64,000 nucleotides of DNA from positions 62,001 to 126,000 of IMG/VR virus record IMGVR_UViG_3300049324_000002. One strand, 5' to 3'. Below, piece by piece: positions 1-64,000 of the stretch. Each line of letters begins with the position of its first letter. Position 1 is the first letter of the stretch. The position numbers and the translations under genes were made by a program. Under the pieces are notes generated by a model, which had not been told where the DNA came from, ran no database searches, and worked only from the letters and a program-made list of their open reading frames with translations. This DNA comes from a virus.

Positions 1-507
1 ATACTGAGTATGCACGAACTGCTGCACAATACCAGAAGCAGTAAGCACGTTCTTGCCATCATCAGGATTAAAGATATGAACCTTATCATCCGTCACCATA
101 ATATGCTCAGCAACGAACCCCTTAGCAAACTTACTCGTCACACCCCACGAGCGAAGCGGCACGTTCCCGGCCGCGACGGCGACCATCACAGCCTCTTTCA
201 GCGCAGCCTTCACCTGACGACCATCAATGTACAGGCCCTCAGTATCTTTCTTAAACCCAGTGAAGTGCTTAGCCGAACCAACCAGCTTCACAGCCTCCTC
301 AGCAGACACCGCGCGCTCAGCCATCGTCTCAGCAACAGCCCGACGAACAGCATCGTCTTTATCCTCAATCTTGGTACGCAACCAAGACTCCGCGACCTTC
401 TCATCAGTAGGAATACCACCAGCAATCGAATCCACCTGAATCGTGGCCGCGTAACGCCACTTCCAAACCCTATCCTGTGCTGAAGCGAAAACAGAAGTAG
501 CCGACAT
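1..507 (-). CDS. Unknown phage protein, 3' end cut by window edge
   Basis: An open frame of 169 codons runs from ATG at 507 off the left edge. AAGGAG stands 8 nt before the ATG. The visible part is Ala/Val-rich and mostly helical in character, with no recognised motif (it begins MSATSVFASAQ). It lies just downstream of the short pentamer-repeat array, in the same relation that the gene at 18774-19106 has to the long array. Function unknown. Confidence 0.8.
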   Translation of the reverse strand, partial: MSATSVFASAQDRVWKWRYAATIQVDSIAGGIPTDEKVAESWLRTKIEDKDDAVRRAVAETMAERAVSAEEAVKLVGSAKHFTGFKKDTEGLYIDGRQVKAALKEAVMVAVAAGNVPLRSWGVTSKFAKGFVAEHIMVTDDKVHIFNPDDGKNVLTASGIVQQFVHTQY

Positions 508-597
508 CAGATATGCTCCTTGTTATTTGTTGTCGAATCAACCCCGGACAAGCCGAGGCACAGCACCGTCACCATTGACGACAAACCCCTTATACCG

Positions 598-846
598 AGA
601 GATCGATATGAGTTGAATGAACAGACAAGTCGAGATGAATTGAAACGACTCGGCTAGAAAAGTCGGCGTTGAATAGTATCGAGTTGACGGGTGAAGTCGG
701 TAGGGAGGCGACCCGATCAGGAGCGACATGAGTGGTCGATGCGAAGGGAAGCGAATAGAGAAGTCGGTGATGTATAGACTAGCAGCGAAATGACTTGGCT
801 TGTCGAATCGACTTGATCTGATATGAACCGTCTTGAGAAGTCGAAA
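598..846. repeat. Short pentamer-phased GTC/NNNGA array
   Basis: The stretch between the stop of the gene at 847 and the gene starting at 507 is built of GTCGA or GTCGG anchors followed by pentamers whose fourth base is G (gatga, attga, aacga, ctcgg, ctaga). Anchor-to-anchor distances read by eye are 33, 34, 39, 28, 39 and 38 nt, the same step-of-five ladder seen in the long array at 19123-23110. No gene is credible here. Positions 508-597 hold nothing recognisable beyond the downstream ribosome site. Confidence 0.8.
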
Positions 847-1404
847 CTAAGAAGCAACAATAGAAGTACGGCCCTGAATCGAACTGTACATTCTATCAAT
901 ATCCTCTTCAGAGAAGACAGCACCCACCGTCTGCTGGCCAACCCGGGACGCCAGCGCGAGCAAGAACGCCTCCTCCAACAAAGCAGTATGAGCTGAACGT
1001 GAATACCTAGCAGCCGCGAAATTCAAATCATCACGATTCATGTCAAGCAAACGACGCTGAGTATTCTCACCATCAACAGCGTAACGTACGGTCTTCCAAT
1101 GACTAATCGCACTGGAATCCCCGCCCGTAAACTTGCGAGCATCTGCCGCAAACGCAGACCGTGCCGCATTCGACCGAGCCCGCGCTCGAGCGGAGGCAAG
1201 CCGATGCTTAATCTGCTCAGCCAAGAACGTACTAGAATGCTCCAACAGCCAACCAGTAAGCAACTCAGGATCAGTTTTCTTCAACCTACTGACAAGTGTC
1301 CACGAAGCAACAGAAGGAATCAAATCCGACTCAGCATCTAAAAGAATATCGGTAATCATTTTAGACATCTCAGCAGAGTAATTCCTGCCTGGATCTTCAT
1401 CCAC
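847..1404 (-). CDS. Unknown protein, 185 aa
   Basis: Starts at GTG 1404 behind GAGGAGAGC; ends TAG at the edge of the short repeat array. The protein is Ala/Arg/Ser-rich and predicted helical, with an Arg-rich stretch near residues 70-85. The start lies 4 nt below the stop of the neighbouring gene, suggesting co-transcription. No family recognised. Confidence 0.82.
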   Translation of the reverse strand: MDEDPGRNYSAEMSKMITDILLDAESDLIPSVASWTLVSRLKKTDPELLTGWLLEHSSTFLAEQIKHRLASARARARSNAARSAFAADARKFTGGDSSAISHWKTVRYAVDGENTQRRLLDMNRDDLNFAAARYSRSAHTALLEEAFLLALASRVGQQTVGAVFSEEDIDRMYSSIQGRTSIVAS

Positions 1405-1407
1405 CGC

Positions 1408-1674
1408 TCAGCTCTCCTCAACCGGCGCCTGAGAAAACGCAGCGCTCGAATGGCCCGGGAACTTACGATCGTACCAACGCGAATAAACTACCATAAACGG
1501 AACATCAGGTACACACTCATCATCAGCGATACCCTTACCAGGAGTGGCAGCCTTGATGAGAACCTGCACCATCAGCCAGTGCGGAATCAACTTACGAATA
1601 ATAGGCGTAATATCGCGATGATATGTACGATAAAGAAGATATCTAACTCGAGCAACACAAACATGAAGATTCAT
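1408..1674 (-). CDS. Unknown small basic protein, 88 aa
   Basis: ATG at 1674 is preceded by GGGTAGGA, where TAG is the stop of the upstream gene: a stop/ribosome-site fusion that recurs through this genome. The N-terminal half carries several Arg/His residues. No domain recognised. Tightly packed between two unknown genes of one leftward operon. Confidence 0.75.
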   Translation of the reverse strand: MNLHVCVARVRYLLYRTYHRDITPIIRKLIPHWLMVQVLIKAATPGKGIADDECVPDVPFMVVYSRWYDRKFPGHSSAAFSQAPVEES

Positions 1675-1682
1675 GAAGCGTC

Positions 1683-2084
1683 CTACCCGGGAGACGCCTC
1701 CACCGCTAACTGAGCAAACCCCGTCCAGTACAAAGGCTTAGGAATACCATCCTGCTCACAAACCAAATCAAGTAACACACCAAAAGCTGCGTAATAAGTA
1801 GTCTCTAGCTTATGTCCAAGACGCAACAGATTACGTAAATAAGCACACAAATCTAAAGCTTCTTCCATAGCATCGCGTAAAGTATCACGTCCATCGTCCG
1901 GGCACAACAACTGACCGTAACGATCAAACCCAACCTTCTTACGAGCAACAATACGCTCAACAGTAGCCTGATACAAAACACCAGGAATATAACTAGAAGT
2001 ATTACCTAAATCTCGAATCATTAAATCATGTGCACCCTCAACACCAGGACAATAACGAGGCAAGGGCTGTTCTTCATGAGTCAC
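1683..2084 (-). CDS. Unknown protein, 133 aa
   Basis: GTG at 2084 is chosen because an upstream GTG at 2090 would overlap the 3' end of tRNA-Lys(CTT). No Shine-Dalgarno is visible, so the mRNA may begin at the tRNA 3' processing point. The middle is helical with Cys and Leu (DLCAYLRNLLRLGHKLE). Ends GGG-TAG-GA, providing the ribosome site for the next gene. Confidence 0.7.
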   Translation of the reverse strand: MTHEEQPLPRYCPGVEGAHDLMIRDLGNTSSYIPGVLYQATVERIVARKKVGFDRYGQLLCPDDGRDTLRDAMEEALDLCAYLRNLLRLGHKLETTYYAAFGVLLDLVCEQDGIPKPLYWTGFAQLAVEASPG

Positions 2085-2085
2085 G

Positions 2086-2157
2086 TACACCGGGGGAATT
2101 ACGATATCCCGACCCTCGCATTAAGAGTGCGATGCTCTGCCTCTGAGCTACCGGTGC
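2086..2157 (-). tRNA. tRNA-Lys (CTT)
   Basis: Acceptor GCACCGG/CCGGTGT, D-stem GCTC/GAGC, anticodon stem TCGCA/TGCGA with loop CTCTTAA give anticodon CTT. The T-arm is odd: a stem of four good pairs with a T-T fifth position and loop ATCGTAA instead of the usual TTCGANN. No encoded CCA. The same odd T-arm design is seen in tRNA-Lys(TTT) at 23199. Confidence 0.85.
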
Positions 2158-2251
2158 ATAAAGCGGGAGACGGTGCGCATCCGTATTAGGAACCCGACCC
2201 CCGCACAACCATCCTACCGTCACGATGACGGACAACGCTCCAGGGCCACCA

Positions 2252-2552
2252 CTAAGCCTGATTATCAAATCTAAGCACTAACGTAGGAAGCGGGCAAATA
2301 TAAACATGATTAGGGCCAAAATAAACACCAACCCACCAGTCAGCTTTATCCCGATACACTTTCTTCGTGTCCCACGCCTGTGATAACAAGCAAAAAACAT
2401 CTGACAACTTCGTCATTGTATTCCAATCCATCAACACTATTATTATACTCGTCCATGATTGGTAAATCACCATGCTCACTGACAAGTTTATTTAATCTGT
2501 CAATAAGAGCAGATGCTGTCAATGGGTGATAAGACTCAGTCACAGCAATCAA
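2252..2552 (-). CDS. Unknown protein read in two frames (apparent +1 frameshift)
   Basis: Frame one starts at TTG 2552, overlapping the stop of the ATPase gene, and runs to 2346 (68 codons, MIAVTESYHPL...). A second open frame (to 2252) continues from about 2405 with a protein-like sequence (AWDTKKVYRDKADWWVG). The frames join at a run of six T; with five T they would give one protein of about 97 aa. Either a fresh indel, a sequencing error, or recoding. The first part resembles small phage proteins with a SALIDRLNKL helix followed by an acidic turn. Function unknown. Confidence 0.5.
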
Positions 2553-3210
2553 TTTTCTTTACTTGTGTAGCACCAGTAGCATCCAAAGAAAACTTATAGC
2601 GAACATCAGCAAATGCTGTTAGCGTTTCCTGATGAGTTACCATAACAATCTGAATACCAGTCGTATCAACAAGAGTGCGTAAGAACTGCCCCGCAGCCTC
2701 GAGATACTCAGAACTCAGGTGAGCCAACGTCTCGTCTAAAACAAGAATCTCCGGGGCATTCCGGCCCGCGCCTCTTGTCAAGAGAATAAGCACAACTCGC
2801 AACAACAACCCAACAACCGCAGCCAAACCACCGCCACGAGCTGACATCACGTCAGTCTCAAACTCAGAACCATCCGGTAAATGTGTCTTCACCACAAAAT
2901 CAACCTGAGGGATACCGCGCGACATAGACTCCACCAAATGGAAAGTCAGTCGCTCCTCGAAGACTGCAGCCAACCCGGCCGACACCAAAGACTCCACCAT
3001 CGCACGCGCAGCCGCGTCACGATCAGAACCGATCTTCGACAGAATCCCCGACACCCGATCCGCAGCCTCCCGCGCTGAGCGCGCCACAACAGCCGCCTGC
3101 TGCAGCTCCTGGCCCCTCGCGGCCAGCATCCGCATCTCGCCCACCCGAGCATCCAAACGACGGCGCGCAGCCCGCACATCATCCGTCAAAACCTGCAAAT
3201 CAGTGCTCAC
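2536..3210 (-). CDS. C-terminal half of an SMC/RecF/Rad50-type ABC ATPase
   Basis: GTG start at 3210. Residues ~5-70 are an Arg/Ala coiled coil. SARGGG near residue 122 fits the ABC signature, EILVLDET near 152 is Walker B with the catalytic Glu, AHLS is the D-loop and VMVTHQ carries the switch His. There is no Walker A P-loop in this protein or its upstream neighbour, so it represents only the C-terminal lobe. Known full-length relatives act in recombination end processing. The missing half may be encoded elsewhere in the genome. Confidence 0.8.
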   Translation of the reverse strand: MSTDLQVLTDDVRAARRRLDARVGEMRMLAARGQELQQAAVVARSAREAADRVSGILSKIGSDRDAAARAMVESLVSAGLAAVFEERLTFHLVESMSRGIPQVDFVVKTHLPDGSEFETDVMSARGGGLAAVVGLLLRVVLILLTRGAGRNAPEILVLDETLAHLSSEYLEAAGQFLRTLVDTTGIQIVMVTHQETLTAFADVRYKFSLDATGATQVKKIDCCD

Positions 3211-3521
3211 TAGCTCACCAACCTAAACGCAAGAAAATAAATAATAGGGCAAGTATCACCATTAATGGACAACCTCGAGTTGACCGCTAGATCAAGCGGA
3301 GTCCACTCAGGTAGATCAAGAGTACTTGAATGCTCACGCTCACAATACCACGTGGCAACACTAAGCCAAAAATGAGGCATCAAATCGTAAGGTAAAGTGA
3401 AAGCTAGACTAATATTAGGATCTCCAGCCAGCCGGAATCCTTCAATAAACAAAACGTCCGGGTCACCAGCGCCAGTATCGGCGATAATCTCTTCTATATC
3501 CTTCTTCGAAATATCGATCAC
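3210..3521 (-). CDS. Unknown protein, 103 aa
   Basis: GTG at 3521 (VIDISKKDIEEII) is preferred because longer in-frame versions overlap the previous gene deeply. The stop overlaps the GTG of the ATPase half-gene, so the two are probably translationally coupled. Acidic N-terminus, then a Phe/Trp-rich mixed segment. It carries no P-loop, so it is not the missing Walker A half. Confidence 0.65.
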   Translation of the reverse strand: MIDISKKDIEEIIADTGAGDPDVLFIEGFRLAGDPNISLAFTLPYDLMPHFWLSVATWYCEREHSSTLDLPEWTPLDLAVNSRLSINGDTCPIIYFLAFRLVS

Positions 3522-3537
3522 GCCAGTATCATACCGG

Positions 3538-4230
3538 CTACGAGACAGACAGCCTCCGGGCCGTTCGAGCCAGCTCAGACTTCTTGATCTCCCTACGCCA
3601 CTCCGGGTAATGCTCAGCAAACTGCTGCGACACCTTACCCCGCTTCTTCAAAACAATATACCCACCCTTAGCCATAGTGAATGGTGAGTGGCACTCATCA
3701 TTATAGTCCAGCTTACCCTTAGCCTGAGAATCAAACCAGCTCTCATAAACAAAGTTAGAAACAGTCACCTTAGTGGAATCAACGGGAACAGTGTAATAAG
3801 AAGACTCGACCGGGTCACAAACCTCAAGAGCAACCTCAATATCAGAATTACCAGTCTCAGCCCACCGATTACAAGTAGGATCTACGAAAATCTCCAACGC
3901 CTCATGAGAACCAACAGACGCCACAGACAACGGTGCAGTCAGAGCATTACCACCATTCTCCAACACCGGACGCACAAAAATGCGACCATAATAAACACCA
4001 TTATCCTCAGTATGCCAACCAAGGTCACCAGCCTGATCCGCATCATCTAACACACCCAAAACCCATGCGCCAGGAGGAACGTCCTTCTCACTCTTAGCGT
4101 AAGCAACAGCCATAGGAGTCAAACGCCAAGCAGGTGCAGCGTGGTAACGAAGCTGATACGCACACGCGCGAACCATTGTCTGGACGTCAGCATCAGAGAT
4201 GAGCTTCGACTTATTCACGAAGTAGATCAC
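3538..4230 (-). CDS. Unknown protein with HExxE motif, possible metallopeptidase-like
   Basis: 230 aa from GTG 4230; no strong ribosome site. The segment SVGSHEALEIFVDPTCNRW around residue 108 resembles the SHExLExxxDPxxNxW signature seen in phage proteins suspected to be zinc metalloproteases; the second His of a classical HExxH is a Glu here. The C-terminal 40 residues are Lys/Arg-rich. Enzyme activity is inference; alternatively a virion-associated structural protein. Confidence 0.7.
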   Translation of the reverse strand: MIYFVNKSKLISDADVQTMVRACAYQLRYHAAPAWRLTPMAVAYAKSEKDVPPGAWVLGVLDDADQAGDLGWHTEDNGVYYGRIFVRPVLENGGNALTAPLSVASVGSHEALEIFVDPTCNRWAETGNSDIEVALEVCDPVESSYYTVPVDSTKVTVSNFVYESWFDSQAKGKLDYNDECHSPFTMAKGGYIVLKKRGKVSQQFAEHYPEWRREIKKSELARTARRLSVS

Positions 4231-4262
4231 GACATGAGTCTTCGGCCAACAAAAAAGCGTGA

Positions 4263-4336
4263 CCCCCGCACTGGGGGTGAAAGGTAGGGAAGTGCGGGGG
4301 CCACTAACCCAGGAGGAGGGGGATGTCCCCCTGGGT
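4263..4336 (-). terminator. Double hairpin, probable terminator
   Basis: A perfect 10-bp stem (4263-4272 with 4291-4300, CCCCCGCACT/AGTGCGGGGG) is followed by a second G/C-rich hairpin (AGGGGG/CCCCCT at 4317-4332 inside ACCCAG/CTGGGT). They lie directly after the stop of the gene at 4346 in the leftward direction. No clear U-tract. Confidence 0.6.
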
Positions 4337-4345
4337 GGTCACAGC

Positions 4346-4612
4346 CTACAGCCTCTTCTTACGGAAAATAGAAATAGATGCAGTATGCGGAATCACATCT
4401 GACCCGGGCAGGGACCTCAAAACACTAGCAATATTGTCGATATTCCCACCAAAACGAACCAAAACAACAGTAGCAACAATATCAGGCAAATGCGACGCAA
4501 GATGAGATAAAACTCTAGAAACCTGAGGCTTCAGATCATTATCAAGAATCAATTTCTCAGTCTCAGCAGTCGCAATGTCAGGAGTTAGCTCCGACAATAG
4601 CTTAGTAGACAC
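4346..4612 (-). CDS. Unknown helical protein, 88 aa
   Basis: GTG at 4612 follows GAGGGGATGAA. Residues 10-45 look helical; the middle has a hydrophobic stretch (DIVATVVLVRFGG) too short to be a sure membrane segment. Followed by the double hairpin at 4263-4336, so it probably ends a transcription unit. Confidence 0.75.
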   Translation of the reverse strand: MSTKLLSELTPDIATAETEKLILDNDLKPQVSRVLSHLASHLPDIVATVVLVRFGGNIDNIASVLRSLPGSDVIPHTASISIFRKKRL

Positions 4613-4652
4613 TTCATCCCCTCAAACAATGCATGAACACTCTGTCAAGGAG

Positions 4653-4874
4653 TCATACCGGACGGCGGAGGGAACGGCCCTTAGCAGTCGCTTCAAACTC
4701 GCAAGAACTACAAACCAAAAAAGGCCACGTCCAAGCAGTCATCTTATAAGGCATACCAGGAACAGAAAAAACATGGTCAGGAGCACTGATAAAGCCAAGA
4801 GTAATTCTTAAAGAAAACGTATTACAATTAGGGCATTTAGCATCTTGAATAACTTCACCAAGCTTAACAGACAT
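4653..4874 (-). CDS. Small zinc-ribbon protein, 73 aa
   Basis: ATG 4874 with AAGGAG 7 nt upstream. CPNC at residue ~14 and CSSC near residue 55 form a four-Cys zinc-ribbon arrangement; the C-terminus is basic. Directly downstream of tRNA-Arg, so probably processed from the same transcript. Likely nucleic-acid or protein binding; exact role unknown. Confidence 0.8.
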   Translation of the reverse strand: MSVKLGEVIQDAKCPNCNTFSLRITLGFISAPDHVFSVPGMPYKMTAWTWPFLVCSSCEFEATAKGRSLRRPV

Positions 4875-4889
4875 TTCTATAGCTCCTTG

Positions 4890-4962
4890 CGCGCTGGGTA
4901 GGATTCGAACCTACATCCTTCTGATCCGTAATCAGAGGCTCCATCCGTTGAGCTACCAGCGC
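4890..4962 (-). tRNA. tRNA-Arg (ACG)
   Basis: Acceptor GCGCTGG/CCAGCGC, D-stem GCTC/GAGC, anticodon stem TCTGA/TCAGA with loop TTACGGA (anticodon ACG) and canonical T-loop TTCGAAT. No encoded CCA; discriminator G. Use for CGN codons would need A34-to-inosine editing by the host. Confidence 0.95.
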
Positions 4963-5083
4963 AAACACCACAGAGTAACGAAACCCGACCACACTCCGAA
5001 ACTAACAGGCCGGGGGAACACCACCGTCGCGATGACAGCGGAAACGCTAAACCCCGGATCAGCTAGATCAAGAGGGAGTCATC

Positions 5084-5251
5084 ATGCAGGTATCCAGCAT
5101 TTTCGATCTCGGTGTGCGTACCGACCGGGACCATGACCACGATCACGACCATGACCACGACCGTGATCGTGGCCGCCGCCACCACTGGGACCGGCGCTGG
5201 GAGTGGGACGGTCGCGACCACCGCTGGGAGCAGCGCTGGTACTGGAACTAA
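5084..5251 (+). CDS. His/Asp/Arg/Trp-rich micro-protein, 55 aa
   Basis: A + strand frame embedded in leftward tRNA genes. ATG 5084 follows AGAGGGAG. The short N-terminus MQVSSIFDLGVRTDR leads into a DHDHDHDHDHD run, then an Arg/His/Trp-rich tail (HHWDRRWEWDGRD, RWEQRWYWN). No signal peptide or membrane segment. The terminator at 5267-5305 follows by 15 nt, which supports a real monocistronic gene. The alternating His/Asp suggests metal binding; the Trp/Arg tail suggests nucleic-acid or membrane contact. Both are inference. I do not recognise a family. Confidence 0.75.
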   Translation: MQVSSIFDLGVRTDRDHDHDHDHDHDRDRGRRHHWDRRWEWDGRDHRWEQRWYWN

Positions 5252-5266
5252 ACATCCAGAACTAAC

Positions 5267-5305
5267 CGAGGCACCCTGTCTAAACACAAAAGACAGGGTG
5301 CCTCG
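5267..5305 (+). terminator. Strong hairpin terminator after the His/Asp-rich gene
   Basis: A perfect 15-bp stem (5267-5281 with 5291-5305; CGAGGCACCCTGTCT and its complement) with a 9-nt A-rich loop. There is no long U-tract on either strand, so it could work in both directions and also shield the leftward tRNA genes. Confidence 0.85.
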
Positions 5306-5363
5306 CTCTATCACCCGATCTCAACACCACTATCAATAAACACAACCCACCTCCTCACAAACG

Positions 5364-5436
5364 CTGCCCCGTTAGGATTTGAACCTAAAATCTCTCGGGC
5401 CAGAACCGAGTGTGTTGCCAGTTACACTACAGGGCA
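5364..5436 (-). tRNA. tRNA-Gln (CTG)
   Basis: Acceptor TGCCCTG/CGGGGCA, D-stem GTGT/ACAC, anticodon stem CTCGG/CCGAG with loop TTCTGGC (anticodon CTG), T-loop TTCAAAT. All arms are complete. Confidence 0.94.
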
Positions 5437-5440
5437 ATAC

Positions 5441-5716
5441 CTAACCCATATCGAGGGCGCGCAACTCATCAAGAATAGCACGTCGCTCACGATCCAACTT
5501 ACCAGGATCAATAGCAAAGAAACGATAAATCAAATCCTGTGCTGACTCATGAGTAGCAAAATACTCAAAAACATTTGCATCCATACAAATCTTGCCAGTA
5601 TCGTCAAGACGACACAAAACTAAACCATCAGACTGAATCCACTCCAAAAACTCAGACAACGTCGAAACTTCCGAAGAAACAGCATTCAATCTATCACACT
5701 CAGGGTAAGAAGTCAT
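5441..5716 (-). CDS. Unknown acidic protein, 91 aa
   Basis: ATG 5716, overlapping the stop of the upstream gene. Acidic overall with a helical C-terminus (DRERRAILDELRAL). The stop is 4 nt from tRNA-Gln, so mRNA and tRNA probably share a transcript. No family recognised. Confidence 0.78.
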   Translation of the reverse strand: MTSYPECDRLNAVSSEVSTLSEFLEWIQSDGLVLCRLDDTGKICMDANVFEYFATHESAQDLIYRFFAIDPGKLDRERRAILDELRALDMG

Positions 5717-5952
5717 TACTCACCAATCCAAGAAGTCACAATACTATAACTCACAGCAGAGGGGGAAACACTAGGATCCTGCTGAATCCCAGCAACACAC
5801 CAATCAGCAGTAGCATCATTAATAGCACGGCGCAATACCTCACCCGGCCACACAACGTCAGGGTCAGACGTGGGCGAATTCACATCAGGCCAATGCTTAG
5901 CAATCAACTCAAACAAATCGTCTTGAAAATTAGATCTATTAGTTAGATTCAC
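5716..5952 (-). CDS. Unknown protein, 78 aa
   Basis: GTG at 5952 is chosen over an earlier ATG because GAAGGAGGAGCT stands directly before it. Contains DPDVVWPGEVLRRAINDA, a helix-rich middle. Lies 17 nt downstream of tRNA-Trp and is coupled to the next gene by a one-base stop/start overlap. Confidence 0.75.
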   Translation of the reverse strand: MNLTNRSNFQDDLFELIAKHWPDVNSPTSDPDVVWPGEVLRRAINDATADWCVAGIQQDPSVSPSAVSYSIVTSWIGE

Positions 5953-5969
5953 AGCTCCTCCTTCATAAG

Positions 5970-6042
5970 CAGGCCGTGCAAGATTCGAACTCACATCTCG
6001 GAGTTTTGGAGGCTCCTGTTTTACCAGTTAAACTAACGGCCC
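5970..6042 (-). tRNA. tRNA-Trp (CCA)
   Basis: Acceptor GGGCCGT/ACGGCCT with one G-U pair, D-stem GTTT/AAAC, anticodon stem GGAGC/ACTCC (inner C-A mismatch), loop CTCCAAA giving anticodon CCA, T-arm GTGAG-TTCGAAT-CTTGC. Confidence 0.88.
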
Positions 6043-6123
6043 AAAATTAAACGGGTAAGCGTGCGTTGGTTAAACGCACCTCGCCTACAGGGAACCACCC
6101 TGCTTGACTCAGTCTCACCCTCG

Positions 6124-6194
6124 AAGCGGAGACGGGAATCGAACCCGTGTTCGCGGCTTTGCAGGCCGCTACCTAGCCTCTCGGTCACTCCACC
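6124..6194 (-). tRNA. tRNA-Cys (GCA)
   Basis: Acceptor GGTGGAG/CTCCGCT (two G-U pairs), anticodon stem GCGGC/GCCGC with loop CTGCAAA (anticodon GCA), T-arm CGGG-TTCGATT-CCCG. Discriminator U as expected for Cys. Confidence 0.93.
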
Positions 6195-6535
6195 ATGGCG
6201 GAGCAGTCAGGATCGCCATTGGCGAGCCTATGCACAACCCTGACCGCTCCAGATACTCGAACACCAGACTTCACCCAGCTCCCTCTCTGGCAAGAGGATC
6301 AACGGAACAGCCTAATCTTAAGATCAAGCTACGAGCCCCGAAAATCACGCTGGCACTCATGCTCGGTAGCGACCCGAACTAAAAGCGGTTCGAGCAGAGA
6401 CAGGTAGGTGAGTGACTAGCTCACCAATTGTCGTCAGGTAGTCAGCCACCCAACGCCCTCGGCAGAAGGGGTCAATCGCTCCATCGGAGTGATTACCGTA
6501 GCTAAAGAAGCGATCAACAACGACTTCCCATCTCG
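6195..6535 (-). other. Gene-free, structured stretch between tRNAs
   Basis: No credible gene. Three hairpins are visible: 6200-6211 with 6239-6250 (12 pairs in the leftward RNA, one G-U, enclosing GCTCGCCAATGGCGA); GGTGAG/GCTCACC at about 6406-6424; and 6474-6482 with 6486-6494. This may be spacer and processing RNA of the tRNA operon or an unrecognised structured RNA. I tested it for tmRNA signatures and found none. Confidence 0.45.
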
Positions 6536-6610
6536 TTGTCCTGCTGGGAATCGAACCCAGTCCTCGTCTGAAGTAGGAACAAACATCTCCGAGCCCACTA
6601 CAACAGAACT
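6536..6610 (-). tRNA. Degenerate tRNA-like element, CTA-centred 9-nt anticodon loop
   Basis: A perfect T-arm (CTGGG-TTCGATT-CCCAG) and a 6-bp acceptor (GTTCTG/CAGGAC) flank a region of tRNA length. The anticodon stem GTTTG/CAGAC begins at position 27 as in a normal tRNA, but the loop is TTCCTACTT, 9 nt with CTA in the centre. The D-stem is poor (GTAG without a good partner). It could be an amber or frameshift suppressor, or a decaying tRNA. The 139 nt up to tRNA-Glu hold only small hairpins. Confidence 0.5.
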
Positions 6611-6749
6611 ACCGGCCCCTCGCCGGGTGTGCGCCGTACACCACTGGACATTACCTGGGGTACCAAGCCTCTCCCAGTCCTAGGAATAGCATCCCCATAA
6701 GGAGATACCCCCAGACACCGTACTCTGTTAGTGCCTGCCTAGCCCATCG

Positions 6750-6820
6750 AAGCCTCAACGGGAGTCAAACCCGCGCTCTCTGATTGAGAATCAGAAGTTC
6801 TATCATTAAACTATGAGGCC
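6750..6820 (-). tRNA. tRNA-Glu (CTC)
   Basis: Acceptor GGCCTCA/TGAGGCT, D-stem GTTT/GAAC, anticodon stem TCTGA/TCAGA with loop TTCTCAA (anticodon CTC), T-loop TTTGACT. Complete cloverleaf. Confidence 0.92.
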
Positions 6821-6839
6821 ACATTTAATTATCAAATAA

Positions 6840-7022
6840 CTAGCACTGACAATGCGCTGGTAGAGCCTTGAACCACAATGTCGGTGCATCTTCATCACTA
6901 CGTTGTACCGCGACCCACCCGCGCATCTCCGGCCGATGCTCCACGACCCAAGAGACTACAGCACCACCCACCGCAGCCAGCCGCTCAAACTCAACCAAAG
7001 TGCAATGGTTGCATCTCGTCAT
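6840..7022 (-). CDS. Unknown Cys-containing protein, 60 aa
   Basis: ATG 7022 overlaps the stop of the micro-gene at 7019 (ATGA). Begins MTRCNHCTLVEFERL and ends HCQC, so two CxxC/CxC pairs could bind a metal. The Val/Trp-rich middle resembles a small beta fold. Function unknown. Confidence 0.65.
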   Translation of the reverse strand: MTRCNHCTLVEFERLAAVGGAVVSWVVEHRPEMRGWVAVQRSDEDAPTLWFKALPAHCQC

Positions 7023-7132
7023 CTACCAGTGCGACCAATCAACTCGTCCATCGCTGCTTCATCACTTGTTGGTGTATCACGACTAGAATTCGCAACACGA
7101 TCTAGCAAATCTGCATCAGATTCTGCTGACAT
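7019..7132 (-). CDS. Micro-protein, 37 aa, acidic
   Basis: ATG 7132 with GGGGAGCTAGAAA before it; stop overlaps the next start by the ATGA pattern. Sequence begins MSAESDADLLDRV; Asp/Glu/Ser-rich. First gene after the promoter at 7172-7200. No family recognised. Confidence 0.7.
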   Translation of the reverse strand: MSAESDADLLDRVANSSRDTPTSDEAAMDELIGRTGR

Positions 7133-7171
7133 TTTCTAGCTCCCCTGCAACTTGCTCTTTATGATGGTGTA

Positions 7172-7200
7172 ACTGTACCATCCATGAGTCAAGCTTGCAA
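7172..7200 (-). promoter_or_regulatory. Sigma70-like promoter for the 7132-6840 genes
   Basis: TTGCAA (7195-7200), 17-bp spacer, TACAGT (7172-7177). It is preceded by GAC, so it shares the GACTTGC box of the cassette promoters at 36.9-50 kb, but here a leader of about 33 nt with a ribosome site follows. Confidence 0.6.
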
Positions 7201-7434
7201 GTCTTGGTTGGTAGTCAATATGGTAGCTAAGTCGGTAGACGCAGCCTCCAGCCGCTCGCGCGCCCTGACAACCAACTGCAAGTCAGCATCCTCCACAGAC
7301 GGACCCGGCCTCGAGGCTTTGAGCGCTGCCGGACCCATAAGGCGAGTCTCCACCTTCACCAACAGGCAAGACAAATCATTATAAGCATGCTGAAATCTAT
7401 CAATCTCCTGATTAAGATCTCTAAACGTCGCCAT
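7189..7434 (-). CDS. Coiled-coil paralogue, 81 aa
   Basis: ATG 7434 (MATFRDLNQEI) is chosen over an ATG 6 nt upstream because AGGAAGAGG is better spaced. Predicted helical throughout (FQHAYNDLSCLL, RARERLEAASTDLATIL). Related in layout to the genes at 7421 and 25415. Overlaps its upstream neighbour by 14 nt. Possibly a small oligomerising accessory protein; no assigned role. Confidence 0.75.
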   Translation of the reverse strand: MATFRDLNQEIDRFQHAYNDLSCLLVKVETRLMGPAALKASRPGPSVEDADLQLVVRARERLEAASTDLATILTTNQDLQA

Positions 7435-7663
7435 CTTCATTCCTCTTCCTAAAATCAGAAGAAGCAAGAACATCTGCAACACTATCAGCAAGATACTTCA
7501 TGGAATCGACAACCTTAAGAAGAAGATCCTGAGTCTCAATGTTCAACGAAGGATCAGTCCTCAAAACATTATCAATGGAGTTGAGATCTATATTTAGTGC
7601 ATTTCTAGACTTACGAATAGCACTCAAAGCAACAAGTATATCCGGACTAACTACAGTAGCCAT
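7421..7663 (-). CDS. Coiled-coil paralogue, 80 aa
   Basis: ATG 7663 behind TTTTGGAGATTGAACTG, overlapping the stop of the upstream gene. Contains LVALSAIRKSRNALNIDLN, close in pattern to LMAALSAVRECQQNLSV of the gene at 25415-25690, so these are probably paralogues about 18 kb apart. Helical, no membrane segment. Confidence 0.78.
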   Translation of the reverse strand: MATVVSPDILVALSAIRKSRNALNIDLNSIDNVLRTDPSLNIETQDLLLKVVDSMKYLADSVADVLASSDFRKRNEDGDV

Positions 7664-7824
7664 CAGTTCAATCTCCAAAACATTCGATAAAACGATTGAC
7701 GGATCCGACCTCGAGCCCTCTCAAGAGTTACATCCGACAGAGCAAGCTCATGTCTCGAAATGGTTTCATCTCGCCGATGACCAATACGATGCTGGCCTCC
7801 GCGCCTCGCAGGCGTCACAACCAT
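7663..7824 (-). CDS. Small basic protein, 53 aa
   Basis: ATG 7824 after GAGAGTGAG; ends in a TGATG overlap with the next gene. Arg/His-rich (VVTPARRGGQHRIGHRRDE, RARGRIRQSFYRMFWRLN), net strongly positive, which would suit nucleic-acid binding. First gene of the leftward set facing the + strand pair at 7956, so the 130-nt gap between should hold divergent promoters. Confidence 0.68.
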   Translation of the reverse strand: MVVTPARRGGQHRIGHRRDETISRHELALSDVTLERARGRIRQSFYRMFWRLN

Positions 7825-7955
7825 GATCTCACTCTCTAGGCTCACGGAACGTAGTACCCCGAACAACGCCACAAGCCACTCCTGGTTACACCCGTGTCAA
7901 CAAAAAGGGATAACTATGGCACGATGAGGGAAGACAAAGAGCCCTGGAGGCCCGC

Positions 7956-8132
7956 ATGGAACACATAGACACCGAACACCTACACATCATGCAAATGAAA
8001 ACAGACGACATCATTTGTGGTGATGTACTACTTCACTGCGATCCAAGTGACCCATACGATAGATGGTCTTGCATTCTGAAACCACATCACCCAGTCATAG
8101 ACCACGAAGCCATAGACGGAACAAGATGGTGA
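7956..8132 (+). CDS. Unknown + strand protein, 58 aa
   Basis: ATG 7956 with CTGGAGG 5 nt upstream. His/Asp-rich (MEHIDTEHLHIMQ, LKPHHPVIDHEA) with two Cys. Stop is one base before the next ATG, so it is the first gene of a two-gene rightward operon. The gap upstream contains the palindrome ACACCCGTGT near 7894. Function unknown. Confidence 0.75.
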   Translation: MEHIDTEHLHIMQMKTDDIICGDVLLHCDPSDPYDRWSCILKPHHPVIDHEAIDGTRW

Positions 8133-8133
8133 A

Positions 8134-8442
8134 ATGACAAACTGGTTTATATGCCCAACCATCTACGAACGCTCAGACGGGCGAGCATTCATAAGAGAAT
8201 GTAGAAAATGCGGAATAAGTGTGTTAGTACCAGACTTGCACGTACCAGAAGTAGAAGCAGGAACACTAAAACCAGCATGCTGGGAATGTCATAGAAAAAC
8301 AGGTAAGAAAATAACCATCCACCCAACAGAACTAGAGATCATACAAGAAGCAGATCTAGAACCGGAAGCATGGGCATACGTAGAACACCTTAACGCTGGT
8401 CGTCAACCAATATCCAATTGGTATATCCAATTCGAGCAGTAA
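8134..8442 (+). CDS. Zinc-binding + strand protein, 102 aa
   Basis: ATG 8134, 1 nt after the stop of the preceding gene. Cys pairs at residues ~22-25 (CRKC) and ~49-52 (CWEC) form a CxxC...CxxC site; the protein begins MTNWFICPTIYERSDG. Its last 53 nt overlap the convergent gene at 8390. Rightward genes are rare here, suggesting separate timing of expression. Confidence 0.8.
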   Translation: MTNWFICPTIYERSDGRAFIRECRKCGISVLVPDLHVPEVEAGTLKPACWECHRKTGKKITIHPTELEIIQEADLEPEAWAYVEHLNAGRQPISNWYIQFEQ

Positions 8443-8689
8443 GCTGCATAGCTAACGTAACAACCGTATGATCCCCAGTCACAGGCTCACCCGGGCAGGG
8501 ACCTTCTTTCTCGCCAAGAGGGTAACCCAAAGCCAAAGCAAGATTACGCTCAAGCTCGTAAGACTCAAGTGCATATCCTTGCAGCCTAAAAATAGCAATC
8601 TCTACTAAATCAAGAAGCGAAAAACTAGGTCCAACGTGCAACGCGGCACGCAGCCGCGCGCACGACTCCTCAACCTCACTAACACCCAT
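8390..8689 (-). CDS. Unknown helical protein, 99 aa
   Basis: ATG 8689 after GAAGGTCGGGG. Helical first 70 residues (EESCARLRAALHVG, LVEIAIFRLQGYALESYELE). Ends tail-to-tail with the + strand gene at 8134 with 53 nt shared. No family recognised. Confidence 0.7.
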   Translation of the reverse strand: MGVSEVEESCARLRAALHVGPSFSLLDLVEIAIFRLQGYALESYELERNLALALGYPLGEKEGPCPGEPVTGDHTVVTLAMQLTARIGYTNWILVDDQR

Positions 8690-8751
8690 CCCCGACCTTC
8701 AATCCGCTGCGCCAAATGAAAGAAAAAGCCACCAAACTTTAAATCACAAAC

Positions 8752-9015
8752 CTATCGCTTCTTGGTAGGAGTCAGCCTCATCCCGTACTGATCGTTGGTC
8801 TTCTTAACCTTACCAAGAAGACCAGAATTACTCCGAACAGTAAGCTCACTATTCACAGGCATCTGACTAGGACGAAAATTACCGCCACTATCCAAACCAT
8901 GAAAAATAAGACGCTCAGGCTGTTGCTCAATCCACATAGCTAAAACTTCAGAACTCTGAATCCAACCCTTACCCTCCACAAACGCCTTAGCAACCTTAGG
9001 GGAACCTGTTGCCAT
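8752..9015 (-). CDS. Unknown protein, 87 aa
   Basis: ATG 9015 with GGAGG 7 nt upstream. Begins MATGSPKVAKAFVEGKGW; basic C-terminus (LGKVKKTNDQYGMRLTPTKKR). No domain recognised. Confidence 0.8.
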   Translation of the reverse strand: MATGSPKVAKAFVEGKGWIQSSEVLAMWIEQQPERLIFHGLDSGGNFRPSQMPVNSELTVRSNSGLLGKVKKTNDQYGMRLTPTKKR

Positions 9016-9048
9016 CACACACCTCCACAGTGAGAAACGTGAGCACTC

Positions 9049-9630
9049 CTACCGCAACGGCCAGAGCCTAGGATGATTATACGGCATCAAGAACCTAGCG
9101 ATCTTAAGATTATGATGAGCATCATCCAACGCATTGTGCATGGAGTCTGCAGACTGCTTAGGGATGTCATCACCATTCAACCCGAGACGCTCACATTCCT
9201 GCTTCAAATCCATACTAAACATAGGCAACCCCAAAGGGCGCTGCATCATCGTGCCCCAAAACTGCATCAACGTAACATGATCATAAGCACCGAACCACGT
9301 CCACAAGTCGGGAGGAGAATCTCCAGACAACAGAAAATCTTTAACCTCATATCTGATAGTATCTAAACGCTTCACATCTGGATGAGTCGTATCAATAGGA
9401 GGGACGCTAAGATTAGTACTCCACTTAGTGCCAGGAAGGCGAGGTAACGAAGGAACGACATTATCCATCAACCAATTATGTTTGCGGATACGAGCCCACG
9501 GTGCATCACGATTAACAGCATAATACTCAGTAACTGAATCATCAGGGTTGACACGCACAATCCCAATAGAAATTGGCTTAATAGTCAAACCGTTCTCAAG
9601 GAACTCAAAGTCATAACAAAAAGCAGTCAT
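9049..9630 (-). CDS. 3'-5' exoribonuclease of the DEDD superfamily
   Basis: 193 aa, starting ATG 9630 in an ATGA overlap with the MazG-like gene. YDFEF near residue 6 supplies the first Asp/Glu pair; LWTWFGAYDHVTLMQ near 110 the second Asp; HNALDDAHHNLKIARF near 165 the final His/Asp (DEDDh type). Such proteins in actinobacteria and their phages trim RNA 3' ends and are related to RNase T-like nucleases. Pairing with a nucleotide pyrophosphohydrolase suggests nucleotide salvage or RNA turnover during infection. Confidence 0.85.
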   Translation of the reverse strand: MTAFCYDFEFLENGLTIKPISIGIVRVNPDDSVTEYYAVNRDAPWARIRKHNWLMDNVVPSLPRLPGTKWSTNLSVPPIDTTHPDVKRLDTIRYEVKDFLLSGDSPPDLWTWFGAYDHVTLMQFWGTMMQRPLGLPMFSMDLKQECERLGLNGDDIPKQSADSMHNALDDAHHNLKIARFLMPYNHPRLWPLR

Positions 9631-10007
9631 GCCAACAACGCCCTTCCAAAAGTGAAAGCCACCCTCATATCAGGCTCATAATAATGCTCACCCTTCAAAA
9701 CCTTACCGTCCTCACGCTCAACAAACTTACCGTCAGGACCAACCTTACTCATGTTAGAATCATGCACAGCCTCAATAGCAAGCTGCATATTAATCCCAGG
9801 ACGCTGAGCAGTACCATAAACAACATAAACTAAATCAGACAACTCTTTAGCAACAGCAAACCAATCACGAGCATCCAAAGCATCAAGAACTTCTTTAAGC
9901 TCCTCTTTCAATAACTTCTTACGAAGCTCTAACCAAGCCTCCTCAGAAAGAGTATCACCATTAGTCGCACGACTAAACTCTTCTAACATCAAAGCAACAT
10001 CACGCAC
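9627..10007 (-). CDS. MazG-like nucleotide pyrophosphohydrolase
   Basis: 126 aa from GTG 10007 behind GGAGAA. EELKEVLDALDARD (residues ~34-48) and ELSDLVYVVYGTA (~55-67) give the ExxE...D metal-binding helices of the all-alpha NTP pyrophosphohydrolase fold; the C-terminus has the KVGPDGKFVEREDGKVLKG loop typical of phage forms. The expected reaction is (d)NTP to (d)NMP plus pyrophosphate, controlling nucleotide pools or alarmones. Confidence 0.87.
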   Translation of the reverse strand: MRDVALMLEEFSRATNGDTLSEEAWLELRKKLLKEELKEVLDALDARDWFAVAKELSDLVYVVYGTAQRPGINMQLAIEAVHDSNMSKVGPDGKFVEREDGKVLKGEHYYEPDMRVAFTFGRALLA

Positions 10008-10269
10008 GAAAATTCTCCAATAAATTATTTAACTCCGCATGAACCTGATGCAAAGCTGCCGTCACACCAGCAGTATAATCAGGTGAAGAACTAGACGGAG
10101 CAAAAGAACGAGACATAAAATCTGCAGACAACGCAGTCACTTTCCACATCAAAGACTCTCTCGCCTTACGCTCCTCAGCGTAACTAATATTTGCAAGCTT
10201 CAATTCCTCTTGCAGCCTAGCAATACGAGGATCCTCATCAGAGAGATCTACAATAGGAAAACTAGCCAT
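10000..10269 (-). CDS. Coiled-coil protein, 89 aa
   Basis: ATG 10269, overlapping both neighbours by 8 nt. IARLQEELKLANISYAEERK is a clear coiled coil; a Ser-rich linker follows, then a second helix. Likely dimeric. No assigned role. Confidence 0.8.
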   Translation of the reverse strand: MASFPIVDLSDEDPRIARLQEELKLANISYAEERKARESLMWKVTALSADFMSRSFAPSSSSPDYTAGVTAALHQVHAELNNLLENFRA

Positions 10270-10480
10270 AACCTAATCTCTCCCGAGCAGCAATAATCAC
10301 AGTCAGAGCATCTTCAACGGAAACAAGCTCCACCATAGGTGAAGAAACAATCTCAGCACGCCAACCAGAAAGAAGCCTGGATAACCCATCAAACCCAATA
10401 GAAAACCCAGTACCAATCGCACTCAACAAAGCATCATCAAAAGCAACCTCACCATCGAACAACTCTCCATCACTAAACAC
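10262..10480 (-). CDS. Unknown protein, 72 aa
   Basis: ATG 10480. Acidic N-terminus (MFSDGELFDGEVAFDDALL), glycine-rich middle (IGTGFSIGFDGLSRLLSG). The gap above it (10481-10547) separates it from the next gene and may hold its promoter; none is obvious. Confidence 0.72.
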   Translation of the reverse strand: MFSDGELFDGEVAFDDALLSAIGTGFSIGFDGLSRLLSGWRAEIVSSPMVELVSVEDALTVIIAARERLGYG

Positions 10481-10547
10481 AAGAAACCTATCATAGTAGG
10501 AGTACTATCCTGTGTATCGGTGACACAAAGTTGGATGTTACAGACTC

Positions 10548-10859
10548 CTACCCACCCGGGCGTCGGGACGCCCACACCACCTGCACGCCAGCGGGCATCA
10601 CACCATCATCCCCAGCCTCACCCGGCATTCCATGCACCTCGCACGGGCGCGTGCCATACCACCCATGATTCCTGCAATAAGGGTCACAAGAAAAATCTTC
10701 ACAAGAACAACAAAAACAATTATTTCTCTGATACTCTTCCCAATTAGTAGCTACCACTCTACGACGAGACACCACACCAGGAATACTACGATACTCATAC
10801 CATTCATGTGCTGTCTTAGTATCCGCAGGCTCAGTATAATAATCAGGATAAATGCCCAT
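10548..10859 (-). CDS. Cys-rich protein, 103 aa
   Basis: ATG 10859 in a TGATG overlap with the upstream gene. NCFCCSCEDFSCDPYC near residues 48-62, plus CEVH, give six or more clustered Cys, probably one or two zinc sites. Tyr/Trp-rich N-terminus. No family recognised. Confidence 0.8.
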   Translation of the reverse strand: MGIYPDYYTEPADTKTAHEWYEYRSIPGVVSRRRVVATNWEEYQRNNCFCCSCEDFSCDPYCRNHGWYGTRPCEVHGMPGEAGDDGVMPAGVQVVWASRRPGG

Positions 10860-11152
10860 CAGGAAAACTCCATCGTAGGGTCGGTCTCCGAAACTAAAAC
10901 ACGAAGCCTCTTCACCTCAGCCAACAAACGCTCCACATAAACACGACTATTAGCCATAAACTCTACGGTACCTGAAGGAATCTCAATCAACTCACGATAC
11001 CTGTAATGATAATCAGAAGGAACAAACCCAGGCTTCGGCCTAGCCCACGGCTCCGACAAAACAAAGCCATCGTAATCCTGACACCAACCCCACGGACCCG
11101 GCATGGCTCGAGCGAGGGCCACCTCTACCTCACCCACAATATCCTCAGTCAT
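10859..11152 (-). CDS. Unknown phage protein, 97 aa
   Basis: ATG 11152 (MTEDIVGEVEVALARAMPGPW) with GAGGT upstream. The layout, an early GPWxWCQDYDG segment followed by a C-terminal helix VERLLAEVKRLRVLV, is a pattern common in small actinophage proteins. Function unknown. Confidence 0.8.
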   Translation of the reverse strand: MTEDIVGEVEVALARAMPGPWGWCQDYDGFVLSEPWARPKPGFVPSDYHYRYRELIEIPSGTVEFMANSRVYVERLLAEVKRLRVLVSETDPTMEFS

Positions 11153-11160
11153 CAGAAACC

Positions 11161-11445
11161 TCAATACGAATTGTAAAAACGAATGATCTTAACATCAGGA
11201 GGCAACTCAGATAAAATAACTTCTAACCCATCGCGCATAAACTCATCCGACCACTCACGAACACAAGAAACATAATCAGGATCAAGAGGCAAAATCACAC
11301 CCTCAGGATCAGGCTCATGCCCATCAAAAAAGTTATCTAACTCTCGAGTAATAGGAAGACCAGCCGCAACCAAAGCATCATGGGCAGCCTTCATCCTCAA
11401 CCAACGCTCATCGGGAGGACGAATAGCCACCACATGCTTACTCAT
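11161..11445 (-). CDS. Unknown protein, 94 aa
   Basis: Start taken at ATG 11445 (MSKHVVAIRPPDERWLRMK); a GTG at 11451 is possible. RMKAAHDALVAAGLPI fits a phage family with an N-terminal helix and acidic middle. Overlaps the stop of the 56-aa gene upstream. Confidence 0.78.
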   Translation of the reverse strand: MSKHVVAIRPPDERWLRMKAAHDALVAAGLPITRELDNFFDGHEPDPEGVILPLDPDYVSCVREWSDEFMRDGLEVILSELPPDVKIIRFYNSY

Positions 11446-11447
11446 AC

Positions 11448-11618
11448 TCACTGCACAATCCCGTTACCATTATACTTCAACAACATATCTACAGCAGCAA
11501 CCTGATGAGGATAAAAAACTAGACCACGTGCCAACGTATTATAATGAGGTCCAAACAAAAGAATCATTCGATCCTTAAACTCATCGTCATTCTCAGGAAC
11601 TTTATCGAAAGTAGTCAT
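11448..11618 (-). CDS. Small unknown protein, 56 aa
   Basis: ATG 11618 to TGA 11448. Begins MTTFDKVPENDDEFKDRMI and carries HYNTLARGLVFYPHQ. It fills the gap between the genes at 11161 and 11602 and overlaps the latter, as expected in this packed operon. Confidence 0.72.
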   Translation of the reverse strand: MTTFDKVPENDDEFKDRMILLFGPHYNTLARGLVFYPHQVAAVDMLLKYNGNGIVQ

Positions 11619-11817
11619 CTAAAGTCTCCAACTCAAACTTAGAAGAAAAATCTATAGGAGTGAAAGCCTCGAAACTACCATCTAACCACTTCACGATAAA
11701 ATATCCTGTATACACAGTTCCATAGTCGTGTGGTAGCACAACCACCCAATGATCACCCAACCGACCAACCGAACCACCACACCACAACGCAACCTCAGTC
11801 AGATTCCGACTCGTCAC
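11602..11817 (-). CDS. Unknown protein, 71 aa
   Basis: GTG 11817 (VTSRNLTEVALWCGG) chosen because this NxTEVAxWCGG opening is typical of a common small actinophage protein. Contains GDHWVVVLPHDYG and a C-terminal acidic helix. Overlaps the upstream gene by 23 nt. Confidence 0.72.
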   Translation of the reverse strand: MTSRNLTEVALWCGGSVGRLGDHWVVVLPHDYGTVYTGYFIVKWLDGSFEAFTPIDFSSKFELETLDDYFR

Positions 11818-12073
11818 CCGCACCGCTGGAACTGCCGGAAGGCCCGGCTTCGCCCTCAGTAACCGCATGACCCTGTCCTACCGCAAGCAACTCATCAAGC
11901 TGATCGTCTTCAGCCATAATATAGAGATAAAACGCAGCCTGCAGACAAATAGTAGCCTCGGTCATAACCTCAAGACGATGAACACCATGACCTAGAGAAT
12001 TAGTCTCCTCCATACAATCCATTGCTCGCCAAAACAACTCACGATGATCAGGAACAAACCTCGAAACAGACAT
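11795..12073 (-). CDS. Unknown protein with acidic Ser/Gly tail, 92 aa
   Basis: ATG 12073. Helical body (ELFWRAMDCMEETNSLGHG, AFYLYIMAEDDQLDELL) and a low-complexity tail PSGSSSGAGDESESD. No membrane segment or known domain. Confidence 0.78.
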   Translation of the reverse strand: MSVSRFVPDHRELFWRAMDCMEETNSLGHGVHRLEVMTEATICLQAAFYLYIMAEDDQLDELLAVGQGHAVTEGEAGPSGSSSGAGDESESD

Positions 12074-12082
12074 CACTAACCC

Positions 12083-12628
12083 TCAATCCTTCTCAATAGA
12101 AATTAAAACTTCATCACACCGTCGAATAGCTCTCTTCGCTGCAAGAACCTGTCGACCCTCAGTGGGAAAATCCTTCAAAGGACCACCCAGAGCCAACAAT
12201 CCACGTAAAGCATGCGCCGCATCCTCAATAACACCCACAACCTCCGAGTCAACAGAAGGCAACGACCCAGGCCCGGACGGGAAACACTCAGCGTGGACAG
12301 CAAGAAACTCGTCAGTAACCTCACGCCTCGTTCGTACCACACCAAACCGAGCCAACAACTCACTCTCAGACAACGACCCAGTCAGCTCCCAAGCACCATC
12401 AAGAGTACGATCCCACATCTGAATACTATCAGAATAGCCTGTATATACTAGAAGATAATCCTCTGGGATAGACTCACCATAACGAATCACCGACTTACTA
12501 CGACCAGTCAACGCTCGCTCCAAGGCAGTCGTCAACGACGACCAAGCCTCATCACTCAAGGAATTAAGAGTCCCCTGACGCAGCCGCGCCAACTCAGCCT
12601 GAACCTGAGACATGATCTTATCATCCAT
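12083..12628 (-). CDS. Unknown protein, 181 aa
   Basis: ATG 12628 (MDDKIMSQVQAELARLRQG) behind GGTAGGACAAGTC, where TAG ends the upstream gene. Helix-rich N-terminus, mixed middle, C-terminal helix VLAAKRAIRRCDEVLISIE. A larger member of the operon; no family recognised. Confidence 0.8.
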   Translation of the reverse strand: MDDKIMSQVQAELARLRQGTLNSLSDEAWSSLTTALERALTGRSKSVIRYGESIPEDYLLVYTGYSDSIQMWDRTLDGAWELTGSLSESELLARFGVVRTRREVTDEFLAVHAECFPSGPGSLPSVDSEVVGVIEDAAHALRGLLALGGPLKDFPTEGRQVLAAKRAIRRCDEVLISIEKD

Positions 12629-12636
12629 GACTTGTC

Positions 12637-12828
12637 CTACCCACCCCAAGCCCACTGAATAGGTGCAGCCAACGAAATCTTCGAACCACAAAACACACAC
12701 CGCCACTCAGGAAGCTCCACCACACCCGGGACGACCGGGCGCAACACCACAACCCACTCAATACCATAACGTTGGCACGACTCATCCGTGCAAACAATCG
12801 TCACACGAATAGTAGGAACCAACTCCAT
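12637..12828 (-). CDS. Small zinc-ribbon protein, 63 aa
   Basis: ATG 12828, one-base overlap with the upstream stop. CTDESC and CVFC supply four Cys for a zinc ribbon around a Val-rich core. Ends GGG-TAG-GA, supplying the next ribosome site. Confidence 0.8.
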   Translation of the reverse strand: MELVPTIRVTIVCTDESCQRYGIEWVVVLRPVVPGVVELPEWRCVFCGSKISLAAPIQWAWGG

Positions 12829-13151
12829 TACGACAACCTCTGCTTATAAGCAAGCTCGCCAGTACACTCAGAATCAACCAAAATACGCAACCAAAGAGGC
12901 TGACTAGAGATATCAATAATCTCTATGCAGCTCACAAATTTACCATCAACCCCAGATACCATACCACGAACAAAAACACGAATACCCCACGTACCGCCAG
13001 ACCCTTTATCACTGCGCAAAAAATACTGAATATCAACACCACTAACATCAATGTCACGATGATAAATGAAATCGCGAACAAGGTCACAATCCGTCACACT
13101 AGCGGCAACACGCCTACTAGCATTAACGCTCTGAACCTTAACGTTACCCAT
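12828..13151 (-). CDS. PxWL-family paralogue 1, 107 aa
   Basis: ATG 13151 (MGNVKVQSVNASRRVAASV). Member of a nine-copy tandem family: a beta-rich body with the pattern aromatic-x(n)-G-x-W-x-[VI]-x-V near the middle (GGTWGIRVFVRG) and a C-terminal QPLWLRILVD helix. The most diverged C-terminus of the set. Function unknown. Confidence 0.8.
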   Translation of the reverse strand: MGNVKVQSVNASRRVAASVTDCDLVRDFIYHRDIDVSGVDIQYFLRSDKGSGGTWGIRVFVRGMVSGVDGKFVSCIEIIDISSQPLWLRILVDSECTGELAYKQRLS

Positions 13152-13461
13152 TATGATAATCTCGAATCTTGTGCACACCCGGGACAACGGCCAGCGGCTT
13201 ATGCTGCTGAACAAACACACTCAACCAATCAAACTGAGGATTACTAGGAATACCGCCAACGTCGAAATTCAGGAAACTACTCTTACCAAACACAGTAACC
13301 CTATACATTCGCCACTCACCATGCATCTCCCGCTCATACACCACACGAACAGAAGTAGCATCCCACGAACGAATACCAGGACAACCGGTGTCTATTATAG
13401 CTCCATCAACACTAGCAATGATCTCACACAACTCATTAACTTCAGTTACAATAGTTTTCAC
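13144..13461 (-). CDS. PxWL-family paralogue 2, 105 aa
   Basis: GTG at 13461 (GTG 13467 also possible), nested in the end of the upstream paralogue. Shows VRVVYEREMHGEWRMYRVTVFG then NPQFDWLSVFVQQHKP. Coupled to both neighbours by overlaps of a few bases. Confidence 0.8.
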   Translation of the reverse strand: MKTIVTEVNELCEIIASVDGAIIDTGCPGIRSWDATSVRVVYEREMHGEWRMYRVTVFGKSSFLNFDVGGIPSNPQFDWLSVFVQQHKPLAVVPGVHKIRDYHNG

Positions 13462-13781
13462 TCCCACGAAGACACCAACTCACCAGACAACGAATTAGAA
13501 GTATAAGCAGGCATACCCTTAGGGCGTGGCCAAAAATTCTCCACCAACTCACACAACCACGCTGGCAAGCTCGAATCAGGCCAATAAAAAGTAACACTAG
13601 GACCACGATTAAGAGTACGAATAGAATCAACACACCACGAACCATTAATACTACGAGTATACGTAACAACAACCGCACTGGTCTCTAATCGCTTACCGCC
13701 TAAAGGAACCCACGCGCCTCCCCTAATACTGGCAGAAAACGCACGAGTCTCCTCAAAACCATCAACCTCATAAGTAATCAC
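13458..13781 (-). CDS. PxWL-family paralogue 3, 107 aa
   Basis: ATG 13781. Core VVVTYTRSINGSWCVDSIRT and C-terminal LPAWLCELVENFWP match the family frame. No Cys ligand set or known catalytic motif. Confidence 0.8.
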   Translation of the reverse strand: MITYEVDGFEETRAFSASIRGGAWVPLGGKRLETSAVVVTYTRSINGSWCVDSIRTLNRGPSVTFYWPDSSLPAWLCELVENFWPRPKGMPAYTSNSLSGELVSSWE

Positions 13782-14113
13782 TCTTCATCCACACCCAACG
13801 CAACATCCAAAGGATAAGTCGGACCAGTAGGAGTGTTGTTAAGTATAAAATCAAGCAACCACTGAGGCTGGTCAGACATAAAAAGAGACTCGCCACCCTT
13901 ACATTTAGTATTAACAGAACCATCAGCATTGATAGGGTAATACCTCACCCACACACCCCAACAACGCCAACGGCCCTCAGTACGCTCATAAACAGCTTCG
14001 ATCTCCGTAACATCAACCAACGTATGCTCAATAGCAGAACGAACAGGCTCCTCATTCTCCACATCAGCATAAGCAACATACTTAGAAAGACGATCACGCA
14101 GCTTCACCGTCAT
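13778..14113 (-). CDS. PxWL-family paralogue 4, 111 aa
   Basis: ATG 14113. AVYERTEGRWRCWGVWVRYY in the middle and QPQWLLDFILNNTP near the end, the clearest form of the C-terminal motif. Overlaps paralogue 3 by ATGA-type spacing. Confidence 0.82.
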   Translation of the reverse strand: MTVKLRDRLSKYVAYADVENEEPVRSAIEHTLVDVTEIEAVYERTEGRWRCWGVWVRYYPINADGSVNTKCKGGESLFMSDQPQWLLDFILNNTPTGPTYPLDVALGVDEE

Positions 14114-14138
14114 GATTTACTCCTCGAAAGATCAGCCA

Positions 14139-14432
14139 TCACACAGGCATATTATCTTGGATAAACTGTCGTACCCAATCAGGCTGATCCCGTCGAGGCA
14201 ACGGCACCGTCGACGGCAACAAACTCAACCGACCATCATCGAAAACCCACCGCCCCGTCACCTGCGGAGCCCGCACCTGCCAATGCCCATGACCATCAAC
14301 TCGTCGCGAAAACGAGATCTTAATGCTACTCACAAGAAGTGAAGGAGAGTTAGACAAAAACTTAATCGGCTCCTCGTCAAAGACCATAGCTCGCACTTCG
14401 AACATCGCAGTAACAGACTCAGGATCTATCAT
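14139..14432 (-). CDS. PxWL-family paralogue 5, 97 aa
   Basis: ATG 14432 behind GGGTAGGACTAGGT (TAG = upstream stop). SFSRRVDGHGHWQVRAPQVTG and QPDWVRQFIQDNMP fit the family. Short N-terminus relative to the others. Confidence 0.8.
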   Translation of the reverse strand: MIDPESVTAMFEVRAMVFDEEPIKFLSNSPSLLVSSIKISFSRRVDGHGHWQVRAPQVTGRWVFDDGRLSLLPSTVPLPRRDQPDWVRQFIQDNMPV

Positions 14433-14440
14433 ACCTAGTC

Positions 14441-14668
14441 CTACCCGGCAGTGACGGCGCTTGCCCAATACTTACAATGGTTACGCTGGATCACCTCACG
14501 TGACGGACCGCTCAACACCAGAATCTCCACCTCAGGATAAGCAGAATACTGAGGTTCCAACGAAAAACGATATCTCAACGCAATATCTGAATCATCGAAA
14601 GTAGCCTCACCAAGTAACTTACTCTGAATACGATCATAAACAACCAGTATATTAACTGCCTGACTCAT
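14441..14668 (-). CDS. Unknown protein, 75 aa
   Basis: ATG 14668 (MSQAVNILVVYDRIQSKLL), overlapping the upstream stop. Predicted alternating beta strands (EATFDDSDIALRYRFSLE). Ends GGG-TAG-GA. Not a PxWL paralogue. Confidence 0.75.
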   Translation of the reverse strand: MSQAVNILVVYDRIQSKLLGEATFDDSDIALRYRFSLEPQYSAYPEVEILVLSGPSREVIQRNHCKYWASAVTAG

Positions 14669-14996
14669 CCAAATCACGCTCCCACATAGCTAACTCCGCA
14701 GCATTCTTGCCCATACTCTTCACTTTAGGCGCCCAATGCGTGGCCAACGCAATAGCCTCCTGCTCACCAAAACGATGGTCATCTAACCATTGATCGTAAG
14801 ACTCACCGTCAGCACAACCATCACTCCACCAACCATCACGACCTAAAAACGAACCCTCATGCGTAACCGACCACCGCTCAAAACCACGATGCTCAACCTT
14901 AATCACCCAATGACGCCTATTAATATTATTAAAAGGAACGCAACACACTTCATACGAAGCAATCCTAAAATCAACTTTAGGCGTTTTCTGCGTCAT
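14652..14996 (-). CDS. Unknown protein, 114 aa
   Basis: ATG 14996 (MTQKTPKVDFRIASYEV). Trp-rich middle (GRDGWWSDGCADGESYDQW) and helical C-terminus (GKNAAELAMWERDLDE). No family recognised. Confidence 0.78.
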   Translation of the reverse strand: MTQKTPKVDFRIASYEVCCVPFNNINRRHWVIKVEHRGFERWSVTHEGSFLGRDGWWSDGCADGESYDQWLDDHRFGEQEAIALATHWAPKVKSMGKNAAELAMWERDLDESGS

Positions 14997-15336
14997 AATC
15001 AGCTCGATCCTTCTCCTCGTACTGAGCATGCTCAAAAGCAAGATGTGCATCTTCACCCATAATACGAACACACTTCACACAAATCTCATAATCACAAAAC
15101 ACATCAATGTAACGATCCTCAAACGCTGGGGACGTCGACCCCACCCAACCACACAACGACACCACAGGACCATGCATCAACGCCATCATTGGCTGCGGAG
15201 GCTTCAACCCATAAGGAGCCAAAAACCGCGTCCACGCACGCTCCCGCATACCCGGATCGGAGGCGACGATATGCACCATCCCCGTCCGACCATTACGAAC
15301 AAACTCAGGCTCCTCATCAGGCGCGTGCGTAACCAT
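14977..15336 (-). CDS. Unknown protein, 119 aa
   Basis: ATG 15336 (MVTHAPDEEPEFVRNG) in an overlap with the stop of the membrane gene. FCDYEICVKCVRIMGED near residue 85 has a CxxC that may bind zinc with other residues. Otherwise unknown. Confidence 0.78.
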   Translation of the reverse strand: MVTHAPDEEPEFVRNGRTGMVHIVASDPGMRERAWTRFLAPYGLKPPQPMMALMHGPVVSLCGWVGSTSPAFEDRYIDVFCDYEICVKCVRIMGEDAHLAFEHAQYEEKDRADYDAENA

Positions 15337-16328
15337 CACTTACCAGTCTTCCGCTCCACATAATCAGCAATCTTCCTCAAAGAAGTACCGCGATCATTCA
15401 TACGCATAACATCCTTAAGAAGCTTATCCCCATATACCTCACGTGCCTTATCCATAGCAGGATGCTTCCTGCCATTCCTACCTCTAGGGCCATCATAAGG
15501 CTGAATCTCTTCAAGCAAATGATCAACGCCACACCTATCATCACTATGCATGTTGACAGCAGTCTCTAAGCTACCGCCATACATAGCATCAGCTAGCAAA
15601 TCATAATGACCACCCTGCCACATACCAACTGCCTGACTAGAATTCTTATTGCGCAACCCAGACAACCAACGATCTGTCAAATCAGCAGAATCATCACTAG
15701 ATACTTCTTCTGCAGGGATATCAGTCGGCATCCTCAATGTAGATGTCATACCAAACAATGTCCCTACTTTTGGGGCCGCATCACCACCAGCCTTAGGCTT
15801 GTCAGGACTAGCCTCTGCAGGCTTCTCGACCTTCGACACCGGCTGACTCGCCGTCGACCCACTAGAACCGCCCACAGCACGGGCCAGCACCCACACCAGA
15901 CCGAGCACCAAGCCGCCCCCAACAACCGGGCCAATCGTCGAACCGAAGCCCGCCACGACCGCCCCAGCAACGTACAACACGTGAAACACAGACATCAAAG
16001 ACTGCCAAATAAGATACCCAATATACGCAGCGAATGCGCCAACACCCGTAACCAACCCAAAAAGCAAAGCCTCAGACCAAGGAAAATAACGAACCCAATC
16101 CAACCGCGAATCAGATTTACTAACAGGCTTATCAACAACAGGTGCATCTACAACCTGCTCGACAACCTCGCCCTCCACCACCAACGGCTGCGCGACCACC
16201 AACTCCGCACCAGACGGACCCGGCTTAGGGAAACCAGGCAACGGACCAACAGTAACAATAACCTCAGGAACAATAACCTCAGGCTCGTCAACCTCACGAA
16301 CAGGCTTAGGCTTTGGATCAGTGCTCAC
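15336..16328 (-). CDS. Membrane protein with C-terminal HTH-like segment, 330 aa
   Basis: GTG 16328. Domains in order: a Pro/Val/Glu-rich N-terminal arm (~70 aa), two hydrophobic segments (~residues 88-112 and 115-155), a Ser/Pro/Lys-rich linker (~160-190), and a soluble C-terminal part ending DVMRMNDRGTSLRKIADYVER, which resembles the helix-turn-helix of resolvase or phage regulators. A membrane-tethered DNA-binding or genome-anchoring role is possible but is inference. Largest gene of this operon. Confidence 0.8.
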   Translation of the reverse strand: MSTDPKPKPVREVDEPEVIVPEVIVTVGPLPGFPKPGPSGAELVVAQPLVVEGEVVEQVVDAPVVDKPVSKSDSRLDWVRYFPWSEALLFGLVTGVGAFAAYIGYLIWQSLMSVFHVLYVAGAVVAGFGSTIGPVVGGGLVLGLVWVLARAVGGSSGSTASQPVSKVEKPAEASPDKPKAGGDAAPKVGTLFGMTSTLRMPTDIPAEEVSSDDSADLTDRWLSGLRNKNSSQAVGMWQGGHYDLLADAMYGGSLETAVNMHSDDRCGVDHLLEEIQPYDGPRGRNGRKHPAMDKAREVYGDKLLKDVMRMNDRGTSLRKIADYVERKTGK

Positions 16329-16358
16329 GGCATCCTCGATCTGAAGTATAATACTAAT

Positions 16359-16898
16359 TTATCCGTACGAACAACACACGTGCCAACCAGGAGTACCAAT
16401 TACAGGAACACGCAAATCCAACAAAGCAACAAAATCACGCATCTGAGTATTCCACTCAGGGCGAGCATTCAAGGCATTCAACTGAACACAACCCCAATCA
16501 GGAGTCTCCTGCACCGACTCCCTAATCCTCACACAATAAGCAGGTTCATCACGATAACCATACTCAGCAAAATCTACATTCAAATCTTCAATAATACGTT
16601 TCTGCCTATCACGATTAGCCGTATAATCCTTAAACTCAGCAGTATTGTAAAATATCGCGTTGGCAGCAAGTCTTTCCTCACGACTACAAGGATAACTAAT
16701 ATCTAAAGAAGAAGGACGTACAGGTCTAGAAACAGGAACCCAACCCAACTTCTTAGATACAACATCGCGCCAATCCTCGGAATCAGAACCATCCGCAGGC
16801 TCCATCCACAAAGGCTTAAAATCCTCTGACGTATGAGGATCAAACATATCCCCTAGATTCCAACCCCAAAACACAGTAGCTGACGCAGCATCACTCAC
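16359..16898 (-). CDS. Unknown protein, 179 aa
   Basis: GTG 16898 after GAGGAAGTA. Trp/Asp-rich N-terminus (FWGWNLGDMFDPHTSEDF), basic middle (NRDRQKRIIEDLNVDF), two C-terminal Cys. No family recognised. Confidence 0.8.
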   Translation of the reverse strand: MSDAASATVFWGWNLGDMFDPHTSEDFKPLWMEPADGSDSEDWRDVVSKKLGWVPVSRPVRPSSLDISYPCSREERLAANAIFYNTAEFKDYTANRDRQKRIIEDLNVDFAEYGYRDEPAYCVRIRESVQETPDWGCVQLNALNARPEWNTQMRDFVALLDLRVPVIGTPGWHVCCSYG

Positions 16899-17104
16899 TA
16901 CTTCCTCCTCAAAAGTCTGACACGACGAATAGAACGCTTACTCCACACATCATCATGGTCATCGACTTCAGTCAAAGAAACAAGCACAAGATGACTATCA
17001 AAAGACCACACATCAAAATAATTATCTGCCAAATCAGGACTATGTGATTCGTGCCGAAACACACTACCATCACGATACTTGACCTTAACTTTATACATTT
17101 TCAT
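16898..17104 (-). CDS. Small unknown protein, 68 aa
   Basis: ATG 17104 (MKMYKVKVKYRDGSVFRHES). Looks like a compact beta protein with a basic tail (SKRSIRRVRLLRRK), possibly RNA- or DNA-binding. One-base overlap with the next gene. Confidence 0.78.
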   Translation of the reverse strand: MKMYKVKVKYRDGSVFRHESHSPDLADNYFDVWSFDSHLVLVSLTEVDDHDDVWSKRSIRRVRLLRRK

Positions 17105-17108
17105 AAGA

Positions 17109-17429
17109 TCACGGACCTACAGCAACAAACTTCTCGCAATGATAAACATCCGAACGATCAGTAGGCTCCGCAACCCTCTCCCACTCCACAGGAGTACGAC
17201 CACACATCGAAATCAACACCAACGGACAACCCACCGACGACGACCCAGCACGGAACGCCGCGTCATGACGACAATTACCGCACCACCGACCAGTCCAAAT
17301 CAAACCCTCATCTGAATTAGAGAACGGGGAACCCTCTATAGCCAGGCTCCACGTATCCTCCAACACCTCTAAATCCCCAGGGAGCGGCTCACCCGGCCCA
17401 GCAACATAAGGATCCGAAACCTCACTCAT
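17109..17429 (-). CDS. Cys-containing protein, 106 aa
   Basis: ATG 17429 (MSEVSDPYVAGPGEPLPG) behind TGGAGGGATGGACG. WCGNCRH and later Cys/His residues (CPLVLISMCG, YHCEKF) may form a metal site. No enzyme motif. Confidence 0.75.
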   Translation of the reverse strand: MSEVSDPYVAGPGEPLPGDLEVLEDTWSLAIEGSPFSNSDEGLIWTGRWCGNCRHDAAFRAGSSSVGCPLVLISMCGRTPVEWERVAEPTDRSDVYHCEKFVAVGP

Positions 17430-17623
17430 CGTCCATCCCTCCATAACGTAGACTCGTGTTTGTCCGCGCATTCAGCGCACACACGCACCCATCTACCCGC
17501 TACCAACACCAAAGCCTCAAGCTCACCATGCTCCACTGGCCCTGACCGGCCAGTTCTCGACTCAAACGGACAACGAACAAAATCATCGTCATCCAACTCA
17601 CCCAAAGGATTTACTGCTGACAT
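17426..17623 (-). CDS. Small zinc-binding protein, 65 aa
   Basis: ATG 17623, overlapping the stop of paralogue 6. CPF and VCAECADKHES give a CxxC...H site of the type used by short phage zinc fingers. Acidic N-terminus (GELDDDDF). Confidence 0.76.
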   Translation of the reverse strand: MSAVNPLGELDDDDFVRCPFESRTGRSGPVEHGELEALVLVAGRWVRVCAECADKHESTLWRDGR

Positions 17624-17931
17624 CACGAAACCCCAGGCATCTGCTTAGCAATCCAATCAAGCAGCCACTTAGGCTGAAAGCATTTGTTGTGCAAAGATAT
17701 AGTAATCATATCAGGAGGAACCCATCCATCAGGATCATCCCGAACTTCATCAAAAAAGCCAGTCACTAAAACAGAATCCACACGCCACCGCACGTCACGA
17801 CGCGCGAAGTTAACCTCAACCTCTACCACATCAAATAACGGACCATGAATCGACAACCGAATAGGATCCTGATCAATCACAGAAGCAACAATAGTCTGTG
17901 CACCACGAATACTCGTCAACTGAAAAGCCAT
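17623..17931 (-). CDS. PxWL-family paralogue 6, 102 aa
   Basis: ATG 17931 (MAFQLTSIRGAQTIVASV). VNFARRDVRWRVDSVLVTGFF followed by FQPKWLLDWIAKQMP. First of four copies upstream of the second family block. Confidence 0.82.
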   Translation of the reverse strand: MAFQLTSIRGAQTIVASVIDQDPIRLSIHGPLFDVVEVEVNFARRDVRWRVDSVLVTGFFDEVRDDPDGWVPPDMITISLHNKCFQPKWLLDWIAKQMPGVS

Positions 17932-18239
17932 CACGAAATCCCACCCGCTGGCTTACGCTCCATCACCCAAGACCACAACCAACCCTTAATACCATCAGGG
18001 AACAACATATGGTCCGTCTCATAAGCGCGAACACCATCTTCACTCATCAAAAAACCAGCAACCCTCACAGCATCCACACACCACTCGCTGCCAGTCAACT
18101 GACTACATTTATAGTCAACGCGAAATCTAGTGACAAGCAACTGCTCGCGGCGAGCCGGGAAAAGCGAAATAGGAGGCATCTCCTCGACCTCCGTATAAAC
18201 GGAGTGAGTGCCAGCCAGACTCACGACCTTAATACCCAT
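17931..18239 (-). CDS. PxWL-family paralogue 7, 102 aa
   Basis: ATG 18239 (MGIKVVSLAGTHSVYTEV). FRVDYKCSQLTGSEWCVDAV and IKGWLWSWVMERKP match the family. Overlaps paralogue 6 by a base. Confidence 0.82.
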   Translation of the reverse strand: MGIKVVSLAGTHSVYTEVEEMPPISLFPARREQLLVTRFRVDYKCSQLTGSEWCVDAVRVAGFLMSEDGVRAYETDHMLFPDGIKGWLWSWVMERKPAGGIS

Positions 18240-18242
18240 GAC

Positions 18243-18614
18243 CTATCCTACCGCAGGCACGTCAGGACGATGCTCCTCAGCAAAATCCAACAACCAACCC
18301 GGGACCCTGTCCGGCAACACCTCAATCTCCACACAACCTAAATCATAACCAATAGGAACACCACTCGCGCGTGCGTAACTACCTCGCGCTTTCAACATAA
18401 AAGTAGTCCAAACAGCAGACCCTGGCTCACGACGATAATGAACAGACACAGCATTAGGCAAAAACTTCAAATCCATAATATCAGAAGGAACACTCAAAAT
18501 AGGCTCACCAACCACAGACCCTGACACCACATGCCTCTCCGCAACACGCGCATGATACAAACTAAACGGAGGGGTAATCGTCGTGTAAGTAACATCCGTG
18601 ATTCTTATCGTCAT
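18243..18614 (-). CDS. PxWL-family paralogue 8, 123 aa
   Basis: ATG 18614 (MTIRITDVTYTTITPPFSLY). VSVHYRREPGSAVWTTFMLK and VPGWLLDFAEEHRP. Overlaps the 75-aa gene upstream by 53 nt. Slightly longer N-terminus than its relatives. Confidence 0.8.
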   Translation of the reverse strand: MTIRITDVTYTTITPPFSLYHARVAERHVVSGSVVGEPILSVPSDIMDLKFLPNAVSVHYRREPGSAVWTTFMLKARGSYARASGVPIGYDLGCVEIEVLPDRVPGWLLDFAEEHRPDVPAVG

Positions 18615-18789
18615 CGTCGTCCTTGATCTCATAGAACTCAGTATCACCATAAACACACTCGAAAGACTCTTCGCCGCGATCCGCTTTCTCTAACACACGC
18701 TCACGCAGGAACGCCTTACTAGAACCCTCCGGAGCCTCTACCACAGTACAAATAACAGACTCCTGCGATACAATCACTCGGAAACGCAT
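18562..18789 (-). CDS. Unknown acidic protein, 75 aa
   Basis: ATG 18789. N-terminal beta-like part (MRFRVIVSQESVICTVVE), a charged helix (LRERVLEKADRG) and an Asp-rich patch near the end. Overlaps both paralogues 8 and 9, so translation of the three is likely coupled. Confidence 0.75.
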   Translation of the reverse strand: MRFRVIVSQESVICTVVEAPEGSSKAFLRERVLEKADRGEESFECVYGDTEFYEIKDDDDDKNHGCYLHDDYPSV

Positions 18790-19106
18790 CGTGACCCCGT
18801 CTCCGTAGGCGAAAACCGAAACACCAAATCAACAACCCAGGTATTCGACAACTCATGATTATCAAAATGAAGATAAGTTGGAAGAGAACCAATACCACTA
18901 CCGTCAGAACGAACCATCATACCAGATATCTTCACATCGACAACCTCCCACACACCACCAGTTTTATCTGCCCTAGCGTATTTAATCTCCAAAAAATCAA
19001 CTTCGATAAACAACGGAGGATTAGTACCAGGAATATGCAATTTATCAAAACCATCAACATTTAATTTAACAGTGCAAGTAGCAGACGCACTAGATACATT
19101 AGACAC
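18774..19106 (-). CDS. PxWL-family paralogue 9, 110 aa
   Basis: GTG 19106 with AAGGAG 6 nt upstream; first gene after the 4-kb pentamer array. LEIKYARADKTGGVWEVVDV in the middle, LSNTWVVDLVFRFSP at the C-terminal position. The most diverged in the PxW motif (Asn-Thr-Trp). Confidence 0.8.
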   Translation of the reverse strand: MSNVSSASATCTVKLNVDGFDKLHIPGTNPPLFIEVDFLEIKYARADKTGGVWEVVDVKISGMMVRSDGSGIGSLPTYLHFDNHELSNTWVVDLVFRFSPTETGSRCVSE

Positions 19107-19122
19107 AACAAACTCCTTCGTA

Positions 19123-22100
19123 ACGTCGGAAAGGAAAAGACGGGAATCGCACTGACCCGGGAAGTCGGATGAGAACTGAAGTGGAAACGAATGGTCGGGC
19201 TCGAGTAGTCGAGTAGAACTGAATGGACGTGCATAGTCGGAACCGATTGGAAGGGAATAGACACGATCTGAGTAGTCGAATCGACGCGATCCGGCCAGGA
19301 ATGGAGTAGTCGGTAAAGAATAGACTCGACACGTAAAGACAGAAGCGATCAGTCGAAACGACCGGGCACGAAACGCAGTGACGTGGCTTGTCGGAAAGAA
19401 CGGAAGTGCGCCGCCAGGAGTAGTCGAGCCGATCGGATGCGATAGGGCGTGACGTGGCTTGTCGGTGATGGCCAGTAATGACCGGGGGCGACTCGTGTAG
19501 TCGGGTCAGACCAGACTCGCCTTGGACATGAGTAGTCGAAGGACCAGAAACGACTCGCCGTGACATGTCGTATTGTACCGACGTGATCCGCCTGGTCTCG
19601 AATCGCGAAGTCGGAGCTGGATGGGGGAGCGGAGAGAAGTCGGAGCTGAGTGGAACGGAGATGAGGAGTCAGTAGGGGACGACAAGATCTGAATGGTCGA
19701 ACAGAAACGACGAGATTTGTGCGGTCAAAAGAGTCGAAACGATCTGACCCGATCCGATTCGTCGCATTGCAGTGATTGGAACTGACTTGGCTGGTCGAAC
19801 AGAATCGAAAGGACATGGCTTGTCGACGGGAACGAGAGGGCTTGACTGGTCGATCGGAGTCGGACGGAGCTGGCTAGTCGAAATGAATCGCCCGGACCTG
19901 AAAGAAGTGACTTGTCGAACAGGCACGAAATGATATGGATTGTCGAACAGAATCGAAAGGACTTGACTGGTCGATGGAAATGAAAAGACGTGAGTTGGCT
20001 GGTCAAGCGACTCGACTAGGCTGGAACTGACTCGTCGGTAAAGGATCGTCAGGAATCGGAATGAGTAGTCGACAGGAATCGAATAGAGTAGACTCGTCAG
20101 ATCGGGATCGCTGGGATTCGAATAGACTTGTCGGAAAAGAGTAGACTTGACAGGACTAGACGTGAGTGGTCAGACAGTCATGGCTTGACTTGAAACGAGT
20201 GGTCGGTGCGGTCACGATCTGACTCGAAATGAGTGGTCAAAAAGAACTGACCTGACGAGACAGGGTTAGTCGAAAAGAACTGGCCTGACCCGGGGCGACC
20301 GGACGTGAGAAGTCAAGCGAATCGAACAGACATGTTAGTGACCGGATGTGTCGAATCGGCATGACCTGACTTGTAGTGAGAAGTCGAAACGTATCGAATC
20401 GAAAGCGATAGGCCTTGGAGTGTCAAACGAAGTGACTCGGCCAGGCGTGACTGGTCAACAGAATCGACTCGTTGACGAATAGTCAAAGTGGTTCGGATCG
20501 ATTCGCCTCGGCTCGCGTAGTCAACTGAGAAGGAAAGATCTGAATGGAAGAGTCGGACTGGAAACGTCGAGGGCTGACCTGAAACGAGTAGTCGGACTAG
20601 GAATGCCAAGAAACGATTAGCATCGAGTAGTCGGAATAGAATAGCTAAGGCAAGACAAGATCAGTCGGAACAGACAGGACTCGCAAAGGAACAGAAGTGC
20701 CATGAGTAGTCGGTCCGACGTGAATCGACAATGTTAGGAATAGTCGTACGGGGCCGATACGCCTCGACTTGAACTGTCGAAACGAAATGACTTGGCGGGC
20801 ATGGAGAAGTCGGTCTAGAAACGACAAGATCTGCAACGGCTAGTCAGATCGGAGGGAATTGACTGGTATGGAAGCGGGAAGTCGGATGGGGAATGACTGG
20901 ATTGGAAAGCGGGTAGTCACGCGAGACGAATCGACACGCATAGTCGAACAGACATGATAGGAAACGCGTCGAGTAGTCGTCAAGGACTGACCCGACACGA
21001 GTAGTCAAAAGGCACGCATCGTCTGGAAACGAGTAGTCAAACGGGGTGAATCGCCACGCACAGTCAACCGACTCGATCTGACCCGTAAGGAAACGAGTAG
21101 TCGGAAAGAAAGGAAGCGAAGACGGAACGCGTCGAGTAGTCGGAACGGATGAGTAATGAAATCGCATCGCCACGAGTAGTCGGCATGGCAGGGGAGAGGC
21201 GAGAGTAGTCGAAAGGACGTGAACCGATATGAATAGATTCGTCGTATCGAGCTGAGGGGATGAGAAACGCATCGCGTAGTCAGACGGGACTGGACATGAT
21301 TAGTCGGATAAGACGTGAGCGGTAAAGAGTAGTCGGAAGTGTGCCGCTAGGACCTGACACGTCAAGCGAACAGAGTCGATCTGACCCGTCAACAGAAGTG
21401 ACACGTAAAGAATAGTCGGACCCGGAAGGTAGGGAACGGACCTGACACGTCACCAGAGCAGAAGTGGCACGCAAAGAGTAGTCAACTGACACGGAGTGAG
21501 TGGACGTGGATAGCGTAGTCAATCGAGACGACCCGAAACGCAAGGAGAAGTCGGAAAAGATACGGACAGAAAGTGGATTGAGTAGTCATACGAGACGACA
21601 CGGAACGTAAGGAGAAGTCGTGCGATTCGAATCGATAGGAATCGAAGTAGAGTAGTCGAACGGACCCGACGTGGGAGGAAAAGGGCAGTCACCTGACCCG
21701 GCGCGGACCGAGCGGGAAAGAGTAGTCGAGGTGGAGAGCCCAGAATCGATCTGTCGAAGCGGACCGAACGGTCGTGAATTGAGTAGTCGTACTGAGTTGG
21801 AATCGAGTGGGAATGAGTAGTCAACTGAGCGGAATTGTACAGAGTAGTCAAACGAATCGAAGCGGTATCGCGCGGGAATGAGTAGTCGCACAGTATTGAG
21901 CGGGCTCGCGTTGAGTAGTCAACTGACACGAAGGGACGTGGCACGATCCGTCAGGTCACATCGCATCGAATAGACGTGAGTAGTCGAAACGAAGGGAAAC
22001 GACTCGGGTCGGCTCGAACAGAGATGTCGAAACGAATCGGCGGGATATGGAAAGTCGTAACGGGTCGGCGGGATGTGAGATGTCGAAAAGATAAGACACG

Positions 22101-23110
22101 ACCGGAAAAGAAGAAAGAGACGCGACTGGTCGAACGAAAAGAATCGGAATGGATCGCGTAGACTCGTCACCAGAACAGAGCGGGTCGGTAGTGATCTGTC
22201 GGGCGACAAGACACGGCGCGATGTGAAAAGTCGAAAGAAACGACCTGAACCGTAGAGCATCGACAGGTCGCTGGGAACGAATTGTCCGGGCCAGAGAAGT
22301 CACACGAGTGGGAACGAATAGGTCTGTCACTCGAAATGAGTTGACGCGGTAATGGGTAGTCAAGTGAAAAGACGTGGCAGGAATGGACGTGAGTAGTCAC
22401 ACGATCCGATATGATCGGAAGGGACTTGTCGGTATAGTAAGAATGGATCGGTGACGATCAGTCGAATAGACCGGGAACGACACAACGCGACATGAGTAGT
22501 CAATCGAATCGATAAGCGTGGCATGGACTTGTCGGACTAGCAAGGACCAGAAAAGATCTGTCGAACGGACCTGACTCGACCAGCATGGACATGAGTAGTC
22601 AACTGACACGGATCGAGTGGCATGGACTTGTCGAAACGAAGGGATACGCCTCGACTTGACCTGTCAAAAGACCGGAAAGGACCAGACTCGACGCGATAGG
22701 TCACATCGAAACAAATAGACGCGAATCGTCAAACGATAAGACAAGATGCGAAACGACTGGACCTGTCGAAATGATCGGACGGGCAGTGATTTGTCAAATG
22801 AAGCGATTGGACGGGAAATGACACGTCACATGAATCGACCGGGAGCGACCCGATAGGTCGTACGAAGTGAAAGGGCAGGAAAGGACATGTCAGCATGAAC
22901 AGAAATGTAGCGATCTGAACGGTCGTGCAGAAGTGGGGTGATGGGAAAGGACATGTCAGTGCGAATGGACCGGGCATGACTTGCCACGTCAAGCGACCAG
23001 ACCAGACTAGACTCGAAGCGATAGGTCGAACAGGAACGACGCGACTCGATAGGATATGTCACAACGACCGGAATCGACGCGTCACGACGCGATATGTCAC
23101 ACGATACCCA
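19123..23110. repeat. 4-kb pentamer-phased GTC/NNNGA array, gene-free
   Basis: About 4 kb of 5-nt-periodic DNA. On the + strand each unit is GTC followed by pentamers NNNGA or NNNGG, usually 5-8, then GTC again, often as GAGTA-GTC or GGCTT-GTC. Distances counted by eye are 28, 33, 38 or 43 nt after GTCGA; 27, 32 or 37 after GTCA; 34, 39 or 44 after GTCGG: always anchor plus a multiple of five. Trinucleotides inside the pentamers vary freely. A five-base period cannot encode protein, and the open frames across it are by-products. Begins 17 nt before the start codon of the gene at 19106 and ends before tRNA-Lys(TTT). Confidence 0.9.
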
Positions 23111-23198
23111 GACCACTGGGGTACCACCATCATACCCCACCCGGCCACCGCCACTCAAACAAAAGCAAAAGAACACAAACAATAAAACGGTGCAGCCG

Positions 23199-23270
23199 TG
23201 CCCCCAGGGAATTCTGCCATCCCGACCCACGCTTTAAAAGAGCGTTGCTCTGCTTCTGAGCTATAGGGGC
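23199..23270 (-). tRNA. tRNA-Lys (TTT)
   Basis: Acceptor GCCCCTA/TGGGGGC, D-stem GCTC/GAGC, anticodon stem ACGCT/AGCGT with loop CTTTTAA (anticodon TTT). The T-arm GGGAT-GGCAGAA-TTCCC lacks the TTC of a normal T-loop and has a T-T pair, as in tRNA-Lys(CTT) at 2086. Confidence 0.85.
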
Positions 23271-23280
23271 CAATATTTAA

Positions 23281-23616
23281 CTAGGAAACCTCAGAATTAG
23301 TTGACTGCCAATGAGCCAACAAATCCTCATCGACGTCACCCAACGAATCCACCCGCTCAGTAAAACCATACGACGCCCACCACTGACCCGGGAGCACGTC
23401 ACCCTCCACCAACCGCTGATCCAACGACTCAAACGCCCACGCCGCCGACCCATACAACAGAAGCTTCTGCTCAGGATCAGAAACCTCAGCAGCCTGCTTC
23501 AACGTACCCCTAATATAACCCAACCCCTGCGACGCCGATCCACCAAACCTAGAATCCCTACTAGCTCGCAAACCATGCGAGTCCTTAGCAACAGAAGGCT
23601 TATCAACACCAGACAC
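23281..23616 (-). CDS. Unknown protein, 111 aa
   Basis: GTG 23616 (MSGVDKPSVAKDSHGL) after AGGAGTGTTGTC. Contains a Trp-rich loop (LPGQWWASYGF) and acidic C-terminus. Ends 11 nt from tRNA-Lys, so the tRNA is probably co-transcribed. Confidence 0.78.
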   Translation of the reverse strand: MSGVDKPSVAKDSHGLRASRDSRFGGSASQGLGYIRGTLKQAAEVSDPEQKLLLYGSAAWAFESLDQRLVEGDVLPGQWWASYGFTERVDSLGDVDEDLLAHWQSTNSEVS

Positions 23617-23626
23617 GACAACACTC

Positions 23627-23749
23627 CTAACTAGACAACCCGATAACAAACAACACCACCAGTATACCAAACGCCACCACACAACCCAGTACAAAACCCG
23701 CTAACACAGTCAACACCATGCCAGCCAACATAGCGATCACAGCGCCCAT
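23627..23749 (-). CDS. Membrane micro-protein, 40 aa
   Basis: ATG 23749 behind CGGTAGGATGTGTG. Almost wholly hydrophobic (MLAGMVLTVLAGFVLGCVV, FGILVVLFVIG): one long or two short membrane segments. One of a set of tiny membrane proteins in this region. Confidence 0.7.
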   Translation of the reverse strand: MGAVIAMLAGMVLTVLAGFVLGCVVAFGILVVLFVIGLSS

Positions 23750-23757
23750 CACACATC

Positions 23758-23859
23758 CTACCGACGATTCTCCAACAACCAACACACGCCAAAAACAATC
23801 AAAGCCAACAAAAACATACCAAGCAGTATGTAAAGAAGAACACCCAACGACTCTAACAC
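23758..23859 (-). CDS. Membrane micro-protein, 33 aa
   Basis: GTG 23859 overlapping the stop of the upstream gene by one base; ends CGG-TAG-GA, which is the ribosome site of the next gene. One membrane helix (LYILLGMFLLALIVFGVCWL) and a charged tail ENRR, so N-out/C-in topology is likely. Confidence 0.7.
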   Translation of the reverse strand: MLESLGVLLYILLGMFLLALIVFGVCWLLENRR

Positions 23860-24092
23860 TAAATAGCCTCAATACTATCAGCCCACTGCCGCGCCCACTG
23901 ACCAATCCTAGAAAAAAACTCCTCTTTCTCACCATCAGAGAGACCGCGAAACAAATTAGAATAAGTAGAACTAGCTTCAACCCGAACACGCCACTCAGCA
24001 TCCAACAACTTATTAAGCATACGTATTTTCTCAGAAGAAGAAAACAAAATTATATACTGATTAAACGTATCATCAACTTTAGAATCAGACAT
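23859..24092 (-). CDS. LSGLS-family paralogue 1, 77 aa
   Basis: ATG 24092 (MSDSKVDDTFNQYIILF). Helical with FRGLSDGEKEEFFSRIGQW, matching the shared C-terminal LSxLSdxexxEln motif of four neighbouring genes. Confidence 0.78.
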   Translation of the reverse strand: MSDSKVDDTFNQYIILFSSSEKIRMLNKLLDAEWRVRVEASSTYSNLFRGLSDGEKEEFFSRIGQWARQWADSIEAI

Positions 24093-24303
24093 CAGAACCA
24101 CCCGGGCCAAACTCGATATCTAACCTATCATTCAACTCGCGCATCTGACTCTCCGACAACCCACTAACCATAGCAGCAAACTCACCATCAAGCTTGCATG
24201 CAATATCAGTCACATGATCTAACTTAACTCTAGCCTCGCTAACATCAGCTTTCGCTGACTGTAAATCACGAAACACCACAATGATTTCAATAATCTCATC
24301 CAT
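24085..24303 (-). CDS. LSGLS-family paralogue 2, 72 aa
   Basis: ATG 24303 (MDEIIEIIVVFRDLQSAKAD). Coiled coil followed by MVSGLSESQMRELNDRLD and a Gly-rich end. Overlaps its neighbours by 8 nt on both sides. Confidence 0.8.
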   Translation of the reverse strand: MDEIIEIIVVFRDLQSAKADVSEARVKLDHVTDIACKLDGEFAAMVSGLSESQMRELNDRLDIEFGPGGSDV

Positions 24304-24529
24304 TAGAACCACCCGGCAAAGCATTAACACGCTCAGTCAACTCACCACGCTGAGCCTCAGACAACCTACGCAACGCAACACCATACCGATCAATAGACCT
24401 CTCCTGCACACCCAACGCCTCATCCAACAACTTCCTAGCCCGACCCACCCGAGCCTTATCCTCCTGCAACGTCACATAAAGGCGAAAAGCTGTGTACACA
24501 TCGTCGAAATCGTCAGTGCGAAGTATCAT
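24296..24529 (-). CDS. LSGLS-family paralogue 3, 77 aa
   Basis: ATG 24529. VYTAFRLYVTLQEDKARVG helix and LRRLSEAQRGELTERVNAL motif. Ends in PGGSNG, comparable with PGGSDV of paralogue 2. Confidence 0.8.
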   Translation of the reverse strand: MILRTDDFDDVYTAFRLYVTLQEDKARVGRARKLLDEALGVQERSIDRYGVALRRLSEAQRGELTERVNALPGGSNG

Positions 24530-24786
24530 GACCCCTTCAACTCTCCACCACTAAACGCATACGTCCAACCAGCATCCACAACATGACGAACCAACGCGTC
24601 ACTCGCGTCCTCACCGAAACTAGCCGCTATATAAAGAATCTCCTCACACAACAACGCACGCTGCAACCGCACACCCAACTTCTCAAAACCAGGACGCGAC
24701 CACTCACGACGACAAGAAGACAACGCAATCTCAAACAACCCAGCCGTATCAACATTAAAATCAGTATTACTATTAGTGCCAGGCAT
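24526..24786 (-). CDS. Unknown protein, 86 aa
   Basis: ATG 24786 (MPGTNSNTDFNVDTAGLF). Helical, with Cys residues (SSCRREWSRPGF, LLCEEILYIAA). Sits among the LSGLS paralogues but lacks their motif. Confidence 0.75.
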   Translation of the reverse strand: MPGTNSNTDFNVDTAGLFEIALSSCRREWSRPGFEKLGVRLQRALLCEEILYIAASFGEDASDALVRHVVDAGWTYAFSGGELKGS

Positions 24787-25027
24787 CAGGACCACCACCC
24801 TCCGACACCACTGACCCGGCCACACCCAACGACGCCAAACGGTCATTCACCTCTTGAACCTCACCATCAGACAACCCACTCAGCAAACTACAAAACCGAG
24901 CGTCCGCGTTATTCTTCGCGATCTGCGCCTTCAACAACTCCTGCTGAGCCAACTCAACACCCACACGAGTCTCCTGCAGCACGCGATACGCATCAAGGGT
25001 TTCAGTAACAACATCAACACTGTCCAT
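24773..25027 (-). CDS. LSGLS-family paralogue 4, 84 aa
   Basis: ATG 25027 (MDSVDVVTETLDAYRVLQ). Long helix then SLLSGLSDGEVQEVNDRLAS, the fullest form of the motif. Upstream, TTATTTGTTGTC (about 25045) is shared with the region before the gene at 507. Confidence 0.8.
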   Translation of the reverse strand: MDSVDVVTETLDAYRVLQETRVGVELAQQELLKAQIAKNNADARFCSLLSGLSDGEVQEVNDRLASLGVAGSVVSEGGGPDAWH

Positions 25028-25125
25028 AACGAATCAACTCACCCTGTCACGATTATTTGTTGTCAACACCCGAATGCTATATCCCCTGGGGAGGGGACCC
25101 TCCTACCGAGGAAAACAGACCAAGA

Positions 25126-25413
25126 TCAACGTGGGCTAGTGCGAGCCTCACGAGCAAGACGAGTGGCCTCAACAAGAGCACCCTGCCAATCATCCAACTG
25201 ATCCCGTAAATCCTTCAACGACCCCTTGATATCAAACAGAGAATCAAGAATAGGATGATCTACAGGAACAAGACCCGTATCCTTAATCTTAAACTCCTCA
25301 ACAACCAAATCACAACTCATATGATAAAGAGTCCTAGCCACAACATCCAATACTCCACTCAAAGCATCACGCTGATCTTCAGTCAACGTAGTAACACCAG
25401 GAATACTAGCCAT
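25126..25413 (-). CDS. Unknown helical protein, 95 aa
   Basis: ATG 25413 (MASIPGVTTLTEDQRDAL). Three predicted helices (VARTLYHMSCDLVVEEF, LKDLRDQLDDWQGALVEATR). Start overlaps the upstream stop. Possibly related to its neighbour at 25415. Confidence 0.78.
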   Translation of the reverse strand: MASIPGVTTLTEDQRDALSGVLDVVARTLYHMSCDLVVEEFKIKDTGLVPVDHPILDSLFDIKGSLKDLRDQLDDWQGALVEATRLAREARTSPR

Positions 25414-25414
25414 C

Positions 25415-25690
25415 TTAATCCTCACTCATTTCAGAATGCAGCACCTCACGGGAAACCGATAACAACCAACGACACACCAAAGCCGTAATATTAGCAAGAG
25501 AAGTGCTAGCCTGAGTAGCAAACGCATCAAACTCAGCTAACACCACACCATCCGTCACAGACAGATCACACTGATCAATCATGTGAACAGCAACACTCAA
25601 ATTCTGTTGACACTCACGAACAGCCGACAACGCAGCCATCAGCTCATCCTGCGTCTGCAAAGAATTCATGCGAATGAGATCTGACCTCAT
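25415..25690 (-). CDS. Coiled-coil paralogue, 91 aa
   Basis: ATG 25690 behind AAGGGG. LMAALSAVRECQQNLSVAV then a second helix; resembles the gene at 7421 in position and residues. Likely an oligomeric helical protein of unknown role. Confidence 0.78.
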   Translation of the reverse strand: MRSDLIRMNSLQTQDELMAALSAVRECQQNLSVAVHMIDQCDLSVTDGVVLAEFDAFATQASTSLANITALVCRWLLSVSREVLHSEMSED

Positions 25691-25699
25691 CAAAACCCC

Positions 25700-25912
25700 T
25701 TAAAGATCTAGTCGAAGCTGACCGTGATCCATCCAATACTGTGCTTCAGTGATCCACCGCTCCCGACCCCTCACAGGACCCTCAAGCCAGCGAACCTTCA
25801 GACTCCAACTAGTACCCTCCGTGCGCTGCAGCACAACAGCCCTCGTCGTTTTATCCTTCTCAACCCACAACACATTCTCACCACGCTTAGGCTTCCCAGA
25901 AGGCGTAGGCAT
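25700..25912 (-). CDS. Small SH3-like basic protein, 70 aa
   Basis: ATG 25912 (MPTPSGKPKRGENVLWVEKD). Alternating beta strands (KTTRAVVLQRTEGTSWSLKV) suggest an SH3/KOW-like barrel. Overlaps the stop of the 45-aa gene (ATGA). Confidence 0.75.
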   Translation of the reverse strand: MPTPSGKPKRGENVLWVEKDKTTRAVVLQRTEGTSWSLKVRWLEGPVRGRERWITEAQYWMDHGQLRLDL

Positions 25913-26049
25913 CACTCATCACTCGCATCCCGGACAGCCCTACGACGATCAGTACTACGCACCCGAGCCCTACCATGAGAACCCGCAGCACCGGACCAAC
26001 GCAGGCGCTGTACGCGCGCCACGCGGGCCGGAACCGGCTGCCTGGCCAT
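25912..26049 (-). CDS. Arg-rich micro-protein, 45 aa
   Basis: ATG 26049 overlaps the stop of the large upstream gene; stop overlaps the next ATG. Thirteen Arg in 45 residues (ARVARVQRLRWSG, HGRARVRSTDRRR), so almost certainly nucleic-acid binding if expressed. Confidence 0.68.
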   Translation of the reverse strand: MARQPVPARVARVQRLRWSGAAGSHGRARVRSTDRRRAVRDASDE

Positions 26050-27014
26050 CAGCCCACCACCTCCCCATCCCGCGCGTCGTGCCCAATCAAGAACCGCTCA
26101 TCTTTGGCAGAAGACTCCAAGTCAGCAACGAACCGAACCTCAGAGCCCGTAGGCGCCGACCGCAGCTCCACAGGAGGCAACGTCCACACCCGGAAACCAT
26201 TACCCTGCACCAACATCTTGCCAGCCTTCAAACTCATAATCTTACCAGTCACCAGAGTAACACCAGACGGGATAGGCAAATACGGTGCAGGAATAGGACC
26301 ACTCACCACACGCATCACCGCAGAAACCTGACGCTCCGTCAACGTCCCACGCGTCACCAAATCCTCAGCAAGCGAGCAATAAAAGCACTTCTCAGCACCA
26401 ACACAACCCGCAGTAACATGCTCCTGAACCGTCCGGTACAAAAACCCAGACACCCGCCTATTCTGCGGAGACGCAGCCAACCACTCACGCCTCGTCTGGT
26501 CGATCTTCGTCCAACGCTCCGCAGCCTCAGCCGGAACAGCCTCCTCAGCCGCCCGCGCCTTCTTCCGCATCCCAGCCACGAACTCGCGCAACGCGCCCGC
26601 TCGAGCGGCAACCTCAGACATCTTCGCCGCACCCATCGAAGCAGCACAATCCACACCAGTCGTAATGACACCCGACTCGCCGTCAATATCAGGACGCCAC
26701 GACCACACCACCGCATAACGAATATGTGCACCACAGATGGAACACTGAGACAACGCACGACGATCACCCACCGCACGACGCGCGTACCGAGCAGCCTTCA
26801 CCTTCTGCTTCTCAGCGAACGACAACCACGCACCCGGGACACGAGCACGCGTCACCAACGCAGCAACATCATCCTTAGCGTTGCCAGCATAAAGATCAAG
26901 AACATCCACGAACACATAGTGCTCAGGGACAAGAACACCAACACGATGCTCGTCAACACGCTGCGTGGCCATCACGCCTCCCTGCCTTGGGGAAACCTTC
27001 TCGGTGTTCGTCAT
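26049..27014 (-). CDS. Large zinc-site phage protein, 321 aa, leaderless start
   Basis: ATG 27014 lies 6 nt after the -10 of the promoter at 27021-27049 and opens MTNTEK, the shared leaderless start. CSICGAHIRY...GVDCA (~residues 91-120) and GCVGAEKCFYC (~195-206) give two possible zinc sites; a basic helical stretch (GMRKKARAAEEAVPAEAAER) lies between. Similar proteins are common in actinophages, but I know no function. It is the largest gene in this block. Confidence 0.88.
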   Translation of the reverse strand: MTNTEKVSPRQGGVMATQRVDEHRVGVLVPEHYVFVDVLDLYAGNAKDDVAALVTRARVPGAWLSFAEKQKVKAARYARRAVGDRRALSQCSICGAHIRYAVVWSWRPDIDGESGVITTGVDCAASMGAAKMSEVAARAGALREFVAGMRKKARAAEEAVPAEAAERWTKIDQTRREWLAASPQNRRVSGFLYRTVQEHVTAGCVGAEKCFYCSLAEDLVTRGTLTERQVSAVMRVVSGPIPAPYLPIPSGVTLVTGKIMSLKAGKMLVQGNGFRVWTLPPVELRSAPTGSEVRFVADLESSAKDERFLIGHDARDGEVVG

Positions 27015-27020
27015 ACCCGT

Positions 27021-27049
27021 AGGTTAGCATGCAGGCAGCACGAGGTCAA
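27021..27049 (-). promoter_or_regulatory. Leaderless promoter of the 26049-27014 gene
   Basis: TTGACC (27044-27049), 17 bp, TAACCT (27021-27026), then 6 nt and ATG. The A of ATG falls on +1, so the mRNA should have no leader. Confidence 0.75.
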
Positions 27050-27081
27050 CTAGAATCTAGAGATCTACAGGATTTGCGAGA

Positions 27082-27624
27082 TCAGACAGCAGAGCAAGAA
27101 GCTCTATAATGACCAATGATCTCGTAAGCAAACCACACGATAGCAAAAGCCTCAACACCACAAAACAACATCAAAATAATCGAAGGATGAGGAACCATAA
27201 TACCGTAAACTAAAGCGGCTGCCCAACCAACACCACAAAAAACAAGAATATCTATTGACATCTGAATAAACTTAACTCTACGTCTATTCTTTACAGAACG
27301 ATGAAATGACTCCCAACCCAAAACAGTGACATAAGAAGAATTGTATAGCTTAGGAGACAACTCCGTACGGATATAATTACCAATCTCAGTTATCTTTGTA
27401 TCGTTAGCTAAATAAGTCCACCCAAACACTAAACACACAGGAGGAAGCAATAGTAAAGCAACAACATGTGGAGATGAACTACCAAACGCAAAAAACACCA
27501 CAGCAGCTACAGAAGTAAAAGTAGCATAAATCAAATTATCGCGAACAGTAATACGAGAACGCTGCTCCTCTTTCAAAAGCTTATACTCAGTTAAATACAC
27601 TTCAGTCAGATCAGAAGAATCCAT
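27082..27624 (-). CDS. Four-helix membrane protein, 180 aa
   Basis: ATG 27624 (MDSSDLTEVYLTEYKLLK). Four hydrophobic segments (around residues 35-50, 55-72, 125-145, 150-170) with a soluble loop and basic patch VKNRRRVKF between pairs. Resembles membrane proteins of unknown function that also occur in defence or exclusion contexts; role here unknown. Confidence 0.82.
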   Translation of the reverse strand: MDSSDLTEVYLTEYKLLKEEQRSRITVRDNLIYATFTSVAAVVFFAFGSSSPHVVALLLLPPVCLVFGWTYLANDTKITEIGNYIRTELSPKLYNSSYVTVLGWESFHRSVKNRRRVKFIQMSIDILVFCGVGWAAALVYGIMVPHPSIILMLFCGVEAFAIVWFAYEIIGHYRASCSAV

Positions 27625-27728
27625 TACACCCAACCGCTCCCCGTCAGCAAATCCCAACAATAATAACAATACCCATGAATAACTGCATCTTCACTGCAAG
27701 ACATACACTTACTAGAAACTCGAGACAA
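27624..27728 (-). CDS. Small zinc-knuckle protein, start uncertain
   Basis: KCMSCSEDAVIHGYCYYCWD is a clear CxxC...CxxC site. The ATG inside it would lose the first Cys, so a TTG at 27728 is chosen, without a convincing ribosome site. Stop overlaps the start of the membrane gene. Confidence 0.55.
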   Translation of the reverse strand: MSRVSSKCMSCSEDAVIHGYCYYCWDLLTGSGWV

Positions 27729-27762
27729 CTTTATGTTAAAGAAATGCCACAATAAAATCTTA

Positions 27763-27990
27763 TCATGAAGCAACTCGAGCCGATGAATGCAACTTCGCAA
27801 TAGACATATTAATATCACGGACCAGCTCCTCCATCGCCCACAACTGCGAACTCAAACCACTAAGCTTGTCAGCATACTCAGGACTCATTTGCATAGCATC
27901 ATCAATATGAGTAGCACCCTGACGCAACGAACTCACAGCATGACGGGTATTCATCTCGGCAGCATCAAGCTCTTCTAAAAAGTTTCTCAC
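27763..27990 (-). CDS. Helical protein, 75 aa
   Basis: ATG 27990 (MRNFLEELDAAEMNTRHAV). Continuous helix prediction, including YADKLSGLSSQLWAMEELV, whose LSGLS recalls the 23.9-25.0 kb family. Possibly a distant member. Confidence 0.76.
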   Translation of the reverse strand: MRNFLEELDAAEMNTRHAVSSLRQGATHIDDAMQMSPEYADKLSGLSSQLWAMEELVRDINMSIAKLHSSARVAS

Positions 27991-27998
27991 AACAACCC

Positions 27999-28406
27999 CT
28001 AAACTCTAGCAGGAAAACCAGCCTCAATTAAAACAGGACACTCAATAGTCAGGTGCCCCTTAGCCCCACGAATAATGTTCATGTCAGAACAAGCTCCACA
28101 CCCGGAGCAATGCTTATTCTGCGCTCGAGCGCACGCAGGACACGGACCGCGCGAGAACTCACCAGCCTGCTTATGATTATGCGCAGCAGCTTTGCGTAGT
28201 TCCCGCACGGCCCGTAAAAGCCCGTCCCTCTTATGAAGCGCAGCTACATCACCCGGAGATGAATACAGAGTACCACCTCGTGAGGCTTGAGCATTTAGCT
28301 CATTAGCCTCAAGCTGCAACGTACTAGCGACATCACTCAGCCACTTATACGCTGCAATAAAACCATCTACCTGAGCCTTCGTCACCGCTGAAGTAGTAGC
28401 CACCAT
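27999..28406 (-). CDS. Cys-rich zinc protein, 135 aa
   Basis: ATG 28406 behind CCGGTAGGATGT, where TAG is the stop of whiB. N-terminal helices, then CPACARAQNKHCSGCGACSD with six Cys, a compact double zinc site. Co-transcribed with the WhiB gene, so a partner in regulation is possible (inference). Confidence 0.8.
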   Translation of the reverse strand: MVATTSAVTKAQVDGFIAAYKWLSDVASTLQLEANELNAQASRGGTLYSSPGDVAALHKRDGLLRAVRELRKAAAHNHKQAGEFSRGPCPACARAQNKHCSGCGACSDMNIIRGAKGHLTIECPVLIEAGFPARV

Positions 28407-28411
28407 ACATC

Positions 28412-28699
28412 CTACCGGAAAGCGTAAGCCTCCTGCTCGGCAACGTGCTCCAAAGGCTGGCCAGCCCGCTGAGCACGACGCTTCAACGACCGACGCTCAT
28501 CCTCAGACAAACCACCCCACACACCAGCATCCTGTCCAGACTTCAAAGCCCAGATCAAACACTCAGTAGCGACGGGGCACCGACGACAAACCGCCTTCGC
28601 CTTATTAACCTGCACCAAAGCAGGACCACTTTGCCCTACAGGAAAAAACATCTCCGGATCCTCTTTACGACAAGCAGCACGGTGACGCCAATCAGCCAT
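28412..28699 (-). CDS. WhiB-family iron-sulfur transcription regulator, 95 aa
   Basis: ATG 28699 (MADWRHRAACRKEDPEMFF) with AGGAGG upstream. Four Cys in the WhiB order: Cys in RAACRK, then VCRRCPVATEC (CxxCx5C) binding a 4Fe-4S cluster; the GVWGGLSEDERR turn binds sigma factor; the C-terminus RRAQRAGQ is basic for DNA contact. WhiB-like proteins occur only in actinobacteria and their phages, which fixes the host group. Known phage WhiBs can reprogram host genes and block superinfection. Confidence 0.96.
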   Translation of the reverse strand: MADWRHRAACRKEDPEMFFPVGQSGPALVQVNKAKAVCRRCPVATECLIWALKSGQDAGVWGGLSEDERRSLKRRAQRAGQPLEHVAEQEAYAFR

Positions 28700-28789
28700 C
28701 GGAAACACCTCCTCGCCACTAAGAACAGGACACCCACGTCCTACCCAACAACACCAAGGAAGGAAGCAGAGATATAAAGCATACAACAA

Positions 28790-28835
28790 CGACACGAGGG
28801 TGCAACCCATTTACATGAGATGCACCCTCGTGTCG
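28790..28835 (-). terminator. 15-bp hairpin terminator before whiB
   Basis: Perfect stem CGACACGAGGGTGCA (28790-28804) with its complement (28821-28835) and a 16-nt loop. It lies after the lipoprotein operon in the leftward direction and before whiB, so whiB needs its own promoter in 28700-28789; no certain one is visible. Confidence 0.85.
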
Positions 28836-28862
28836 ACAAAACAGAACGCTTACCCGGGCGAC

Positions 28863-29369
28863 CTACCCAAGCTTCGGGGCATCAATAGCCGGGATAGGAC
28901 GATCCGACTGGATGTAATCGAGGTTAGTTACGATCTTAGTACCATCCGCAAGGAAGAAGAAAATACCAGGATCTCCATTACCATACGAACCATCATCCTG
29001 AGGACCATCAACCACAACAGGCTGGCAACCGTAGTAACCAGTAGTCCCGCCACAAGTCCAATGCACATCCTGCTCAGGAGTGGCCTGACTACCATTAGAA
29101 CTAATCTTGCCACGAGTCACGTAGTAACCCTTGATCTGACCAAAACTCATCACATACAAGTAACCAATAGCATCAGGGTTCTCTTCGCGCTTACGCTTCT
29201 CCTCAAGATTCGACTTCTCAAGAGTAGGACCCGTAGCCTTCTGAGCCTGCAAAGTATCACGAGCCTTATCATCAGCCGTCTGATTATCACACCCGGCTAG
29301 CACAAGAGCGGCCGAAAGCAGAACACCAATCACGCCAGCCCTACGAGTAGGAGTCTTCAAATTAATCAA
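28863..29369 (-). CDS. Secreted lipoprotein, 168 aa
   Basis: Signal peptide with basic start (MINLKTPTRRAG), hydrophobic core and lipobox LVLAGC; the Cys at about residue 26 would be lipidated and the rest exported. Charged linker (SNLEEKRKREENPD) and a soluble domain with two Cys (HWTCGGTTGYYGCQP). Overlaps the membrane gene upstream. Phage lipoproteins of this kind often act in superinfection exclusion; that role is inferred. Confidence 0.88.
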   Translation of the reverse strand: MINLKTPTRRAGVIGVLLSAALVLAGCDNQTADDKARDTLQAQKATGPTLEKSNLEEKRKREENPDAIGYLYVMSFGQIKGYYVTRGKISSNGSQATPEQDVHWTCGGTTGYYGCQPVVVDGPQDDGSYGNGDPGIFFFLADGTKIVTNLDYIQSDRPIPAIDAPKLG

Positions 29370-29842
29370 CCCTTACAGTCAGTAGCAGTATCGTTATTAT
29401 CAATCTGGAAAGGAAGGTCAGTCGAACGGAAATCTTCCATAGAGAACTTACGCGTATCAGCATTATACTTGCCCACAAGAGCAACACAGTACTGCTCTTG
29501 ACCAATAAGCTGAGTCTTCAACTGAGGATTAGTAGGATCCTGAGCAATAGCCAAAGAACTGATCACGACAGTACGGTCGGCAGCAAGAATATCCTGATAC
29601 CGAGTCTCAAACAACTCCTGAGCCTTCACACGATTAGGCCCAGCATTCTTAATCTTCTGTGCATCCCCCTGACCCTTAATATCACTAGAGAACACACCAA
29701 ACGCCCACAATGCAATACTCAACGCACCAACAAGTATAACCGCAATAACCGCTAGAACCCAACCCCACGCAAGAGCGCCAGCGGCACCCCGCACCGGATG
29801 CGCCTCAAACCTAGCCTCACGCGTCTCCCAATCACGAGCCAC
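29366..29842 (-). CDS. Single-pass membrane protein, 158 aa
   Basis: GTG 29842 (VARDWETREARFEAHP). One membrane segment (~residues 22-48, LAVIAVILVGALSIALWAFG) followed by an extracytoplasmic helical domain ending DTATDCKG. Directly coupled to the lipoprotein gene, so the pair probably works together at the cell surface. Confidence 0.84.
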   Translation of the reverse strand: MARDWETREARFEAHPVRGAAGALAWGWVLAVIAVILVGALSIALWAFGVFSSDIKGQGDAQKIKNAGPNRVKAQELFETRYQDILAADRTVVISSLAIAQDPTNPQLKTQLIGQEQYCVALVGKYNADTRKFSMEDFRSTDLPFQIDNNDTATDCKG

Positions 29843-29888
29843 CGCACACACCCCTAACGTTAGGTACCACACACTGACTAAGCAATAG

Positions 29889-30149
29889 TCAGGAAACCTT
29901 CACACCCTTACCAGTCTTCTCCACAGACGCGTACCACTTACGACTCTTCGCTGGATCAGGGCCAACCACATTAAGAATCGTACCAGCAGGAACCTCATCG
30001 CCACGAATCAAAGACTGCGAACCAAACTGTGACGTAGGATAAAAAGTAATGGTCTGAGGATTCTTCTTTATAGCCTCACCTAAAGCTTTCTTAGTAGGAA
30101 CATTACTACCATCAGCGTTCCTAGCACCAACATTAATGTGATCAGCCAT
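29889..30149 (-). CDS. Unknown small protein, 86 aa
   Basis: ATG 30149 (MADHINVGARNADGSNVPTK). Lys-rich helix (KKALGEAIKKNP), then beta strands with GDEVPAGTILNVVGPDP. Common type of actinophage accessory protein with unknown role. Overlaps the protease stop. Confidence 0.8.
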   Translation of the reverse strand: MADHINVGARNADGSNVPTKKALGEAIKKNPQTITFYPTSQFGSQSLIRGDEVPAGTILNVVGPDPAKSRKWYASVEKTGKGVKVS

Positions 30150-30718
30150 CACGAACTCCCAGCAGTAGCAGGATCATACAACTTAGGCTGTATGACACGA
30201 ACACCAGAATCAGACCCAGCGGAAATATGTCTCGACACCATACGAGTATTCAACCGCTCACGATCCGACAAAATATCGGCAAGCAACTCAATCACAGGCC
30301 AATTACGTAAGATGATTTTATCAGTCTCAAGCCTTGCACCAGCCTCACTAAAGTCTTCGAGATGCTGAGCAATATTACGATAATTATTCATATCAGTGCC
30401 AGATCCAGGACGAGTAATACCACGCGCCTCCGATATCGAAAACCCATACGTCCTAGACAACCACAACGACTCAGCCTCTTGACCAGCAAGACAACCATAA
30501 CAAAGGATCTTCAAATCCTCCCAATCAATCACATACTGAAGCTTCTCACCATAAGACTTAGGCATCGTCCAACACGTCTCACCAGAAAACTGTGAACTAA
30601 GGAAAGCCTTCTGAATGGTTACACTCGTCACCACCAACCCGGCCAGGGAGCGTAACAGCGCATGCCCCATCTCATGGACGGCGGTACCGACACGCCAATC
30701 AATCTCAACAGTCTCCAC
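30149..30718 (-). CDS. M41-like zinc metalloprotease domain protein, 189 aa
   Basis: GTG 30718 after TCGGTAGGATCCTCC. HEMGHALLRSLAG (~residues 15-27) is an HExxH zinc site with the context of the FtsH peptidase (M41) family; CYGCLAGQEAESLWL and the DMNNYRNIAQ stretch match the later helix that supplies the third ligand in M41. There is no AAA domain, so it is a stand-alone protease. Target unknown: host regulators, membrane proteins or phage precursors are all possible. Confidence 0.85.
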   Translation of the reverse strand: METVEIDWRVGTAVHEMGHALLRSLAGLVVTSVTIQKAFLSSQFSGETCWTMPKSYGEKLQYVIDWEDLKILCYGCLAGQEAESLWLSRTYGFSISEARGITRPGSGTDMNNYRNIAQHLEDFSEAGARLETDKIILRNWPVIELLADILSDRERLNTRMVSRHISAGSDSGVRVIQPKLYDPATAGSS

Positions 30719-30726
30719 GGAGGATC

Positions 30727-30843
30727 CTACCGAGAATGAAGCTGCCGTAAAGCCTCCCGCTTCCACTCCACCCTCGCCCGCCTACGCGCGTGCAACCCCA
30801 CCCCAAGCACCCACGACGAAAACACCACCACCGTAACTAGCAT
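30727..30843 (-). CDS. Membrane micro-protein, 38 aa
   Basis: ATG 30843 nested in the upstream stop; ends CGG-TAG-GA ahead of the protease gene. One helix (LVTVVVFSSWVLGVGL) followed by a strongly basic tail (HARRRARVEWKREALRQL). Confidence 0.68.
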   Translation of the reverse strand: MLVTVVVFSSWVLGVGLHARRRARVEWKREALRQLHSR

Positions 30844-31055
30844 GCATCATCGTACCGACAAACCTGATTACCAAACCACTTACCATGCACACGACGAAAA
30901 TGCTTCTCGCCATCACTCCAAACCTGCACAACCAACGTCCCGTACTTATCAGCAGGAACTACAACACGAACAGTATAAGACTTATAAGGCCAAGCAGGAA
31001 TACGATAAGAAAGCTGCCATACCTCATCGAAAGAAGGACTCGGCACCGCACCCAT
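30837..31055 (-). CDS. Unknown beta-rich protein, 72 aa
   Basis: ATG 31055 (MGAVPSPSFDEVWQLSYRI). Tyr/Val/Lys-rich strands (YTVRVVVPADKYGTLVVQV) and a basic C-terminus. No family recognised. Confidence 0.76.
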   Translation of the reverse strand: MGAVPSPSFDEVWQLSYRIPAWPYKSYTVRVVVPADKYGTLVVQVWSDGEKHFRRVHGKWFGNQVCRYDDAC

Positions 31056-31063
31056 CTAAACTC

Positions 31064-31234
31064 CTAACTCAGCTTCCTGTCGAAATCAGACAACGGTATT
31101 GTACGAACATAATTCTGGTAATCGACTCTGACAACTTTCTCCTCGTCTGGAAGAGACAGAATAAACACTTCAACCGGGCCGTAAGGAGAACCTCGCTTCA
31201 ACACCCATCTCTCACAAGGCTCAGGATTAACCAT
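31064..31234 (-). CDS. SH3-like family paralogue A, 56 aa
   Basis: ATG 31234, overlapping the stop of the next gene upstream. Fits the local family: strands around VEVFILSLPDEEKVVRVDY, then IPLSDFDRKL, where the SDF/SDL end recurs in the neighbours at 31234-32681. Confidence 0.7.
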   Translation of the reverse strand: MVNPEPCERWVLKRGSPYGPVEVFILSLPDEEKVVRVDYQNYVRTIPLSDFDRKLS

Positions 31235-31428
31235 CACTCTTCAATCTCTTCAAGAAAATCATTAATATCAACATAAGCAACAACCGTACGAAGAACGCGA
31301 ACCCGGCCATCAGTAGATGGCTCCTGTACTACGCGCACAGTCTCAGTAGCGCCATTTGCAACGCCCAAAGTAGCAACAATCCACCACTCACCGGGAGCAG
31401 GCTCCATTTTATTATGGTCGAAAGCCAT
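31234..31428 (-). CDS. SH3-like family paralogue B, 64 aa
   Basis: ATG 31428 (MAFDHNKMEPAPGEWWIVAT). EPAPGEWW opening, TDGRVRVLRTVVAYVDINDF end: the same short barrel-like layout as its neighbours. Confidence 0.72.
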   Translation of the reverse strand: MAFDHNKMEPAPGEWWIVATLGVANGATETVRVVQEPSTDGRVRVLRTVVAYVDINDFLEEIEE

Positions 31429-31429
31429 A

Positions 31430-31903
31430 TCATCCATCTCCTTCCGCAAGAAATGCGCGAGCCGCCGTAAGTCCGCTAGGAGTGAGAACAATAACAGCGC
31501 CAATATTAGCGTCAAGCTCAAGGCGACCGAAATAATCAGGTAGTCCATTTGGCGTACCTCTTAATTCAATAAAGCTCCAATCAAGAAGCTCCTGGATAAC
31601 ACCATTATGGTACGTATTCATACGAACCAAATCACCAAGAGGATTAAGAATAATCAATCCATACTTACGAACAGTATCAGACGCAATAACAAGATAGCTA
31701 GTAGAGTCATTAACATCTTCCAACTCTTCCAGCAACTGCCGTGCTTCATCACTTATAGAAGGCAACCCTCGATCAGACATCGGAACACCATTCCTCAATC
31801 CATACAACGAATCCCCATACAATGACTTCCAGTACAACCCAAACCTATGAACTAAATCACAAGCCTCCTCCAAAGTAATTTCTCGGTTTTCAGGAACCCA
31901 CAT
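31430..31903 (-). CDS. Unknown protein, 157 aa, winged-helix-like end
   Basis: ATG 31903 (MWVPENREITLEEACDLVHR). The C-terminal part, VIQELLDWSFIELRGTPNG ... VLTPSGLTAARAFL, resembles a winged-helix layout with the LTxxGxxxA turn seen in MarR-like proteins. DNA binding is inference. Confidence 0.76.
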   Translation of the reverse strand: MWVPENREITLEEACDLVHRFGLYWKSLYGDSLYGLRNGVPMSDRGLPSISDEARQLLEELEDVNDSTSYLVIASDTVRKYGLIILNPLGDLVRMNTYHNGVIQELLDWSFIELRGTPNGLPDYFGRLELDANIGAVIVLTPSGLTAARAFLAEGDG

Positions 31904-32088
31904 TATGACTCCCTAAGATCCGATACATTAACAAGCACGCTAGTCATCTTCAAAGTAAACCCAACCAAGACAGTACCATCCTCAGAAGGATAATCCTCAA
32001 GCTCAACAAGCAATTGCTGTGAGGGCACTGGAATACTCATGCCAGAACGACCAACGAGAGTAACAATTTTGCCTGGATAAAGTCTCAT
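31903..32088 (-). CDS. SH3-like family paralogue C, 61 aa
   Basis: ATG 32088 (MRLYPGKIVTLVGRSG). SEDGTVLVGFTLKMTSVLVN then VSDLRES, the clearest DGTVLV...VSDL pattern of the family. Confidence 0.78.
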   Translation of the reverse strand: MRLYPGKIVTLVGRSGMSIPVPSQQLLVELEDYPSEDGTVLVGFTLKMTSVLVNVSDLRES

Positions 32089-32091
32089 CTC

Positions 32092-32274
32092 TTAACTCGC
32101 TATCTCTTGTAAATCAGACGCATGAACATGAGTATAAACCATAAACGAAACTAACACAGTACCATCATCAAGAAGAGGGGGACGCTCAACCCACACTATC
32201 AAATCACTAGGAAGACGAATATCCAACTGTGCATCATCACGCAAAACCATATGACGACCACTATCAATATTCAT
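32092..32274 (-). CDS. SH3-like family paralogue D, 60 aa
   Basis: ATG 32274 (MNIDSGRHMVLRDDAQLDI). LLDDGTVLVSFMVYTHVHAS, ending DLQEIAS. Adjacent to and plainly related to paralogue C. Confidence 0.78.
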   Translation of the reverse strand: MNIDSGRHMVLRDDAQLDIRLPSDLIVWVERPPLLDDGTVLVSFMVYTHVHASDLQEIAS

Positions 32275-32681
32275 CACAAATGCCTTTCCGCCAAATCACT
32301 TACATGCACTAAACAAGTACATCTCACAGAAACCAACCCTGCATCATTCGGGCCATTCATAATCTTCACTGCACGCCCCGTAAAATTAGGGACTGCGTGC
32401 GGCGCAAGAAAATAGTACTCGCCAGGGTGTACAGGACGAACCGGCTCAAGATCCGGCTGCTCCAGCGCCAGTATCGTCTCCCTACGAGGCCACGTGTCAC
32501 GACCACGATGCCACTCCATCTCGGGCTCTGTCCAAACATCCAACTCAAGGATATATACCTCGCGAGTGATATCGTAACCAATCACAGTAGCCGAACCACC
32601 AAGCTGATACGAGTCAGGATCCTCCATACAAAAAACACGCGCGCCATTAGGATAACGATCAAACGGAGGAAGATCCGACAT
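32274..32681 (-). CDS. SH3-like family paralogue E, double length, 135 aa
   Basis: ATG 32681 (MSDLPPFDRYPNGARVFCME). Two barrel-like halves: the first around GSATVIGYDITREVYILELD, the second from RPVHPGEYYFLAP to VSVRCTCLVHVSDLAERHL. Looks like a tandem fusion of the short family. Confidence 0.78.
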   Translation of the reverse strand: MSDLPPFDRYPNGARVFCMEDPDSYQLGGSATVIGYDITREVYILELDVWTEPEMEWHRGRDTWPRRETILALEQPDLEPVRPVHPGEYYFLAPHAVPNFTGRAVKIMNGPNDAGLVSVRCTCLVHVSDLAERHL

Positions 32682-32689
32682 CACAACTC

Positions 32690-32800
32690 CTAGCGGTAGA
32701 ACAGATGGTTAGCGTAATTCGTACCAAGATTAATTCCATAACACAAAGCCAAAACCAGAACAACAACACCAAGAACTAAAACAGTCCAGTTAACTCTCAT
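32690..32800 (-). CDS. Membrane micro-protein, 36 aa
   Basis: ATG 32800 inside the end of the upstream gene; ends CGC-TAG-GAG before the next start. One membrane helix (WTVLVLGVVVLVLALCYG) with a short polar tail. Confidence 0.7.
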   Translation of the reverse strand: MRVNWTVLVLGVVVLVLALCYGINLGTNYANHLFYR

Positions 32801-33026
32801 CCGCAAGACCCAACTCCCTCTCCAACGCCTCCACCCGACCAGCCAACTCGATGCCAAAATCAGTCATCACATGCCTAGCCATAGCGCCCGCACAAGCCGA
32901 ACGCTCCGCGCTATCCGCAGGAAACAACGTAACAGGGAAACAATCAGCAACAGCAAAACACTTATTCTTCCATTCCTTCAACTCAGTAAGAACTGCCTGC
33001 TTCTCAGCCTTCACATAACTATCCAT
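32790..33026 (-). CDS. Helical Cys-containing protein, 78 aa
   Basis: ATG 33026 (MDSYVKAEKQAVLTELKEWK). Helix, then two Cys-containing segments (NKCFAVADCFP) and a C-terminal helix VEALERELGLADES. Stop/start overlap with the micro-protein upstream. Confidence 0.78.
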   Translation of the reverse strand: MDSYVKAEKQAVLTELKEWKNKCFAVADCFPVTLFPADSAERSACAGAMARHVMTDFGIELAGRVEALERELGLADES

Positions 33027-33103
33027 CACAACCCCAATGCCAGGCAGATCGCAAACAGGACACCACCGACAGTCACGAAAAAGAACACCAGCGGTAGCAG
33101 CAT
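33026..33103 (-). CDS. Membrane micro-protein, 25 aa
   Basis: ATG 33103 with CGGTAGGAGGTGTC before it. Entirely a membrane helix (LVFFFVTVGGVLFAICLALG). First gene after the strong promoter at 33155-33183, so a functional leader or membrane peptide is plausible. Confidence 0.65.
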   Translation of the reverse strand: MLLPLVFFFVTVGGVLFAICLALGL

Positions 33104-33154
33104 GACACCTCCTACCGAGAACTACAGTCACTACCAGCAACACCAACAAGTACA

Positions 33155-33183
33155 ACTCTACAGGCTCAATGCAAGATTGTCAA
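33155..33183 (-). promoter_or_regulatory. Consensus sigma70-like promoter
   Basis: TTGACA (33178-33183), 17-bp spacer, TAGAGT (33155-33160), followed by about 45 nt of leader and a GGTAGGAGG ribosome site. Best promoter match outside the cassette region; it should drive the genes from 33103 leftwards. The rest of the gap 33184-33331 shows nothing clear. Confidence 0.8.
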
Positions 33184-33331
33184 CTATGCAGGATCACGAG
33201 GTCCCTCCGATCCATCTTCCCGGGGGGCAAATCCAGGGAGCGATCGATCGTAGATCAGTAGACACCGTACATGCGAGGGCGTGACCAGCACATACAAGAA
33301 TTACTGGCGAATACAGAAAGCAAGCGCAACG

Positions 33332-33598
33332 TCAGCCAGTAATAACATGCCAACCTTTAATGATAGTGTAACCAACCACCAATCTATCAAAACCATCAGA
33401 ATGCACAAGAACGGGAGAGTCACCAAGAAAATGTGACTTCACCATATCCAACACTAACCCGGCCGCATACTCATACTGACAAGCATACTCAGTCTGATCA
33501 GACATACCATCAAAATAAGATTCCAAAATCCTATTCAACTCTGCAGCCCAATCAGTAGCCGCATCCATACAAGCGGGAGAAGTCACTAACTTATTCAT
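33332..33598 (-). CDS. LVT/DDPVLV-family paralogue 1, 88 aa
   Basis: ATG 33598 (MNKLVTSPACMDAATDWAAE). Family frame: LVTxP at the start, AxxWAxxLN helix, then DSPVLVHSDGFDRLVVGYTI and a final Trp-rich strand. Function unknown. Confidence 0.8.
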   Translation of the reverse strand: MNKLVTSPACMDAATDWAAELNRILESYFDGMSDQTEYACQYEYAAGLVLDMVKSHFLGDSPVLVHSDGFDRLVVGYTIIKGWHVITG

Positions 33599-33861
33599 CG
33601 ATTAACAACCGCCATCCACTGATCAAGCCAAAACCAAACCACCATCATCTGATCAAGAGACACCAACACCGGGTCATCAGTAATAAACGCACTACGAGTA
33701 GGATGAATCTTCACACCACCAACCTCAAAGTAAAGACCAGCCGCAAACAAAACATCCTCAACATCTAAATCCTTGTCGCGCATACGATCATTAAGACGCA
33801 GAGCCCACGCATTCGCCTCCCCAACATAAAAAGCATTAGTCACAAGCTCAGAAGTATTCAT
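33595..33861 (-). CDS. LVT/DDPVLV-family paralogue 2, 88 aa
   Basis: ATG 33861 (MNTSELVTNAFYVGEANAWA). TDDPVLVSLDQMMVVWFWLD in the C-terminal half. Overlaps paralogue 1 by ATGA. Confidence 0.8.
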   Translation of the reverse strand: MNTSELVTNAFYVGEANAWALRLNDRMRDKDLDVEDVLFAAGLYFEVGGVKIHPTRSAFITDDPVLVSLDQMMVVWFWLDQWMAVVNR

Positions 33862-34040
33862 CGTTGCCTCAACTTTATAGGAACTCTCACCCTAACAAGC
33901 TTACCATTCTCAACATCCCACGTCGCATGCAACACATCATACGTATTACCATGCAGCGCCACACGATCACTATCCGGGGGGACAGCCGGGAGAACCACAT
34001 CGTAATAAGAATTGTCGGGAAAAACAAACCTAACGTCCAT
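33858..34040 (-). CDS. Unknown small beta protein, 60 aa
   Basis: ATG 34040 (MDVRFVFPDNSYYDVVLPAV). Strand-rich, ends RVRVPIKLRQR. Lies inside the paralogue series without sharing its motif. Confidence 0.76.
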   Translation of the reverse strand: MDVRFVFPDNSYYDVVLPAVPPDSDRVALHGNTYDVLHATWDVENGKLVRVRVPIKLRQR

Positions 34041-34055
34041 CACCCAACCTCACAA

Positions 34056-34322
34056 TCATCGTGGTTCCAACACCGCAAAGAAGCCCTCACCCGGGCTCAA
34101 CCGAACAACAAGCAACCCAGTATAAGACACCAACCGCACATCATCCCGAGTAAAATCACACAACTTCTTATCCAACCTCACATTACCAGCAACACCAGTC
34201 AACAAAGCATTATCAATAACAGTATCCTCTCCCCAATCATGCATCCTCGAAGTCAAAGACAACGCCCAACCCACCGCCATCTGCCCACAACCAGGAGCGG
34301 TCACAAACTCAGTCTTAGACAT
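34056..34322 (-). CDS. LVT/DDPVLV-family paralogue 3, 88 aa
   Basis: ATG 34322 (MSKTEFVTAPGCGQMAVGWA). FTRDDVRLVSYTGLLVVRLS fits the second half of the family frame. Confidence 0.8.
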   Translation of the reverse strand: MSKTEFVTAPGCGQMAVGWALSLTSRMHDWGEDTVIDNALLTGVAGNVRLDKKLCDFTRDDVRLVSYTGLLVVRLSPGEGFFAVLEPR

Positions 34323-34581
34323 TAGAAACCACAATCCACTCATCACAAGCATGAACATACCTAATAACAAACCAACGATTAATCGACACTAACAAAGCAC
34401 CACGAATAGTGAAATCACTCACATTGCGATCCAACCAAACATCACAAACATTCGCATGCTGCTGAGCCTGCTCCAACACCCCAGCTACACCAACATGACC
34501 AGTAAACTGATCCACCGCGTCACACCACAACTGAGCAAAATCAACATAGTCAGGATGACTCACAGGATCGGCAAAAAACAT
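34315..34581 (-). CDS. LVT/DDPVLV-family paralogue 4, 88 aa
   Basis: ATG 34581 (MFFADPVSHPDYVDFAQLWC). FTIRGALLVSINRWFVIRYV matches the second half; the N-terminus has diverged. Confidence 0.78.
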   Translation of the reverse strand: MFFADPVSHPDYVDFAQLWCDAVDQFTGHVGVAGVLEQAQQHANVCDVWLDRNVSDFTIRGALLVSINRWFVIRYVHACDEWIVVSNV

Positions 34582-34602
34582 CACAACTCACTCTCTAAAA
34601 CA

Positions 34603-34701
34603 TCAACGAGAATTCCCAATCGCCTCCGCAATCTCAATCGCAGAAGTCAACGTCGCATCCGTAATAACAGCAGCATCAACCTGAGTCATTTCCTCAGCCA
34701 C
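34603..34701 (-). CDS. Acidic micro-protein, 32 aa
   Basis: GTG 34701 with GAGGAGGT 7 nt upstream. Sequence begins MAEEMTQVDAAVITDAT and is a single predicted helix. Fills the only gap in the paralogue series. Confidence 0.6.
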   Translation of the reverse strand: MAEEMTQVDAAVITDATLTSAIEIAEAIGNSR

Positions 34702-34706
34702 AACAC

Positions 34707-34982
34707 TCACCTCCTCACACGCCACGAATCTCTGGCAAACACAACAACCTTGTTCTGATCAAAAGAAACCAACACCACAAACATCCCACCCGGGCCATGA
34801 CTCACAGACGAAGCAACACAAGAAATCGATTCCTCCGCAGTCCACCCCAACGCAAAAGCAGTATCAACCTGCGCCTCAACCAAACGATAATTATTGCGAA
34901 GCTGAAAATTCAACTCATCAACCCAAGACTGCGCCTCATCATCAAACTCAGGCTCCGTCACCAACCTCGAAGTGTTCGTCAT
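34707..34982 (-). CDS. LVT/DDPVLV-family paralogue 5, MTNT start, 91 aa
   Basis: ATG 34982 opens MTNTSRLVTEPEFDDEAQSW, so it combines the cassette start with the local family. Upstream TTGTCG-17 bp-TAGGAT can be read as a promoter ending only 4 nt before ATG, or GGTAGGA as a ribosome site. First gene of this leftward operon. The gap 34983-35263 holds a GTTGGAG/CTCCAAC inverted repeat and no gene. Confidence 0.8.
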   Translation of the reverse strand: MTNTSRLVTEPEFDDEAQSWVDELNFQLRNNYRLVEAQVDTAFALGWTAEESISCVASSVSHGPGGMFVVLVSFDQNKVVVFARDSWRVRR

Positions 34983-35263
34983 ACACACATCCTACCGTAC
35001 ATCACACACAACGACAACCTGGGGTACAACAAAACAGGGGGTTTCGTTGGAACTAGAGCCCGAACCTACAACGAACGTTGCACCCCCAGCCACACCACAC
35101 CGGGGCTGTGTTGGAGCCTCCCGCCCTCATCCACCCGGCCCGCCAGCCACACTCCAACCCAGCATTGGCGCCGCTTGGTCACACCTTGGACAAAGCTAGG
35201 AACCGAAACAATCCAACCTAAAAACCCAGTAAAAACTGATAGAAAGGAAACGGGACTCCGGCT

Positions 35264-35488
35264 ATGGGACCCATCGGTTTTAGCGTAAAGGCAGTCAAAA
35301 TTTTAGATAAGAGAATCCCGTTCTGGAGGGGTTTCTGTGGACACCCCCTAGAACAAACATGGGGAACAGGGGTTAAAAAATGGACATGCTACAAATGCTT
35401 ATCAGTCTTTGTGCTGGACGAAGTAGAACAGGTGTGGAAACACGAAGACGGTAGACCAACAGTATGGCACAGCCTCGGAATCAAATGA
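35264..35488 (+). CDS. Small + strand zinc-ribbon protein, 74 aa
   Basis: ATG 35264 lies on a palindromic ATGGGACCCAT element. FCGHPLEQTW and TCYKCLSVF give Cys/His ligands for a zinc ribbon; the C-terminus HEDGRPTVWHSLGIK is polar. No close ribosome site (AAAGGA is 16 nt away). Transcribed away from the leftward operon at 34982. A regulator binding the nearby palindromes is possible but unproven. Confidence 0.62.
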   Translation: MGPIGFSVKAVKILDKRIPFWRGFCGHPLEQTWGTGVKKWTCYKCLSVFVLDEVEQVWKHEDGRPTVWHSLGIK

Positions 35489-35822
35489 GGGAGAGAGAGA
35501 AGTACAGAATACAAAATTGCAAACAGCTAAAGGACAACCACAGCGGGAGACACCCAGAGAGTTGAAGATTAAGAGCATCGTAAACCCGTACTCGTAAAAC
35601 AGAAAATATGGGACCCAACCATAAAGGACCCGTATGGGACCCATTGGAAAAATCGAAAATAGTTACTATGAAAATCGGTAGCTCCAAAACTGGGAGCGGC
35701 TGGGAGCTAGCTTGGAACTCCCAGGTCAGAAAGGAGATCGTGAATGCGTATGCATGGGACCCCGCGTGCAACTGGTGGGGGCTGATGCCACGACGCAACG
35801 GGACTCCGACGATGGGTCCCCC
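35264..35822. promoter_or_regulatory. Cluster of five ATGGGWCCC(A/C) palindromes
   Basis: ATGGGACCCAT at 35264-35274 and 35634-35644, ATGGGACCCAA at 35608-35618, ATGGGACCCCG at 35754-35764, ATGGGTCCCCC at 35812-35822. Two lie in a longer direct repeat CGGGACTCCG-N3-ATGGG (about 35251 and 35799). Repeated palindromes around and inside two rare + strand genes suggest operators or a control locus. Confidence 0.6.
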
Positions 35823-35967
35823 TATAAGCCAAATCCTAGATACAATCCTACCACACATCGTAGAACCAGTCAAGCTAGTAGGATCACACGATTGGGTGAC
35901 TAGGCGAGGGCTAACGGAGGGCCGCGCACATACAACCCACACAGAGGGCAAAGCAAAAGCACAATGA
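35608..35967 (+). CDS. Possible + strand protein, 119 aa or shorter
   Basis: Frame open from ATG 35608 (MGPNHKGPVWDPLEKSKIV); ATG at 35665 is an alternative start. Middle WELAWNSQVRKEIVNAYAWD and NWWGLMPRRNG look protein-like, but the frame contains four of the palindromes and no good ribosome site, so it may be partly regulatory DNA. Confidence 0.42.
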   Translation: MGPNHKGPVWDPLEKSKIVTMKIGSSKTGSGWELAWNSQVRKEIVNAYAWDPACNWWGLMPRRNGTPTMGPPISQILDTILPHIVEPVKLVGSHDWVTRRGLTEGRAHTTHTEGKAKAQ

Positions 35968-36126
35968 ATTCATGCATTAAAATAAAACGATTTAAAAGAA
36001 TGAACTAAAGTAATTCACACAATGCAATAGAACACACTAGGCTAATGCATTCATCACATACATGCAATGCAATCATGAATCAATCATCACACATACACAC
36101 AATGCAATAGAGTACACACATCACAC
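35968..36126. repeat. AT-rich iteron-like region, candidate origin
   Basis: CACACAATGCAATAG occurs twice (about 36014 and 36098), with further AATGCA/TGCATT words, CATGCAATGCAATCATG and ATTCATGCATT between them. High A+T, gene-free, and at a switch between + and - strand genes. Such clustered short repeats are typical of phage replication or partition sites; function here is inferred. Confidence 0.5.
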
Positions 36127-36540
36127 ACGGTGACGTGCGTGCGCACGTGCATGTGCACCCCACGTAGGCTTGACCACAGACACCCACACCACCACCAACA
36201 AGACACCCACACACAACACCCGTGCCCACCACACCACCACCCACACAGGAGGCCACCACACCACCCACGTGCCCACACCCACCACCACCGTGGTCAGGCA
36301 CACCTTCACCCACACCCACCCGGCCCGCCACCACGGTGAGGACAGGGCCAACAACAGACCGCTCCCCACCGCCACCCCAGACGCCATACACAAGGGCAAC
36401 AACACCACCCTGCAGAGCAGCACCACCAACACAGGTGACCCCCACACAGCACACACCACCACAACACCCAGTACAGCCCACCAACCCACAGAAGACACAA
36501 TATGAACAACAACAATCAATTGACGTAAAGGACCACGTAA
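36127..36540. other. A/C-rich low-complexity block with terminal palindromes
   Basis: Begins with overlapping palindromes (GTGCGCAC, GCACGTGC, GTGCATGTGCAC at about 36136-36160), then some 350 nt in which the + strand is nearly all A and C (CCACCACC, ACACCC). Open frames on both strands give only Thr/His/Pro or Gly/Val/Trp repeats, so I do not call genes. Extreme strand asymmetry could support unwinding next to the iterons. Confidence 0.5.
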
Positions 36541-36697
36541 ACAACGCATAGGGACGGCCCTATATAAAGGCCTGTCTAGAAAGGCCCCTTTACGGAAAGC
36601 CGGTACTTGAGGGGGGTTTACAGTCACGATTCAATCCCCTGAATTGAAGAACCCAATAACCGGGATTCCCCATACAACGAACCCAGGAGAAACAAGA

Positions 36698-36728
36698 AAC
36701 GGGCCTACGAAAAATCGTAGAACCCGTT
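36698..36728. terminator. Hairpin with AAAA loop
   Basis: AACGGG-C-CTACGA-AAAA-TCGTAG-AA-CCCGTT forms a 12-bp interrupted stem between the gene at 36757 and the A/C-rich block, as expected for a terminator of the leftward pair. The rest of 36541-36756 holds only a small TTCAAT/ATTGAA repeat. Confidence 0.65.
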
Positions 36729-36756
36729 CCCTGGATAAAGCCTATTTAGTTTAGAT

Positions 36757-36891
36757 TCAGAGCCCGAAAGTTGATTTACCCTTCCTTTCCCGCCTATCCA
36801 ACCACAAACCAATTCCTGCAAGAATCGTACAAAGAAGTGCGCCCACTGCCATCCACAAAAGGAAACTAATCAAACCACTTAAGATATCCAT
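36757..36891 (-). CDS. Small membrane protein, 44 aa
   Basis: ATG 36891 (MDILSGLISFLLWMAVGALL); a longer frame reaching 36975 is possible. One membrane helix and a basic tail (LDRRERKGKSTF). Downstream of the cassette gene at 36926, probably on its transcript. Confidence 0.65.
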   Translation of the reverse strand: MDILSGLISFLLWMAVGALLCTILAGIGLWLDRRERKGKSTFGL

Positions 36892-36925
36892 TCTAGAAAG
36901 CCCCCTAAATTGCAATGAACGAATA

Positions 36926-37117
36926 TCAGCTAAGCGATTTAAGCGGAACCCAAGAAATGCGATTACTACCATCAAATCTCACCGGAACCGTACCATCATC
37001 GGAAACAGGCCCCATAACATAAGCCTGACCAATCTTATCCGTATCAAAACCCACATTCACATAAACTTCGGAGTCCTTGAAAATCCTGGAGGGATCGATC
37101 CATTTGGAGTTCGTCAT
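36926..37117 (-). CDS. Leaderless cassette gene, 63 aa
   Basis: ATG 37117 (MTNSKWIDPSRIFKDSEVYV), 6 nt from the -10. Strand-rich, contains VMGPVSDDGTVPVRFDGSNR, reminiscent of the SH3-like family at 31-32.7 kb. First cassette of the 36.9-50 kb series. Confidence 0.82.
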   Translation of the reverse strand: MTNSKWIDPSRIFKDSEVYVNVGFDTDKIGQAYVMGPVSDDGTVPVRFDGSNRISWVPLKSLS

Positions 37118-37123
37118 GCTAGA

Positions 37124-37152
37124 AGCATAGCACCACCACGCGGACAACGCAA
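37124..37152 (-). promoter_or_regulatory. Cassette promoter
   Basis: TTGCGT-17 bp-TATGCT, then 6 nt to ATG 37117. Preceded by CTA, giving the CTACTTGCG box common to the set. Confidence 0.85.
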
Positions 37153-37168
37153 GTAGGTAAACCCTGTA

Positions 37169-37564
37169 TCACCCGTTCGGGTTGACGCGACCAGACTTAT
37201 CGACCACATCAGGCGTCAAGCGGAACGCACCCGCAAACTCCAACCCCGGGGGCAGCGCAGGACGGCCACGCTTCACAGACCCGCTACGTGGGGCAGAGCG
37301 GGACGGTGACGGCCTAGCAGCCACACGCGGGACACCACCCACCCGGCCCGCAGAGCGGGACACAGCAGGCACCGCAGCAGGCTCAAACAGCCCGTCAGAA
37401 ACAACCTCGTCAGCAGGCGCATCACACAGCACGTACGGCTCACCAGACACCGGAACCGCAGCGCACGGCAAGTGCGAATCAAACGCACCCACAGACGGGA
37501 AAACAACGTGGCAAGAACCACACCCCGCAGATTCAGCATTCCAGCCATTCGGATACCTAGCCAT
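37169..37564 (-). CDS. Phage zinc-finger protein with basic disordered tail, 131 aa
   Basis: ATG 37564 (MARYPNGWNAESAGCGSC). CGSCHVVFPSVGAFDSHLPC is a C2HC-type finger frequent in actinophages. The rest is Pro/Arg/Ser/Gly-rich (ARPSPSRSAPRSGSVKRGRP), likely disordered and nucleic-acid binding. Confidence 0.85.
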   Translation of the reverse strand: MARYPNGWNAESAGCGSCHVVFPSVGAFDSHLPCAAVPVSGEPYVLCDAPADEVVSDGLFEPAAVPAVSRSAGRVGGVPRVAARPSPSRSAPRSGSVKRGRPALPPGLEFAGAFRLTPDVVDKSGRVNPNG

Positions 37565-37572
37565 AGTAGGTC

Positions 37573-37719
37573 CTACCGCCTAACCAAAGAAGCCCGCACA
37601 AACCGCCAAAGATCGTAGCCAATCAGAAAACACAAAGCAAACCACAAAGAATTATCTGAAACAACATCCCACACCGAACGAAACACATCAACAACAAATG
37701 AAACAAGCATTGCAATCAC
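37573..37719 (-). CDS. Small membrane protein, 48 aa
   Basis: GTG 37719 overlaps the upstream stop (GTGA); ATG 37710 is an alternative. One helix (NSLWFALCFLIGYDLWRF) and a basic end ARASLVRR-type tail; ends CGG-TAG-GA, ribosome site of the next gene. Confidence 0.68.
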   Translation of the reverse strand: MIAMLVSFVVDVFRSVWDVVSDNSLWFALCFLIGYDLWRFVRASLVRR

Positions 37720-37955
37720 GCCACTTCGAGTTGGTCAGCAACCAAACCTGAACAAATCTTTTCCACTCCACCCTCAACCGACGACGATTCAAAGCGGCAG
37801 GAAAGGCCCCCGTCACGATTTGCGAACGTCATCGAGTAGGACCACGTAACCGCGTGCACGTAAACCGGTAACGAGTTGGGAACCAAAGTGATTGGCACTA
37901 AAACCGACCCAATCACCGCAACGATCGAAGCAAGCACACCCATGATGTTCGTCAT
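37716..37955 (-). CDS. MTN-start membrane-anchored protein, 79 aa
   Basis: ATG 37955 (MTNIMGVLASIVAVIGSVLV). N-terminal membrane or signal segment, then an exported-looking domain with two Cys. Has the shared start, but its upstream promoter is weak (TTGCGG present, -10 unclear), unlike most cassettes. The gap 37956-38257 shows nothing I can support. Confidence 0.76.
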   Translation of the reverse strand: MTNIMGVLASIVAVIGSVLVPITLVPNSLPVYVHAVTWSYSMTFANRDGGLSCRFESSSVEGGVEKICSGLVADQLEVA

Positions 37956-38257
37956 ACCCGTATGTCGGTGCAGCGACCGCAAACGTTACACCAGGGGAAA
38001 TGAAAAATTCCACACGAACGGGCGCGGTTTCAGGCCAGTCCAGGAGTAACGAAAAGCAGACTTACAACGATACACACTATTTAGATATCAAAGAATACAG
38101 GGTCTAACACCTAGCCATTCCACCAGGCCCTTTACCCAATAACAGCCCACCCGGGGGCACAGATACTCATACCGGCTAAACACACATCTCAATTCATGAA
38201 AAGCCAGTCAATCAATGATCGTGATTTGGAGATTGGGGAAGATAAACGAGTCACGAT

Positions 38258-38470
38258 TTAGACGAAGGCAGGCCACACATCCTCACGACCATTAAAAGAA
38301 CGGAACACAGTCATCAAATCTGAATACAATGCACGAACAATGAATACATTTGCCTCCTCGTGAGACACAGAAAGGACAGGTGAATCAGCGGATTCATTAA
38401 TTCCATCAAGCACATCCATAACAGAATCGACAGAACCGGGGGCACATATAATCTGCAAAGACTGAAACAT
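38258..38470 (-). CDS. Unknown protein, 70 aa
   Basis: ATG 38470 (MFQSLQIICAPGSVDSVMDV). Compact alpha/beta look, no motif. Placed between cassettes without a cassette promoter; a GAGGTATTGCA leader precedes it. Confidence 0.72.
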   Translation of the reverse strand: MFQSLQIICAPGSVDSVMDVLDGINESADSPVLSVSHEEANVFIVRALYSDLMTVFRSFNGREDVWPAFV

Positions 38471-38522
38471 TGCAATACCTCACATCACGTGAAAGAGGAT
38501 TGAATTGGGGGGAACAATCGAG

Positions 38523-38738
38523 TCAGAACTTAGTTGCACCATAAACGGCACCGCCAAGAGCGATCACAGACAGCAAGGCGAAAGCAATCGCGTCCAACGG
38601 GTGCGGGCTCGTGATCAATGAAGTGGCATAAGCACCACTCACCATCGACACCAACAGCAAGAAGAAAGCCATCACCACATCAGGAAGCTTAGCGATTCGA
38701 GAGGACTTCGAGGACTTGGGGGATTCGGTGTTCGCCAT
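38523..38738 (-). CDS. Leaderless cassette gene, two-helix membrane protein, 71 aa
   Basis: ATG 38738 opens MANTESPKSSKSSR, a one-residue variant of MTNT. Two membrane helices (VVMAFFLLLVSMVSGAYA, AIAFALLSVIALGGAVYG). Probably an inner-membrane accessory protein. Confidence 0.83.
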   Translation of the reverse strand: MANTESPKSSKSSRIAKLPDVVMAFFLLLVSMVSGAYATSLITSPHPLDAIAFALLSVIALGGAVYGATKF

Positions 38739-38744
38739 AAAAGA

Positions 38745-38773
38745 AGCATACCGTGAAACCACACACCACGCAA
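38745..38773 (-). promoter_or_regulatory. Cassette promoter
   Basis: TTGCGT-17 bp-TATGCT, 6 nt to ATG 38738. Confidence 0.85.
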
Positions 38774-38844
38774 GTCAGTAGACATACACGATCAGGTACG
38801 TAACGTCAGGGACCCCACCCGCGATAGCGGGCAGGGCCACCAAC

Positions 38845-39495
38845 TCAAGCAGTCAGCAAACGCAGGTTCTGAGAACCCAACACATAAGCCATACCAGTCA
38901 AAAGAACACCAATCAAAAGACCGGCAAGACCATCCCACACACCAGAACCAGTAGCCATTGTCAAACTCAAACCAATCGAACCAAGAACACAACCAATCAT
39001 ATCAGCAGTGTCCTCAGATAAAACAGTTTTCGCATTCACATTAGTAGTGGTGCGAAGCAATTCGATCCAACCAATACCTCTCGAAACACGCTCCTCATTT
39101 AATGCTTTATAAGCATTCCACCAAGAAGTGGCCTCCAAACAGAACGAGATAGCCAAAACAAGAATACCAACCCCATTCAGTGAATTAGAAACCTCATCAC
39201 CGAACACTGAACGAATACCCTCGTAAATGGCGTACAAACCACCAATCACAAACATATTCACAGAAGCAACCAACGCCCAGAAGAACTGCGCCTTACTCCA
39301 ACGCTTTGAGTGCCACACACCACCCAAAAGAATCAATTCAGTGGAGCTATCAACCAATGAGTGCGCCGCTTCAGACAACATAGCGGCAGAACCAGTGAGA
39401 AAACCAATTCCCGCTTTAGCAACGAAGATCGTCGTGTTCACACCCAACGCCCAAACGACGGGGCCTGAACTGTGGGTTTCCGTGGTGTTCGTCAT
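38845..39495 (-). CDS. Cation diffusion facilitator (CDF)-like transporter lacking the C-terminal domain
   Basis: 216 aa, leaderless MTNT start. About six membrane helices. TGSAAMLSEAAHSLVDSSTE (~residues 34-53) is the CDF TM2 signature with the HxxxD metal site; SEDTADMIGCVLGSIGLSL (~157-175) matches TM5, with Glu/Asp in place of the usual His, as in the SLC30A9-like branch; GVWDGLAGLLIGVLL matches TM6. The usual cytoplasmic domain (~80 aa) is missing. Family members export Zn, Mn or other divalent metals using the proton gradient. A phage copy could change host metal levels. Confidence 0.88.
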   Translation of the reverse strand: MTNTTETHSSGPVVWALGVNTTIFVAKAGIGFLTGSAAMLSEAAHSLVDSSTELILLGGVWHSKRWSKAQFFWALVASVNMFVIGGLYAIYEGIRSVFGDEVSNSLNGVGILVLAISFCLEATSWWNAYKALNEERVSRGIGWIELLRTTTNVNAKTVLSEDTADMIGCVLGSIGLSLTMATGSGVWDGLAGLLIGVLLTGMAYVLGSQNLRLLTA

Positions 39496-39501
39496 ACAAG
39501 A

Positions 39502-39530
39502 AGCATAACGTAAGCACGACGACAACGCAA
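39502..39530 (-). promoter_or_regulatory. Cassette promoter of the CDF-like gene
   Basis: TTGCGT-17 bp-TATGCT, 6 nt to ATG 39495; preceded by CTACTGAC. Confidence 0.86.
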
Positions 39531-39599
39531 GTCAGTAGACATACACGATCGAGTAGTAACACAACTGGCCCCACCTACGATGCAAGTGAGGCCAATCGA

Positions 39600-39827
39600 T
39601 TAAACAAACCTCGGGAAATCAATTGAATAGGTCCAAGCAGGAAGCGCATGATACAATCTACGAATCACATCAAAAAGAATGGCAGTATCACCACTCACAG
39701 TATAAATAGCAGCAACAGAATTCAATTCAACCTCAAGACCAGGATTACCACCAGTAGCATCAAAGAAAACAGCTTCAATGGTGGTACTGAAATCACTATT
39801 CATATTGATTTTAATAAACGAATCCAT
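39600..39827 (-). CDS. Unknown protein, 75 aa
   Basis: ATG 39827 (MDSFIKINMNSDFSTTIEAV); TTG/ATG further up possible. Strand-rich, no motif. Lies between cassettes without its own TTGC promoter, so probably read from upstream. Confidence 0.7.
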   Translation of the reverse strand: MDSFIKINMNSDFSTTIEAVFFDATGGNPGLEVELNSVAAIYTVSGDTAILFDVIRRLYHALPAWTYSIDFPRFV

Positions 39828-39875
39828 TTGCTTAACCAATCCAAGAATGAATCACCAAGAAACGATTAACAACAA

Positions 39876-40112
39876 TCAATCTTCAATTACAACATTACTA
39901 GAATGAATCCACGCCATGTGCCCAACAAAGTCACCTTCGCTTTCTGGCCAAACATAAAGCCAACCACCATTCTCAACAGCACCCAAAGAACACAAAACAA
40001 CGTCATCAGCATGTCCAGAAATTTCACCACTCTGACCATTCGGCTTAAACACAACATCGCATTTCAGAATAGCTCTAACAGTATCAGTGTGGTGATTCTT
40101 AAAATTAGACAC
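39876..40112 (-). CDS. Unknown protein, 78 aa
   Basis: GTG 40112 behind TTGGGGGTCATT. SNFKNHHTDTVRAILKCDVV then WLYVWPESEGDFVGHMAWIH. Beta-rich, Trp-rich C-terminus. Function unknown. Confidence 0.72.
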   Translation of the reverse strand: MSNFKNHHTDTVRAILKCDVVFKPNGQSGEISGHADDVVLCSLGAVENGGWLYVWPESEGDFVGHMAWIHSSNVVIED

Positions 40113-40184
40113 AATGACCCCCAATAAGAAAATGAATCACGTAGAAACGATTACGAATTACCGACCGCCAATAGGTGAAAGACA

Positions 40185-40382
40185 TTACGGGGCAGTCAAA
40201 ACCTTTTCAGCCGGGACATCGTCAACCGCAACACGGCCACGCAACGCACGAACCGCCCGTACGCGCACCACACCACCAGCACCGGGATAACCATCAACGA
40301 TCACCGCACGACCCGCCAGCGGCGAATCAACGCCCTCAGCCAACCGACCACGCACACCCGGGAACAACCGCGAATCACGCAC
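40185..40382 (-). CDS. Small basic beta protein, 65 aa
   Basis: GTG 40382 chosen from TTGGAGG 5 nt upstream. VRDSRLFPGVRGRLAEGVDS; Arg/Val/Gly-rich. The leader AAAAACTTGGAGGT is shared with the gene at 41736. Confidence 0.72.
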   Translation of the reverse strand: MRDSRLFPGVRGRLAEGVDSPLAGRAVIVDGYPGAGGVVRVRAVRALRGRVAVDDVPAEKVLTAP

Positions 40383-40439
40383 CACAACCTCCAAGTTTTT
40401 GTGACTACACCCAGTACATCGTAAAACCACGCAAGAACG

Positions 40440-40781
40440 TTACGACCGAACAGCGTGAATCTGGGCAAGAACCTCATCAGACAAATCCACCACACCCATA
40501 TCTTCAAGAACAGAAAGCGCGCCCTCAATGTCACCCTCACCCGGACCATCCGCACACATCTCAATAACCGCATTCAACAAACCACGATCACCCAACAAAC
40601 GCATTCCCAAACGCGACACAACAGCGCTCACAGAAGCGTGCTCCTCCAACAAATCAGAACGACCAGCGGTTGACAATTCAATCATTGAAGTCACCGCACC
40701 ATCAAAAGCCTTTGCAAGCGTAGAATCCAGAGGACCGGCAAACACGAAATCAGCCATTTCATTTCCCTCGATGTTCGTCAT
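40440..40781 (-). CDS. Leaderless cassette gene, LGMRLLG paralogue 1, 113 aa
   Basis: ATG 40781 (MTNIEGNEMADFVFAGPLDS). GPLDSTLAKAFDGAV and VSRLGMRLLGDRGLLNAVIE are shared with the gene at 41736. All-helical; may be oligomeric. Confidence 0.84.
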   Translation of the reverse strand: MTNIEGNEMADFVFAGPLDSTLAKAFDGAVTSMIELSTAGRSDLLEEHASVSAVVSRLGMRLLGDRGLLNAVIEMCADGPGEGDIEGALSVLEDMGVVDLSDEVLAQIHAVRS

Positions 40782-40787
40782 GATGAA

Positions 40788-40816
40788 ATCATAGCACAGT
40801 TGGACAGACCACGCAA
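40788..40816 (-). promoter_or_regulatory. Cassette promoter
   Basis: TTGCGT-17 bp-TATGAT, 6 nt to ATG 40781. Confidence 0.86.
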
Positions 40817-40826
40817 GTAGGTAAAC

Positions 40827-41093
40827 CTAGCGATTCAGGGGAACGCCCGCAGCGACAGACAGAGCAGCATCACGAGCGGCGGCCAAACGATCCCGGCCAG
40901 CGGCCGTCAGGCGCACCCGCAGACGCACAACACGACCGCGACGCACCGACACCACCTCAGCCAAACCAGCGGACACCACCTCGTCAACAGTCGACAGAAG
41001 CGACGCACCCACCTCAACCAACTCAGGCTCACGACCAGCCAGCTCCAGCGCGCTGAAAACCAACCGAGGCCGGGAAAACTTTGTGTTCGTCAT
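40827..41093 (-). CDS. Leaderless cassette gene, winged-helix-like protein, 88 aa
   Basis: ATG 41093 (MTNTKFSRPRLVFSALELAG). LSTVDEVVSAGLAEVVSVRR ... VRLTAAGRDRLAAARDAA follows the pattern of a winged-helix C-terminus (LTxxGRxxL). DNA binding is likely but inferred; could regulate the cassettes. Confidence 0.82.
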   Translation of the reverse strand: MTNTKFSRPRLVFSALELAGREPELVEVGASLLSTVDEVVSAGLAEVVSVRRGRVVRLRVRLTAAGRDRLAAARDAALSVAAGVPLNR

Positions 41094-41099
41094 GATGAA

Positions 41100-41128
41100 A
41101 TCATAGCATAGCTGGACCCAACACGCAA
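41100..41128 (-). promoter_or_regulatory. Cassette promoter
   Basis: TTGCGT-17 bp-TATGAT, 6 nt to ATG 41093. Confidence 0.86.
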
Positions 41129-41147
41129 GCCGGTAAAGCAAGAATTT

Positions 41148-41633
41148 CTAGCAAACCTCAAGAGCAGAGCGCAGCACCCAACCAACACACGAAGTGCTAC
41201 CGCCCCGACGCACCCAAGTCACCCGGACCGATTCATCGTCAAGCGCACCACGCGCGCACCAAACAATTGCACCTTTACTAACACGCACATACGTATCACC
41301 ATCAGATAAAGAAACAACAGTCAACAAACGACACTTAACACGCTCAGAAGTAATGTCAGGATTAATCATTGCACCGGCTTGAGCAATTACAGTAGCGGGA
41401 CTAGAAACAGGTAATGGCTCTTTGGCATAATCACCAGTACCATTCTTACAATCACGCCTATCCTTTTGCACACATCGAACAAACAACGAAACAAGGTAAC
41501 CAATCAACAACATCAACCAAAAGACACCAGTAATCGTAAAATATGTCATGGGAGAAACGAATCCAGTAATGAATTCAAGGGCAGTGAAACCACCCCACCA
41601 AGCAATGGAATGAATCGCAATAGTGTTCGTCAT
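41148..41633 (-). CDS. Leaderless cassette gene, membrane-anchored protein, 161 aa
   Basis: ATG 41633 (MTNTIAIHSIAWWGGFTALE). Two N-terminal helices (~15-55), a basic loop (VQKDRRDCKNG), then a soluble cytoplasmic domain with several Cys. No family recognised. Confidence 0.83.
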   Translation of the reverse strand: MTNTIAIHSIAWWGGFTALEFITGFVSPMTYFTITGVFWLMLLIGYLVSLFVRCVQKDRRDCKNGTGDYAKEPLPVSSPATVIAQAGAMINPDITSERVKCRLLTVVSLSDGDTYVRVSKGAIVWCARGALDDESVRVTWVRRGGSTSCVGWVLRSALEVC

Positions 41634-41639
41634 GCAACA

Positions 41640-41668
41640 AGCATAGCATAGCTGGACACGACACGCAA
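41640..41668 (-). promoter_or_regulatory. Cassette promoter
   Basis: TTGCGT-17 bp-TATGCT, 6 nt to ATG 41633. Confidence 0.86.
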
Positions 41669-41735
41669 ATCGGTAGCGACAAACAGAAGATCCCCCACCC
41701 GGGCAGGCGAGGGACCGTCTGGAGCCATAGACCAA

Positions 41736-42071
41736 CTACCCAACGGAGGCACACGCCGCGAGCACCTGAGCAGCCACAACATCGTCAAGCTCCACAATGC
41801 CCTCACTCCACAACCAACCCAGAGCGCCCATCAGCCCAAACGTAGAATCAGGGCCTGACGGAACATCACGAACCACACCCATTACTTCCTGAACCACCCG
41901 ACGCGAACCAAGCAAACGCATTCCCAAACGAATGATTGAATCTTGCAATTCCATTTCACCATCAACAATGAAATCAGGAATGGCATCGAATTCGTGCATA
42001 GCATCAAGCAACCGATCAAACGCTTTAACCATTGCCAGATCCAGCGGACCGGTCACAGACAACTTAGCCAC
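41736..42071 (-). CDS. LGMRLLG paralogue 2, 111 aa
   Basis: GTG 42071 with GGAGG 5 nt upstream, so ordinary ribosome-site initiation rather than leaderless. VTGPLDLAMVKAFDRLLDAM and IIRLGMRLLGSRRVVQEVMG match the gene at 40440. Encoded downstream of the cassette gene at 42110. Confidence 0.82.
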   Translation of the reverse strand: MAKLSVTGPLDLAMVKAFDRLLDAMHEFDAIPDFIVDGEMELQDSIIRLGMRLLGSRRVVQEVMGVVRDVPSGPDSTFGLMGALGWLWSEGIVELDDVVAAQVLAACASVG

Positions 42072-42109
42072 AACGACCTCCAAGTTTTTGACCACAACAA
42101 CGGGATGAA

Positions 42110-42358
42110 TCAGTACTCGAAACGAGGGAAGTCAGGAATATCAATTCCCTGCTCTTCCATGATTTCAGAAGCAACACGCAATGCGGACTTCAACTCAATA
42201 GCAGCAATAGCCACATTCCGAGCCGCACGCTTAATCGTTTCGACGTCAGTCACATCCAAGAAATCTTTACCATTCTCAGCAAGAGAATCGAGAGTGGACT
42301 CGACACAACCAGCAATGTCACTCACGGTGATGGCTGGCTTTTTCGTTGTGTTCGTCAT
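42110..42358 (-). CDS. Leaderless cassette gene, 82 aa
   Basis: ATG 42358 (MTNTTKKPAITVSDIAGCVE). Helical (LDSLAENGKDFLDVTDVETI, ALRVASEIMEEQGI). No family recognised. Confidence 0.83.
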   Translation of the reverse strand: MTNTTKKPAITVSDIAGCVESTLDSLAENGKDFLDVTDVETIKRAARNVAIAAIELKSALRVASEIMEEQGIDIPDFPRFEY

Positions 42359-42364
42359 GCTGAA

Positions 42365-42393
42365 AGCATAGCATAAGCACGAACACCACGCAA
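42365..42393 (-). promoter_or_regulatory. Cassette promoter
   Basis: TTGCGT-17 bp-TATGCT, 6 nt to ATG 42358. Confidence 0.86.
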
Positions 42394-42421
42394 CCCTGCA
42401 TAACAAGATTTTCTAGACAAA

Positions 42422-42463
42422 AGCCAGGAGCCCCCACCCACTCGGGGCAAGAGGCTCCTGGCT
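42422..42463 (-). terminator. Hairpin terminator after the tRNA-like gene
   Basis: Perfect 11-bp stem AGCCAGGAGCC (42422-42432) with its complement (42453-42463). Separates the tRNA-like unit from the next cassette promoter. Confidence 0.8.
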
Positions 42464-42466
42464 AAA

Positions 42467-42541
42467 CCACCTAGGTAGGGAGTCGAACCCTACTTACCAC
42501 CCCCTCACGAAGTGGCGTCCTTCCGACTAAACGACTAGGTA
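42467..42541 (-). tRNA. tRNA-like gene with expanded anticodon loop (Thr-CGT or Ser-TGA?)
   Basis: Strong T-arm (GTAGGG-TTCGACT-CCCTAC), acceptor TACCTAG/CTAGGTG and D-stem CGTT/GACG. The anticodon arm CCACT-TCGTGAGGG-GGTGG has a 9-nt loop, or a 6-bp stem around CGTGAGG; either reading breaks the T33 rule, so the identity is unsure. It has its own cassette-type promoter and terminator. Confidence 0.6.
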
Positions 42542-42564
42542 GCTGGTGTTTCGGTGATGTAAGA

Positions 42565-42593
42565 AGCATAGCACGACACAGCGAACCACGCAA
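42565..42593 (-). promoter_or_regulatory. Cassette-type promoter driving a tRNA-like gene
   Basis: TTGCGT (42588-42593), 17 bp, TATGCT (42565-42570). No MTN start follows; the next feature is the tRNA-like gene about 17 nt after the predicted +1. This shows the element is a promoter and not part of the coding repeat. Confidence 0.85.
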
Positions 42594-42627
42594 CCCTGTA
42601 GAGCAAGATTTTCTAGACAAAACAGAA

Positions 42628-42659
42628 GCGATCCCCCACCCGGGCAGGCAGGGGATCGC
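42628..42659 (-). terminator. Hairpin terminator of the 42675 gene
   Basis: Perfect 9-bp stem GCGATCCCC/GGGGATCGC around an ACCCGGGCAGGCA-type loop. Confidence 0.78.
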
Positions 42660-42674
42660 GAGGGACGAAGCAGG

Positions 42675-42896
42675 TCAAGAGCCATACGCACGGCGCAGCT
42701 CAGTCAACGCGTCAGCCACCTGACGGACCTGAGCGGCATAAGGCAACCGAAACCACGTGCCAGCACCCAAGTGAGCATCAACCTCAACCGGTGCCCATTT
42801 CCAAGCCAACCCAAGATCAGAGCTAGCAGTCAGCTCAGTACCATCAGAAGCGACAATGGACATTTCGCCAATCAGAGCAGATCCGGTGTTCGTCAT
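42675..42896 (-). CDS. Leaderless cassette gene, 73 aa
   Basis: ATG 42896 (MTNTGSALIGEMSIVASDGT). Beta-rich first half, helix QVRQVADALTELRRAYG at the end. Followed by its own terminator. Confidence 0.84.
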   Translation of the reverse strand: MTNTGSALIGEMSIVASDGTELTASSDLGLAWKWAPVEVDAHLGAGTWFRLPYAAQVRQVADALTELRRAYGS

Positions 42897-42902
42897 GCAA
42901 GA

Positions 42903-42931
42903 AGCATAGCACGACCACGTGGATCACACAA
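42903..42931 (-). promoter_or_regulatory. Cassette promoter
   Basis: TTGTGT-17 bp-TATGCT, 6 nt to ATG 42896. Confidence 0.83.
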
Positions 42932-42966
42932 CCTCGTAGATTCACACGATCGAGTAGTAACGAACC

Positions 42967-43131
42967 CTACCTAGACGTGCCAAGAATGAACAAAAGAAAC
43001 ACAGAAACCATGAAGACAATGAAACAAATAATAAACAATTGAGACAACGCCAACGAAAGACCAACAAACGTAAGCACCAAAGACACAAATGCAATTATCG
43101 ATAAGCTCCAGAAAACAAATAGATCAAACAT
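42967..43131 (-). CDS. Two-helix membrane micro-protein, 54 aa
   Basis: ATG 43131 (MFDLFVFWSLSIIAFVSLVL); almost wholly hydrophobic, ends LFILGTSR. Stop AGG-TAG-GG. No clear ribosome site beyond GTGATTGG. Confidence 0.65.
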   Translation of the reverse strand: MFDLFVFWSLSIIAFVSLVLTFVGLSLALSQLFIICFIVFMVSVFLLFILGTSR

Positions 43132-43143
43132 AATAAACACCAA

Positions 43144-43389
43144 TCACGATGAAACAGGATCGGGAATAGAACTAGGATCAGTGCAATCAGTGATATCTGG
43201 ATTAGACACATGCAATTTATGCATTGCAGTACAAATACCATCACGCTCAGCAGGAGTTAGCTGATGAACATCAGAACTGGTAACAGGATTAGCAGGAACA
43301 GTCGGTGTAGCAGTAGGAGAACCAAACAAACCAATGAGCACAAGAATGATAACAACCATAAATACAATGTTCCTGATCTTCTTTTTCAT
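43144..43389 (-). CDS. Secreted protein, 81 aa
   Basis: ATG 43389 (MKKKIRNIVFMVVIILVLIG): a signal-anchor or signal peptide without lipobox. The exported part is Pro/Thr-rich (SPTATPTVPANPVTSSD) then a small domain with two Cys (RDGICTAMHKLHVSNPDITD). Possible exclusion or cell-wall role; inference. Confidence 0.78.
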   Translation of the reverse strand: MKKKIRNIVFMVVIILVLIGLFGSPTATPTVPANPVTSSDVHQLTPAERDGICTAMHKLHVSNPDITDCTDPSSIPDPVSS

Positions 43390-43390
43390 C

Positions 43391-43561
43391 TTAATCCCGT
43401 GCATTCCTGAGCAAAGTCACTTGCTCTTCCTTATAATGGTCAACGCCATCAGAAAACTCAATAGACAAAGGCCAATCCGAACCATCGTCAATACCAATAA
43501 TCAACCCAGTATCGTCTTCACCATTCCTAGTGTAATAAACCACATCACCAACACGAAGCAT
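43391..43561 (-). CDS. Small SH3-like protein, 56 aa
   Basis: ATG 43561 (MLRVGDVVYYTRNGEDDTGL) after TTAGGAGTTGTT. VGDVVYY...GLIIGIDDGSDWPLSIEF is a typical short barrel of the CAP-Gly/KOW kind. Stop overlaps the next start. Confidence 0.8.
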   Translation of the reverse strand: MLRVGDVVYYTRNGEDDTGLIIGIDDGSDWPLSIEFSDGVDHYKEEQVTLLRNARD

Positions 43562-43608
43562 AACAACTCCTAACAAAAAGAAATGGAATAAAAAATAATA
43601 GTCAAATA

Positions 43609-43713
43609 TCAGCTAGTATGCATAATCATAGCTATTACAAATGCAACAATGACGGAAGTCAAAAAAAGAAGAAGCACACTACTACCTGAAATTTTCTTTT
43701 TCACGTTTGCCAT
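43609..43713 (-). CDS. Membrane micro-protein, 34 aa
   Basis: ATG 43713 (MANVKKKISGSSVLLLFLTS). Basic N-terminus then one helix, predicted N-in topology. GAAGATGGGA upstream. Confidence 0.65.
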   Translation of the reverse strand: MANVKKKISGSSVLLLFLTSVIVAFVIAMIMHTS

Positions 43714-43786
43714 TACAGATCCCATCTTCTTAACAAATGGAAACCGCTGACCCGGACGGCCATGGTCAACTCATCCAGGCCAACGG

Positions 43787-43960
43787 CTAGCTCTTTTTCG
43801 CCTCACGCATTAACGTATTGTGGTAAGGACAAAGGAATGCAGGAGGAGCATTCTCACGAACAAACAAAACAGTGCCAGGCTGATCGCAAGACTCAAGAGT
43901 GAAATCGCATTTACCAAACACCAAAAGCCTAAACCAAGCGACAAACCTAGTCCAGCTCAT
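43787..43960 (-). CDS. Unknown Cys-containing protein, 57 aa
   Basis: ATG 43960 (MSWTRFVAWFRLLVFGKCDF). Cys at KCDF, ESCD and FLCPYH suggest a metal site; ends MREAKKS. No family recognised. Confidence 0.68.
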   Translation of the reverse strand: MSWTRFVAWFRLLVFGKCDFTLESCDQPGTVLFVRENAPPAFLCPYHNTLMREAKKS

Positions 43961-43999
43961 CACATACCACCAATCATCTCGAACAACGAAGGAAAACGA

Positions 44000-44227
44000 T
44001 TAACGATTTCTAGGAGCCTCGTTGAAATCAATACCTGGGTATTTAATCGCCAACGCCGCCTTAGCCTTTGCTACATGTTTAGCGTTAGACGGTTTCCAAT
44101 AAGGACCCTGAAATGTATGCACACCAGTCTTTGTCCCATAAACCACTCGAGTCTCATCATCGAAATAAACAAACCCAAATGGATAAGAATCATCACCCGA
44201 ACGATTCTCAATACTAGTGACCTCCAT
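44000..44227 (-). CDS. Unknown protein, 75 aa
   Basis: ATG 44227 (MEVTSIENRSGDDSYPFGFV) chosen by spacing from AAAGGGATG. Beta-rich then a basic helix (SNAKHVAKAKAALAIKYPG), similar in layout to small phage AP2-like or KTSC-type proteins; not certain. Confidence 0.72.
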   Translation of the reverse strand: MEVTSIENRSGDDSYPFGFVYFDDETRVVYGTKTGVHTFQGPYWKPSNAKHVAKAKAALAIKYPGIDFNEAPRNR

Positions 44228-44483
44228 CAATCTCATCCCTTTCCGCATCCTTAGCAAGAATGGCACAAACCTCAGTAAGCCCACCACGCAACCGAATAGA
44301 CCAATCTAGATACTCAAACTCTTTAGATAGATCAACCATCCAAGAATGCAGAGCCTCTAAATCCATGGAGAACCGTGAATAACGAAGCCACGCATTAGGC
44401 TTATCAGGACGAGTAAAGATTGCATACACACCATCTTTATCGTCAGTGGAACTAAACGGTGAAGCATCCCGTAAATCAAGCAT
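44214..44483 (-). CDS. Unknown protein, 89 aa
   Basis: ATG 44483 (MLDLRDASPFSSTDDKDGVY) overlapping the upstream stop. DGVYAIFTRPDKPNAWLRYS then a helix and a Cys near the end. Function unknown. Confidence 0.76.
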   Translation of the reverse strand: MLDLRDASPFSSTDDKDGVYAIFTRPDKPNAWLRYSRFSMDLEALHSWMVDLSKEFEYLDWSIRLRGGLTEVCAILAKDAERDEIDGGH

Positions 44484-44886
44484 CAGAATCACCATAAGCC
44501 GCAATACGAGCGTAGCAATCAGCGTCAATTCCTGTCTTAATCAACTCACGCTCATCATCAGTCAAGTAAGGAAATGCATTCTGAATAAGCTCGCCATCAA
44601 CCCAAGCCTGAATACGCTTAACTGGAAGCTTAAGCGTAGATGCCTTACCACACATAAGGCACGGGCGACAAACAAAGTCAGTAAGCGTTTCAACATTCAA
44701 ATCAAACACACGAGCATAGTATTCCATTTGCCCGCCGTGATCACTAACCAAAACCTTCGCAGTACCATTATACTCAGTACCGCGAGTCACCATAACAAAA
44801 AGCCATTCTTCACCACGAAAAGACACAACAACGTCATCACGCTTAACGACACGACCACTAGCATCGGTCACACGGAATTCATCCAT
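44476..44886 (-). CDS. Unknown protein with zinc site, 136 aa
   Basis: ATG 44886 (MDEFRVTDASGRVVKRDDVV); GTG 44895 is possible. A barrel-like N-terminus, then FVCRPCLMCGKASTLKLP with Cys ligands and a C-terminal helix. First full-length gene after the 11-aa leader peptide. Confidence 0.78.
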   Translation of the reverse strand: MDEFRVTDASGRVVKRDDVVVSFRGEEWLFVMVTRGTEYNGTAKVLVSDHGGQMEYYARVFDLNVETLTDFVCRPCLMCGKASTLKLPVKRIQAWVDGELIQNAFPYLTDDERELIKTGIDADCYARIAAYGDSDA

Positions 44887-44912
44887 TTTCAGCACCCCCG
44901 GGAGAACCTATC

Positions 44913-44948
44913 CTACCGAAGGGGAAAACCCCCTGCGGTGTTCGTCAT
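44913..44948 (-). CDS. Leaderless 11-aa leader peptide
   Basis: The cassette promoter and start produce MTNTAGGFPLR followed by TAG, with the stop inside CGGTAGGATAGG, 27 nt before the next gene. A tiny open frame at the 5' end of an operon is typical of translation-coupled or attenuation leaders. Confidence 0.7.
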   Translation of the reverse strand: MTNTAGGFPLR

Positions 44949-44954
44949 GCTGAA

Positions 44955-44983
44955 AGCATAGCATAACTGGACACAGCACGCAA
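44955..44983 (-). promoter_or_regulatory. Cassette promoter of the leader peptide operon
   Basis: TTGCGT-17 bp-TATGCT, 6 nt to ATG 44948. Confidence 0.85.
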
Positions 44984-45005
44984 GTCAGTAGACATAGAAA
45001 AGCAA

Positions 45006-45043
45006 GAGGCCCAGCTCACCGGGGCAGGCGTGAGCTGGGCCTC
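45006..45043 (-). terminator. Hairpin terminator of the 45054 gene
   Basis: Perfect 13-bp stem GAGGCCCAGCTCA/TGAGCTGGGCCTC with a 12-nt G/C-rich loop. Confidence 0.82.
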
Positions 45044-45053
45044 AGAGCCAACG

Positions 45054-45329
45054 TCAGCGGACGGGAGGGCAGGGCAACCCAAGATCAGGGATCTGGTAAC
45101 CAGGGACCACAGAGCGACCACAGCGGAAGCACAGAGCCTCAGGCTCAAGAGCAATCGCCGCCAACGCATCATCCAATTTCTCAAACGTGCCGACCGTTGA
45201 AGTGGGCATTTTATCAACAACACGCTCCACCACAAACAAACCAATCGACAACTCAACCAACTTACAGCTACGGAGGTAAGCGAAACGACCGCCACCCACA
45301 GTGGCATTATTCCATCTGATGTTCGTCAT
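45054..45329 (-). CDS. Leaderless cassette gene, 91 aa
   Basis: ATG 45329 (MTNIRWNNATVGGGRFAYLR). Beta strands, then a Cys pair (EALCFRCGRSVVPGYQ) and a C-terminal Cys: possible zinc site. Own promoter and terminator. Confidence 0.84.
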   Translation of the reverse strand: MTNIRWNNATVGGGRFAYLRSCKLVELSIGLFVVERVVDKMPTSTVGTFEKLDDALAAIALEPEALCFRCGRSVVPGYQIPDLGLPCPPVR

Positions 45330-45335
45330 GCTAAA

Positions 45336-45364
45336 AGCATAGCATAGACAGACACAGCATGCAA
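45336..45364 (-). promoter_or_regulatory. Cassette promoter
   Basis: TTGCAT-17 bp-TATGCT, 6 nt to ATG 45329. Confidence 0.85.
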
Positions 45365-45365
45365 A

Positions 45366-45623
45366 TCAGTAGCGGCCAGAAAACATGGAGCCGGGAGGAG
45401 GACCATAACCAAGAACACCAACCATACGGTCAAACTCGTTTTCCGCGCGGGTTTCCTCCGTGCCAGCCTCAGCCGCACGAAGCCAAGCACTCTCAGCCCA
45501 AATCTCAGCCGCCGACTCAAGCTGCTGAACCATGATCTGATCCCAACACGACCGGACCTCGTCAACCGTAGAATGACGGTGCGGAACGCCTGGGATGTTG
45601 CCACATCGAATGGTGTTCGTCAT
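45366..45623 (-). CDS. Leaderless cassette gene, 85 aa
   Basis: ATG 45623 (MTNTIRCGNIPGVPHRHSTV). CGNIPGVPHRHSTVDEVRSC has Cys/His ligands in the order seen in small actinophage zinc proteins with a HxTVxEVRxC turn; the rest is an acidic helix. Confidence 0.84.
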   Translation of the reverse strand: MTNTIRCGNIPGVPHRHSTVDEVRSCWDQIMVQQLESAAEIWAESAWLRAAEAGTEETRAENEFDRMVGVLGYGPPPGSMFSGRY

Positions 45624-45629
45624 GAAAGA

Positions 45630-45659
45630 AGCATAACACAACCCACACACATCACGCAA
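45630..45659 (-). promoter_or_regulatory. Cassette promoter, 18-bp spacer
   Basis: TTGCGT-18 bp-TATGCT, 6 nt to ATG 45623. Confidence 0.83.
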
Positions 45660-45678
45660 GCAGGTAGAACAAGATCTT

Positions 45679-45834
45679 CTATTCGCGAGTGCGGGCACGC
45701 AAGGCGCCAAACGCAGACGTAATCAAGAACAAAATAATACCAACAACCGCCAACCACAATAAAGTCTTAAACGCAAACCCAATAACAATGCACACAGCCC
45801 AAAGAAACAGTAGAAACACGATAAGAGCGATCAT
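45679..45834 (-). CDS. Small membrane protein, 51 aa
   Basis: ATG 45834 (MIALIVFLLFLWAVCIVIGF); TATACT stands 3 nt before it. Two membrane helices and a basic tail (ALRARTRE). Lies just after the terminator at 45871-45912, so it needs its own promoter. Confidence 0.7.
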   Translation of the reverse strand: MIALIVFLLFLWAVCIVIGFAFKTLLWLAVVGIILFLITSAFGALRARTRE

Positions 45835-45870
45835 GTCAGTATAACGAGCACGAAACACAACCGATACGAA

Positions 45871-45912
45871 CAGCGACCTCGGAAGGGGAACGGCACCCAA
45901 CCGAGGTCGCTG
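45871..45912 (-). terminator. Hairpin terminator of the 45948-46509 unit
   Basis: Perfect 12-bp stem CAGCGACCTCGG/CCGAGGTCGCTG, 18-nt loop. Confidence 0.82.
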
Positions 45913-45947
45913 AAAGGGAAACGTCGACACGTCATCCCAATAACCTA

Positions 45948-46223
45948 TTAAGTTCTGCCAAGACCATTCAAAAACTCATAAGCCATGGTCTCATTCAAAG
46001 CAGCAGGAGCAGTATTGGTCGGGGGAACAATAACATCAGCAGCGACCAATTCATTGTAGCATTCAATCTGCCGTGGGATCATCTCAATGAAATCGTGAGT
46101 AGCCTTACGATTACGCATCACCCGCATACGGAAAGTAAGCTCACCATTCCGAAAACAAATACGACCCTCACGAGCACAAACAATGAGAAGCCTGTAAGTC
46201 GACCCACCTCTGCTATCAGCCAT
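45948..46223 (-). CDS. Unknown protein, 91 aa
   Basis: ATG 46223 (MADSRGGSTYRLLIVCAREG), overlapping the stop of the cassette gene upstream. Basic N-terminal half (MRVMRNRKATHDFIEMIPRQ), helical end. Second gene of a two-gene cassette. Confidence 0.8.
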   Translation of the reverse strand: MADSRGGSTYRLLIVCAREGRICFRNGELTFRMRVMRNRKATHDFIEMIPRQIECYNELVAADVIVPPTNTAPAALNETMAYEFLNGLGRT

Positions 46224-46509
46224 TACCTTTCACCTGTTCACGAATAGAACCCACAAGAACGCCAACATAATCGACATTCTCATCGCCAGCGTTATCAAAA
46301 GCATCCTGAACAGCCTGAGAAGCTACAGGATAACGAGACTCCAATTCATCAATCATCCAAGCTCGAGCCAATTTCTCAGAAGAATCAAGAGAATCGACAT
46401 CAGTATCCAAAACCAACAAAGCCTGAATCAAATTGATGTCAGAAGTATTCCTCAGAATATGATTCCGACGCGTGCCAATATTTTCAGAAGAACTCGATGT
46501 GTTCGTCAT
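46216..46509 (-). CDS. Leaderless cassette gene, 97 aa
   Basis: ATG 46509 (MTNTSSSSENIGTRRNHILR). Helical, with acidic middle (LDTDVDSLDSSEKLARAWMI). No family recognised. Confidence 0.84.
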   Translation of the reverse strand: MTNTSSSSENIGTRRNHILRNTSDINLIQALLVLDTDVDSLDSSEKLARAWMIDELESRYPVASQAVQDAFDNAGDENVDYVGVLVGSIREQVKGNG

Positions 46510-46515
46510 GCAAGA

Positions 46516-46544
46516 AGCATAGCATGACATCGCACACCACGCAA
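46516..46544 (-). promoter_or_regulatory. Cassette promoter
   Basis: TTGCGT-17 bp-TATGCT, 6 nt to ATG 46509. Confidence 0.86.
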
Positions 46545-46579
46545 GTCGGTAGAACAAGAATCTTTAGCCCAAACGCCAG

Positions 46580-46661
46580 CGGACCCCTCAACCCTTGCGG
46601 GGAGGGGTCCGTGGCAGTGCGGCCCGGTAGATATTTATGACGAACACCCTTCGGGCCGCAC
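46580..46661 (-). ncRNA. Hairpin RNA whose loop is antisense to the shared cassette mRNA start
   Basis: In the leftward RNA a perfect 10-bp stem GTGCGGCCCG/CGGGCCGCAC (46652-46661 with 46617-46626) holds a 25-nt loop containing GGGTGTTCGTCAT (46637-46649), the exact complement of ATGACGAACACC that begins the cassette mRNAs. A second hairpin, CGGACCCCTC/GAGGGGTCCG (46580-46611), follows and would serve as terminator. No gene overlaps. A trans-acting antisense RNA is the favoured reading. On the + strand the same DNA encodes a 10-codon MTNT peptide without a promoter. Confidence 0.6.
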
Positions 46662-46682
46662 CAGCCTAGGGAGCCTAACAGA

Positions 46683-47009
46683 TCAGACAGACGGCAAATC
46701 AACCAGGAGGCCAAGCACCGCCCGAGAAAACCGAGCAAACGGTACGTTATTCAATCTCACACGATAGATCTCAGGACCAAAATGCTTACGGCCACCCAAT
46801 TCAATCACCTCGTAAACACGCAAGTCAAAGTCGCCAGCTTCGATATCCTCAACTCGACATGTGACAGGAAGCTCACTGTGCTTATAAAGACCATTCGAGG
46901 ACATACGAACAGCATCAGTATTCAGCGGGACAAAACCAGAATCAAGAAGAAACTCGACGCAATCCAGAGTATTTACAATGGACTTTGAGGTATTCGCTGT
47001 GTTCGTCAT
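46683..47009 (-). CDS. Leaderless cassette gene, 108 aa
   Basis: ATG 47009 (MTNTANTSKSIVNTLDCVEF). Mixed alpha/beta; GGRKHFGPEIYRVRLNNVPF near the C-terminus. Its 3' end leads directly into the hairpin RNA at 46580-46661. Confidence 0.83.
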   Translation of the reverse strand: MTNTANTSKSIVNTLDCVEFLLDSGFVPLNTDAVRMSSNGLYKHSELPVTCRVEDIEAGDFDLRVYEVIELGGRKHFGPEIYRVRLNNVPFARFSRAVLGLLVDLPSV

Positions 47010-47015
47010 GCAAGA

Positions 47016-47044
47016 AGCATAGCATCATGTCAAACCATCCGCAA
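47016..47044 (-). promoter_or_regulatory. Cassette promoter
   Basis: TTGCGG-17 bp-TATGCT, 6 nt to ATG 47009. Confidence 0.85.
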
Positions 47045-47311
47045 GTCGGTGGTACAAAGATTTACTGGAAGGGCTGACCCGGGGCAGCGGCCACCACCCG
47101 CAAGCAGGAACGTCGCGTCACAAACACGCACGCGGCACTGGCAGAAACCACACCGACGCACCCACGGAGCCACCTGAGACGGCACCACAGCACCCACAGG
47201 AGGCTCATCGTCCAACGACAACCCCGCCAACGCCGTCGACCCCGCAAGCAACGACACCGCAGCCTGATCAGACCAACCCCAAGCAGCAAACCAATCCCGG
47301 ATAGTCAGCAT
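47030..47311 (-). CDS. Cys-rich protein, 93 aa
   Basis: ATG 47311 (MLTIRDWFAAWGWSDQAAVS) with GGGGGAAGATG upstream. CGFCQCRVRVCDATF near residue 55 and CPGSALPVNLC near the end suggest zinc binding. Its end overlaps the next cassette promoter. Confidence 0.76.
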   Translation of the reverse strand: MLTIRDWFAAWGWSDQAAVSLLAGSTALAGLSLDDEPPVGAVVPSQVAPWVRRCGFCQCRVRVCDATFLLAGGGRCPGSALPVNLCTTDLRMV

Positions 47312-47380
47312 TCAAAACATCTTCCCCCAAAAGGGACGACTCCGCCACCCACAAAGGTAACGGAGCCATCACAGAAAGAA

Positions 47381-47728
47381 TCAATCAGAAGGATAAATAA
47401 CAACGGAAAACGAGTAATAAGGCTCCAAACGAACCGAAACAGGAATCTGCAAAGGAAGTTCCATAGCCCTACGCAAAGCACCACGCAAAGGCATACCAAA
47501 CTCGTAATAAAGAGTGTCAGCAATCTCTCCGCTCACACCGCCAGCGGCAGCACGCAGAGCCCATTCATCAGGACCACCCTCCCAAACAATACCGAAATGA
47601 CCAGTCTCCATATAATTGTCAATCAACATAGGATGGCCGCAATCATCCATCAAGCCCTCATAACGCAACTCAATGGCTCTAAGAACGCGCTTAGCATTCT
47701 CACGGGAAACACTCTCGATGTTCGTCAT
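47381..47728 (-). CDS. Leaderless cassette gene, 115 aa
   Basis: ATG 47728 (MTNIESVSRENAKRVLRAIE). FGIVWEGGPDEWALRAAAGG followed by a helical segment and PYYSFSVVIYPSD: a layout I have seen in small Streptomyces-phage proteins, without known role. Confidence 0.84.
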   Translation of the reverse strand: MTNIESVSRENAKRVLRAIELRYEGLMDDCGHPMLIDNYMETGHFGIVWEGGPDEWALRAAAGGVSGEIADTLYYEFGMPLRGALRRAMELPLQIPVSVRLEPYYSFSVVIYPSD

Positions 47729-47734
47729 GCTGTA

Positions 47735-47763
47735 AGCCTACCATACCTAGAAAAGGTGGTCAA
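47735..47763 (-). promoter_or_regulatory. Cassette promoter, TTGACC type
   Basis: TTGACC-17 bp-TAGGCT, 6 nt to ATG 47728. The -35 departs from TTGCGT, as at 27044, so the spacing matters more than the exact -35. Confidence 0.8.
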
Positions 47764-47875
47764 GTTTGGATAGGCCGGATCTGACGTAGCCCGACACCAT
47801 AAGCACCCCAGCAAATAAATGCCTGCGATCAAGTGCTCATATAGTGCGTCCGTGCCTATACGGGTAACCATGGGA

Positions 47876-48373
47876 TCAGTCGAAGAACAGATCCACAGGA
47901 CGACCATTCAACAGCATCCGATCCTGACCAATAAATCCAGGTGAGCACGGACACATAGAACAGCCAGCATTGATACTGAACTTCCACTCATCAAACTGCG
48001 GCAAAACAATCTCAATGCCGCACTCACGTAAAGCCTCGGCAATCGTAGCCAACACACCATTGTGCTGCATGTACTCTCGAGCATCCTTAATAGACCGACG
48101 CTGGAAAGCAGCCAACACAGGATCCTTTACATCAGGATTCCGATCATTAGCTTCACGGACCAATTCAGTCTCACGATCACTAAAACCAGGAACGAAAGCA
48201 TCCAACACACCATACGCCCGAACCTTAGCCCAGTAAGAACGGCTATCTCTTCCAGAAGGAAACGGGCGAATAACCAAGTGAACCTTAAACTTCGAACCAC
48301 AAACCTGATAATGTCCATTCTTGTCGATGGAAACGATGGCGGAGCCGGTAGATGTCTCAACTGTGTTCGTCAT
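47876..48373 (-). CDS. Leaderless cassette gene, 165 aa, Cys cluster near C-terminus
   Basis: ATG 48373 (MTNTVETSTGSAIVSIDKNG). A beta-rich N-terminus, a charged helix (RRSIKDAREYMQHNGVLATI), and GCSMCPCSPGFIG with three Cys, a motif shared by a common actinophage protein family of unknown function. The 140-nt gap to the next gene holds only its promoter side. Confidence 0.84.
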   Translation of the reverse strand: MTNTVETSTGSAIVSIDKNGHYQVCGSKFKVHLVIRPFPSGRDSRSYWAKVRAYGVLDAFVPGFSDRETELVREANDRNPDVKDPVLAAFQRRSIKDAREYMQHNGVLATIAEALRECGIEIVLPQFDEWKFSINAGCSMCPCSPGFIGQDRMLLNGRPVDLFFD

Positions 48374-48379
48374 GTCACA

Positions 48380-48408
48380 ACCATAGCATGGACGGGGGCA
48401 GCACGCAA
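48380..48408 (-). promoter_or_regulatory. Cassette promoter
   Basis: TTGCGT-17 bp-TATGGT, 6 nt to ATG 48373. Confidence 0.85.
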
Positions 48409-48427
48409 GTCGGTAGACCAAGAATTT

Positions 48428-48769
48428 CTAGCCGATCGGCAGATGATCCTCACGCTCATCAACCAAACGGAAATGAACATTTTTCTGAAAACCAATCTCA
48501 AGTAAACGCTTACAATCCTGAGCATTCACATAAGGAATGTAATCAAACACAACATCCCTGAACTGAACATCAGCCTGGAGAATGTGATGATGTGGGTGCC
48601 AATCAAAAGAAGCTTCCTCAAGACCTATACGAGTATTAGCATCATGCCTAACTCTATAATCTTCACCATTCTCAGAAACTTCAAGAATAGAACCAGTACC
48701 CCATAAGTAAGCAAAATGGTATCGCTGACCTCGAGTACGAACACGATCGCCGACTCTTAAACCTTTCAC
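48428..48769 (-). CDS. Unknown protein with SH3-like N-terminus, 113 aa
   Basis: ATG 48769 (MKGLRVGDRVRTRGQRYHFA). GDRVRTRG ... GTGSILEVSENGEDYRVRHD fits a short barrel; the C-terminus is His/Asp-rich. Last gene of a four-gene operon starting at 49472. Confidence 0.8.
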   Translation of the reverse strand: MKGLRVGDRVRTRGQRYHFAYLWGTGSILEVSENGEDYRVRHDANTRIGLEEASFDWHPHHHILQADVQFRDVVFDYIPYVNAQDCKRLLEIGFQKNVHFRLVDEREDHLPIG

Positions 48770-49041
48770 GACTCCTCCGCTTTCAGATCATAAACAATAG
48801 ACTGCCAGTCAATACGCTCAAGGTCATTAGGTGCAATCTCTTGTGCAACATGCCAAGCAGCCGTATTCTTTGGAGCTAAACGAAGAACAGCAGTCACATA
48901 TCTCTTCAATGCCTTAGGACCACCCAAAGCAACCTGACGCGCAAAATCAATCAAATCCCCATCATTACAAATCCACACACTCACATGATGGGTAGCAACC
49001 TCATCGTGCTTAAAGGAAGCATAATCTAACATATAAATCAT
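48766..49041 (-). CDS. Unknown protein, 91 aa
   Basis: ATG 49041 (MIYMLDYASFKHDEVATHHV), overlapping the next start. Helical C-terminus (TAAWHVAQEIAPNDLERIDW). No family recognised. Confidence 0.78.
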   Translation of the reverse strand: MIYMLDYASFKHDEVATHHVSVWICNDGDLIDFARQVALGGPKALKRYVTAVLRLAPKNTAAWHVAQEIAPNDLERIDWQSIVYDLKAEES

Positions 49042-49042
49042 C

Positions 49043-49309
49043 CTATCGAATAGGAACCTGATCTACAACACGAAAGTTAACACCCTCAAAACCAATAGGA
49101 TTCTGTCGTGCATGTCGAGAACACATTCTCATTTCATGAACAGTGCTCTTACCCTCACCAATAGCATAAATCCAAGATTCAGTAGAAACAATGATTGTAG
49201 CTCGAGTAGAACATCCTACCCGGGACCGGGACGATCCTCCACACAAACGACCCTCACGCCTATTCTTTTCGAGTTTATCGTGCAACTCAGCTGAAATAGA
49301 ATAACCCAT
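49043..49309 (-). CDS. Unknown basic protein, 88 aa
   Basis: ATG 49309 (MGYSISAELHDKLEKNRREG). Cys at LCGG, VGCS and MCSRH; Arg-rich. Could bind zinc and nucleic acid; inference only. Confidence 0.77.
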   Translation of the reverse strand: MGYSISAELHDKLEKNRREGRLCGGSSRSRVGCSTRATIIVSTESWIYAIGEGKSTVHEMRMCSRHARQNPIGFEGVNFRVVDQVPIR

Positions 49310-49310
49310 T

Positions 49311-49472
49311 TTACTCGTCTCCCAATTCCAGAATCAAATCGATTTGGGAACGGACCGCGCGCTCACGTTCAGTGATCCGCCAAGCCTCACGACCCAGCTC
49401 AACCAGATCCGCACGGAGCTGCGCCAACTTGCGCTGCCTGAAATCCAAGATCTTAACCTGAGTGTTCGTCAT
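49311..49472 (-). CDS. Leaderless cassette gene, coiled coil, 53 aa
   Basis: ATG 49472 (MTNTQVKILDFRQRKLAQLR). A single long amphipathic helix with heptads (LAQLRADLVELGREAWRI), likely dimeric. First gene of a four-gene operon. Confidence 0.83.
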   Translation of the reverse strand: MTNTQVKILDFRQRKLAQLRADLVELGREAWRITERERAVRSQIDLILELGDE

Positions 49473-49478
49473 ACAGGA

Positions 49479-49508
49479 ATGATAGCATACGAGGTTGCAG
49501 GCAGTCAA
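49479..49508 (-). promoter_or_regulatory. Cassette promoter, 18-bp spacer
   Basis: TTGACT-18 bp-TATCAT, 6 nt to ATG 49472. Confidence 0.8.
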
Positions 49509-49581
49509 GACGGTACAGAAGCACAGCAGACTGCAGGAAACACCACGTCAGGAACCCAAGCAAGAGTGCCCAGACAGAGAT

Positions 49582-49617
49582 CGAGGCTGCCCACCACAGC
49601 GGTAGTAGGCAGCCTCG
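49582..49617 (-). terminator. Hairpin terminator of the 49643 gene
   Basis: Perfect 10-bp stem CGAGGCTGCC/GGCAGCCTCG with a 16-nt loop. Confidence 0.8.
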
Positions 49618-49642
49618 AGGGGAGGGGCAAACGGATGACAGA

Positions 49643-50032
49643 TCAGCCAAACTGGACAATACCACGACAATCCGGGCACGCCCACCCATGCGCCTCACAA
49701 CCCCGCGCAGTCCAACGCTCGTAATACTGCCAATCATCCTCAGACAAAGCAATACAATCACACCACGTTCTAGAAACATTCAATCCATCAGAAGAAGCAA
49801 TAACTTCACTCGGTGGAATGTGAATATAACGACCATCCCACACTCGGGCAGCGACAATCAGAGAAGGAGTACCAAACCTAACAACCTCAGTACCAATCTC
49901 AGCAGTCAAAACCTTTTCAGCATTCTCCCGAGCACGCGCCGCCCAATCAGCAGCCTCAGCGTAATCGTGAGCAGTCAGAGCGCTCCACAGGAGCACCGCA
50001 GGAGGCTTAGAAGTATCTGTAGCGTTCGTCAT
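49643..50032 (-). CDS. Leaderless cassette gene, 129 aa
   Basis: ATG 50032 (MTNATDTSKPPAVLLWSALT). Helical N-terminal half with AADWAARARENAEKVL, and a Cys-rich end (TWCDCIAL, GCEAHGWACPDCRG) for zinc. Last cassette before the tail-fibre genes. Confidence 0.84.
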   Translation of the reverse strand: MTNATDTSKPPAVLLWSALTAHDYAEAADWAARARENAEKVLTAEIGTEVVRFGTPSLIVAARVWDGRYIHIPPSEVIASSDGLNVSRTWCDCIALSEDDWQYYERWTARGCEAHGWACPDCRGIVQFG

Positions 50033-50038
50033 GTCACA

Positions 50039-50067
50039 ACCATAGCATAGCTCGTAGAACCACGCAA
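50039..50067 (-). promoter_or_regulatory. Cassette promoter
   Basis: TTGCGT-17 bp-TATGGT, 6 nt to ATG 50032. Confidence 0.85.
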
Positions 50068-50163
50068 CTCAGCCTCCACGGAGACAAACCTGCAGGTCAA
50101 CCCGATAATGAAACCCCAGGATGCAAAGTGCATTGAAACTGGGAGAGAACAAACAAGTCACGA

Positions 50164-51375
50164 CTAAACAAAGAATGGCATGAATGCATCAGGCTGAGAC
50201 GGTGAAACCTGATGAGAAGTAGAGAAATCAGAAGTGCCATCCCAAACCCAACCAACCGTATCACCATCAAGATACGCAAGCTTCTCAAGCGACCAATCAT
50301 AGCGAATACATGAAATAGAGATTACATCACCAGCTCCAAAAGAAAAGCCAGACTGTGGCTCAATATCAATATCAACGAAAGCTGTATTAGCTGGAGCACC
50401 AGCATTCCAAGCAGAAACTATCTGAGGATTAGTATCTAATGTGAACGCTGAAGACAAGTTATTAAGGAATGCCCCAGCAGCATCATGGAAGTTAAAGAAA
50501 ATGTTAATAGGAGTGCTTCCAGTTTTAGAGCATTCAATATAAAAAGACCAAACTTCACCAACACCAGCAGGAATTGGTGGCGTATTCAAAGCAGCAGTGC
50601 TAGTAGCTCCACCAATTGTAAACTTTACACCAGTAGTCCTAGAAAAGCCAGAAACAGACGTGGCAACTAAAGTTGAAACACCAGCACCAGTATTAGACCA
50701 CCCAACAACAGACGCTGACCCGGCCGCAGGATTAGGACACAAATTCTTAGGATTAGGACTCTTAGCAGACAAAACCTGATTAGGATCAGAGAACTGAATA
50801 TACCCATTCAGAGTGGTGACAACAGTATCACCAGAGAACAAATCAGTATTAAAAGCACCGCCATAATTCATGGTGCCTGTAAAAGAAGTGGTTACTGTAT
50901 TTGATGCCCTATAGCCAACTTCAACAACAACACGATCTCCGACTTGCACCGCAACAGAAGTAAGAGCTTTATCAAACTCTGTTGTAGCAGTAGCTGTAAG
51001 AGGCCATTCAGTAGCACCAATGTTATCTGTAAGAACAGTTCCACGAACAGTATTCGTATCACCAGCAGTGACAAAGATATGAATATGATCAAAAGCATTC
51101 ATGCTAGCGCTTGATTCTTTAAAACCTATAACCCAACTAACAACACCAGAAAGGTTACCAGCCGCAACCGCTGGGGCCGATACCCAACGGCCCAGCATTA
51201 CATCCCAGTTATTAGTGACATTTACTTCAGCAATACCAATCGTAGTAGCAGTGCCACCAGGAGTCGCACCCAATAACTTAGTAACAGAAGAAGTGCTTGA
51301 ATCCCAAGCTCCACGAAAGGCAGTAGTCGGAGTATAAGGTGCAGTGGAGTTAGTAAAGTATAAACGAGTTGCCAT
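50164..51375 (-). CDS. Minor tail protein / receptor-binding protein, 403 aa
   Basis: ATG 51375 (MATRLYFTNSTAPYTPTTAF). Beta-rich throughout, Thr/Ser/Gly-heavy, no enzyme motif. The C-terminal part (LAYLDGDTVGWVWDGTSDFS) carries the YxDGDTxxWxWxGT signature of carbohydrate-binding modules at the tips of actinophage tail proteins. It is the last gene of the tail module and probably meets the host surface. Confidence 0.88.
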   Translation of the reverse strand: MATRLYFTNSTAPYTPTTAFRGAWDSSTSSVTKLLGATPGGTATTIGIAEVNVTNNWDVMLGRWVSAPAVAAGNLSGVVSWVIGFKESSASMNAFDHIHIFVTAGDTNTVRGTVLTDNIGATEWPLTATATTEFDKALTSVAVQVGDRVVVEVGYRASNTVTTSFTGTMNYGGAFNTDLFSGDTVVTTLNGYIQFSDPNQVLSAKSPNPKNLCPNPAAGSASVVGWSNTGAGVSTLVATSVSGFSRTTGVKFTIGGATSTAALNTPPIPAGVGEVWSFYIECSKTGSTPINIFFNFHDAAGAFLNNLSSAFTLDTNPQIVSAWNAGAPANTAFVDIDIEPQSGFSFGAGDVISISCIRYDWSLEKLAYLDGDTVGWVWDGTSDFSTSHQVSPSQPDAFMPFFV

Positions 51376-51376
51376 A

Positions 51377-51949
51377 TTAATACCCGCGAGAAAGAGCTAT
51401 CACAAACCACTTACTAGCAGTCGAATTATAAATAGCACCAAGGAAATCACGCTTAGCTGCCGTAGCAGTTAAATTCACAACAGACAAATCAGTTCCCAAA
51501 GCAAAAGCCGAGCCTAATGTTATAGTACGACTACCAGTGCCATCCTGAATCAATTCCCAAATACAACGCTGACCATCAGTCGGATTAGTCGGATTACTTA
51601 ACGTTCTATTCCCAGCTAACGTCACACGAAAATGATTACCTAAAGAAGCATCCGTAGCAATCGTAGCACCATCAGTGAGAGGGACCGGAGCGAACGGGAC
51701 CACAGACACCCGCGCGTCATTACCCTGCACCGCAGTGCCAGACGCCGACCCGTAAGCCACGGTCAGCGTCCGGTCAGCAGACAGAGCACCGCCACCCGTG
51801 AGGCCCGTCCCGGCCACCACAGACCGCGTAGTGGGCACCCTGGTGGCAACGCCAGCGTCTACATAGTCCTTGGTTGCAGCCTGCAGCCCGGAAGCAGGAT
51901 CCCCCGGCAGCTCGACAGGAGTAAGAAACTTACGTGCACTAGGTGGCAC
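51377..51949 (-). CDS. Tail-fibre protein, 190 aa
   Basis: GTG 51949 (MPPSARKFLTPVELPGDPAS). ATKDYVDAGVATRVP and SVVAGTGLTGGGALSADRTL are short repeats typical of trimeric phage fibre shafts; a C-terminal domain follows. Shares its ARKF(L/I)TP opening with the neighbour at 51953, so the N-terminus is probably a common attachment segment. Confidence 0.9.
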   Translation of the reverse strand: MPPSARKFLTPVELPGDPASGLQAATKDYVDAGVATRVPTTRSVVAGTGLTGGGALSADRTLTVAYGSASGTAVQGNDARVSVVPFAPVPLTDGATIATDASLGNHFRVTLAGNRTLSNPTNPTDGQRCIWELIQDGTGSRTITLGSAFALGTDLSVVNLTATAAKRDFLGAIYNSTASKWFVIALSRGY

Positions 51950-51952
51950 TAA

Positions 51953-53089
51953 TCATCCAATTATCGAAACGTAGTACTGATTAGCAGAAGGGGCAGCAGG
52001 CAAAGTCAAAACAATGTTATTAGCGTCACTAGCCAAATCATCGGCCTCGAGTCGCGCACCAGGAGTAGCACCAGAAGAGTAATAACGCAAAACCAAATCA
52101 GCGCACCAGTTACTCAAACCATGGTTAATCGTTACAACAGCACCAGAAACAGAAAAGATGCCAGAACTCGAAGCCGGGATAATCCCCTTAACCCTCTGAG
52201 GAACAACAGCAGTATCAATCGCAACGCTGTCAGAAGCAACACTGATACCAGTGCCAGCCCCAACATCAAACGTAGTGCCAGTAAGAGTAAGTCCATTACC
52301 AGCAATATAAGCAGCACCAGAAGCGGAAATGAATGTGAAAGCAGGAGTGGTCGTGCCTAGCGTGATTGCAGAATCATTAGTGAGGACGGCAAAGTTATCC
52401 GCCTTCGAGCCTTCACGAACAATCCAGTAAGAACCAAGAACAGCCTCAGCAGTAGTATCCCAGTTAGTAGAACGAACCAAAGCACTACCAGAAGCAGACC
52501 AAACATAAGGACCATTCTGACTACCAGTAGTCTGCGCAGTCAGCAAAAACACATCATTAGCTGCTGCGGTCAATCCATCAATAGTAGAGCCAGGAGAAGC
52601 AGTATTAATGTTAGTCAAAACAGCAGCACGAACAGAACCCTTAATGACCTGACCAGTAGCAACCGAAGCAAAAGAATCATCAACATACTTCTTAGTTGCA
52701 GCATCCTGATTGGATCCAGGATCCGTAACGTTAGTCAGCTTATGACTGTTAATGGAAAGGTCAGAAGTAGGAACAGCAAACTGATCCAAGCGATAAGCCT
52801 GAACAGCAGTCGCTAAATCACTAATGGTGCTAGCAACCTGAGTGCCAGTATGATTACCACGCGCCAAATGATAAGCACTACTCTGACCCTGCAACAAATC
52901 AGAATCAGTAGCCTTCAACTCAGCGGCAGAACCATTCCAATACTTAAGCCTATTACCAACAGTATTAAACCACACCAAACCCTTATCACCAGACACTAAC
53001 CCAGTAGGGTCAGAAGCTAGCAAATGAATCTTTGCATTCTGCAGCTCAAAGCCTGCGAGATCAATAGGGGTAATAAACTTGCGGGCCAC
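51953..53089 (-). CDS. Tail-fibre protein, 378 aa
   Basis: GTG 53089 behind TAGGAGCAGCAAC. MARKFITPIDLAG then fibre repeats (SINSHKLTNVTDPGSNQDAA, TKKYVDDSFASVATG). LVWFNTVGNRLKYWNG resembles the start module of many long phage fibres. Structural, part of the baseplate or tail tip. Confidence 0.92.
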   Translation of the reverse strand: MARKFITPIDLAGFELQNAKIHLLASDPTGLVSGDKGLVWFNTVGNRLKYWNGSAAELKATDSDLLQGQSSAYHLARGNHTGTQVASTISDLATAVQAYRLDQFAVPTSDLSINSHKLTNVTDPGSNQDAATKKYVDDSFASVATGQVIKGSVRAAVLTNINTASPGSTIDGLTAAANDVFLLTAQTTGSQNGPYVWSASGSALVRSTNWDTTAEAVLGSYWIVREGSKADNFAVLTNDSAITLGTTTPAFTFISASGAAYIAGNGLTLTGTTFDVGAGTGISVASDSVAIDTAVVPQRVKGIIPASSSGIFSVSGAVVTINHGLSNWCADLVLRYYSSGATPGARLEADDLASDANNIVLTLPAAPSANQYYVSIIG

Positions 53090-53099
53090 GTTGCTGCTC

Positions 53100-53525
53100 C
53101 TAGCTCAGATCCGCATAACCAGACATAGGACGACCAGTAAAAAGCAAAACAGTAGTATCAGTATCTACATGAATAATGTCAGCAGGTTCAATGATGTCAT
53201 TAATGGAATCGTAAGCAGTGATTCCGCCAGGAAAGAAACCAAGATTATGAAGAATGGTCCAAATCTCATCAGCACTAAGCTGGTCGTGGTGGTAGCTCAC
53301 GCCGCCCGACAGCGACCCACCCGGCTCAGGGCGCCAGACCCCGTCAGAGTCCTTCACCAACACATTGCCGGGGTTCGCGCCCGCAGCACCGTCAACGTCC
53401 GACAGCCCGTCCAGCGCGCCCACAGCGGGCAGCGGAGGGGGATCCAGGACGTAGGCAGGCGCACCGACCGACAGCCAGCTCACCACGAAAGGCTCGCCCG
53501 CGTGCACACCACCGGGGGCCGTCAC
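53100..53525 (-). CDS. Tail-associated protein, 141 aa
   Basis: GTG 53525 overlapping the upstream stop (GTGA). GALDGLSDVDGAAGANPGNV ... DGVWRPEPGG is the LDGLSDVD linker common before fibre domains; the C-terminal part looks beta-rich. Probably an adaptor of the tail-fibre module. Confidence 0.85.
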   Translation of the reverse strand: MTAPGGVHAGEPFVVSWLSVGAPAYVLDPPPLPAVGALDGLSDVDGAAGANPGNVLVKDSDGVWRPEPGGSLSGGVSYHHDQLSADEIWTILHNLGFFPGGITAYDSINDIIEPADIIHVDTDTTVLLFTGRPMSGYADLS

Positions 53526-53878
53526 CCGTACACCCCGTCAGGAGTCACACGCATATCGAAATCGTCAATACGCGCAACACGATTCTCAGTATCAGTCAAC
53601 TTAATCTGAAAAGCACCAACATACCAATCCCACCCAGACGATTCATCCGCGTCAACATGAATCGTCACAGTAGAATTCGTTAACGTGATATTCGCAGGAG
53701 GATCAACACTCGACCACTCATGCAAAACACCTAACCCACCAACCCACCGATTAGGACGAACCTGCGCACGCGCTGACCACCCAGTCAAATCAACAAGACT
53801 ATTATTCTCATCATAGATAGGCCAGCCATAAGCCCAAGTGGTGCCAGCGGGAATAGTGATAGAACTCAAAAAGACCAC
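53522..53878 (-). CDS. BppU-N-like baseplate protein, 118 aa
   Basis: GTG 53878 or the TTG 12 nt inside, which is better spaced from GAGGGG. ITIPAGTTWAYGWPIYDENN, LTGWSARAQVR and a late YVGAFQIKLTDTENRVARID follow the order of the BppU N-terminal fold that joins receptor-binding parts to the baseplate. First gene of the module. Confidence 0.83.
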   Translation of the reverse strand: MVFLSSITIPAGTTWAYGWPIYDENNSLVDLTGWSARAQVRPNRWVGGLGVLHEWSSVDPPANITLTNSTVTIHVDADESSGWDWYVGAFQIKLTDTENRVARIDDFDMRVTPDGVYG

Positions 53879-53941
53879 CCCTCGTCAGCACTCAAACAGA
53901 GTGCAACAAGAGATGGTCTATTCACATATGGATATTCGACA

Positions 53942-54298
53942 TCAGGCAGGGATAAAGGGCAACCGAGGACGTATTACTTTCTTATCAGAAAAAACATCAC
54001 GTTGTGGTTTCCAAGCAGGATCACCACCAAACGAGTAAAGACGCGCCCTCAAATGCGCATAACATAAATTACGATTACGATCGCGTGCCCAATTCCCCCG
54101 ACCCGGGCGCGCAATCTGCCACTTCATAACCTCGTCAACATCCCACACGCGCTCCCCCGTCTCAGGAGAGAAACCTCGAGACGGGGGAGCACAACGTCGC
54201 GTCACCATAGACAACCACGATTTAGGAAGGCACCCCGCAACTGCAGCACACTCATCAGCAGTAAAAGTCGCGCCAGTCGCTAAAGCGAGTTCAAACAC
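53942..54298 (-). CDS. Unknown basic protein, possibly DNA-binding, 118 aa
   Basis: GTG 54298. FTADECAAVAGCLPKSWLSM and the Arg-rich tail (RPGRGNWARDRNRNLCYAHL) suggest a small helix-turn-helix protein. GERVWDVDEVMKW is typical of excisionase-like wing segments; not certain. Confidence 0.72.
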   Translation of the reverse strand: MFELALATGATFTADECAAVAGCLPKSWLSMVTRRCAPPSRGFSPETGERVWDVDEVMKWQIARPGRGNWARDRNRNLCYAHLRARLYSFGGDPAWKPQRDVFSDKKVIRPRLPFIPA

Positions 54299-54304
54299 AT
54301 AAAC

Positions 54305-54658
54305 CTATTCGGAAGGCTGCTTAGCGCTCTTCCGCCTAGCACGAATAGCAAGAGATTTCTTAACCCTCTCACGACGCAACCATTCCGCACGATACTCATC
54401 TTTAGAAGCGGAGAAAGTATAATCGATAGGATACCTATAACTCCTAGCCCAAGAAGTGCCATCCGAATTTACATTCTCAGGTCGAACAGTACCACAATCA
54501 CATCTATTCTCTACACGACCACTAGAAGTACCATCTTTAAATTGATAATCAGGAAGTATCACCGGATCCCAACCGTGCCCGAAAGCATGACACTTCAATG
54601 CGGCATCAGGAAGCTCATCGAGGCTCCTGGCCCTCTTCGGCTCTCCACTAGGACTCAT
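54305..54658 (-). CDS. Zinc-binding basic protein, 117 aa
   Basis: ATG 54658 (MSPSGEPKRARSLDELPDAA). CHAFGHGWDPV and NRCDCGTVR give His/Cys ligands; the C-terminus is Arg/Lys-rich (RRERVKKSLAIRARRKSAK). This CxAFGHxW opening recurs in actinophages. Probably nucleic-acid binding. Confidence 0.84.
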   Translation of the reverse strand: MSPSGEPKRARSLDELPDAALKCHAFGHGWDPVILPDYQFKDGTSSGRVENRCDCGTVRPENVNSDGTSWARSYRYPIDYTFSASKDEYRAEWLRRERVKKSLAIRARRKSAKQPSE

Positions 54659-54678
54659 GAGCCGATTCTACCGAGACA

Positions 54679-54972
54679 CTACCAGCAAGGCATATCAAAT
54701 CGACTGGTATAACCTTCAGACTCAATCCAAAGAATATTACAGCAACGCTGACACAAAATCACTCTATCGTCTTCAACCGTAACAGGAGTACTAAGAATGT
54801 GATTATTACGATTACGCTTCTTCGGTAACTTAGGAACATGTGTAATCATACGCTCAGCAACTTGTCTCTCTTCCTTCGAAAGATAAGAGACACCCTTATT
54901 GTGTCGATTATCGCCTCTATCATGAGAACGCAATCGACGTCTCGATAAACGCCTACGCCAATCCTTACTCAT
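54679..54972 (-). CDS. Basic zinc-ribbon protein, 97 aa
   Basis: ATG 54972 (MSKDWRRRLSRRRLRSHDRG). Strongly basic N-terminus, a VAERMITHVPKLPKKRNRNN linker, and CQRCCNILW near the end. Start overlaps the stop of the membrane gene. Confidence 0.8.
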   Translation of the reverse strand: MSKDWRRRLSRRRLRSHDRGDNRHNKGVSYLSKEERQVAERMITHVPKLPKKRNRNNHILSTPVTVEDDRVILCQRCCNILWIESEGYTSRFDMPCW

Positions 54973-55355
54973 CACCAATTAGCCACAAAGCCCTTATTAA
55001 TAGCAAAACCAAAATTAGTACAGATCATCATTAAAGCTACAGTGAACAACACCAGAGCTGCGAAAGGATGTCCATAAATATCTACAGTAAACCCAACGAT
55101 AGAAAGCACCAGCGCACTAACCGAAGTAAGAAAATACACAACAGCAGTATCCAACAAACCGAACCCAAGGATAATGACAAACATGAAACAAAACCCAGCA
55201 ATACTTATTGGAGGATAACCAGCTTCAGTATGCTTAACCAACGTGCCCGCAACCAAGTCAGCGTATCCAAACATTAAACCAATAAATCCAAATAAACAAG
55301 CAACTCCACCAATACGACCATACACAGAAGGCATCTGCCTCGTCATCGTAACCAT
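54972..55355 (-). CDS. Four-helix membrane protein, 127 aa
   Basis: ATG 55355 (MVTMTRQMPSVYGRIGGVAC) after AAGGGGTGAG. Four hydrophobic segments separated by short loops. The segment around HTEAGYPPIS is likely external. No family recognised. Confidence 0.82.
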   Translation of the reverse strand: MVTMTRQMPSVYGRIGGVACLFGFIGLMFGYADLVAGTLVKHTEAGYPPISIAGFCFMFVIILGFGLLDTAVVYFLTSVSALVLSIVGFTVDIYGHPFAALVLFTVALMMICTNFGFAINKGFVANW

Positions 55356-55377
55356 TACAATCTCACCCCTTAAAGGG

Positions 55378-55451
55378 AGGTTCGGGTGTGGTATTACACT
55401 CCGGTCCTCATTCATCAGAACAAGGTATCAATGATACCACACCCGAACCTC
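55378..55451. terminator. 17-bp inverted repeat, terminator after the helicase
   Basis: Perfect arms AGGTTCGGGTGTGGTAT (55378-55394) and its complement (55435-55451) with a 40-nt spacer, lying between the helicase stop and the next gene. Could also be an operator given the long loop. Confidence 0.75.
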
Positions 55452-55458
55452 ACGAACA

Positions 55459-57252
55459 TCATACCGCAGGAACCAACGCCGCAACCCGATCTCGAGCAGC
55501 CTGCGCGATCGTCAACCCAAACTGCTCAGCGACCTGCAAAGCAGCAACAGAAGCGAGACACGTGTTCACCTTCATATCACCATTATACTCAGCCCAGTAC
55601 TTACGCCTAGGCAATTCACGCTGAGCAGCAACCAACCGAGGATCATACTTCGTATTGCGGAAAACCAATTTAGTCTGGTCGTTCGGATCACAAATCACCT
55701 GAGCATCCGCACCCGGCTCCAGCACAACCTCGACCCGCTCAGGCACCTCAGCAGCAGGCATAATCACCCGCTCCCGACCCTGATCCGCTGCAGCCGCGCT
55801 CAACCAATCCCCACCGCCAGGAGACTCCTGGTAATTCGCACCAACCAAAGTAGGATCAAGAAAACGCTTAGCCCGAGTAACACAAACATAAGTCAACATC
55901 AATTCATCCCTGCGGAGATTACCTTCCTCGTCAAACGGGGGAGGAAAATCACCAGCTAACTTAACGCTATCCCATTCCAGCCCCTTAGCCTTATGGCCAG
56001 TCGAAATCTTTAGATGAGCGTAAGCCGCAGGAACCGAACGCTGCACAGCAGTAAGAATATTCTGAGCACCATAACGATTCACAAGCTTCACCAATACCTG
56101 CAAATCCCGAGCATCACTAGAATCAGATTCAACGTAGTCACAAACCTGACCCCAGTTATCGAAAGCAAGCAGCTCAGGATGCGTCGTCCGGCGACCACTC
56201 GTCAGGTCAAGAGCAGCTTTCGCCAGAGCCTCCACAGCGGCCGTGCCACCCACCAGACCCGCCTTCACACCCAACGCCTGAGCCGCCAGCAACCGAGCAA
56301 CAGCCTCAGAGTTGGTGCGACACAACACCGCCTCAGGATCCGTCAACTGAGCCAAACGAGAATCCGGTCCACAACCCTCCAACCGCAAATCAGTACCCAA
56401 CAACTCCAAAATGGTATTAGCAACATCCGCAATATCAGGACCAAACCTAAACGACTTCCTCAATGGAAGATCATTACCATCAGGAACATCGAAATACTCG
56501 AGAGCGTCAATGGCTCCCATCCAAGGATAAAGCTGCTGGAAACTGTCACCAACAATCACAAGCTCAGCATTCTGTTGTTCAACAATATTACGCGTAAGAG
56601 GAGTAGCATCCTGTGCTTCGTCAAACAAAATGACCTTACCCGGGAGGACAGGATTACCCATTCCCCACAACTTCAAATAAACAGAATGGTCGAAACGCAA
56701 CTGACCATCAAGGCTCGTCAGATCTTCCCAAGCACGCTCAACATAAGGAATTAGAAACTCAGTCAAAGCAAGACGTGCTGCAGGAGTAGTCAATCCAGGA
56801 ACCTTAGGAACAAACCGACCACTAATCTCAGCATCAGCAGAACTGCAGAAACGCTTAACCGTCTCATTCACCAAACCAACAAGCTGGAAACTACGCATCG
56901 AAAACTCACCAAACTCGAAACGCTCAGGCAACCCCATAATACTAGCGGAACGGTGAGTAGGGACGCGGCCACCATTCATACGATGCTGAAAACGCTCACC
57001 CATCACAGCATAAGCAAACGCATGCATCGTATTGCAAGTGACATTAGACGGAAACTTGGTCTTAGCATACTCTGCAATCGCACGGTTAAACGCGACATAC
57101 GTCATCAACTCATTAGGACGCATATGAGCGAGATAATCCAAAGTAGTGGTTTTACCCGTCCCGGCAAGGGCTCGAACTTTCAGGTTCCCCCTACGCGCCT
57201 CGAACGCATCACCAATAGCAAGTTGCTCGTCAGTATAAGGAAAACTAGCCAT
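55459..57252 (-). CDS. UvrD/PcrA-like superfamily 1 DNA helicase, 597 aa
   Basis: ATG 57252 (MASFPYTDEQLAIGDAFEAR) behind GAAGGG, downstream of the promoter at 57296-57325. RALAGTGKTTTLDYLA (~residues 23-38) is Walker A; VILFDEAQDATPLTRNIVE (~205) is motif II with DEAQ; VIVGDSFQQLYPWMGA is motif III; KAKGLEWDSVKLAGDF and LTYVCVTRAKRFLDP are motifs V and VI. Unwinds DNA 3'-5' in repair or replication. A little shorter than bacterial UvrD (about 720 aa). Confidence 0.95.
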   Translation of the reverse strand: MASFPYTDEQLAIGDAFEARRGNLKVRALAGTGKTTTLDYLAHMRPNELMTYVAFNRAIAEYAKTKFPSNVTCNTMHAFAYAVMGERFQHRMNGGRVPTHRSASIMGLPERFEFGEFSMRSFQLVGLVNETVKRFCSSADAEISGRFVPKVPGLTTPAARLALTEFLIPYVERAWEDLTSLDGQLRFDHSVYLKLWGMGNPVLPGKVILFDEAQDATPLTRNIVEQQNAELVIVGDSFQQLYPWMGAIDALEYFDVPDGNDLPLRKSFRFGPDIADVANTILELLGTDLRLEGCGPDSRLAQLTDPEAVLCRTNSEAVARLLAAQALGVKAGLVGGTAAVEALAKAALDLTSGRRTTHPELLAFDNWGQVCDYVESDSSDARDLQVLVKLVNRYGAQNILTAVQRSVPAAYAHLKISTGHKAKGLEWDSVKLAGDFPPPFDEEGNLRRDELMLTYVCVTRAKRFLDPTLVGANYQESPGGGDWLSAAAADQGRERVIMPAAEVPERVEVVLEPGADAQVICDPNDQTKLVFRNTKYDPRLVAAQRELPRRKYWAEYNGDMKVNTCLASVAALQVAEQFGLTIAQAARDRVAALVPAV

Positions 57253-57295
57253 CTTCGATCCCTTCGGGTTTATCCCCTGTGAAGCTCGTACAGCT

Positions 57296-57325
57296 ATACT
57301 AGCATGCGGCCTAGTGAAGCTGCAA
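57296..57325 (-). promoter_or_regulatory. Promoter of the helicase gene
   Basis: TTGCAG (57320-57325), 18 bp, TAGTAT (57296-57301), preceded by GAC; a normal leader of ~37 nt with ribosome site follows. Same GACTTGCA box as the cassette promoters. Confidence 0.75.
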
Positions 57326-57766
57326 GTCTTGTTCTCGCTCATACCTGACCTTGCCATCCGGCCAGACCAGCAAGCGCGACCGCTTCACCGATCTAGCAAG
57401 TCGAATCGTCGTCCACGTACCGGAACGACGAACCTCATGAAACGTATCTGGACACGCTACCAACAACCGAACAGCACGCACAATCACATTATTACGAACC
57501 AACGGAGGAAGCGGCTCCTCCACAATATCAGAAGGAAAAAACGCTCTATACCTTTCAATCTCACTAGGATGAGAATGAAGTATAAACCCAAAATCAACAG
57601 CCAACTTACAAGCCTGCGAATCCGCGCCAGTAGCATCGCCATGATGAAAAACAACGTAACGATCACCAAAAACACTAAAAATATTAGCTAACGAAGGAAT
57701 CTGATTAATCGACAAACCAGACCGAGGTCCAGAAAAACCAACATGCAAGGGAATCACTGAAGTCAC
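57311..57766 (-). CDS. SLOG-domain (DprA/YspA-like) protein, 151 aa
   Basis: GTG 57766 (MTSVIPLHVGFSGPRSGLSI). HVGFSGPRSG near residue 8 and VVFHHGDATGADSQACKLAV near 38 are the Rossmann-like nucleotide-binding loops of the SLOG superfamily; PPLVRNNVIVRAVRLLVACP supplies the later RNxxM/V-type segment. Relatives bind nucleotide-derived ligands; some are tied to phage-defence or DNA uptake. Its role here is unknown. Confidence 0.86.
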   Translation of the reverse strand: MTSVIPLHVGFSGPRSGLSINQIPSLANIFSVFGDRYVVFHHGDATGADSQACKLAVDFGFILHSHPSEIERYRAFFPSDIVEEPLPPLVRNNVIVRAVRLLVACPDTFHEVRRSGTWTTIRLARSVKRSRLLVWPDGKVRYEREQDLQLH

Positions 57767-57774
57767 TAATACTT

Positions 57775-58146
57775 CTACCGACGTTCCATGGCAGGCGACG
57801 CATGCGCAGCCCGCAACTCAACTATCCGTAGAGTCAGAAACTCAGAAGGACGAAGCAGCGAAACCAACAAAGACGACATAATCGCATAACCAATTAATTG
57901 AACTATAGAAGGATCAATCCACCAGTGCAAAACGTCACTCGCAACAGTCAAACTCAGAAGAATCTGCATAAACCGTTGAAACCGTACCTGACCTCTCAAA
58001 GTCTTCCAATTAGGACAATGTAGAATTGCAAACTTCAATGCATCAGTACGAATAACAAGATAAACAGCAAACCCCAACAACGCAATCCCACTCAAAAGAG
58101 GATAACGTATCAAAAGAAACGGATCACCCACTCTGCTCGGATCCAC
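57775..58146 (-). CDS. Four-helix membrane protein, 123 aa
   Basis: GTG 58146 (VDPSRVGDPFLLIRYPLLSG) with TAAGGAGATGGAC upstream. Hydrophobic segments near residues 10-30, 55-75 and 80-100. Translated after a 19-aa upstream frame that overlaps its start. Confidence 0.76.
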   Translation of the reverse strand: MDPSRVGDPFLLIRYPLLSGIALLGFAVYLVIRTDALKFAILHCPNWKTLRGQVRFQRFMQILLSLTVASDVLHWWIDPSIVQLIGYAIMSSLLVSLLRPSEFLTLRIVELRAAHASPAMERR

Positions 58147-58183
58147 CGTCCATCTCCTTAATCTCTCTAAACCGAATACCCAT
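58124..58183 (-). CDS. Possible 19-aa upstream peptide
   Basis: ATG 58183 with GGTAGGAGTTGTT; encodes MGIRFREIKEMDGGSEQSG and overlaps the start of the membrane gene, whose ribosome site (AAGGAG) lies inside it. Translational coupling is likely. Confidence 0.5.
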   Translation of the reverse strand: MGIRFREIKEMDGGSEQSG

Positions 58184-58198
58184 AACAACTCCTACCGT

Positions 58199-58462
58199 CT
58201 ACAGGAAAGGTATGCGAGAACGTCGACGCGACCGCGTGCGACGACGGGTACGAGTGCGGCGCACCCGGCCACCACCACCCAGGACAGAAAAAAGCCACCC
58301 AAGAACAAAAATCAAGACATACGGACCCCACGTGGGCATCGTGACAGCTAGCCACGACAGATCGATCGCGCCACCCAGCTTCATGACCACCAGCACGCAC
58401 GTAAGAAGATTCAACCAGGAGAACAACCCACAACCTGGCAAATTAGCTGCAGACCTAGCCAT
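58199..58462 (-). CDS. Two-helix membrane protein with Arg-rich tail, 87 aa
   Basis: ATG 58462 (MARSAANLPGCGLFSWLNLL) after AAAGGGG. Two membrane helices then RVRRTRTRRRTRSRRRSRIP, thirteen Arg in the last 22 residues. The tail would lie in the cytoplasm and could hold nucleic acid to the membrane. Confidence 0.78.
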   Translation of the reverse strand: MARSAANLPGCGLFSWLNLLTCVLVVMKLGGAIDLSWLAVTMPTWGPYVLIFVLGWLFSVLGGGGRVRRTRTRRRTRSRRRSRIPFL

Positions 58463-58499
58463 GACCCTGCCCCTTTAACGGTGTCCTACAGATGTAGTA

Positions 58500-58528
58500 A
58501 AACTAGCATACATCGTAGAACCATGCAA
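58500..58528 (-). promoter_or_regulatory. Promoter of the 58199-58462 gene
   Basis: TTGCAT (58523-58528), 17 bp, TAGTTT (58500-58505), then a ~38-nt leader with AAAGGGG. Confidence 0.7.
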
Positions 58529-58537
58529 ATCAGTTAC

Positions 58538-59221
58538 TTACAGCCGCGCATCGTCACTCAAACGCTGTACTCGCTCAAGAACAACTTTCACTGTATTACC
58601 ATGATCTACAATTATTTGTTGCAGCGGACCCAAATCAATATCATCACCATCAACAACCAAACGCAACGGTACAAAGTCAGAAACAGAATCCGCATTCGCA
58701 CGAGTAACCAACGTATCAGTAGCAAAAACCTTCATCCTGTTTATAGCTTCATCACCAATAGCAACCCATGAAACAACTGGACTAGGAACAAACGTCTCAT
58801 CCCTAGTCATCACCCAAACAATAACATCCGTATATCGCTGAACAAAGACATACTGTCCACGCATGCGAATCAAATGACCAACCAAAGTAGAAGTACGCTT
58901 AGCACCCGCATCAGGACCATCAAAATGAATACGTGCAACCTCAGAACCCTGTAACGGGAAAGCAAAAACCGAACCCTCTTCAGCCACACCAGCATCAGTC
59001 AAAGCCTCAGCATTGCCACCTAACGAAAGCTTAGGGAGATGGCCGCCAGAAAATACAAGACCTAAATCTACACAAATCTCATTGGCTTGCTTGGCAGTCC
59101 TAGCAAAGATAACCAAATAACCCTGACGCACCCAACTAGGTGCCTTCAGTGTATGAAGAACATCTATAGGAAGATTGACGTCATAAGAATCATACGAATA
59201 AGCTCGTAACTGACGGACCAT
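58538..59221 (-). CDS. Unknown protein, 227 aa
   Basis: ATG 59221 (MVRQLRAYSYDSYDVNLPID) with AAAGGAG. Mixed alpha/beta, no enzyme motif; sections VFVQRYTDVIVWVMTRDETF and DTLVTRANADSVSD look like a globular core. Follows the 107-aa gene on one transcript. Confidence 0.8.
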   Translation of the reverse strand: MVRQLRAYSYDSYDVNLPIDVLHTLKAPSWVRQGYLVIFARTAKQANEICVDLGLVFSGGHLPKLSLGGNAEALTDAGVAEEGSVFAFPLQGSEVARIHFDGPDAGAKRTSTLVGHLIRMRGQYVFVQRYTDVIVWVMTRDETFVPSPVVSWVAIGDEAINRMKVFATDTLVTRANADSVSDFVPLRLVVDGDDIDLGPLQQIIVDHGNTVKVVLERVQRLSDDARL

Positions 59222-59232
59222 GACAAGCTCCT

Positions 59233-59556
59233 TTATCGGATTTGGAGAAGAGTAGTACCGATTCTTGCTAACTGGGTTACACGATCAATACGAACTCGTT
59301 TAAGATAATCAGTAGACTGAATGTCAGAGTCAATATAATCTAAAATCTCAAAAACGCTGTTCACAGAAACAAAAACACCAACATGATTAAACGAATGAGT
59401 AACTAAAATCTGTGCTCCACTAAAAGGTGTATCTAATACAGTAGAATCAGCATACATAGTGCTATCAGCATTAAGCGCCCCATCATACACATAACCACGC
59501 TTAATCACACCAGACCCAACATCACGAACAGTTCCTAGCACAACAGGATTAACCAC
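59233..59556 (-). CDS. Unknown protein, 107 aa
   Basis: GTG 59556 (MVNPVVLGTVRDVGSGVIKR) behind AAAGGAGCGTCGTC. Beta-rich with repeated Asp-Ser segments (LNADSTMYADSTVLDTPFSG). No family recognised. Confidence 0.78.
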   Translation of the reverse strand: MVNPVVLGTVRDVGSGVIKRGYVYDGALNADSTMYADSTVLDTPFSGAQILVTHSFNHVGVFVSVNSVFEILDYIDSDIQSTDYLKRVRIDRVTQLARIGTTLLQIR

Positions 59557-59593
59557 GACGACGCTCCTTTACCGGAAATCATGCATTCCTGTA

Positions 59594-59623
59594 AGACTAG
59601 CAGACCTCGTACACAGCATGCAA
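59594..59623 (-). promoter_or_regulatory. Promoter of the 59556-58538 genes
   Basis: TTGCAT (59618-59623), 18 bp, TAGTCT (59594-59599), preceded by CCGAC. Leader of ~30 nt carries AAAGGAG. Confidence 0.75.
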
Positions 59624-59647
59624 GTCGGGCACGTCGTAGTCATACCG

Positions 59648-60415
59648 TCAAACCGAGGTGACTCCCAGAGCCTCCCGCAGCGGAGCACCCACCGCCCACA
59701 AAGCACGCTGCGTCACGATCGCCCGTGCCACGTCCGGGGCCGAACGATGCTGCCACTCCCCCTCCAACCACGAAGCAACATCACGATTACCAAAACAAAA
59801 CCGTGGAGACTCATCCAAATCAATAAAAGTATTCCCAGACTCACTATCAATGTACCATTTAATAATTCCCTGCTCTAGTTTAGAACCAACCAAACCAGTC
59901 AAATTGCTAGAAGTATCCACAGGACGATAACTGACCTGGCCACGCACCCCAGAAGGAACAACAACTCGAGGACAATGCAAACCTAGAATCGAGAAATCAA
60001 AACGAGCCGCGCCAGCACCACAGATATGAACAGTCTCATCAGGATCGCACACATTAGCAATATTATCCAAAAGCAACCGCTCAAGCTCAAAACCATCACG
60101 TAAAACTAAATCAGGATTACACGCAATATGATCCTGAAACAACAAAGACTTCTCAGCCATACTACGAGCAAACTTCTCGGTCTCACCAGACCGCTGCTCG
60201 TTATTCTTCCAATAAGCTTTCTCATTACCACGCTTAAAAGGAATAATCTGTGGGCTATGCCCCAACTTATTATTATAGATAGACAAATAACGATGCTGCA
60301 TAGGAGATCTCATAGAACCACTAGGATCAGTGATAGCCCAAGCGCCCTCCAACAAAGTAATGTCAGAGACTCTCAACCCAGTAGCTTCGAAGTCAATAGC
60401 AAGGAAGGCAGTCAT
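59648..60415 (-). CDS. DnaQ-like 3'-5' exonuclease, 255 aa
   Basis: ATG 60415 (MTAFLAIDFEATGLRVSDIT) in an ATGA overlap with the clamp gene. AIDFEATGL is ExoI of the DEDD family; VHICGAGAARFDFSILGLHC (~residues 118-137) is ExoII; the last block near SAPDVARAIVTQRALWAVGA holds the third Asp. Proofreading or DNA-end trimming alongside the sliding clamp is likely. Confidence 0.86.
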   Translation of the reverse strand: MTAFLAIDFEATGLRVSDITLLEGAWAITDPSGSMRSPMQHRYLSIYNNKLGHSPQIIPFKRGNEKAYWKNNEQRSGETEKFARSMAEKSLLFQDHIACNPDLVLRDGFELERLLLDNIANVCDPDETVHICGAGAARFDFSILGLHCPRVVVPSGVRGQVSYRPVDTSSNLTGLVGSKLEQGIIKWYIDSESGNTFIDLDESPRFCFGNRDVASWLEGEWQHRSAPDVARAIVTQRALWAVGAPLREALGVTSV

Positions 60416-61746
60416 GAGATCCAATCACTCCGAACTTGTGATAAAGCCGACTGAACAGTCTTAGAACCATCCTGAACCACAACCCAAGCAGGACGTGACC
60501 TAGAACGTGGCTGCCCCAACAACAACGTCACCGACCCCGCATCAGTAGCATCATCAGACAAAGGAGACGCAGCAACAGCCGCCTTCACCGCCTTAGACAA
60601 CGTATCCAAATTAAGTACGACAGTACGTGCAGAAGCAACAGTCTCCGAACCATCTACAACAAACTTACCATCGATCGTTTCCTCAGACAAATCACCATAC
60701 CGATTACGAGTAGCAATCTGAATCTTGCCGTCCTGAGGGAACCCAACACGCAAAGCAACAGCCGACGTCTCTTCATCAGAAGTAGGAGTAGCCCTACGCA
60801 AAGCATCAATCAACACATCAGCATTAACAGTCAAAGCATCACGATTCTCCGTCAACGGAGCAACCAAAGCAGACCGAGCAGTAGAAGGAAACTCCCGCAT
60901 CAACTTAGCAACAACAACACGATCCGGTGCATTCAACGCACCAATCTCAGCAATGACATGAAAATCAGTATTCGCAATCCTCAACTCAGGCGAGTCATTA
61001 CGATCCAACATCTTAGTCAACAAATCAACACCAGTGGAAGGGAGATCGAAAGCCAACTCAACAGGCAGAGCACCCCTCACCCGGGCAAAGCACGAATCAT
61101 CCGTCGAAACAACATCCCCACCAGACATACTAACCTGAGTAATAAAATCTTTATTAGAATCCCTAGACACAGCAAAACGCGTGCCATCAAAAGCGCGACG
61201 CAAAGCGTGTCGATCAACATCACACCACGTGATATCACCAAGATCAGGAGAAGCAGGATAATCCTGCGCTGCAGCCACCCGCAACGACCACGAAGCAGTC
61301 CCCGACGACAAATGCATCATCGTGCCCTCACAACGGATCGTGATAGACGCGCCAGCCGCCTTAGACACCACAGACGCAAACCGAGACGCACCAATCAGCA
61401 CCCGGCCAGGATGCTCAACCTGCAACGCAGACGTCGAAGACAACACCCACGACGTAGAATCAGAACCAATCAAAACAAGCTTATCATCAGAAACTTCAAT
61501 AACAACATTCTTAAGGGGAGGGTAGAAATCTCGAGTAGGAACGACCAACATCACCTGAGCAAGCATGCTCGAGAAAACCATACGAGACATGGTAAAAGCA
61601 GGAGGAGCATCCGGCTCCTCCGCAACCATATCAAGCTCATCCAAACCTGCAGTATCTCCACTCAAAGCACTAACAGCCTCAGTCAAATCATCAGCACCCA
61701 AAGCAATACCAAGATCTGCCAACATCTCCACGCCAGCGTCAGACAT
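60412..61746 (-). CDS. dnaN: DNA polymerase III beta sliding clamp, 444 aa
   Basis: ATG 61746 (MSDAGVEMLADLGIALGADD). After a ~48-residue acidic extension the protein follows the three-domain clamp layout: GRVLIGASRFASVVSKAAGA near residue 115, HLSSGTASWSLRVAAAQDYP near 148 and LRRAFDGTRFAVSRD near 188 are clamp signature stretches. A ring dimer that tethers the polymerase to DNA. Longer than bacterial DnaN (about 370 aa) because of the N-terminal extension. Confidence 0.92.
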   Translation of the reverse strand: MSDAGVEMLADLGIALGADDLTEAVSALSGDTAGLDELDMVAEEPDAPPAFTMSRMVFSSMLAQVMLVVPTRDFYPPLKNVVIEVSDDKLVLIGSDSTSWVLSSTSALQVEHPGRVLIGASRFASVVSKAAGASITIRCEGTMMHLSSGTASWSLRVAAAQDYPASPDLGDITWCDVDRHALRRAFDGTRFAVSRDSNKDFITQVSMSGGDVVSTDDSCFARVRGALPVELAFDLPSTGVDLLTKMLDRNDSPELRIANTDFHVIAEIGALNAPDRVVVAKLMREFPSTARSALVAPLTENRDALTVNADVLIDALRRATPTSDEETSAVALRVGFPQDGKIQIATRNRYGDLSEETIDGKFVVDGSETVASARTVVLNLDTLSKAVKAAVAASPLSDDATDAGSVTLLLGQPRSRSRPAWVVVQDGSKTVQSALSQVRSDWIS

Positions 61747-61984
61747 TATTCACCACCCCTTGCCTACAGCAATATTCAACGGCAGCTTGCAAAAAAGCAT
61801 CCGTAGGACAACAGCAATCAGAACAAACAAAAATAGGAAGCCCAAGAGTTCCTATAAAAGAAAACCCTGCCTTACGTGCATTCGTACACTTACACACAGG
61901 TGAAGCTGGGCAAGGAGACTGATCTGAAAAACCAACGCCACAATTCTTACACTCAGAAACACCAATAACTTCTGTAGAGGCCAT
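61739..61984 (-). CDS. Cys-rich zinc protein, 81 aa
   Basis: ATG 61984 (MASTEVIGVSECKNCGVGFS). CKNC, CPASPVCKC and CSDCCC give at least eight Cys for two zinc sites; short helix at the C-terminus. Overlaps the clamp start, so may act with it. Confidence 0.82.
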   Translation of the reverse strand: MASTEVIGVSECKNCGVGFSDQSPCPASPVCKCTNARKAGFSFIGTLGLPIFVCSDCCCPTDAFLQAAVEYCCRQGVVNNV

Positions 61985-62016
61985 TTCATGGCCCCATGTG
62001 ATATTATCAAAAACTC

Positions 62017-62283
62017 TCACGATGTAGAACCGGTCTTATCCAACTGATTACGAACACGATCAATCTCAGTAGCAATCTCTTCATCCAAAGTACCAAGCAA
62101 TTCACGAGCAGCCTCGAGCGTAGTCACCCGAAACTCTTTCTGCAATTTATCAAGTAAACGAACCTGCTCCTCTTCAGCGGCAGCGACACGAGCCTCAGCA
62201 CGCGCCTGCTCGTCACGAAGCTGATCCACTTCACCACGCAACGCAGTGACCTCAGCAGCCAAATCACGGGTAGGGGCAGTCAC
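62017..62283 (-). CDS. Coiled-coil protein, 88 aa
   Basis: GTG 62283 (MTAPTRDLAAEVTALRGEVD) after TTGGAG. Continuous heptads (VDQLRDEQARAEARVAAAEE, VRLLDKLQKEF). Scaffold or oligomerisation partner of the recombination genes. Confidence 0.84.
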   Translation of the reverse strand: MTAPTRDLAAEVTALRGEVDQLRDEQARAEARVAAAEEEQVRLLDKLQKEFRVTTLEAARELLGTLDEEIATEIDRVRNQLDKTGSTS

Positions 62284-62324
62284 GTCACATCTCCAAATCA
62301 GTGTGGGGAAAGTCTAAAAGAGTC

Positions 62325-63197
62325 CTACCCGCGCGACCGCGCCCGGACCGGAGTGAACACCCTATTAGAACTGGTGAACTTCTTACAAGCCTGTCGAACT
62401 GGGCACATAGAACAACCAGCAGAATCAGGCTTAGCGTCATCCTCTTCGCGCCAACGACGATGCGCAACACGCACTATCCGCGCCAACATATCCATACGAT
62501 CCTGATCTGAAATCACCACATCAGCAAAAGGATTCTCACGAACAGCAGGCTGCAGGAAAGAGAACCGTCTAGGTGAAACGCCAAACTGCGCGCGAATCGC
62601 CAAATCATAAAACGTGCCCTGACCAAGAGTCTTATTCAAATAAGTAGGATCCTTAGTAGCCTTCAAATCGAAAGCAGTCCAAACCTGAGGTACCTCAGAC
62701 TCACGAACAAGAATATCAATACCGCCAGTAAGATTAATAACAACGAGAGTCTTATTGTCAAGCCATGGGATCCTAATAGGAACCTTGAATCTATGCTCAG
62801 GCTCATACTCAAAAGGCACAACCCATTTCAACAACATGGGCTCGAGGCCAGTAAGGACAGTACGACAATGCGAAGCCAACGTCGCGCGATCACCAGCATT
62901 ACGCCAACGAACTACACCATCACCAGTATCTTTAGCTTCGTCTAAACACCTAACAATGAAATCCTCAACCATCCCCGGCATCTGACCCGGGAGGGGAGAC
63001 TCACTAGACAACCAAGCACGCATAATACGGTCACAAACCGTACCATGAAAGTAATTACGAATATCAGTAGCTTCAGACTTCTTACCAGCACGCATCAAAT
63101 TAGACTTGTGCATGCACAATTCCATAGTCTGAAGTGCAGACCAACTAATATTGATGCGGGTCGGCTCAGCGACACACACCGACCCCGCACCAGTCAT
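62325..63197 (-). CDS. Cas4/RecB-like PD-(D/E)XK nuclease with Fe-S cysteines, 290 aa
   Basis: ATG 63197 behind GGAGGG. ELCMHKSNLMRA (~residue 26) gives the first cluster Cys; GGIDILVRESEVPQVWTAFD LK (~158-180) holds the Asp...Asp-x-Lys active site; GCSMCPVRQACKKF near 265 supplies the last three Cys of a 4Fe-4S cluster. This is the RecB-type exonuclease fold found in Cas4 and phage recombination nucleases. Next to clamp and exonuclease genes, so used for DNA-end processing. Confidence 0.87.
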   Translation of the reverse strand: MTGAGSVCVAEPTRINISWSALQTMELCMHKSNLMRAGKKSEATDIRNYFHGTVCDRIMRAWLSSESPLPGQMPGMVEDFIVRCLDEAKDTGDGVVRWRNAGDRATLASHCRTVLTGLEPMLLKWVVPFEYEPEHRFKVPIRIPWLDNKTLVVINLTGGIDILVRESEVPQVWTAFDLKATKDPTYLNKTLGQGTFYDLAIRAQFGVSPRRFSFLQPAVRENPFADVVISDQDRMDMLARIVRVAHRRWREEDDAKPDSAGCSMCPVRQACKKFTSSNRVFTPVRARSRG

Positions 63198-63233
63198 ATT
63201 GAACCCTCCGCTCAGCTACTCCTACCGCTCAAA

Positions 63234-63458
63234 TCAGCCAGTCAAACCACGGAAGTAGTAAGCCAAACCTCGCATCTGCTCACGGTTAATAACAACAGGT
63301 GGAGAATTCTTACGACAAGTTGATATAACACAATCTCCACCACGCTCCGCAACAAAAATCATCTGACAGCGCTCATCGGAATTACTCCAATGCGCCTCAA
63401 CAACAGCTCGTAAACCATCATCAGACACAGTAAACGGAACATTCCATGGCTCACTCAT
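63234..63458 (-). CDS. Unknown small protein, 74 aa
   Basis: ATG 63458 (MSEPWNVPFTVSDDGLRAVV). Two Cys (DERCQMIFVAE, DCVISTC) and a C-terminal helix. No family recognised. Confidence 0.78.
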   Translation of the reverse strand: MSEPWNVPFTVSDDGLRAVVEAHWSNSDERCQMIFVAERGGDCVISTCRKNSPPVVINREQMRGLAYYFRGLTG

Positions 63459-63476
63459 AACTTCGACGCCCCTCGG

Positions 63477-64000
63477 CTAGACACTAGCAAGCTGGTCAAC
63501 ACGTCGACATTGCGCACGGCGCAACCTCGACTGAACCAACTGAATCGAGGAAGCGTCTCTCTCCACAGCAATGATTCGCCGTCGCTCAAGAACAGCAGCC
63601 TCAATAGTGCTGCCACTACCAGCAAACGGTTCTAGAATCAAACCACCACGGAAAGAAATAAGCCTAATAAACCAGCGCATAAGGCTAAGCGGTTTAACAG
63701 TATTGTGCGCAATCTCATCAGCATAATGATTCGGGTTCAGCGGTACCCAATCATTATGGGGGCATATAGGATGTGGCACAGACGAAAACGTCTGGCTCTT
63801 GCGCATATAGGACTGAGTAATAACCCCACAGACTCGACACTTCCAATGCCGTAACTCTCCAATCGTGGAAAGTTTGCCCGTCCCCTCACCGGGCGCCACC
63901 TCCACCCGAGGACGCTCAGCACTCGACGGCTTGTCAGACCAGTAAAAAGCAGGAAACAAATGCCCATTCGGACCAAGCTGCGAAACTACACACCACGATA
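63477..64000 (-). CDS. DNA methyltransferase (N4/N6 type), N-terminal part cut by window edge
   Basis: The frame is open through position 64000, so the start lies beyond the window. FPAFYWSDKPSSAERP is a typical pre-catalytic segment; CRVCGV...CPH a zinc knuckle; HNTVKPLSLMRWFIRLISFR the conserved KPxxLMxxLI block; LILEPFAGSGSTIEAAVLER is AdoMet-binding motif I. Likely protects phage DNA against restriction or marks it. Ends at TAG 63477. Confidence 0.9.
   Translation of the reverse strand, partial: SWCVVSQLGPNGHLFPAFYWSDKPSSAERPRVEVAPGEGTGKLSTIGELRHWKCRVCGVITQSYMRKSQTFSSVPHPICPHNDWVPLNPNHYADEIAHNTVKPLSLMRWFIRLISFRGGLILEPFAGSGSTIEAAVLERRRIIAVERDASSIQLVQSRLRRAQCRRVDQLASV

What the first reader, a model, noticed from the sequence alone, without database searches (positions are those of the whole stretch)
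12828..19106. Nine tandem paralogues with a PxWLxxF C-terminal motif
Genes at 12828, 13144, 13458, 13778, 14139, 17623, 17931, 18243 and 18774 share aromatic-Arg...GxWxVxxVxVxG and a closing PxW[LV]xx[FL][IV]xxxxP. All ~100-120 aa and highly diverged. Such expansion of a small unknown protein suggests an interaction arms race, for example anti-defence factors with different targets.
Basis: partly seen in the sequence, partly recalled or inferred. Interest (0 to 1): 0.68.

Follow-up and report, generated by a model that had tools for sequence, protein, structure and literature searches.

The report
Nine diverged copies of phage protein
A large virus of actinobacteria carries nine very different copies of one small, uncharacterised protein that most related phages and plasmids carry only once, which suggests the virus diversified a binding module used against its host, although what it binds is not known.

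Summary
Nine - strand genes (12828-19106) encode one diverged family, 16-33% identical in pairs. Leave-one-out profiles recover every member (E 5e-13 to 2e-3), no other ORF in the pieces fetched from the 146 kb virus record scores better than E 0.19, and every member beats 200 shuffles. They lie in two runs (five, then four) separated by about eight other genes.

AlphaFold2 gives the same fold for a central and the most divergent member: three long strands, a short strand and a C-terminal helix. No solved structure matches. Both models match the same unnamed actinophage proteins. Profile searches place homologues in Streptomyces, Gordonia and Rhodococcus phages, a Streptomyces plasmid and about 2% of genomes of one actinobacterial family. 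Phage records with hits hold one gene each; two phages and two plasmid-like contigs hold two-domain fusions. No library gives a function.

Best reading: non-structural, non-enzymatic binding modules of actinobacterial mobile elements, diversified here into nine specificities, probably against host factors. Counter-defence is plausible (two related members lie near ardA) but unshown, and no dN/dS test was possible. Homology is near certain; function is inference.

The parts
12828..13151 (-). family member m1 (107 aa; ORF extends to GTG 13220, ATG 13151 more likely)
   Evidence: leave-one-out profile E 5.6e-9
13144..13467 (-). family member m2 (107 aa)
   Evidence: leave-one-out profile E 3.3e-8
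13458..13781 (-). family member m3 (107 aa), the most divergent
   Evidence: leave-one-out profile E 2.4e-3; 14.0 bits against 5.2 for the best of 200 shuffles; AlphaFold2 model pLDDT 82.8
13778..14113 (-). family member m4 (111 aa)
   Evidence: leave-one-out profile E 1.4e-10; phmmer link to m6 at about 1e-7
14139..14468 (-). family member m5 (109 aa from TTG 14468; ATG at 14432 also possible)
   Evidence: leave-one-out profile E 4.8e-11
17623..17934 (-). family member m6 (103 aa from GTG; ATG at 17931), the most central
   Evidence: leave-one-out profile E 5.2e-13; AlphaFold2 model pLDDT 85.9
17931..18239 (-). family member m7 (102 aa); stop overlaps the start of m6
   Evidence: leave-one-out profile E 1.1e-10; junction
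18243..18614 (-). family member m8 (123 aa; ORF extends to GTG 18656)
   Evidence: leave-one-out profile E 4.6e-6
18774..19106 (-). family member m9 (110 aa), first gene of the region, preceded by AAGGAG
   Evidence: leave-one-out profile E 2.8e-8; upstream sequence
14441..17626 (-). about eight unrelated small genes between the two runs (including 14441-14677, 14652-14996, 14977-15339, 15336-16328, 16359-16898, 16898-17104, 17109-17438, 17426-17626); not family members
   Evidence: ORF list; not matched by the family profile; no Pfam function; 17109-17438 matches phrog_6074, unknown function
18562..18789 (-). 75-aa ORF between m9 and m8, not a family member
   Evidence: ORF list; not matched by the family profile

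Best explanation
Shown: the nine genes are diverged paralogues of one small domain (about 100 aa: three long beta strands, a short fourth strand and a C-terminal helix, as predicted), which occurs, mostly as one gene, in accessory non-structural regions of phages and plasmids of actinobacteria, and which has become a two-domain fusion in other elements. Inferred: the domain is a non-enzymatic binding module. The only residues kept throughout are two Trp, a Gly and a Pro that look like fold residues, while the rest varies freely, as expected if each copy keeps a scaffold and changes its binding face. Inferred further: the copies are made from one operon and each binds a different host protein, or variants of one host protein such as restriction or other defence factors, to favour infection; this virus gained its nine specificities by gene duplication and divergence.
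For: Homology of all nine and no further copy in the record pieces searched. Same predicted fold for the central and the most divergent member, and both find the same actinophage structures. Homologues by the nine-member profile: Kela gp170 9e-7, Streptomyces sp. NBC_01244 plasmid 1e-6, Abt2graduatex2 gp62 2e-6, Lollipop1437 gp9 1e-4, Tonitrus gp73 4e-11. The nine-member profile found one place per phage or plasmid record with a hit. Duplication recurs: phiSAJS1 gp69 and Mischief19 gp70 hold two copies in one protein, and a plasmid-like contig of G481 holds a one-domain and a two-domain gene side by side. No conserved polar residue that could be catalytic. Homologues lie outside the structural modules, near ardA, DUF932 genes and HicA- or RelE-like toxin genes. 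General prior: in mycobacteriophage LeBron 32% of genes impaired host growth when overexpressed, about half of them of unknown function (PMC13148394).
Against: No target, no phenotype and no characterised homologue. The ardA neighbourhoods are only two, in related members. Signatures of positive selection could not be tested: no diverged relative of the virus was found. High divergence is also what old duplicates under weak constraint would show. One clade for the nine is neither shown nor rejected.
Confidence: 0.4

Rival explanations
1. The nine are subunits of one phage-encoded hetero-oligomer: the domain pairs with itself, and diverged copies assemble into one complex with a job inside the infected cell.
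For: Two-domain fusions in phiSAJS1, Mischief19, G481 and G557, and a one-domain gene next to a two-domain gene in G481, suggest that the domains work together. All nine sit in one operon-like region with several overlapping junctions.
Against: Most homologous phages manage with one single-domain copy. No interface was predicted; complexes were not modelled.
Confidence: 0.22
2. The proteins act on phage or host nucleic acids or on phage gene expression, for example as small beta-sheet nucleic-acid binders.
For: Small beta-rich protein in a non-structural region; homologues in Woodruffviruses lie near RuvC-like resolvase genes.
Against: The nine are neutral to acidic, net charge 0 to -8; no conserved basic patch in the alignment; no match to a nucleic-acid-binding family or structure.
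Confidence: 0.15
3. The copies are old duplicates drifting under weak constraint; only one or a few matter, and the number nine has no functional meaning.
For: Very long branches for all nine (1.1 to 3.5 changes per column); no positive-selection evidence can be given.
Against: All nine frames are intact, with plausible starts, gene-like codon-position composition equal to other genes of the virus, the fold residues kept in every copy and a confident model even for the most divergent copy; phage genomes usually lose useless genes.
Confidence: 0.13
4. The proteins are minor virion components.
For: Small beta proteins in many copies could decorate virions.
Against: The array lies between tRNA genes and small unknown genes, away from portal, capsid and tail genes of this virus; homologues lie outside structural modules; members occur on plasmids; no structural PHROG match (best E 0.28).
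Confidence: 0.04

Closest known systems
PHROG phrog_28946 (Gordonia phages Lollipop1437 gp9, GTE8 gp87; unknown function)
   Same: Same motif order and closing PWM..M....RP; nine-member profile finds Lollipop1437 gp9 at 1e-4 and GTE8 gp87 at 1.6e-3; fold match probability 1.00 to GTE8
   Different: One gene per phage; the window members themselves match phrog_28946 only at E 0.054 at best
PHROG phrog_16041 (Woodruffvirus: Abt2graduatex2 gp62, phiSAJS1 gp69; unknown function)
   Same: Nine-member profile E 2e-6 and 2e-9; fold match to YDN12 E 1e-4, probability 1.00
   Different: Duplication occurs inside one protein (two domains) instead of as separate genes
Plasmid and chromosome-borne members (WP_327258247.1 of Streptomyces sp. 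NBC_01244; G481, G557, G736)
   Same: Same domain by profile, also tandem or fused in G481 and G557
   Different: Up to three domains; carried on plasmid-like contigs or next to ardA or DUF932 genes
PHROG phrog_5352 (Arthrobacter phage Sonny gp53; unknown function)
   Same: Fold match probability 0.99 (m6) and 0.90 (m3)
   Different: Sequence profile only marginal (E 0.07); at most a distant relative

Membership tests
Single paralogous family (nine members) | each member found by a profile of the other eight | tested here: met
   E 5e-13 to 2.4e-3, none of the other ORFs below E 0.19; shuffles and random sets far lower
Single paralogous family (nine members) | common fold | tested here: met
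   m6 and m3 modelled, same order of elements and same structural neighbours; two of nine only, shared alignment
Single paralogous family (nine members) | one clade, that is expansion within this virus lineage | tested here: inconclusive
   one clade not rejected (AU p 0.17) but not recovered (three changes); long branches
Actinobacterial mobile-element domain (phrog_28946 / phrog_16041 type) | profile similarity along the domain, with the closing PxW motif | tested here: met
Known anti-defence or anti-restriction protein (ArdA and others) | sequence or fold match to a characterised anti-defence protein | tested here: not met
   no Pfam, NCBIfam or PDB match with a function; PADLOC lists defence rather than anti-defence proteins and gives one match at E 0.016
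Known anti-defence or anti-restriction protein (ArdA and others) | blocks a host defence system | not testable with these tools
   needs experiment
Arms-race (positively selected) family | raised dN/dS at surface positions between relatives | not testable with these tools
   only a 99-100% identical locus found; paralogues saturated
Virion protein | lies in the structural module or matches a structural family | tested here: not met
   outside the structural module here and in homologous phages; no structural PHROG match better than E 0.28

The most novel reading that the evidence does not exclude
The domain is a general, evolvable counter-host module of actinobacterial mobile elements with a fold unlike any solved structure, and this virus carries a nine-piece toolkit in which each copy neutralises a different defence or housekeeping protein.
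Probability: 0.25. Interest if true: 0.75.

Novelty: new variant of a known kind. Interest (0 to 1): 0.42.

Why it matters
The family has no Pfam model and no function, yet it recurs in phages of Streptomyces, Gordonia and Rhodococcus and in Streptomyces plasmids, some near ardA. A virus that has diversified it ninefold offers nine natural variants of one scaffold to test side by side, so the function of a widespread unknown could be found with one expression screen. If the copies do bind different host factors, they would also point to the host proteins that matter in infection.

Tried and rejected
Single-protein searches of viral contigs found only the near-identical contig of the same virus and a chance hit (L010, a contig with a match overlapping the portal-like gene in another reading). 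Viral-contig searches with neighbouring genes, to find sister viruses for dN/dS, found only the same contig. Genome contigs with the plasmid member found nothing. Pfam, NCBIfam, PADLOC and PDB sequence searches gave no functional match. Foldseek against the PDB gave only weak matches (best E 0.8), which I do not interpret. BetterKatz gp44 and Sonny gp53 come up by fold; sequence does not confirm them. A DNA-mimic role was considered because of acidity, but net charge ranges only from 0 to -8. A first survey of 297 class genomes found no bacterial member; the broader profile later did, so the first empty answer was lack of sensitivity. Magritte, the phage with the closest portal, carries no recognisable member. 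A first script that would have joined them failed before joining, and all later analysis was piece by piece.

Full report
What is there. The window is bases 62001-126000 of a 146,490-base virus record. Pairwise identity is 16-33%, and simple phmmer links only m4, m5 and m6, so the family claim needed a profile test. Each member was left out in turn, a profile was built from the other eight, and 1018 ORFs of the window and the fetched flanks were searched. The left-out member was recovered every time, at E 5e-13 (m6) to 2.4e-3 (m3); the best non-member reached E 0.19. Scores were 14-45 bits, against at most 6.5 for 200 shuffles of each member and at most 3.8 for random sets of nine ORFs of similar size. 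A later, wider profile of 23 rows found nothing more in the same ORFs. The stretches fetched, with the window, cover the record from end to end and were analysed piece by piece.

Layout. The copies form two runs: m1-m5 (12828-14468) and m6-m9 (17623-19106). Between the runs lie about eight unrelated small genes, and between m9 and m8 a 75-aa ORF. Several neighbouring genes overlap or abut, for example the TGATG at the m7/m6 junction; m9, the first gene, follows an AAGGAG. Codon-position composition is that of other genes of the virus. All this suggests one operon read from about 19.1 kb, although no promoter was mapped.

What kind of virus. The portal protein is 41% identical to that of Microbacterium phage Magritte over 92% of the query, so an actinobacterial host is likely. 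The host is not known. Magritte has no recognisable member.

Fold. AlphaFold2 with the nine-row alignment gave mean pLDDT 85.9 for m6 (strands 9-17, 32-45, 48-60 and 76-80, helix 88-97) and 82.8 for m3, the most divergent member (strands 11-27, 30-43, 49-57 and 63-65, helix 74-82). The two models share an alignment, so they are not fully independent. Against the PDB nothing matched convincingly (best E 0.8, probability 0.05). Against predicted viral structures both models found the same unnamed actinophage proteins: YDN12 (E 1e-4 and 2e-3, probability 1.00), GTE8, BetterKatz, the 255-aa entry A0A0S2MU25 (the length of phiSAJS1 gp69), and Sonny.

Relatives. A hand-made consensus, then the family profile, led to homologues in Streptomyces phages Kela and Frankenweenie, the Woodruffvirus group (Abt2graduatex2, YDN12, TP1604, Xkcd426, phiSAJS1, Mischief19), Gordonia phages Lollipop1437, Foxboro, RedRaider and GTE8, Rhodococcus phage Tonitrus, and a plasmid of Streptomyces sp. 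NBC_01244. The profile of the nine alone scores those tested at 4e-11 to 1.6e-3. In bacterial genomes a 24-row profile found members in 1 of 395 genomes drawn from the class and in 9 of 395 of one family, which fits carriage by mobile elements. One locus lies beside genes that look like an integrase and a RecT (L129, my reading), one near ardA (L138), and two lie on contigs of 262 kb and 98 kb with DUF932 and DNA-ligase-like genes. The screen scores only a few candidates per genome, so these are lower bounds.

Duplication is a habit of this domain. phiSAJS1 gp69 and Mischief19 gp70 contain it twice, as do proteins of G481 and G557, and G481 also has a third, separate copy directly upstream. 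Nine separate genes is the largest set seen here. A tree could not show whether the nine form one clade: not recovered, not rejected (AU p 0.17), with end branches of 1.1 to 3.5 changes per column for the nine.

Mechanism. Across 24 rows one Trp is invariant and a second Trp, a Gly and a Pro are nearly so. These sit in the third strand, at its end, and in and after the C-terminal helix, and are best read as fold residues. No polar residue is conserved, so an enzyme is unlikely. That leaves binding. In other phages the gene lies outside the structural module, in regions of small unknown genes, with HicA- or RelE-like toxin genes a few genes away; in two plasmid or chromosomal loci it lies near ardA. 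This is the usual company of host-modulating genes and gives modest support to a role against host proteins, counter-defence included. Published work shows how common such activity is: 32% of the genes of mycobacteriophage LeBron impaired host growth when overexpressed (PMC13148394). I commit to diversified host-binding modules at 0.4, with hetero-oligomer subunits, nucleic-acid functions and drifting duplicates as rivals.

What is not shown. No target, no expression time, no phenotype and no selection test. The only other contig found to cover the locus is the same virus (99-100% identical), so dN/dS between relatives could not be computed, and the paralogues are saturated.

Novelty. Lineage-specific expansion of a small accessory phage protein is a known kind of event. 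The family itself appears in PHROGs only as unnamed clusters (phrog_28946, phrog_16041), has no Pfam model, and has a predicted fold without a match in the PDB. The nine-member set and the link between the phage and plasmid members appear to be new; I found no paper that describes them in the searches made, which were few.

Noticed in passing
window 19107-23100: About 4 kb without plausible genes directly upstream of the array, with a 5-bp periodicity (G autocorrelation 1.74 at lag 5, 1.59 at lag 10): on the + strand runs of GANNN pentamers broken by GTC or GTAGTC, with dispersed near-repeats of 28, 33, 38 and 48 bases (5n+3). Purpose unknown.
   Followed up: partly
window 36900-50000: Many small - strand genes begin with a shared ...CYAS(C/F)MTNT reading, that is a conserved sequence running across the start codon, as if each gene had its own start-associated or leaderless promoter (seen in the ORF list).
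   Followed up: no
L013 5817-6181 (Rhodococcus phage E3 gp131.5): The family domain seems split over two frames: the first half in the annotated gene, the closing PQWVLDFIERYRP in an overlapping frame. Either a frameshift or a sequencing error.
   Followed up: no
L014, L127, L138, L141: DUF932 genes lie near the domain on the NBC_01244 plasmid and on the G481 and G557 contigs, and ardA near it on the NBC_01244 plasmid and in G736: possible early-region modules of actinobacterial plasmids.
   Followed up: partly
window 31903-32088 with 32092-32277; 33332-33598 with 33595-33861: Two further adjacent pairs of small genes look like paralogues by eye (for example PSQQLLVELEDYPSEDGTVLVGF and PSDLIVWVERPPLLDDGTVLVSF), so small-gene duplication may be common in this virus.
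   Followed up: no
window 2085-6820 and 42467-42541: Seven tRNA genes (Lys, Arg, Gln, Trp, Cys, Glu, Ser).
   Followed up: no
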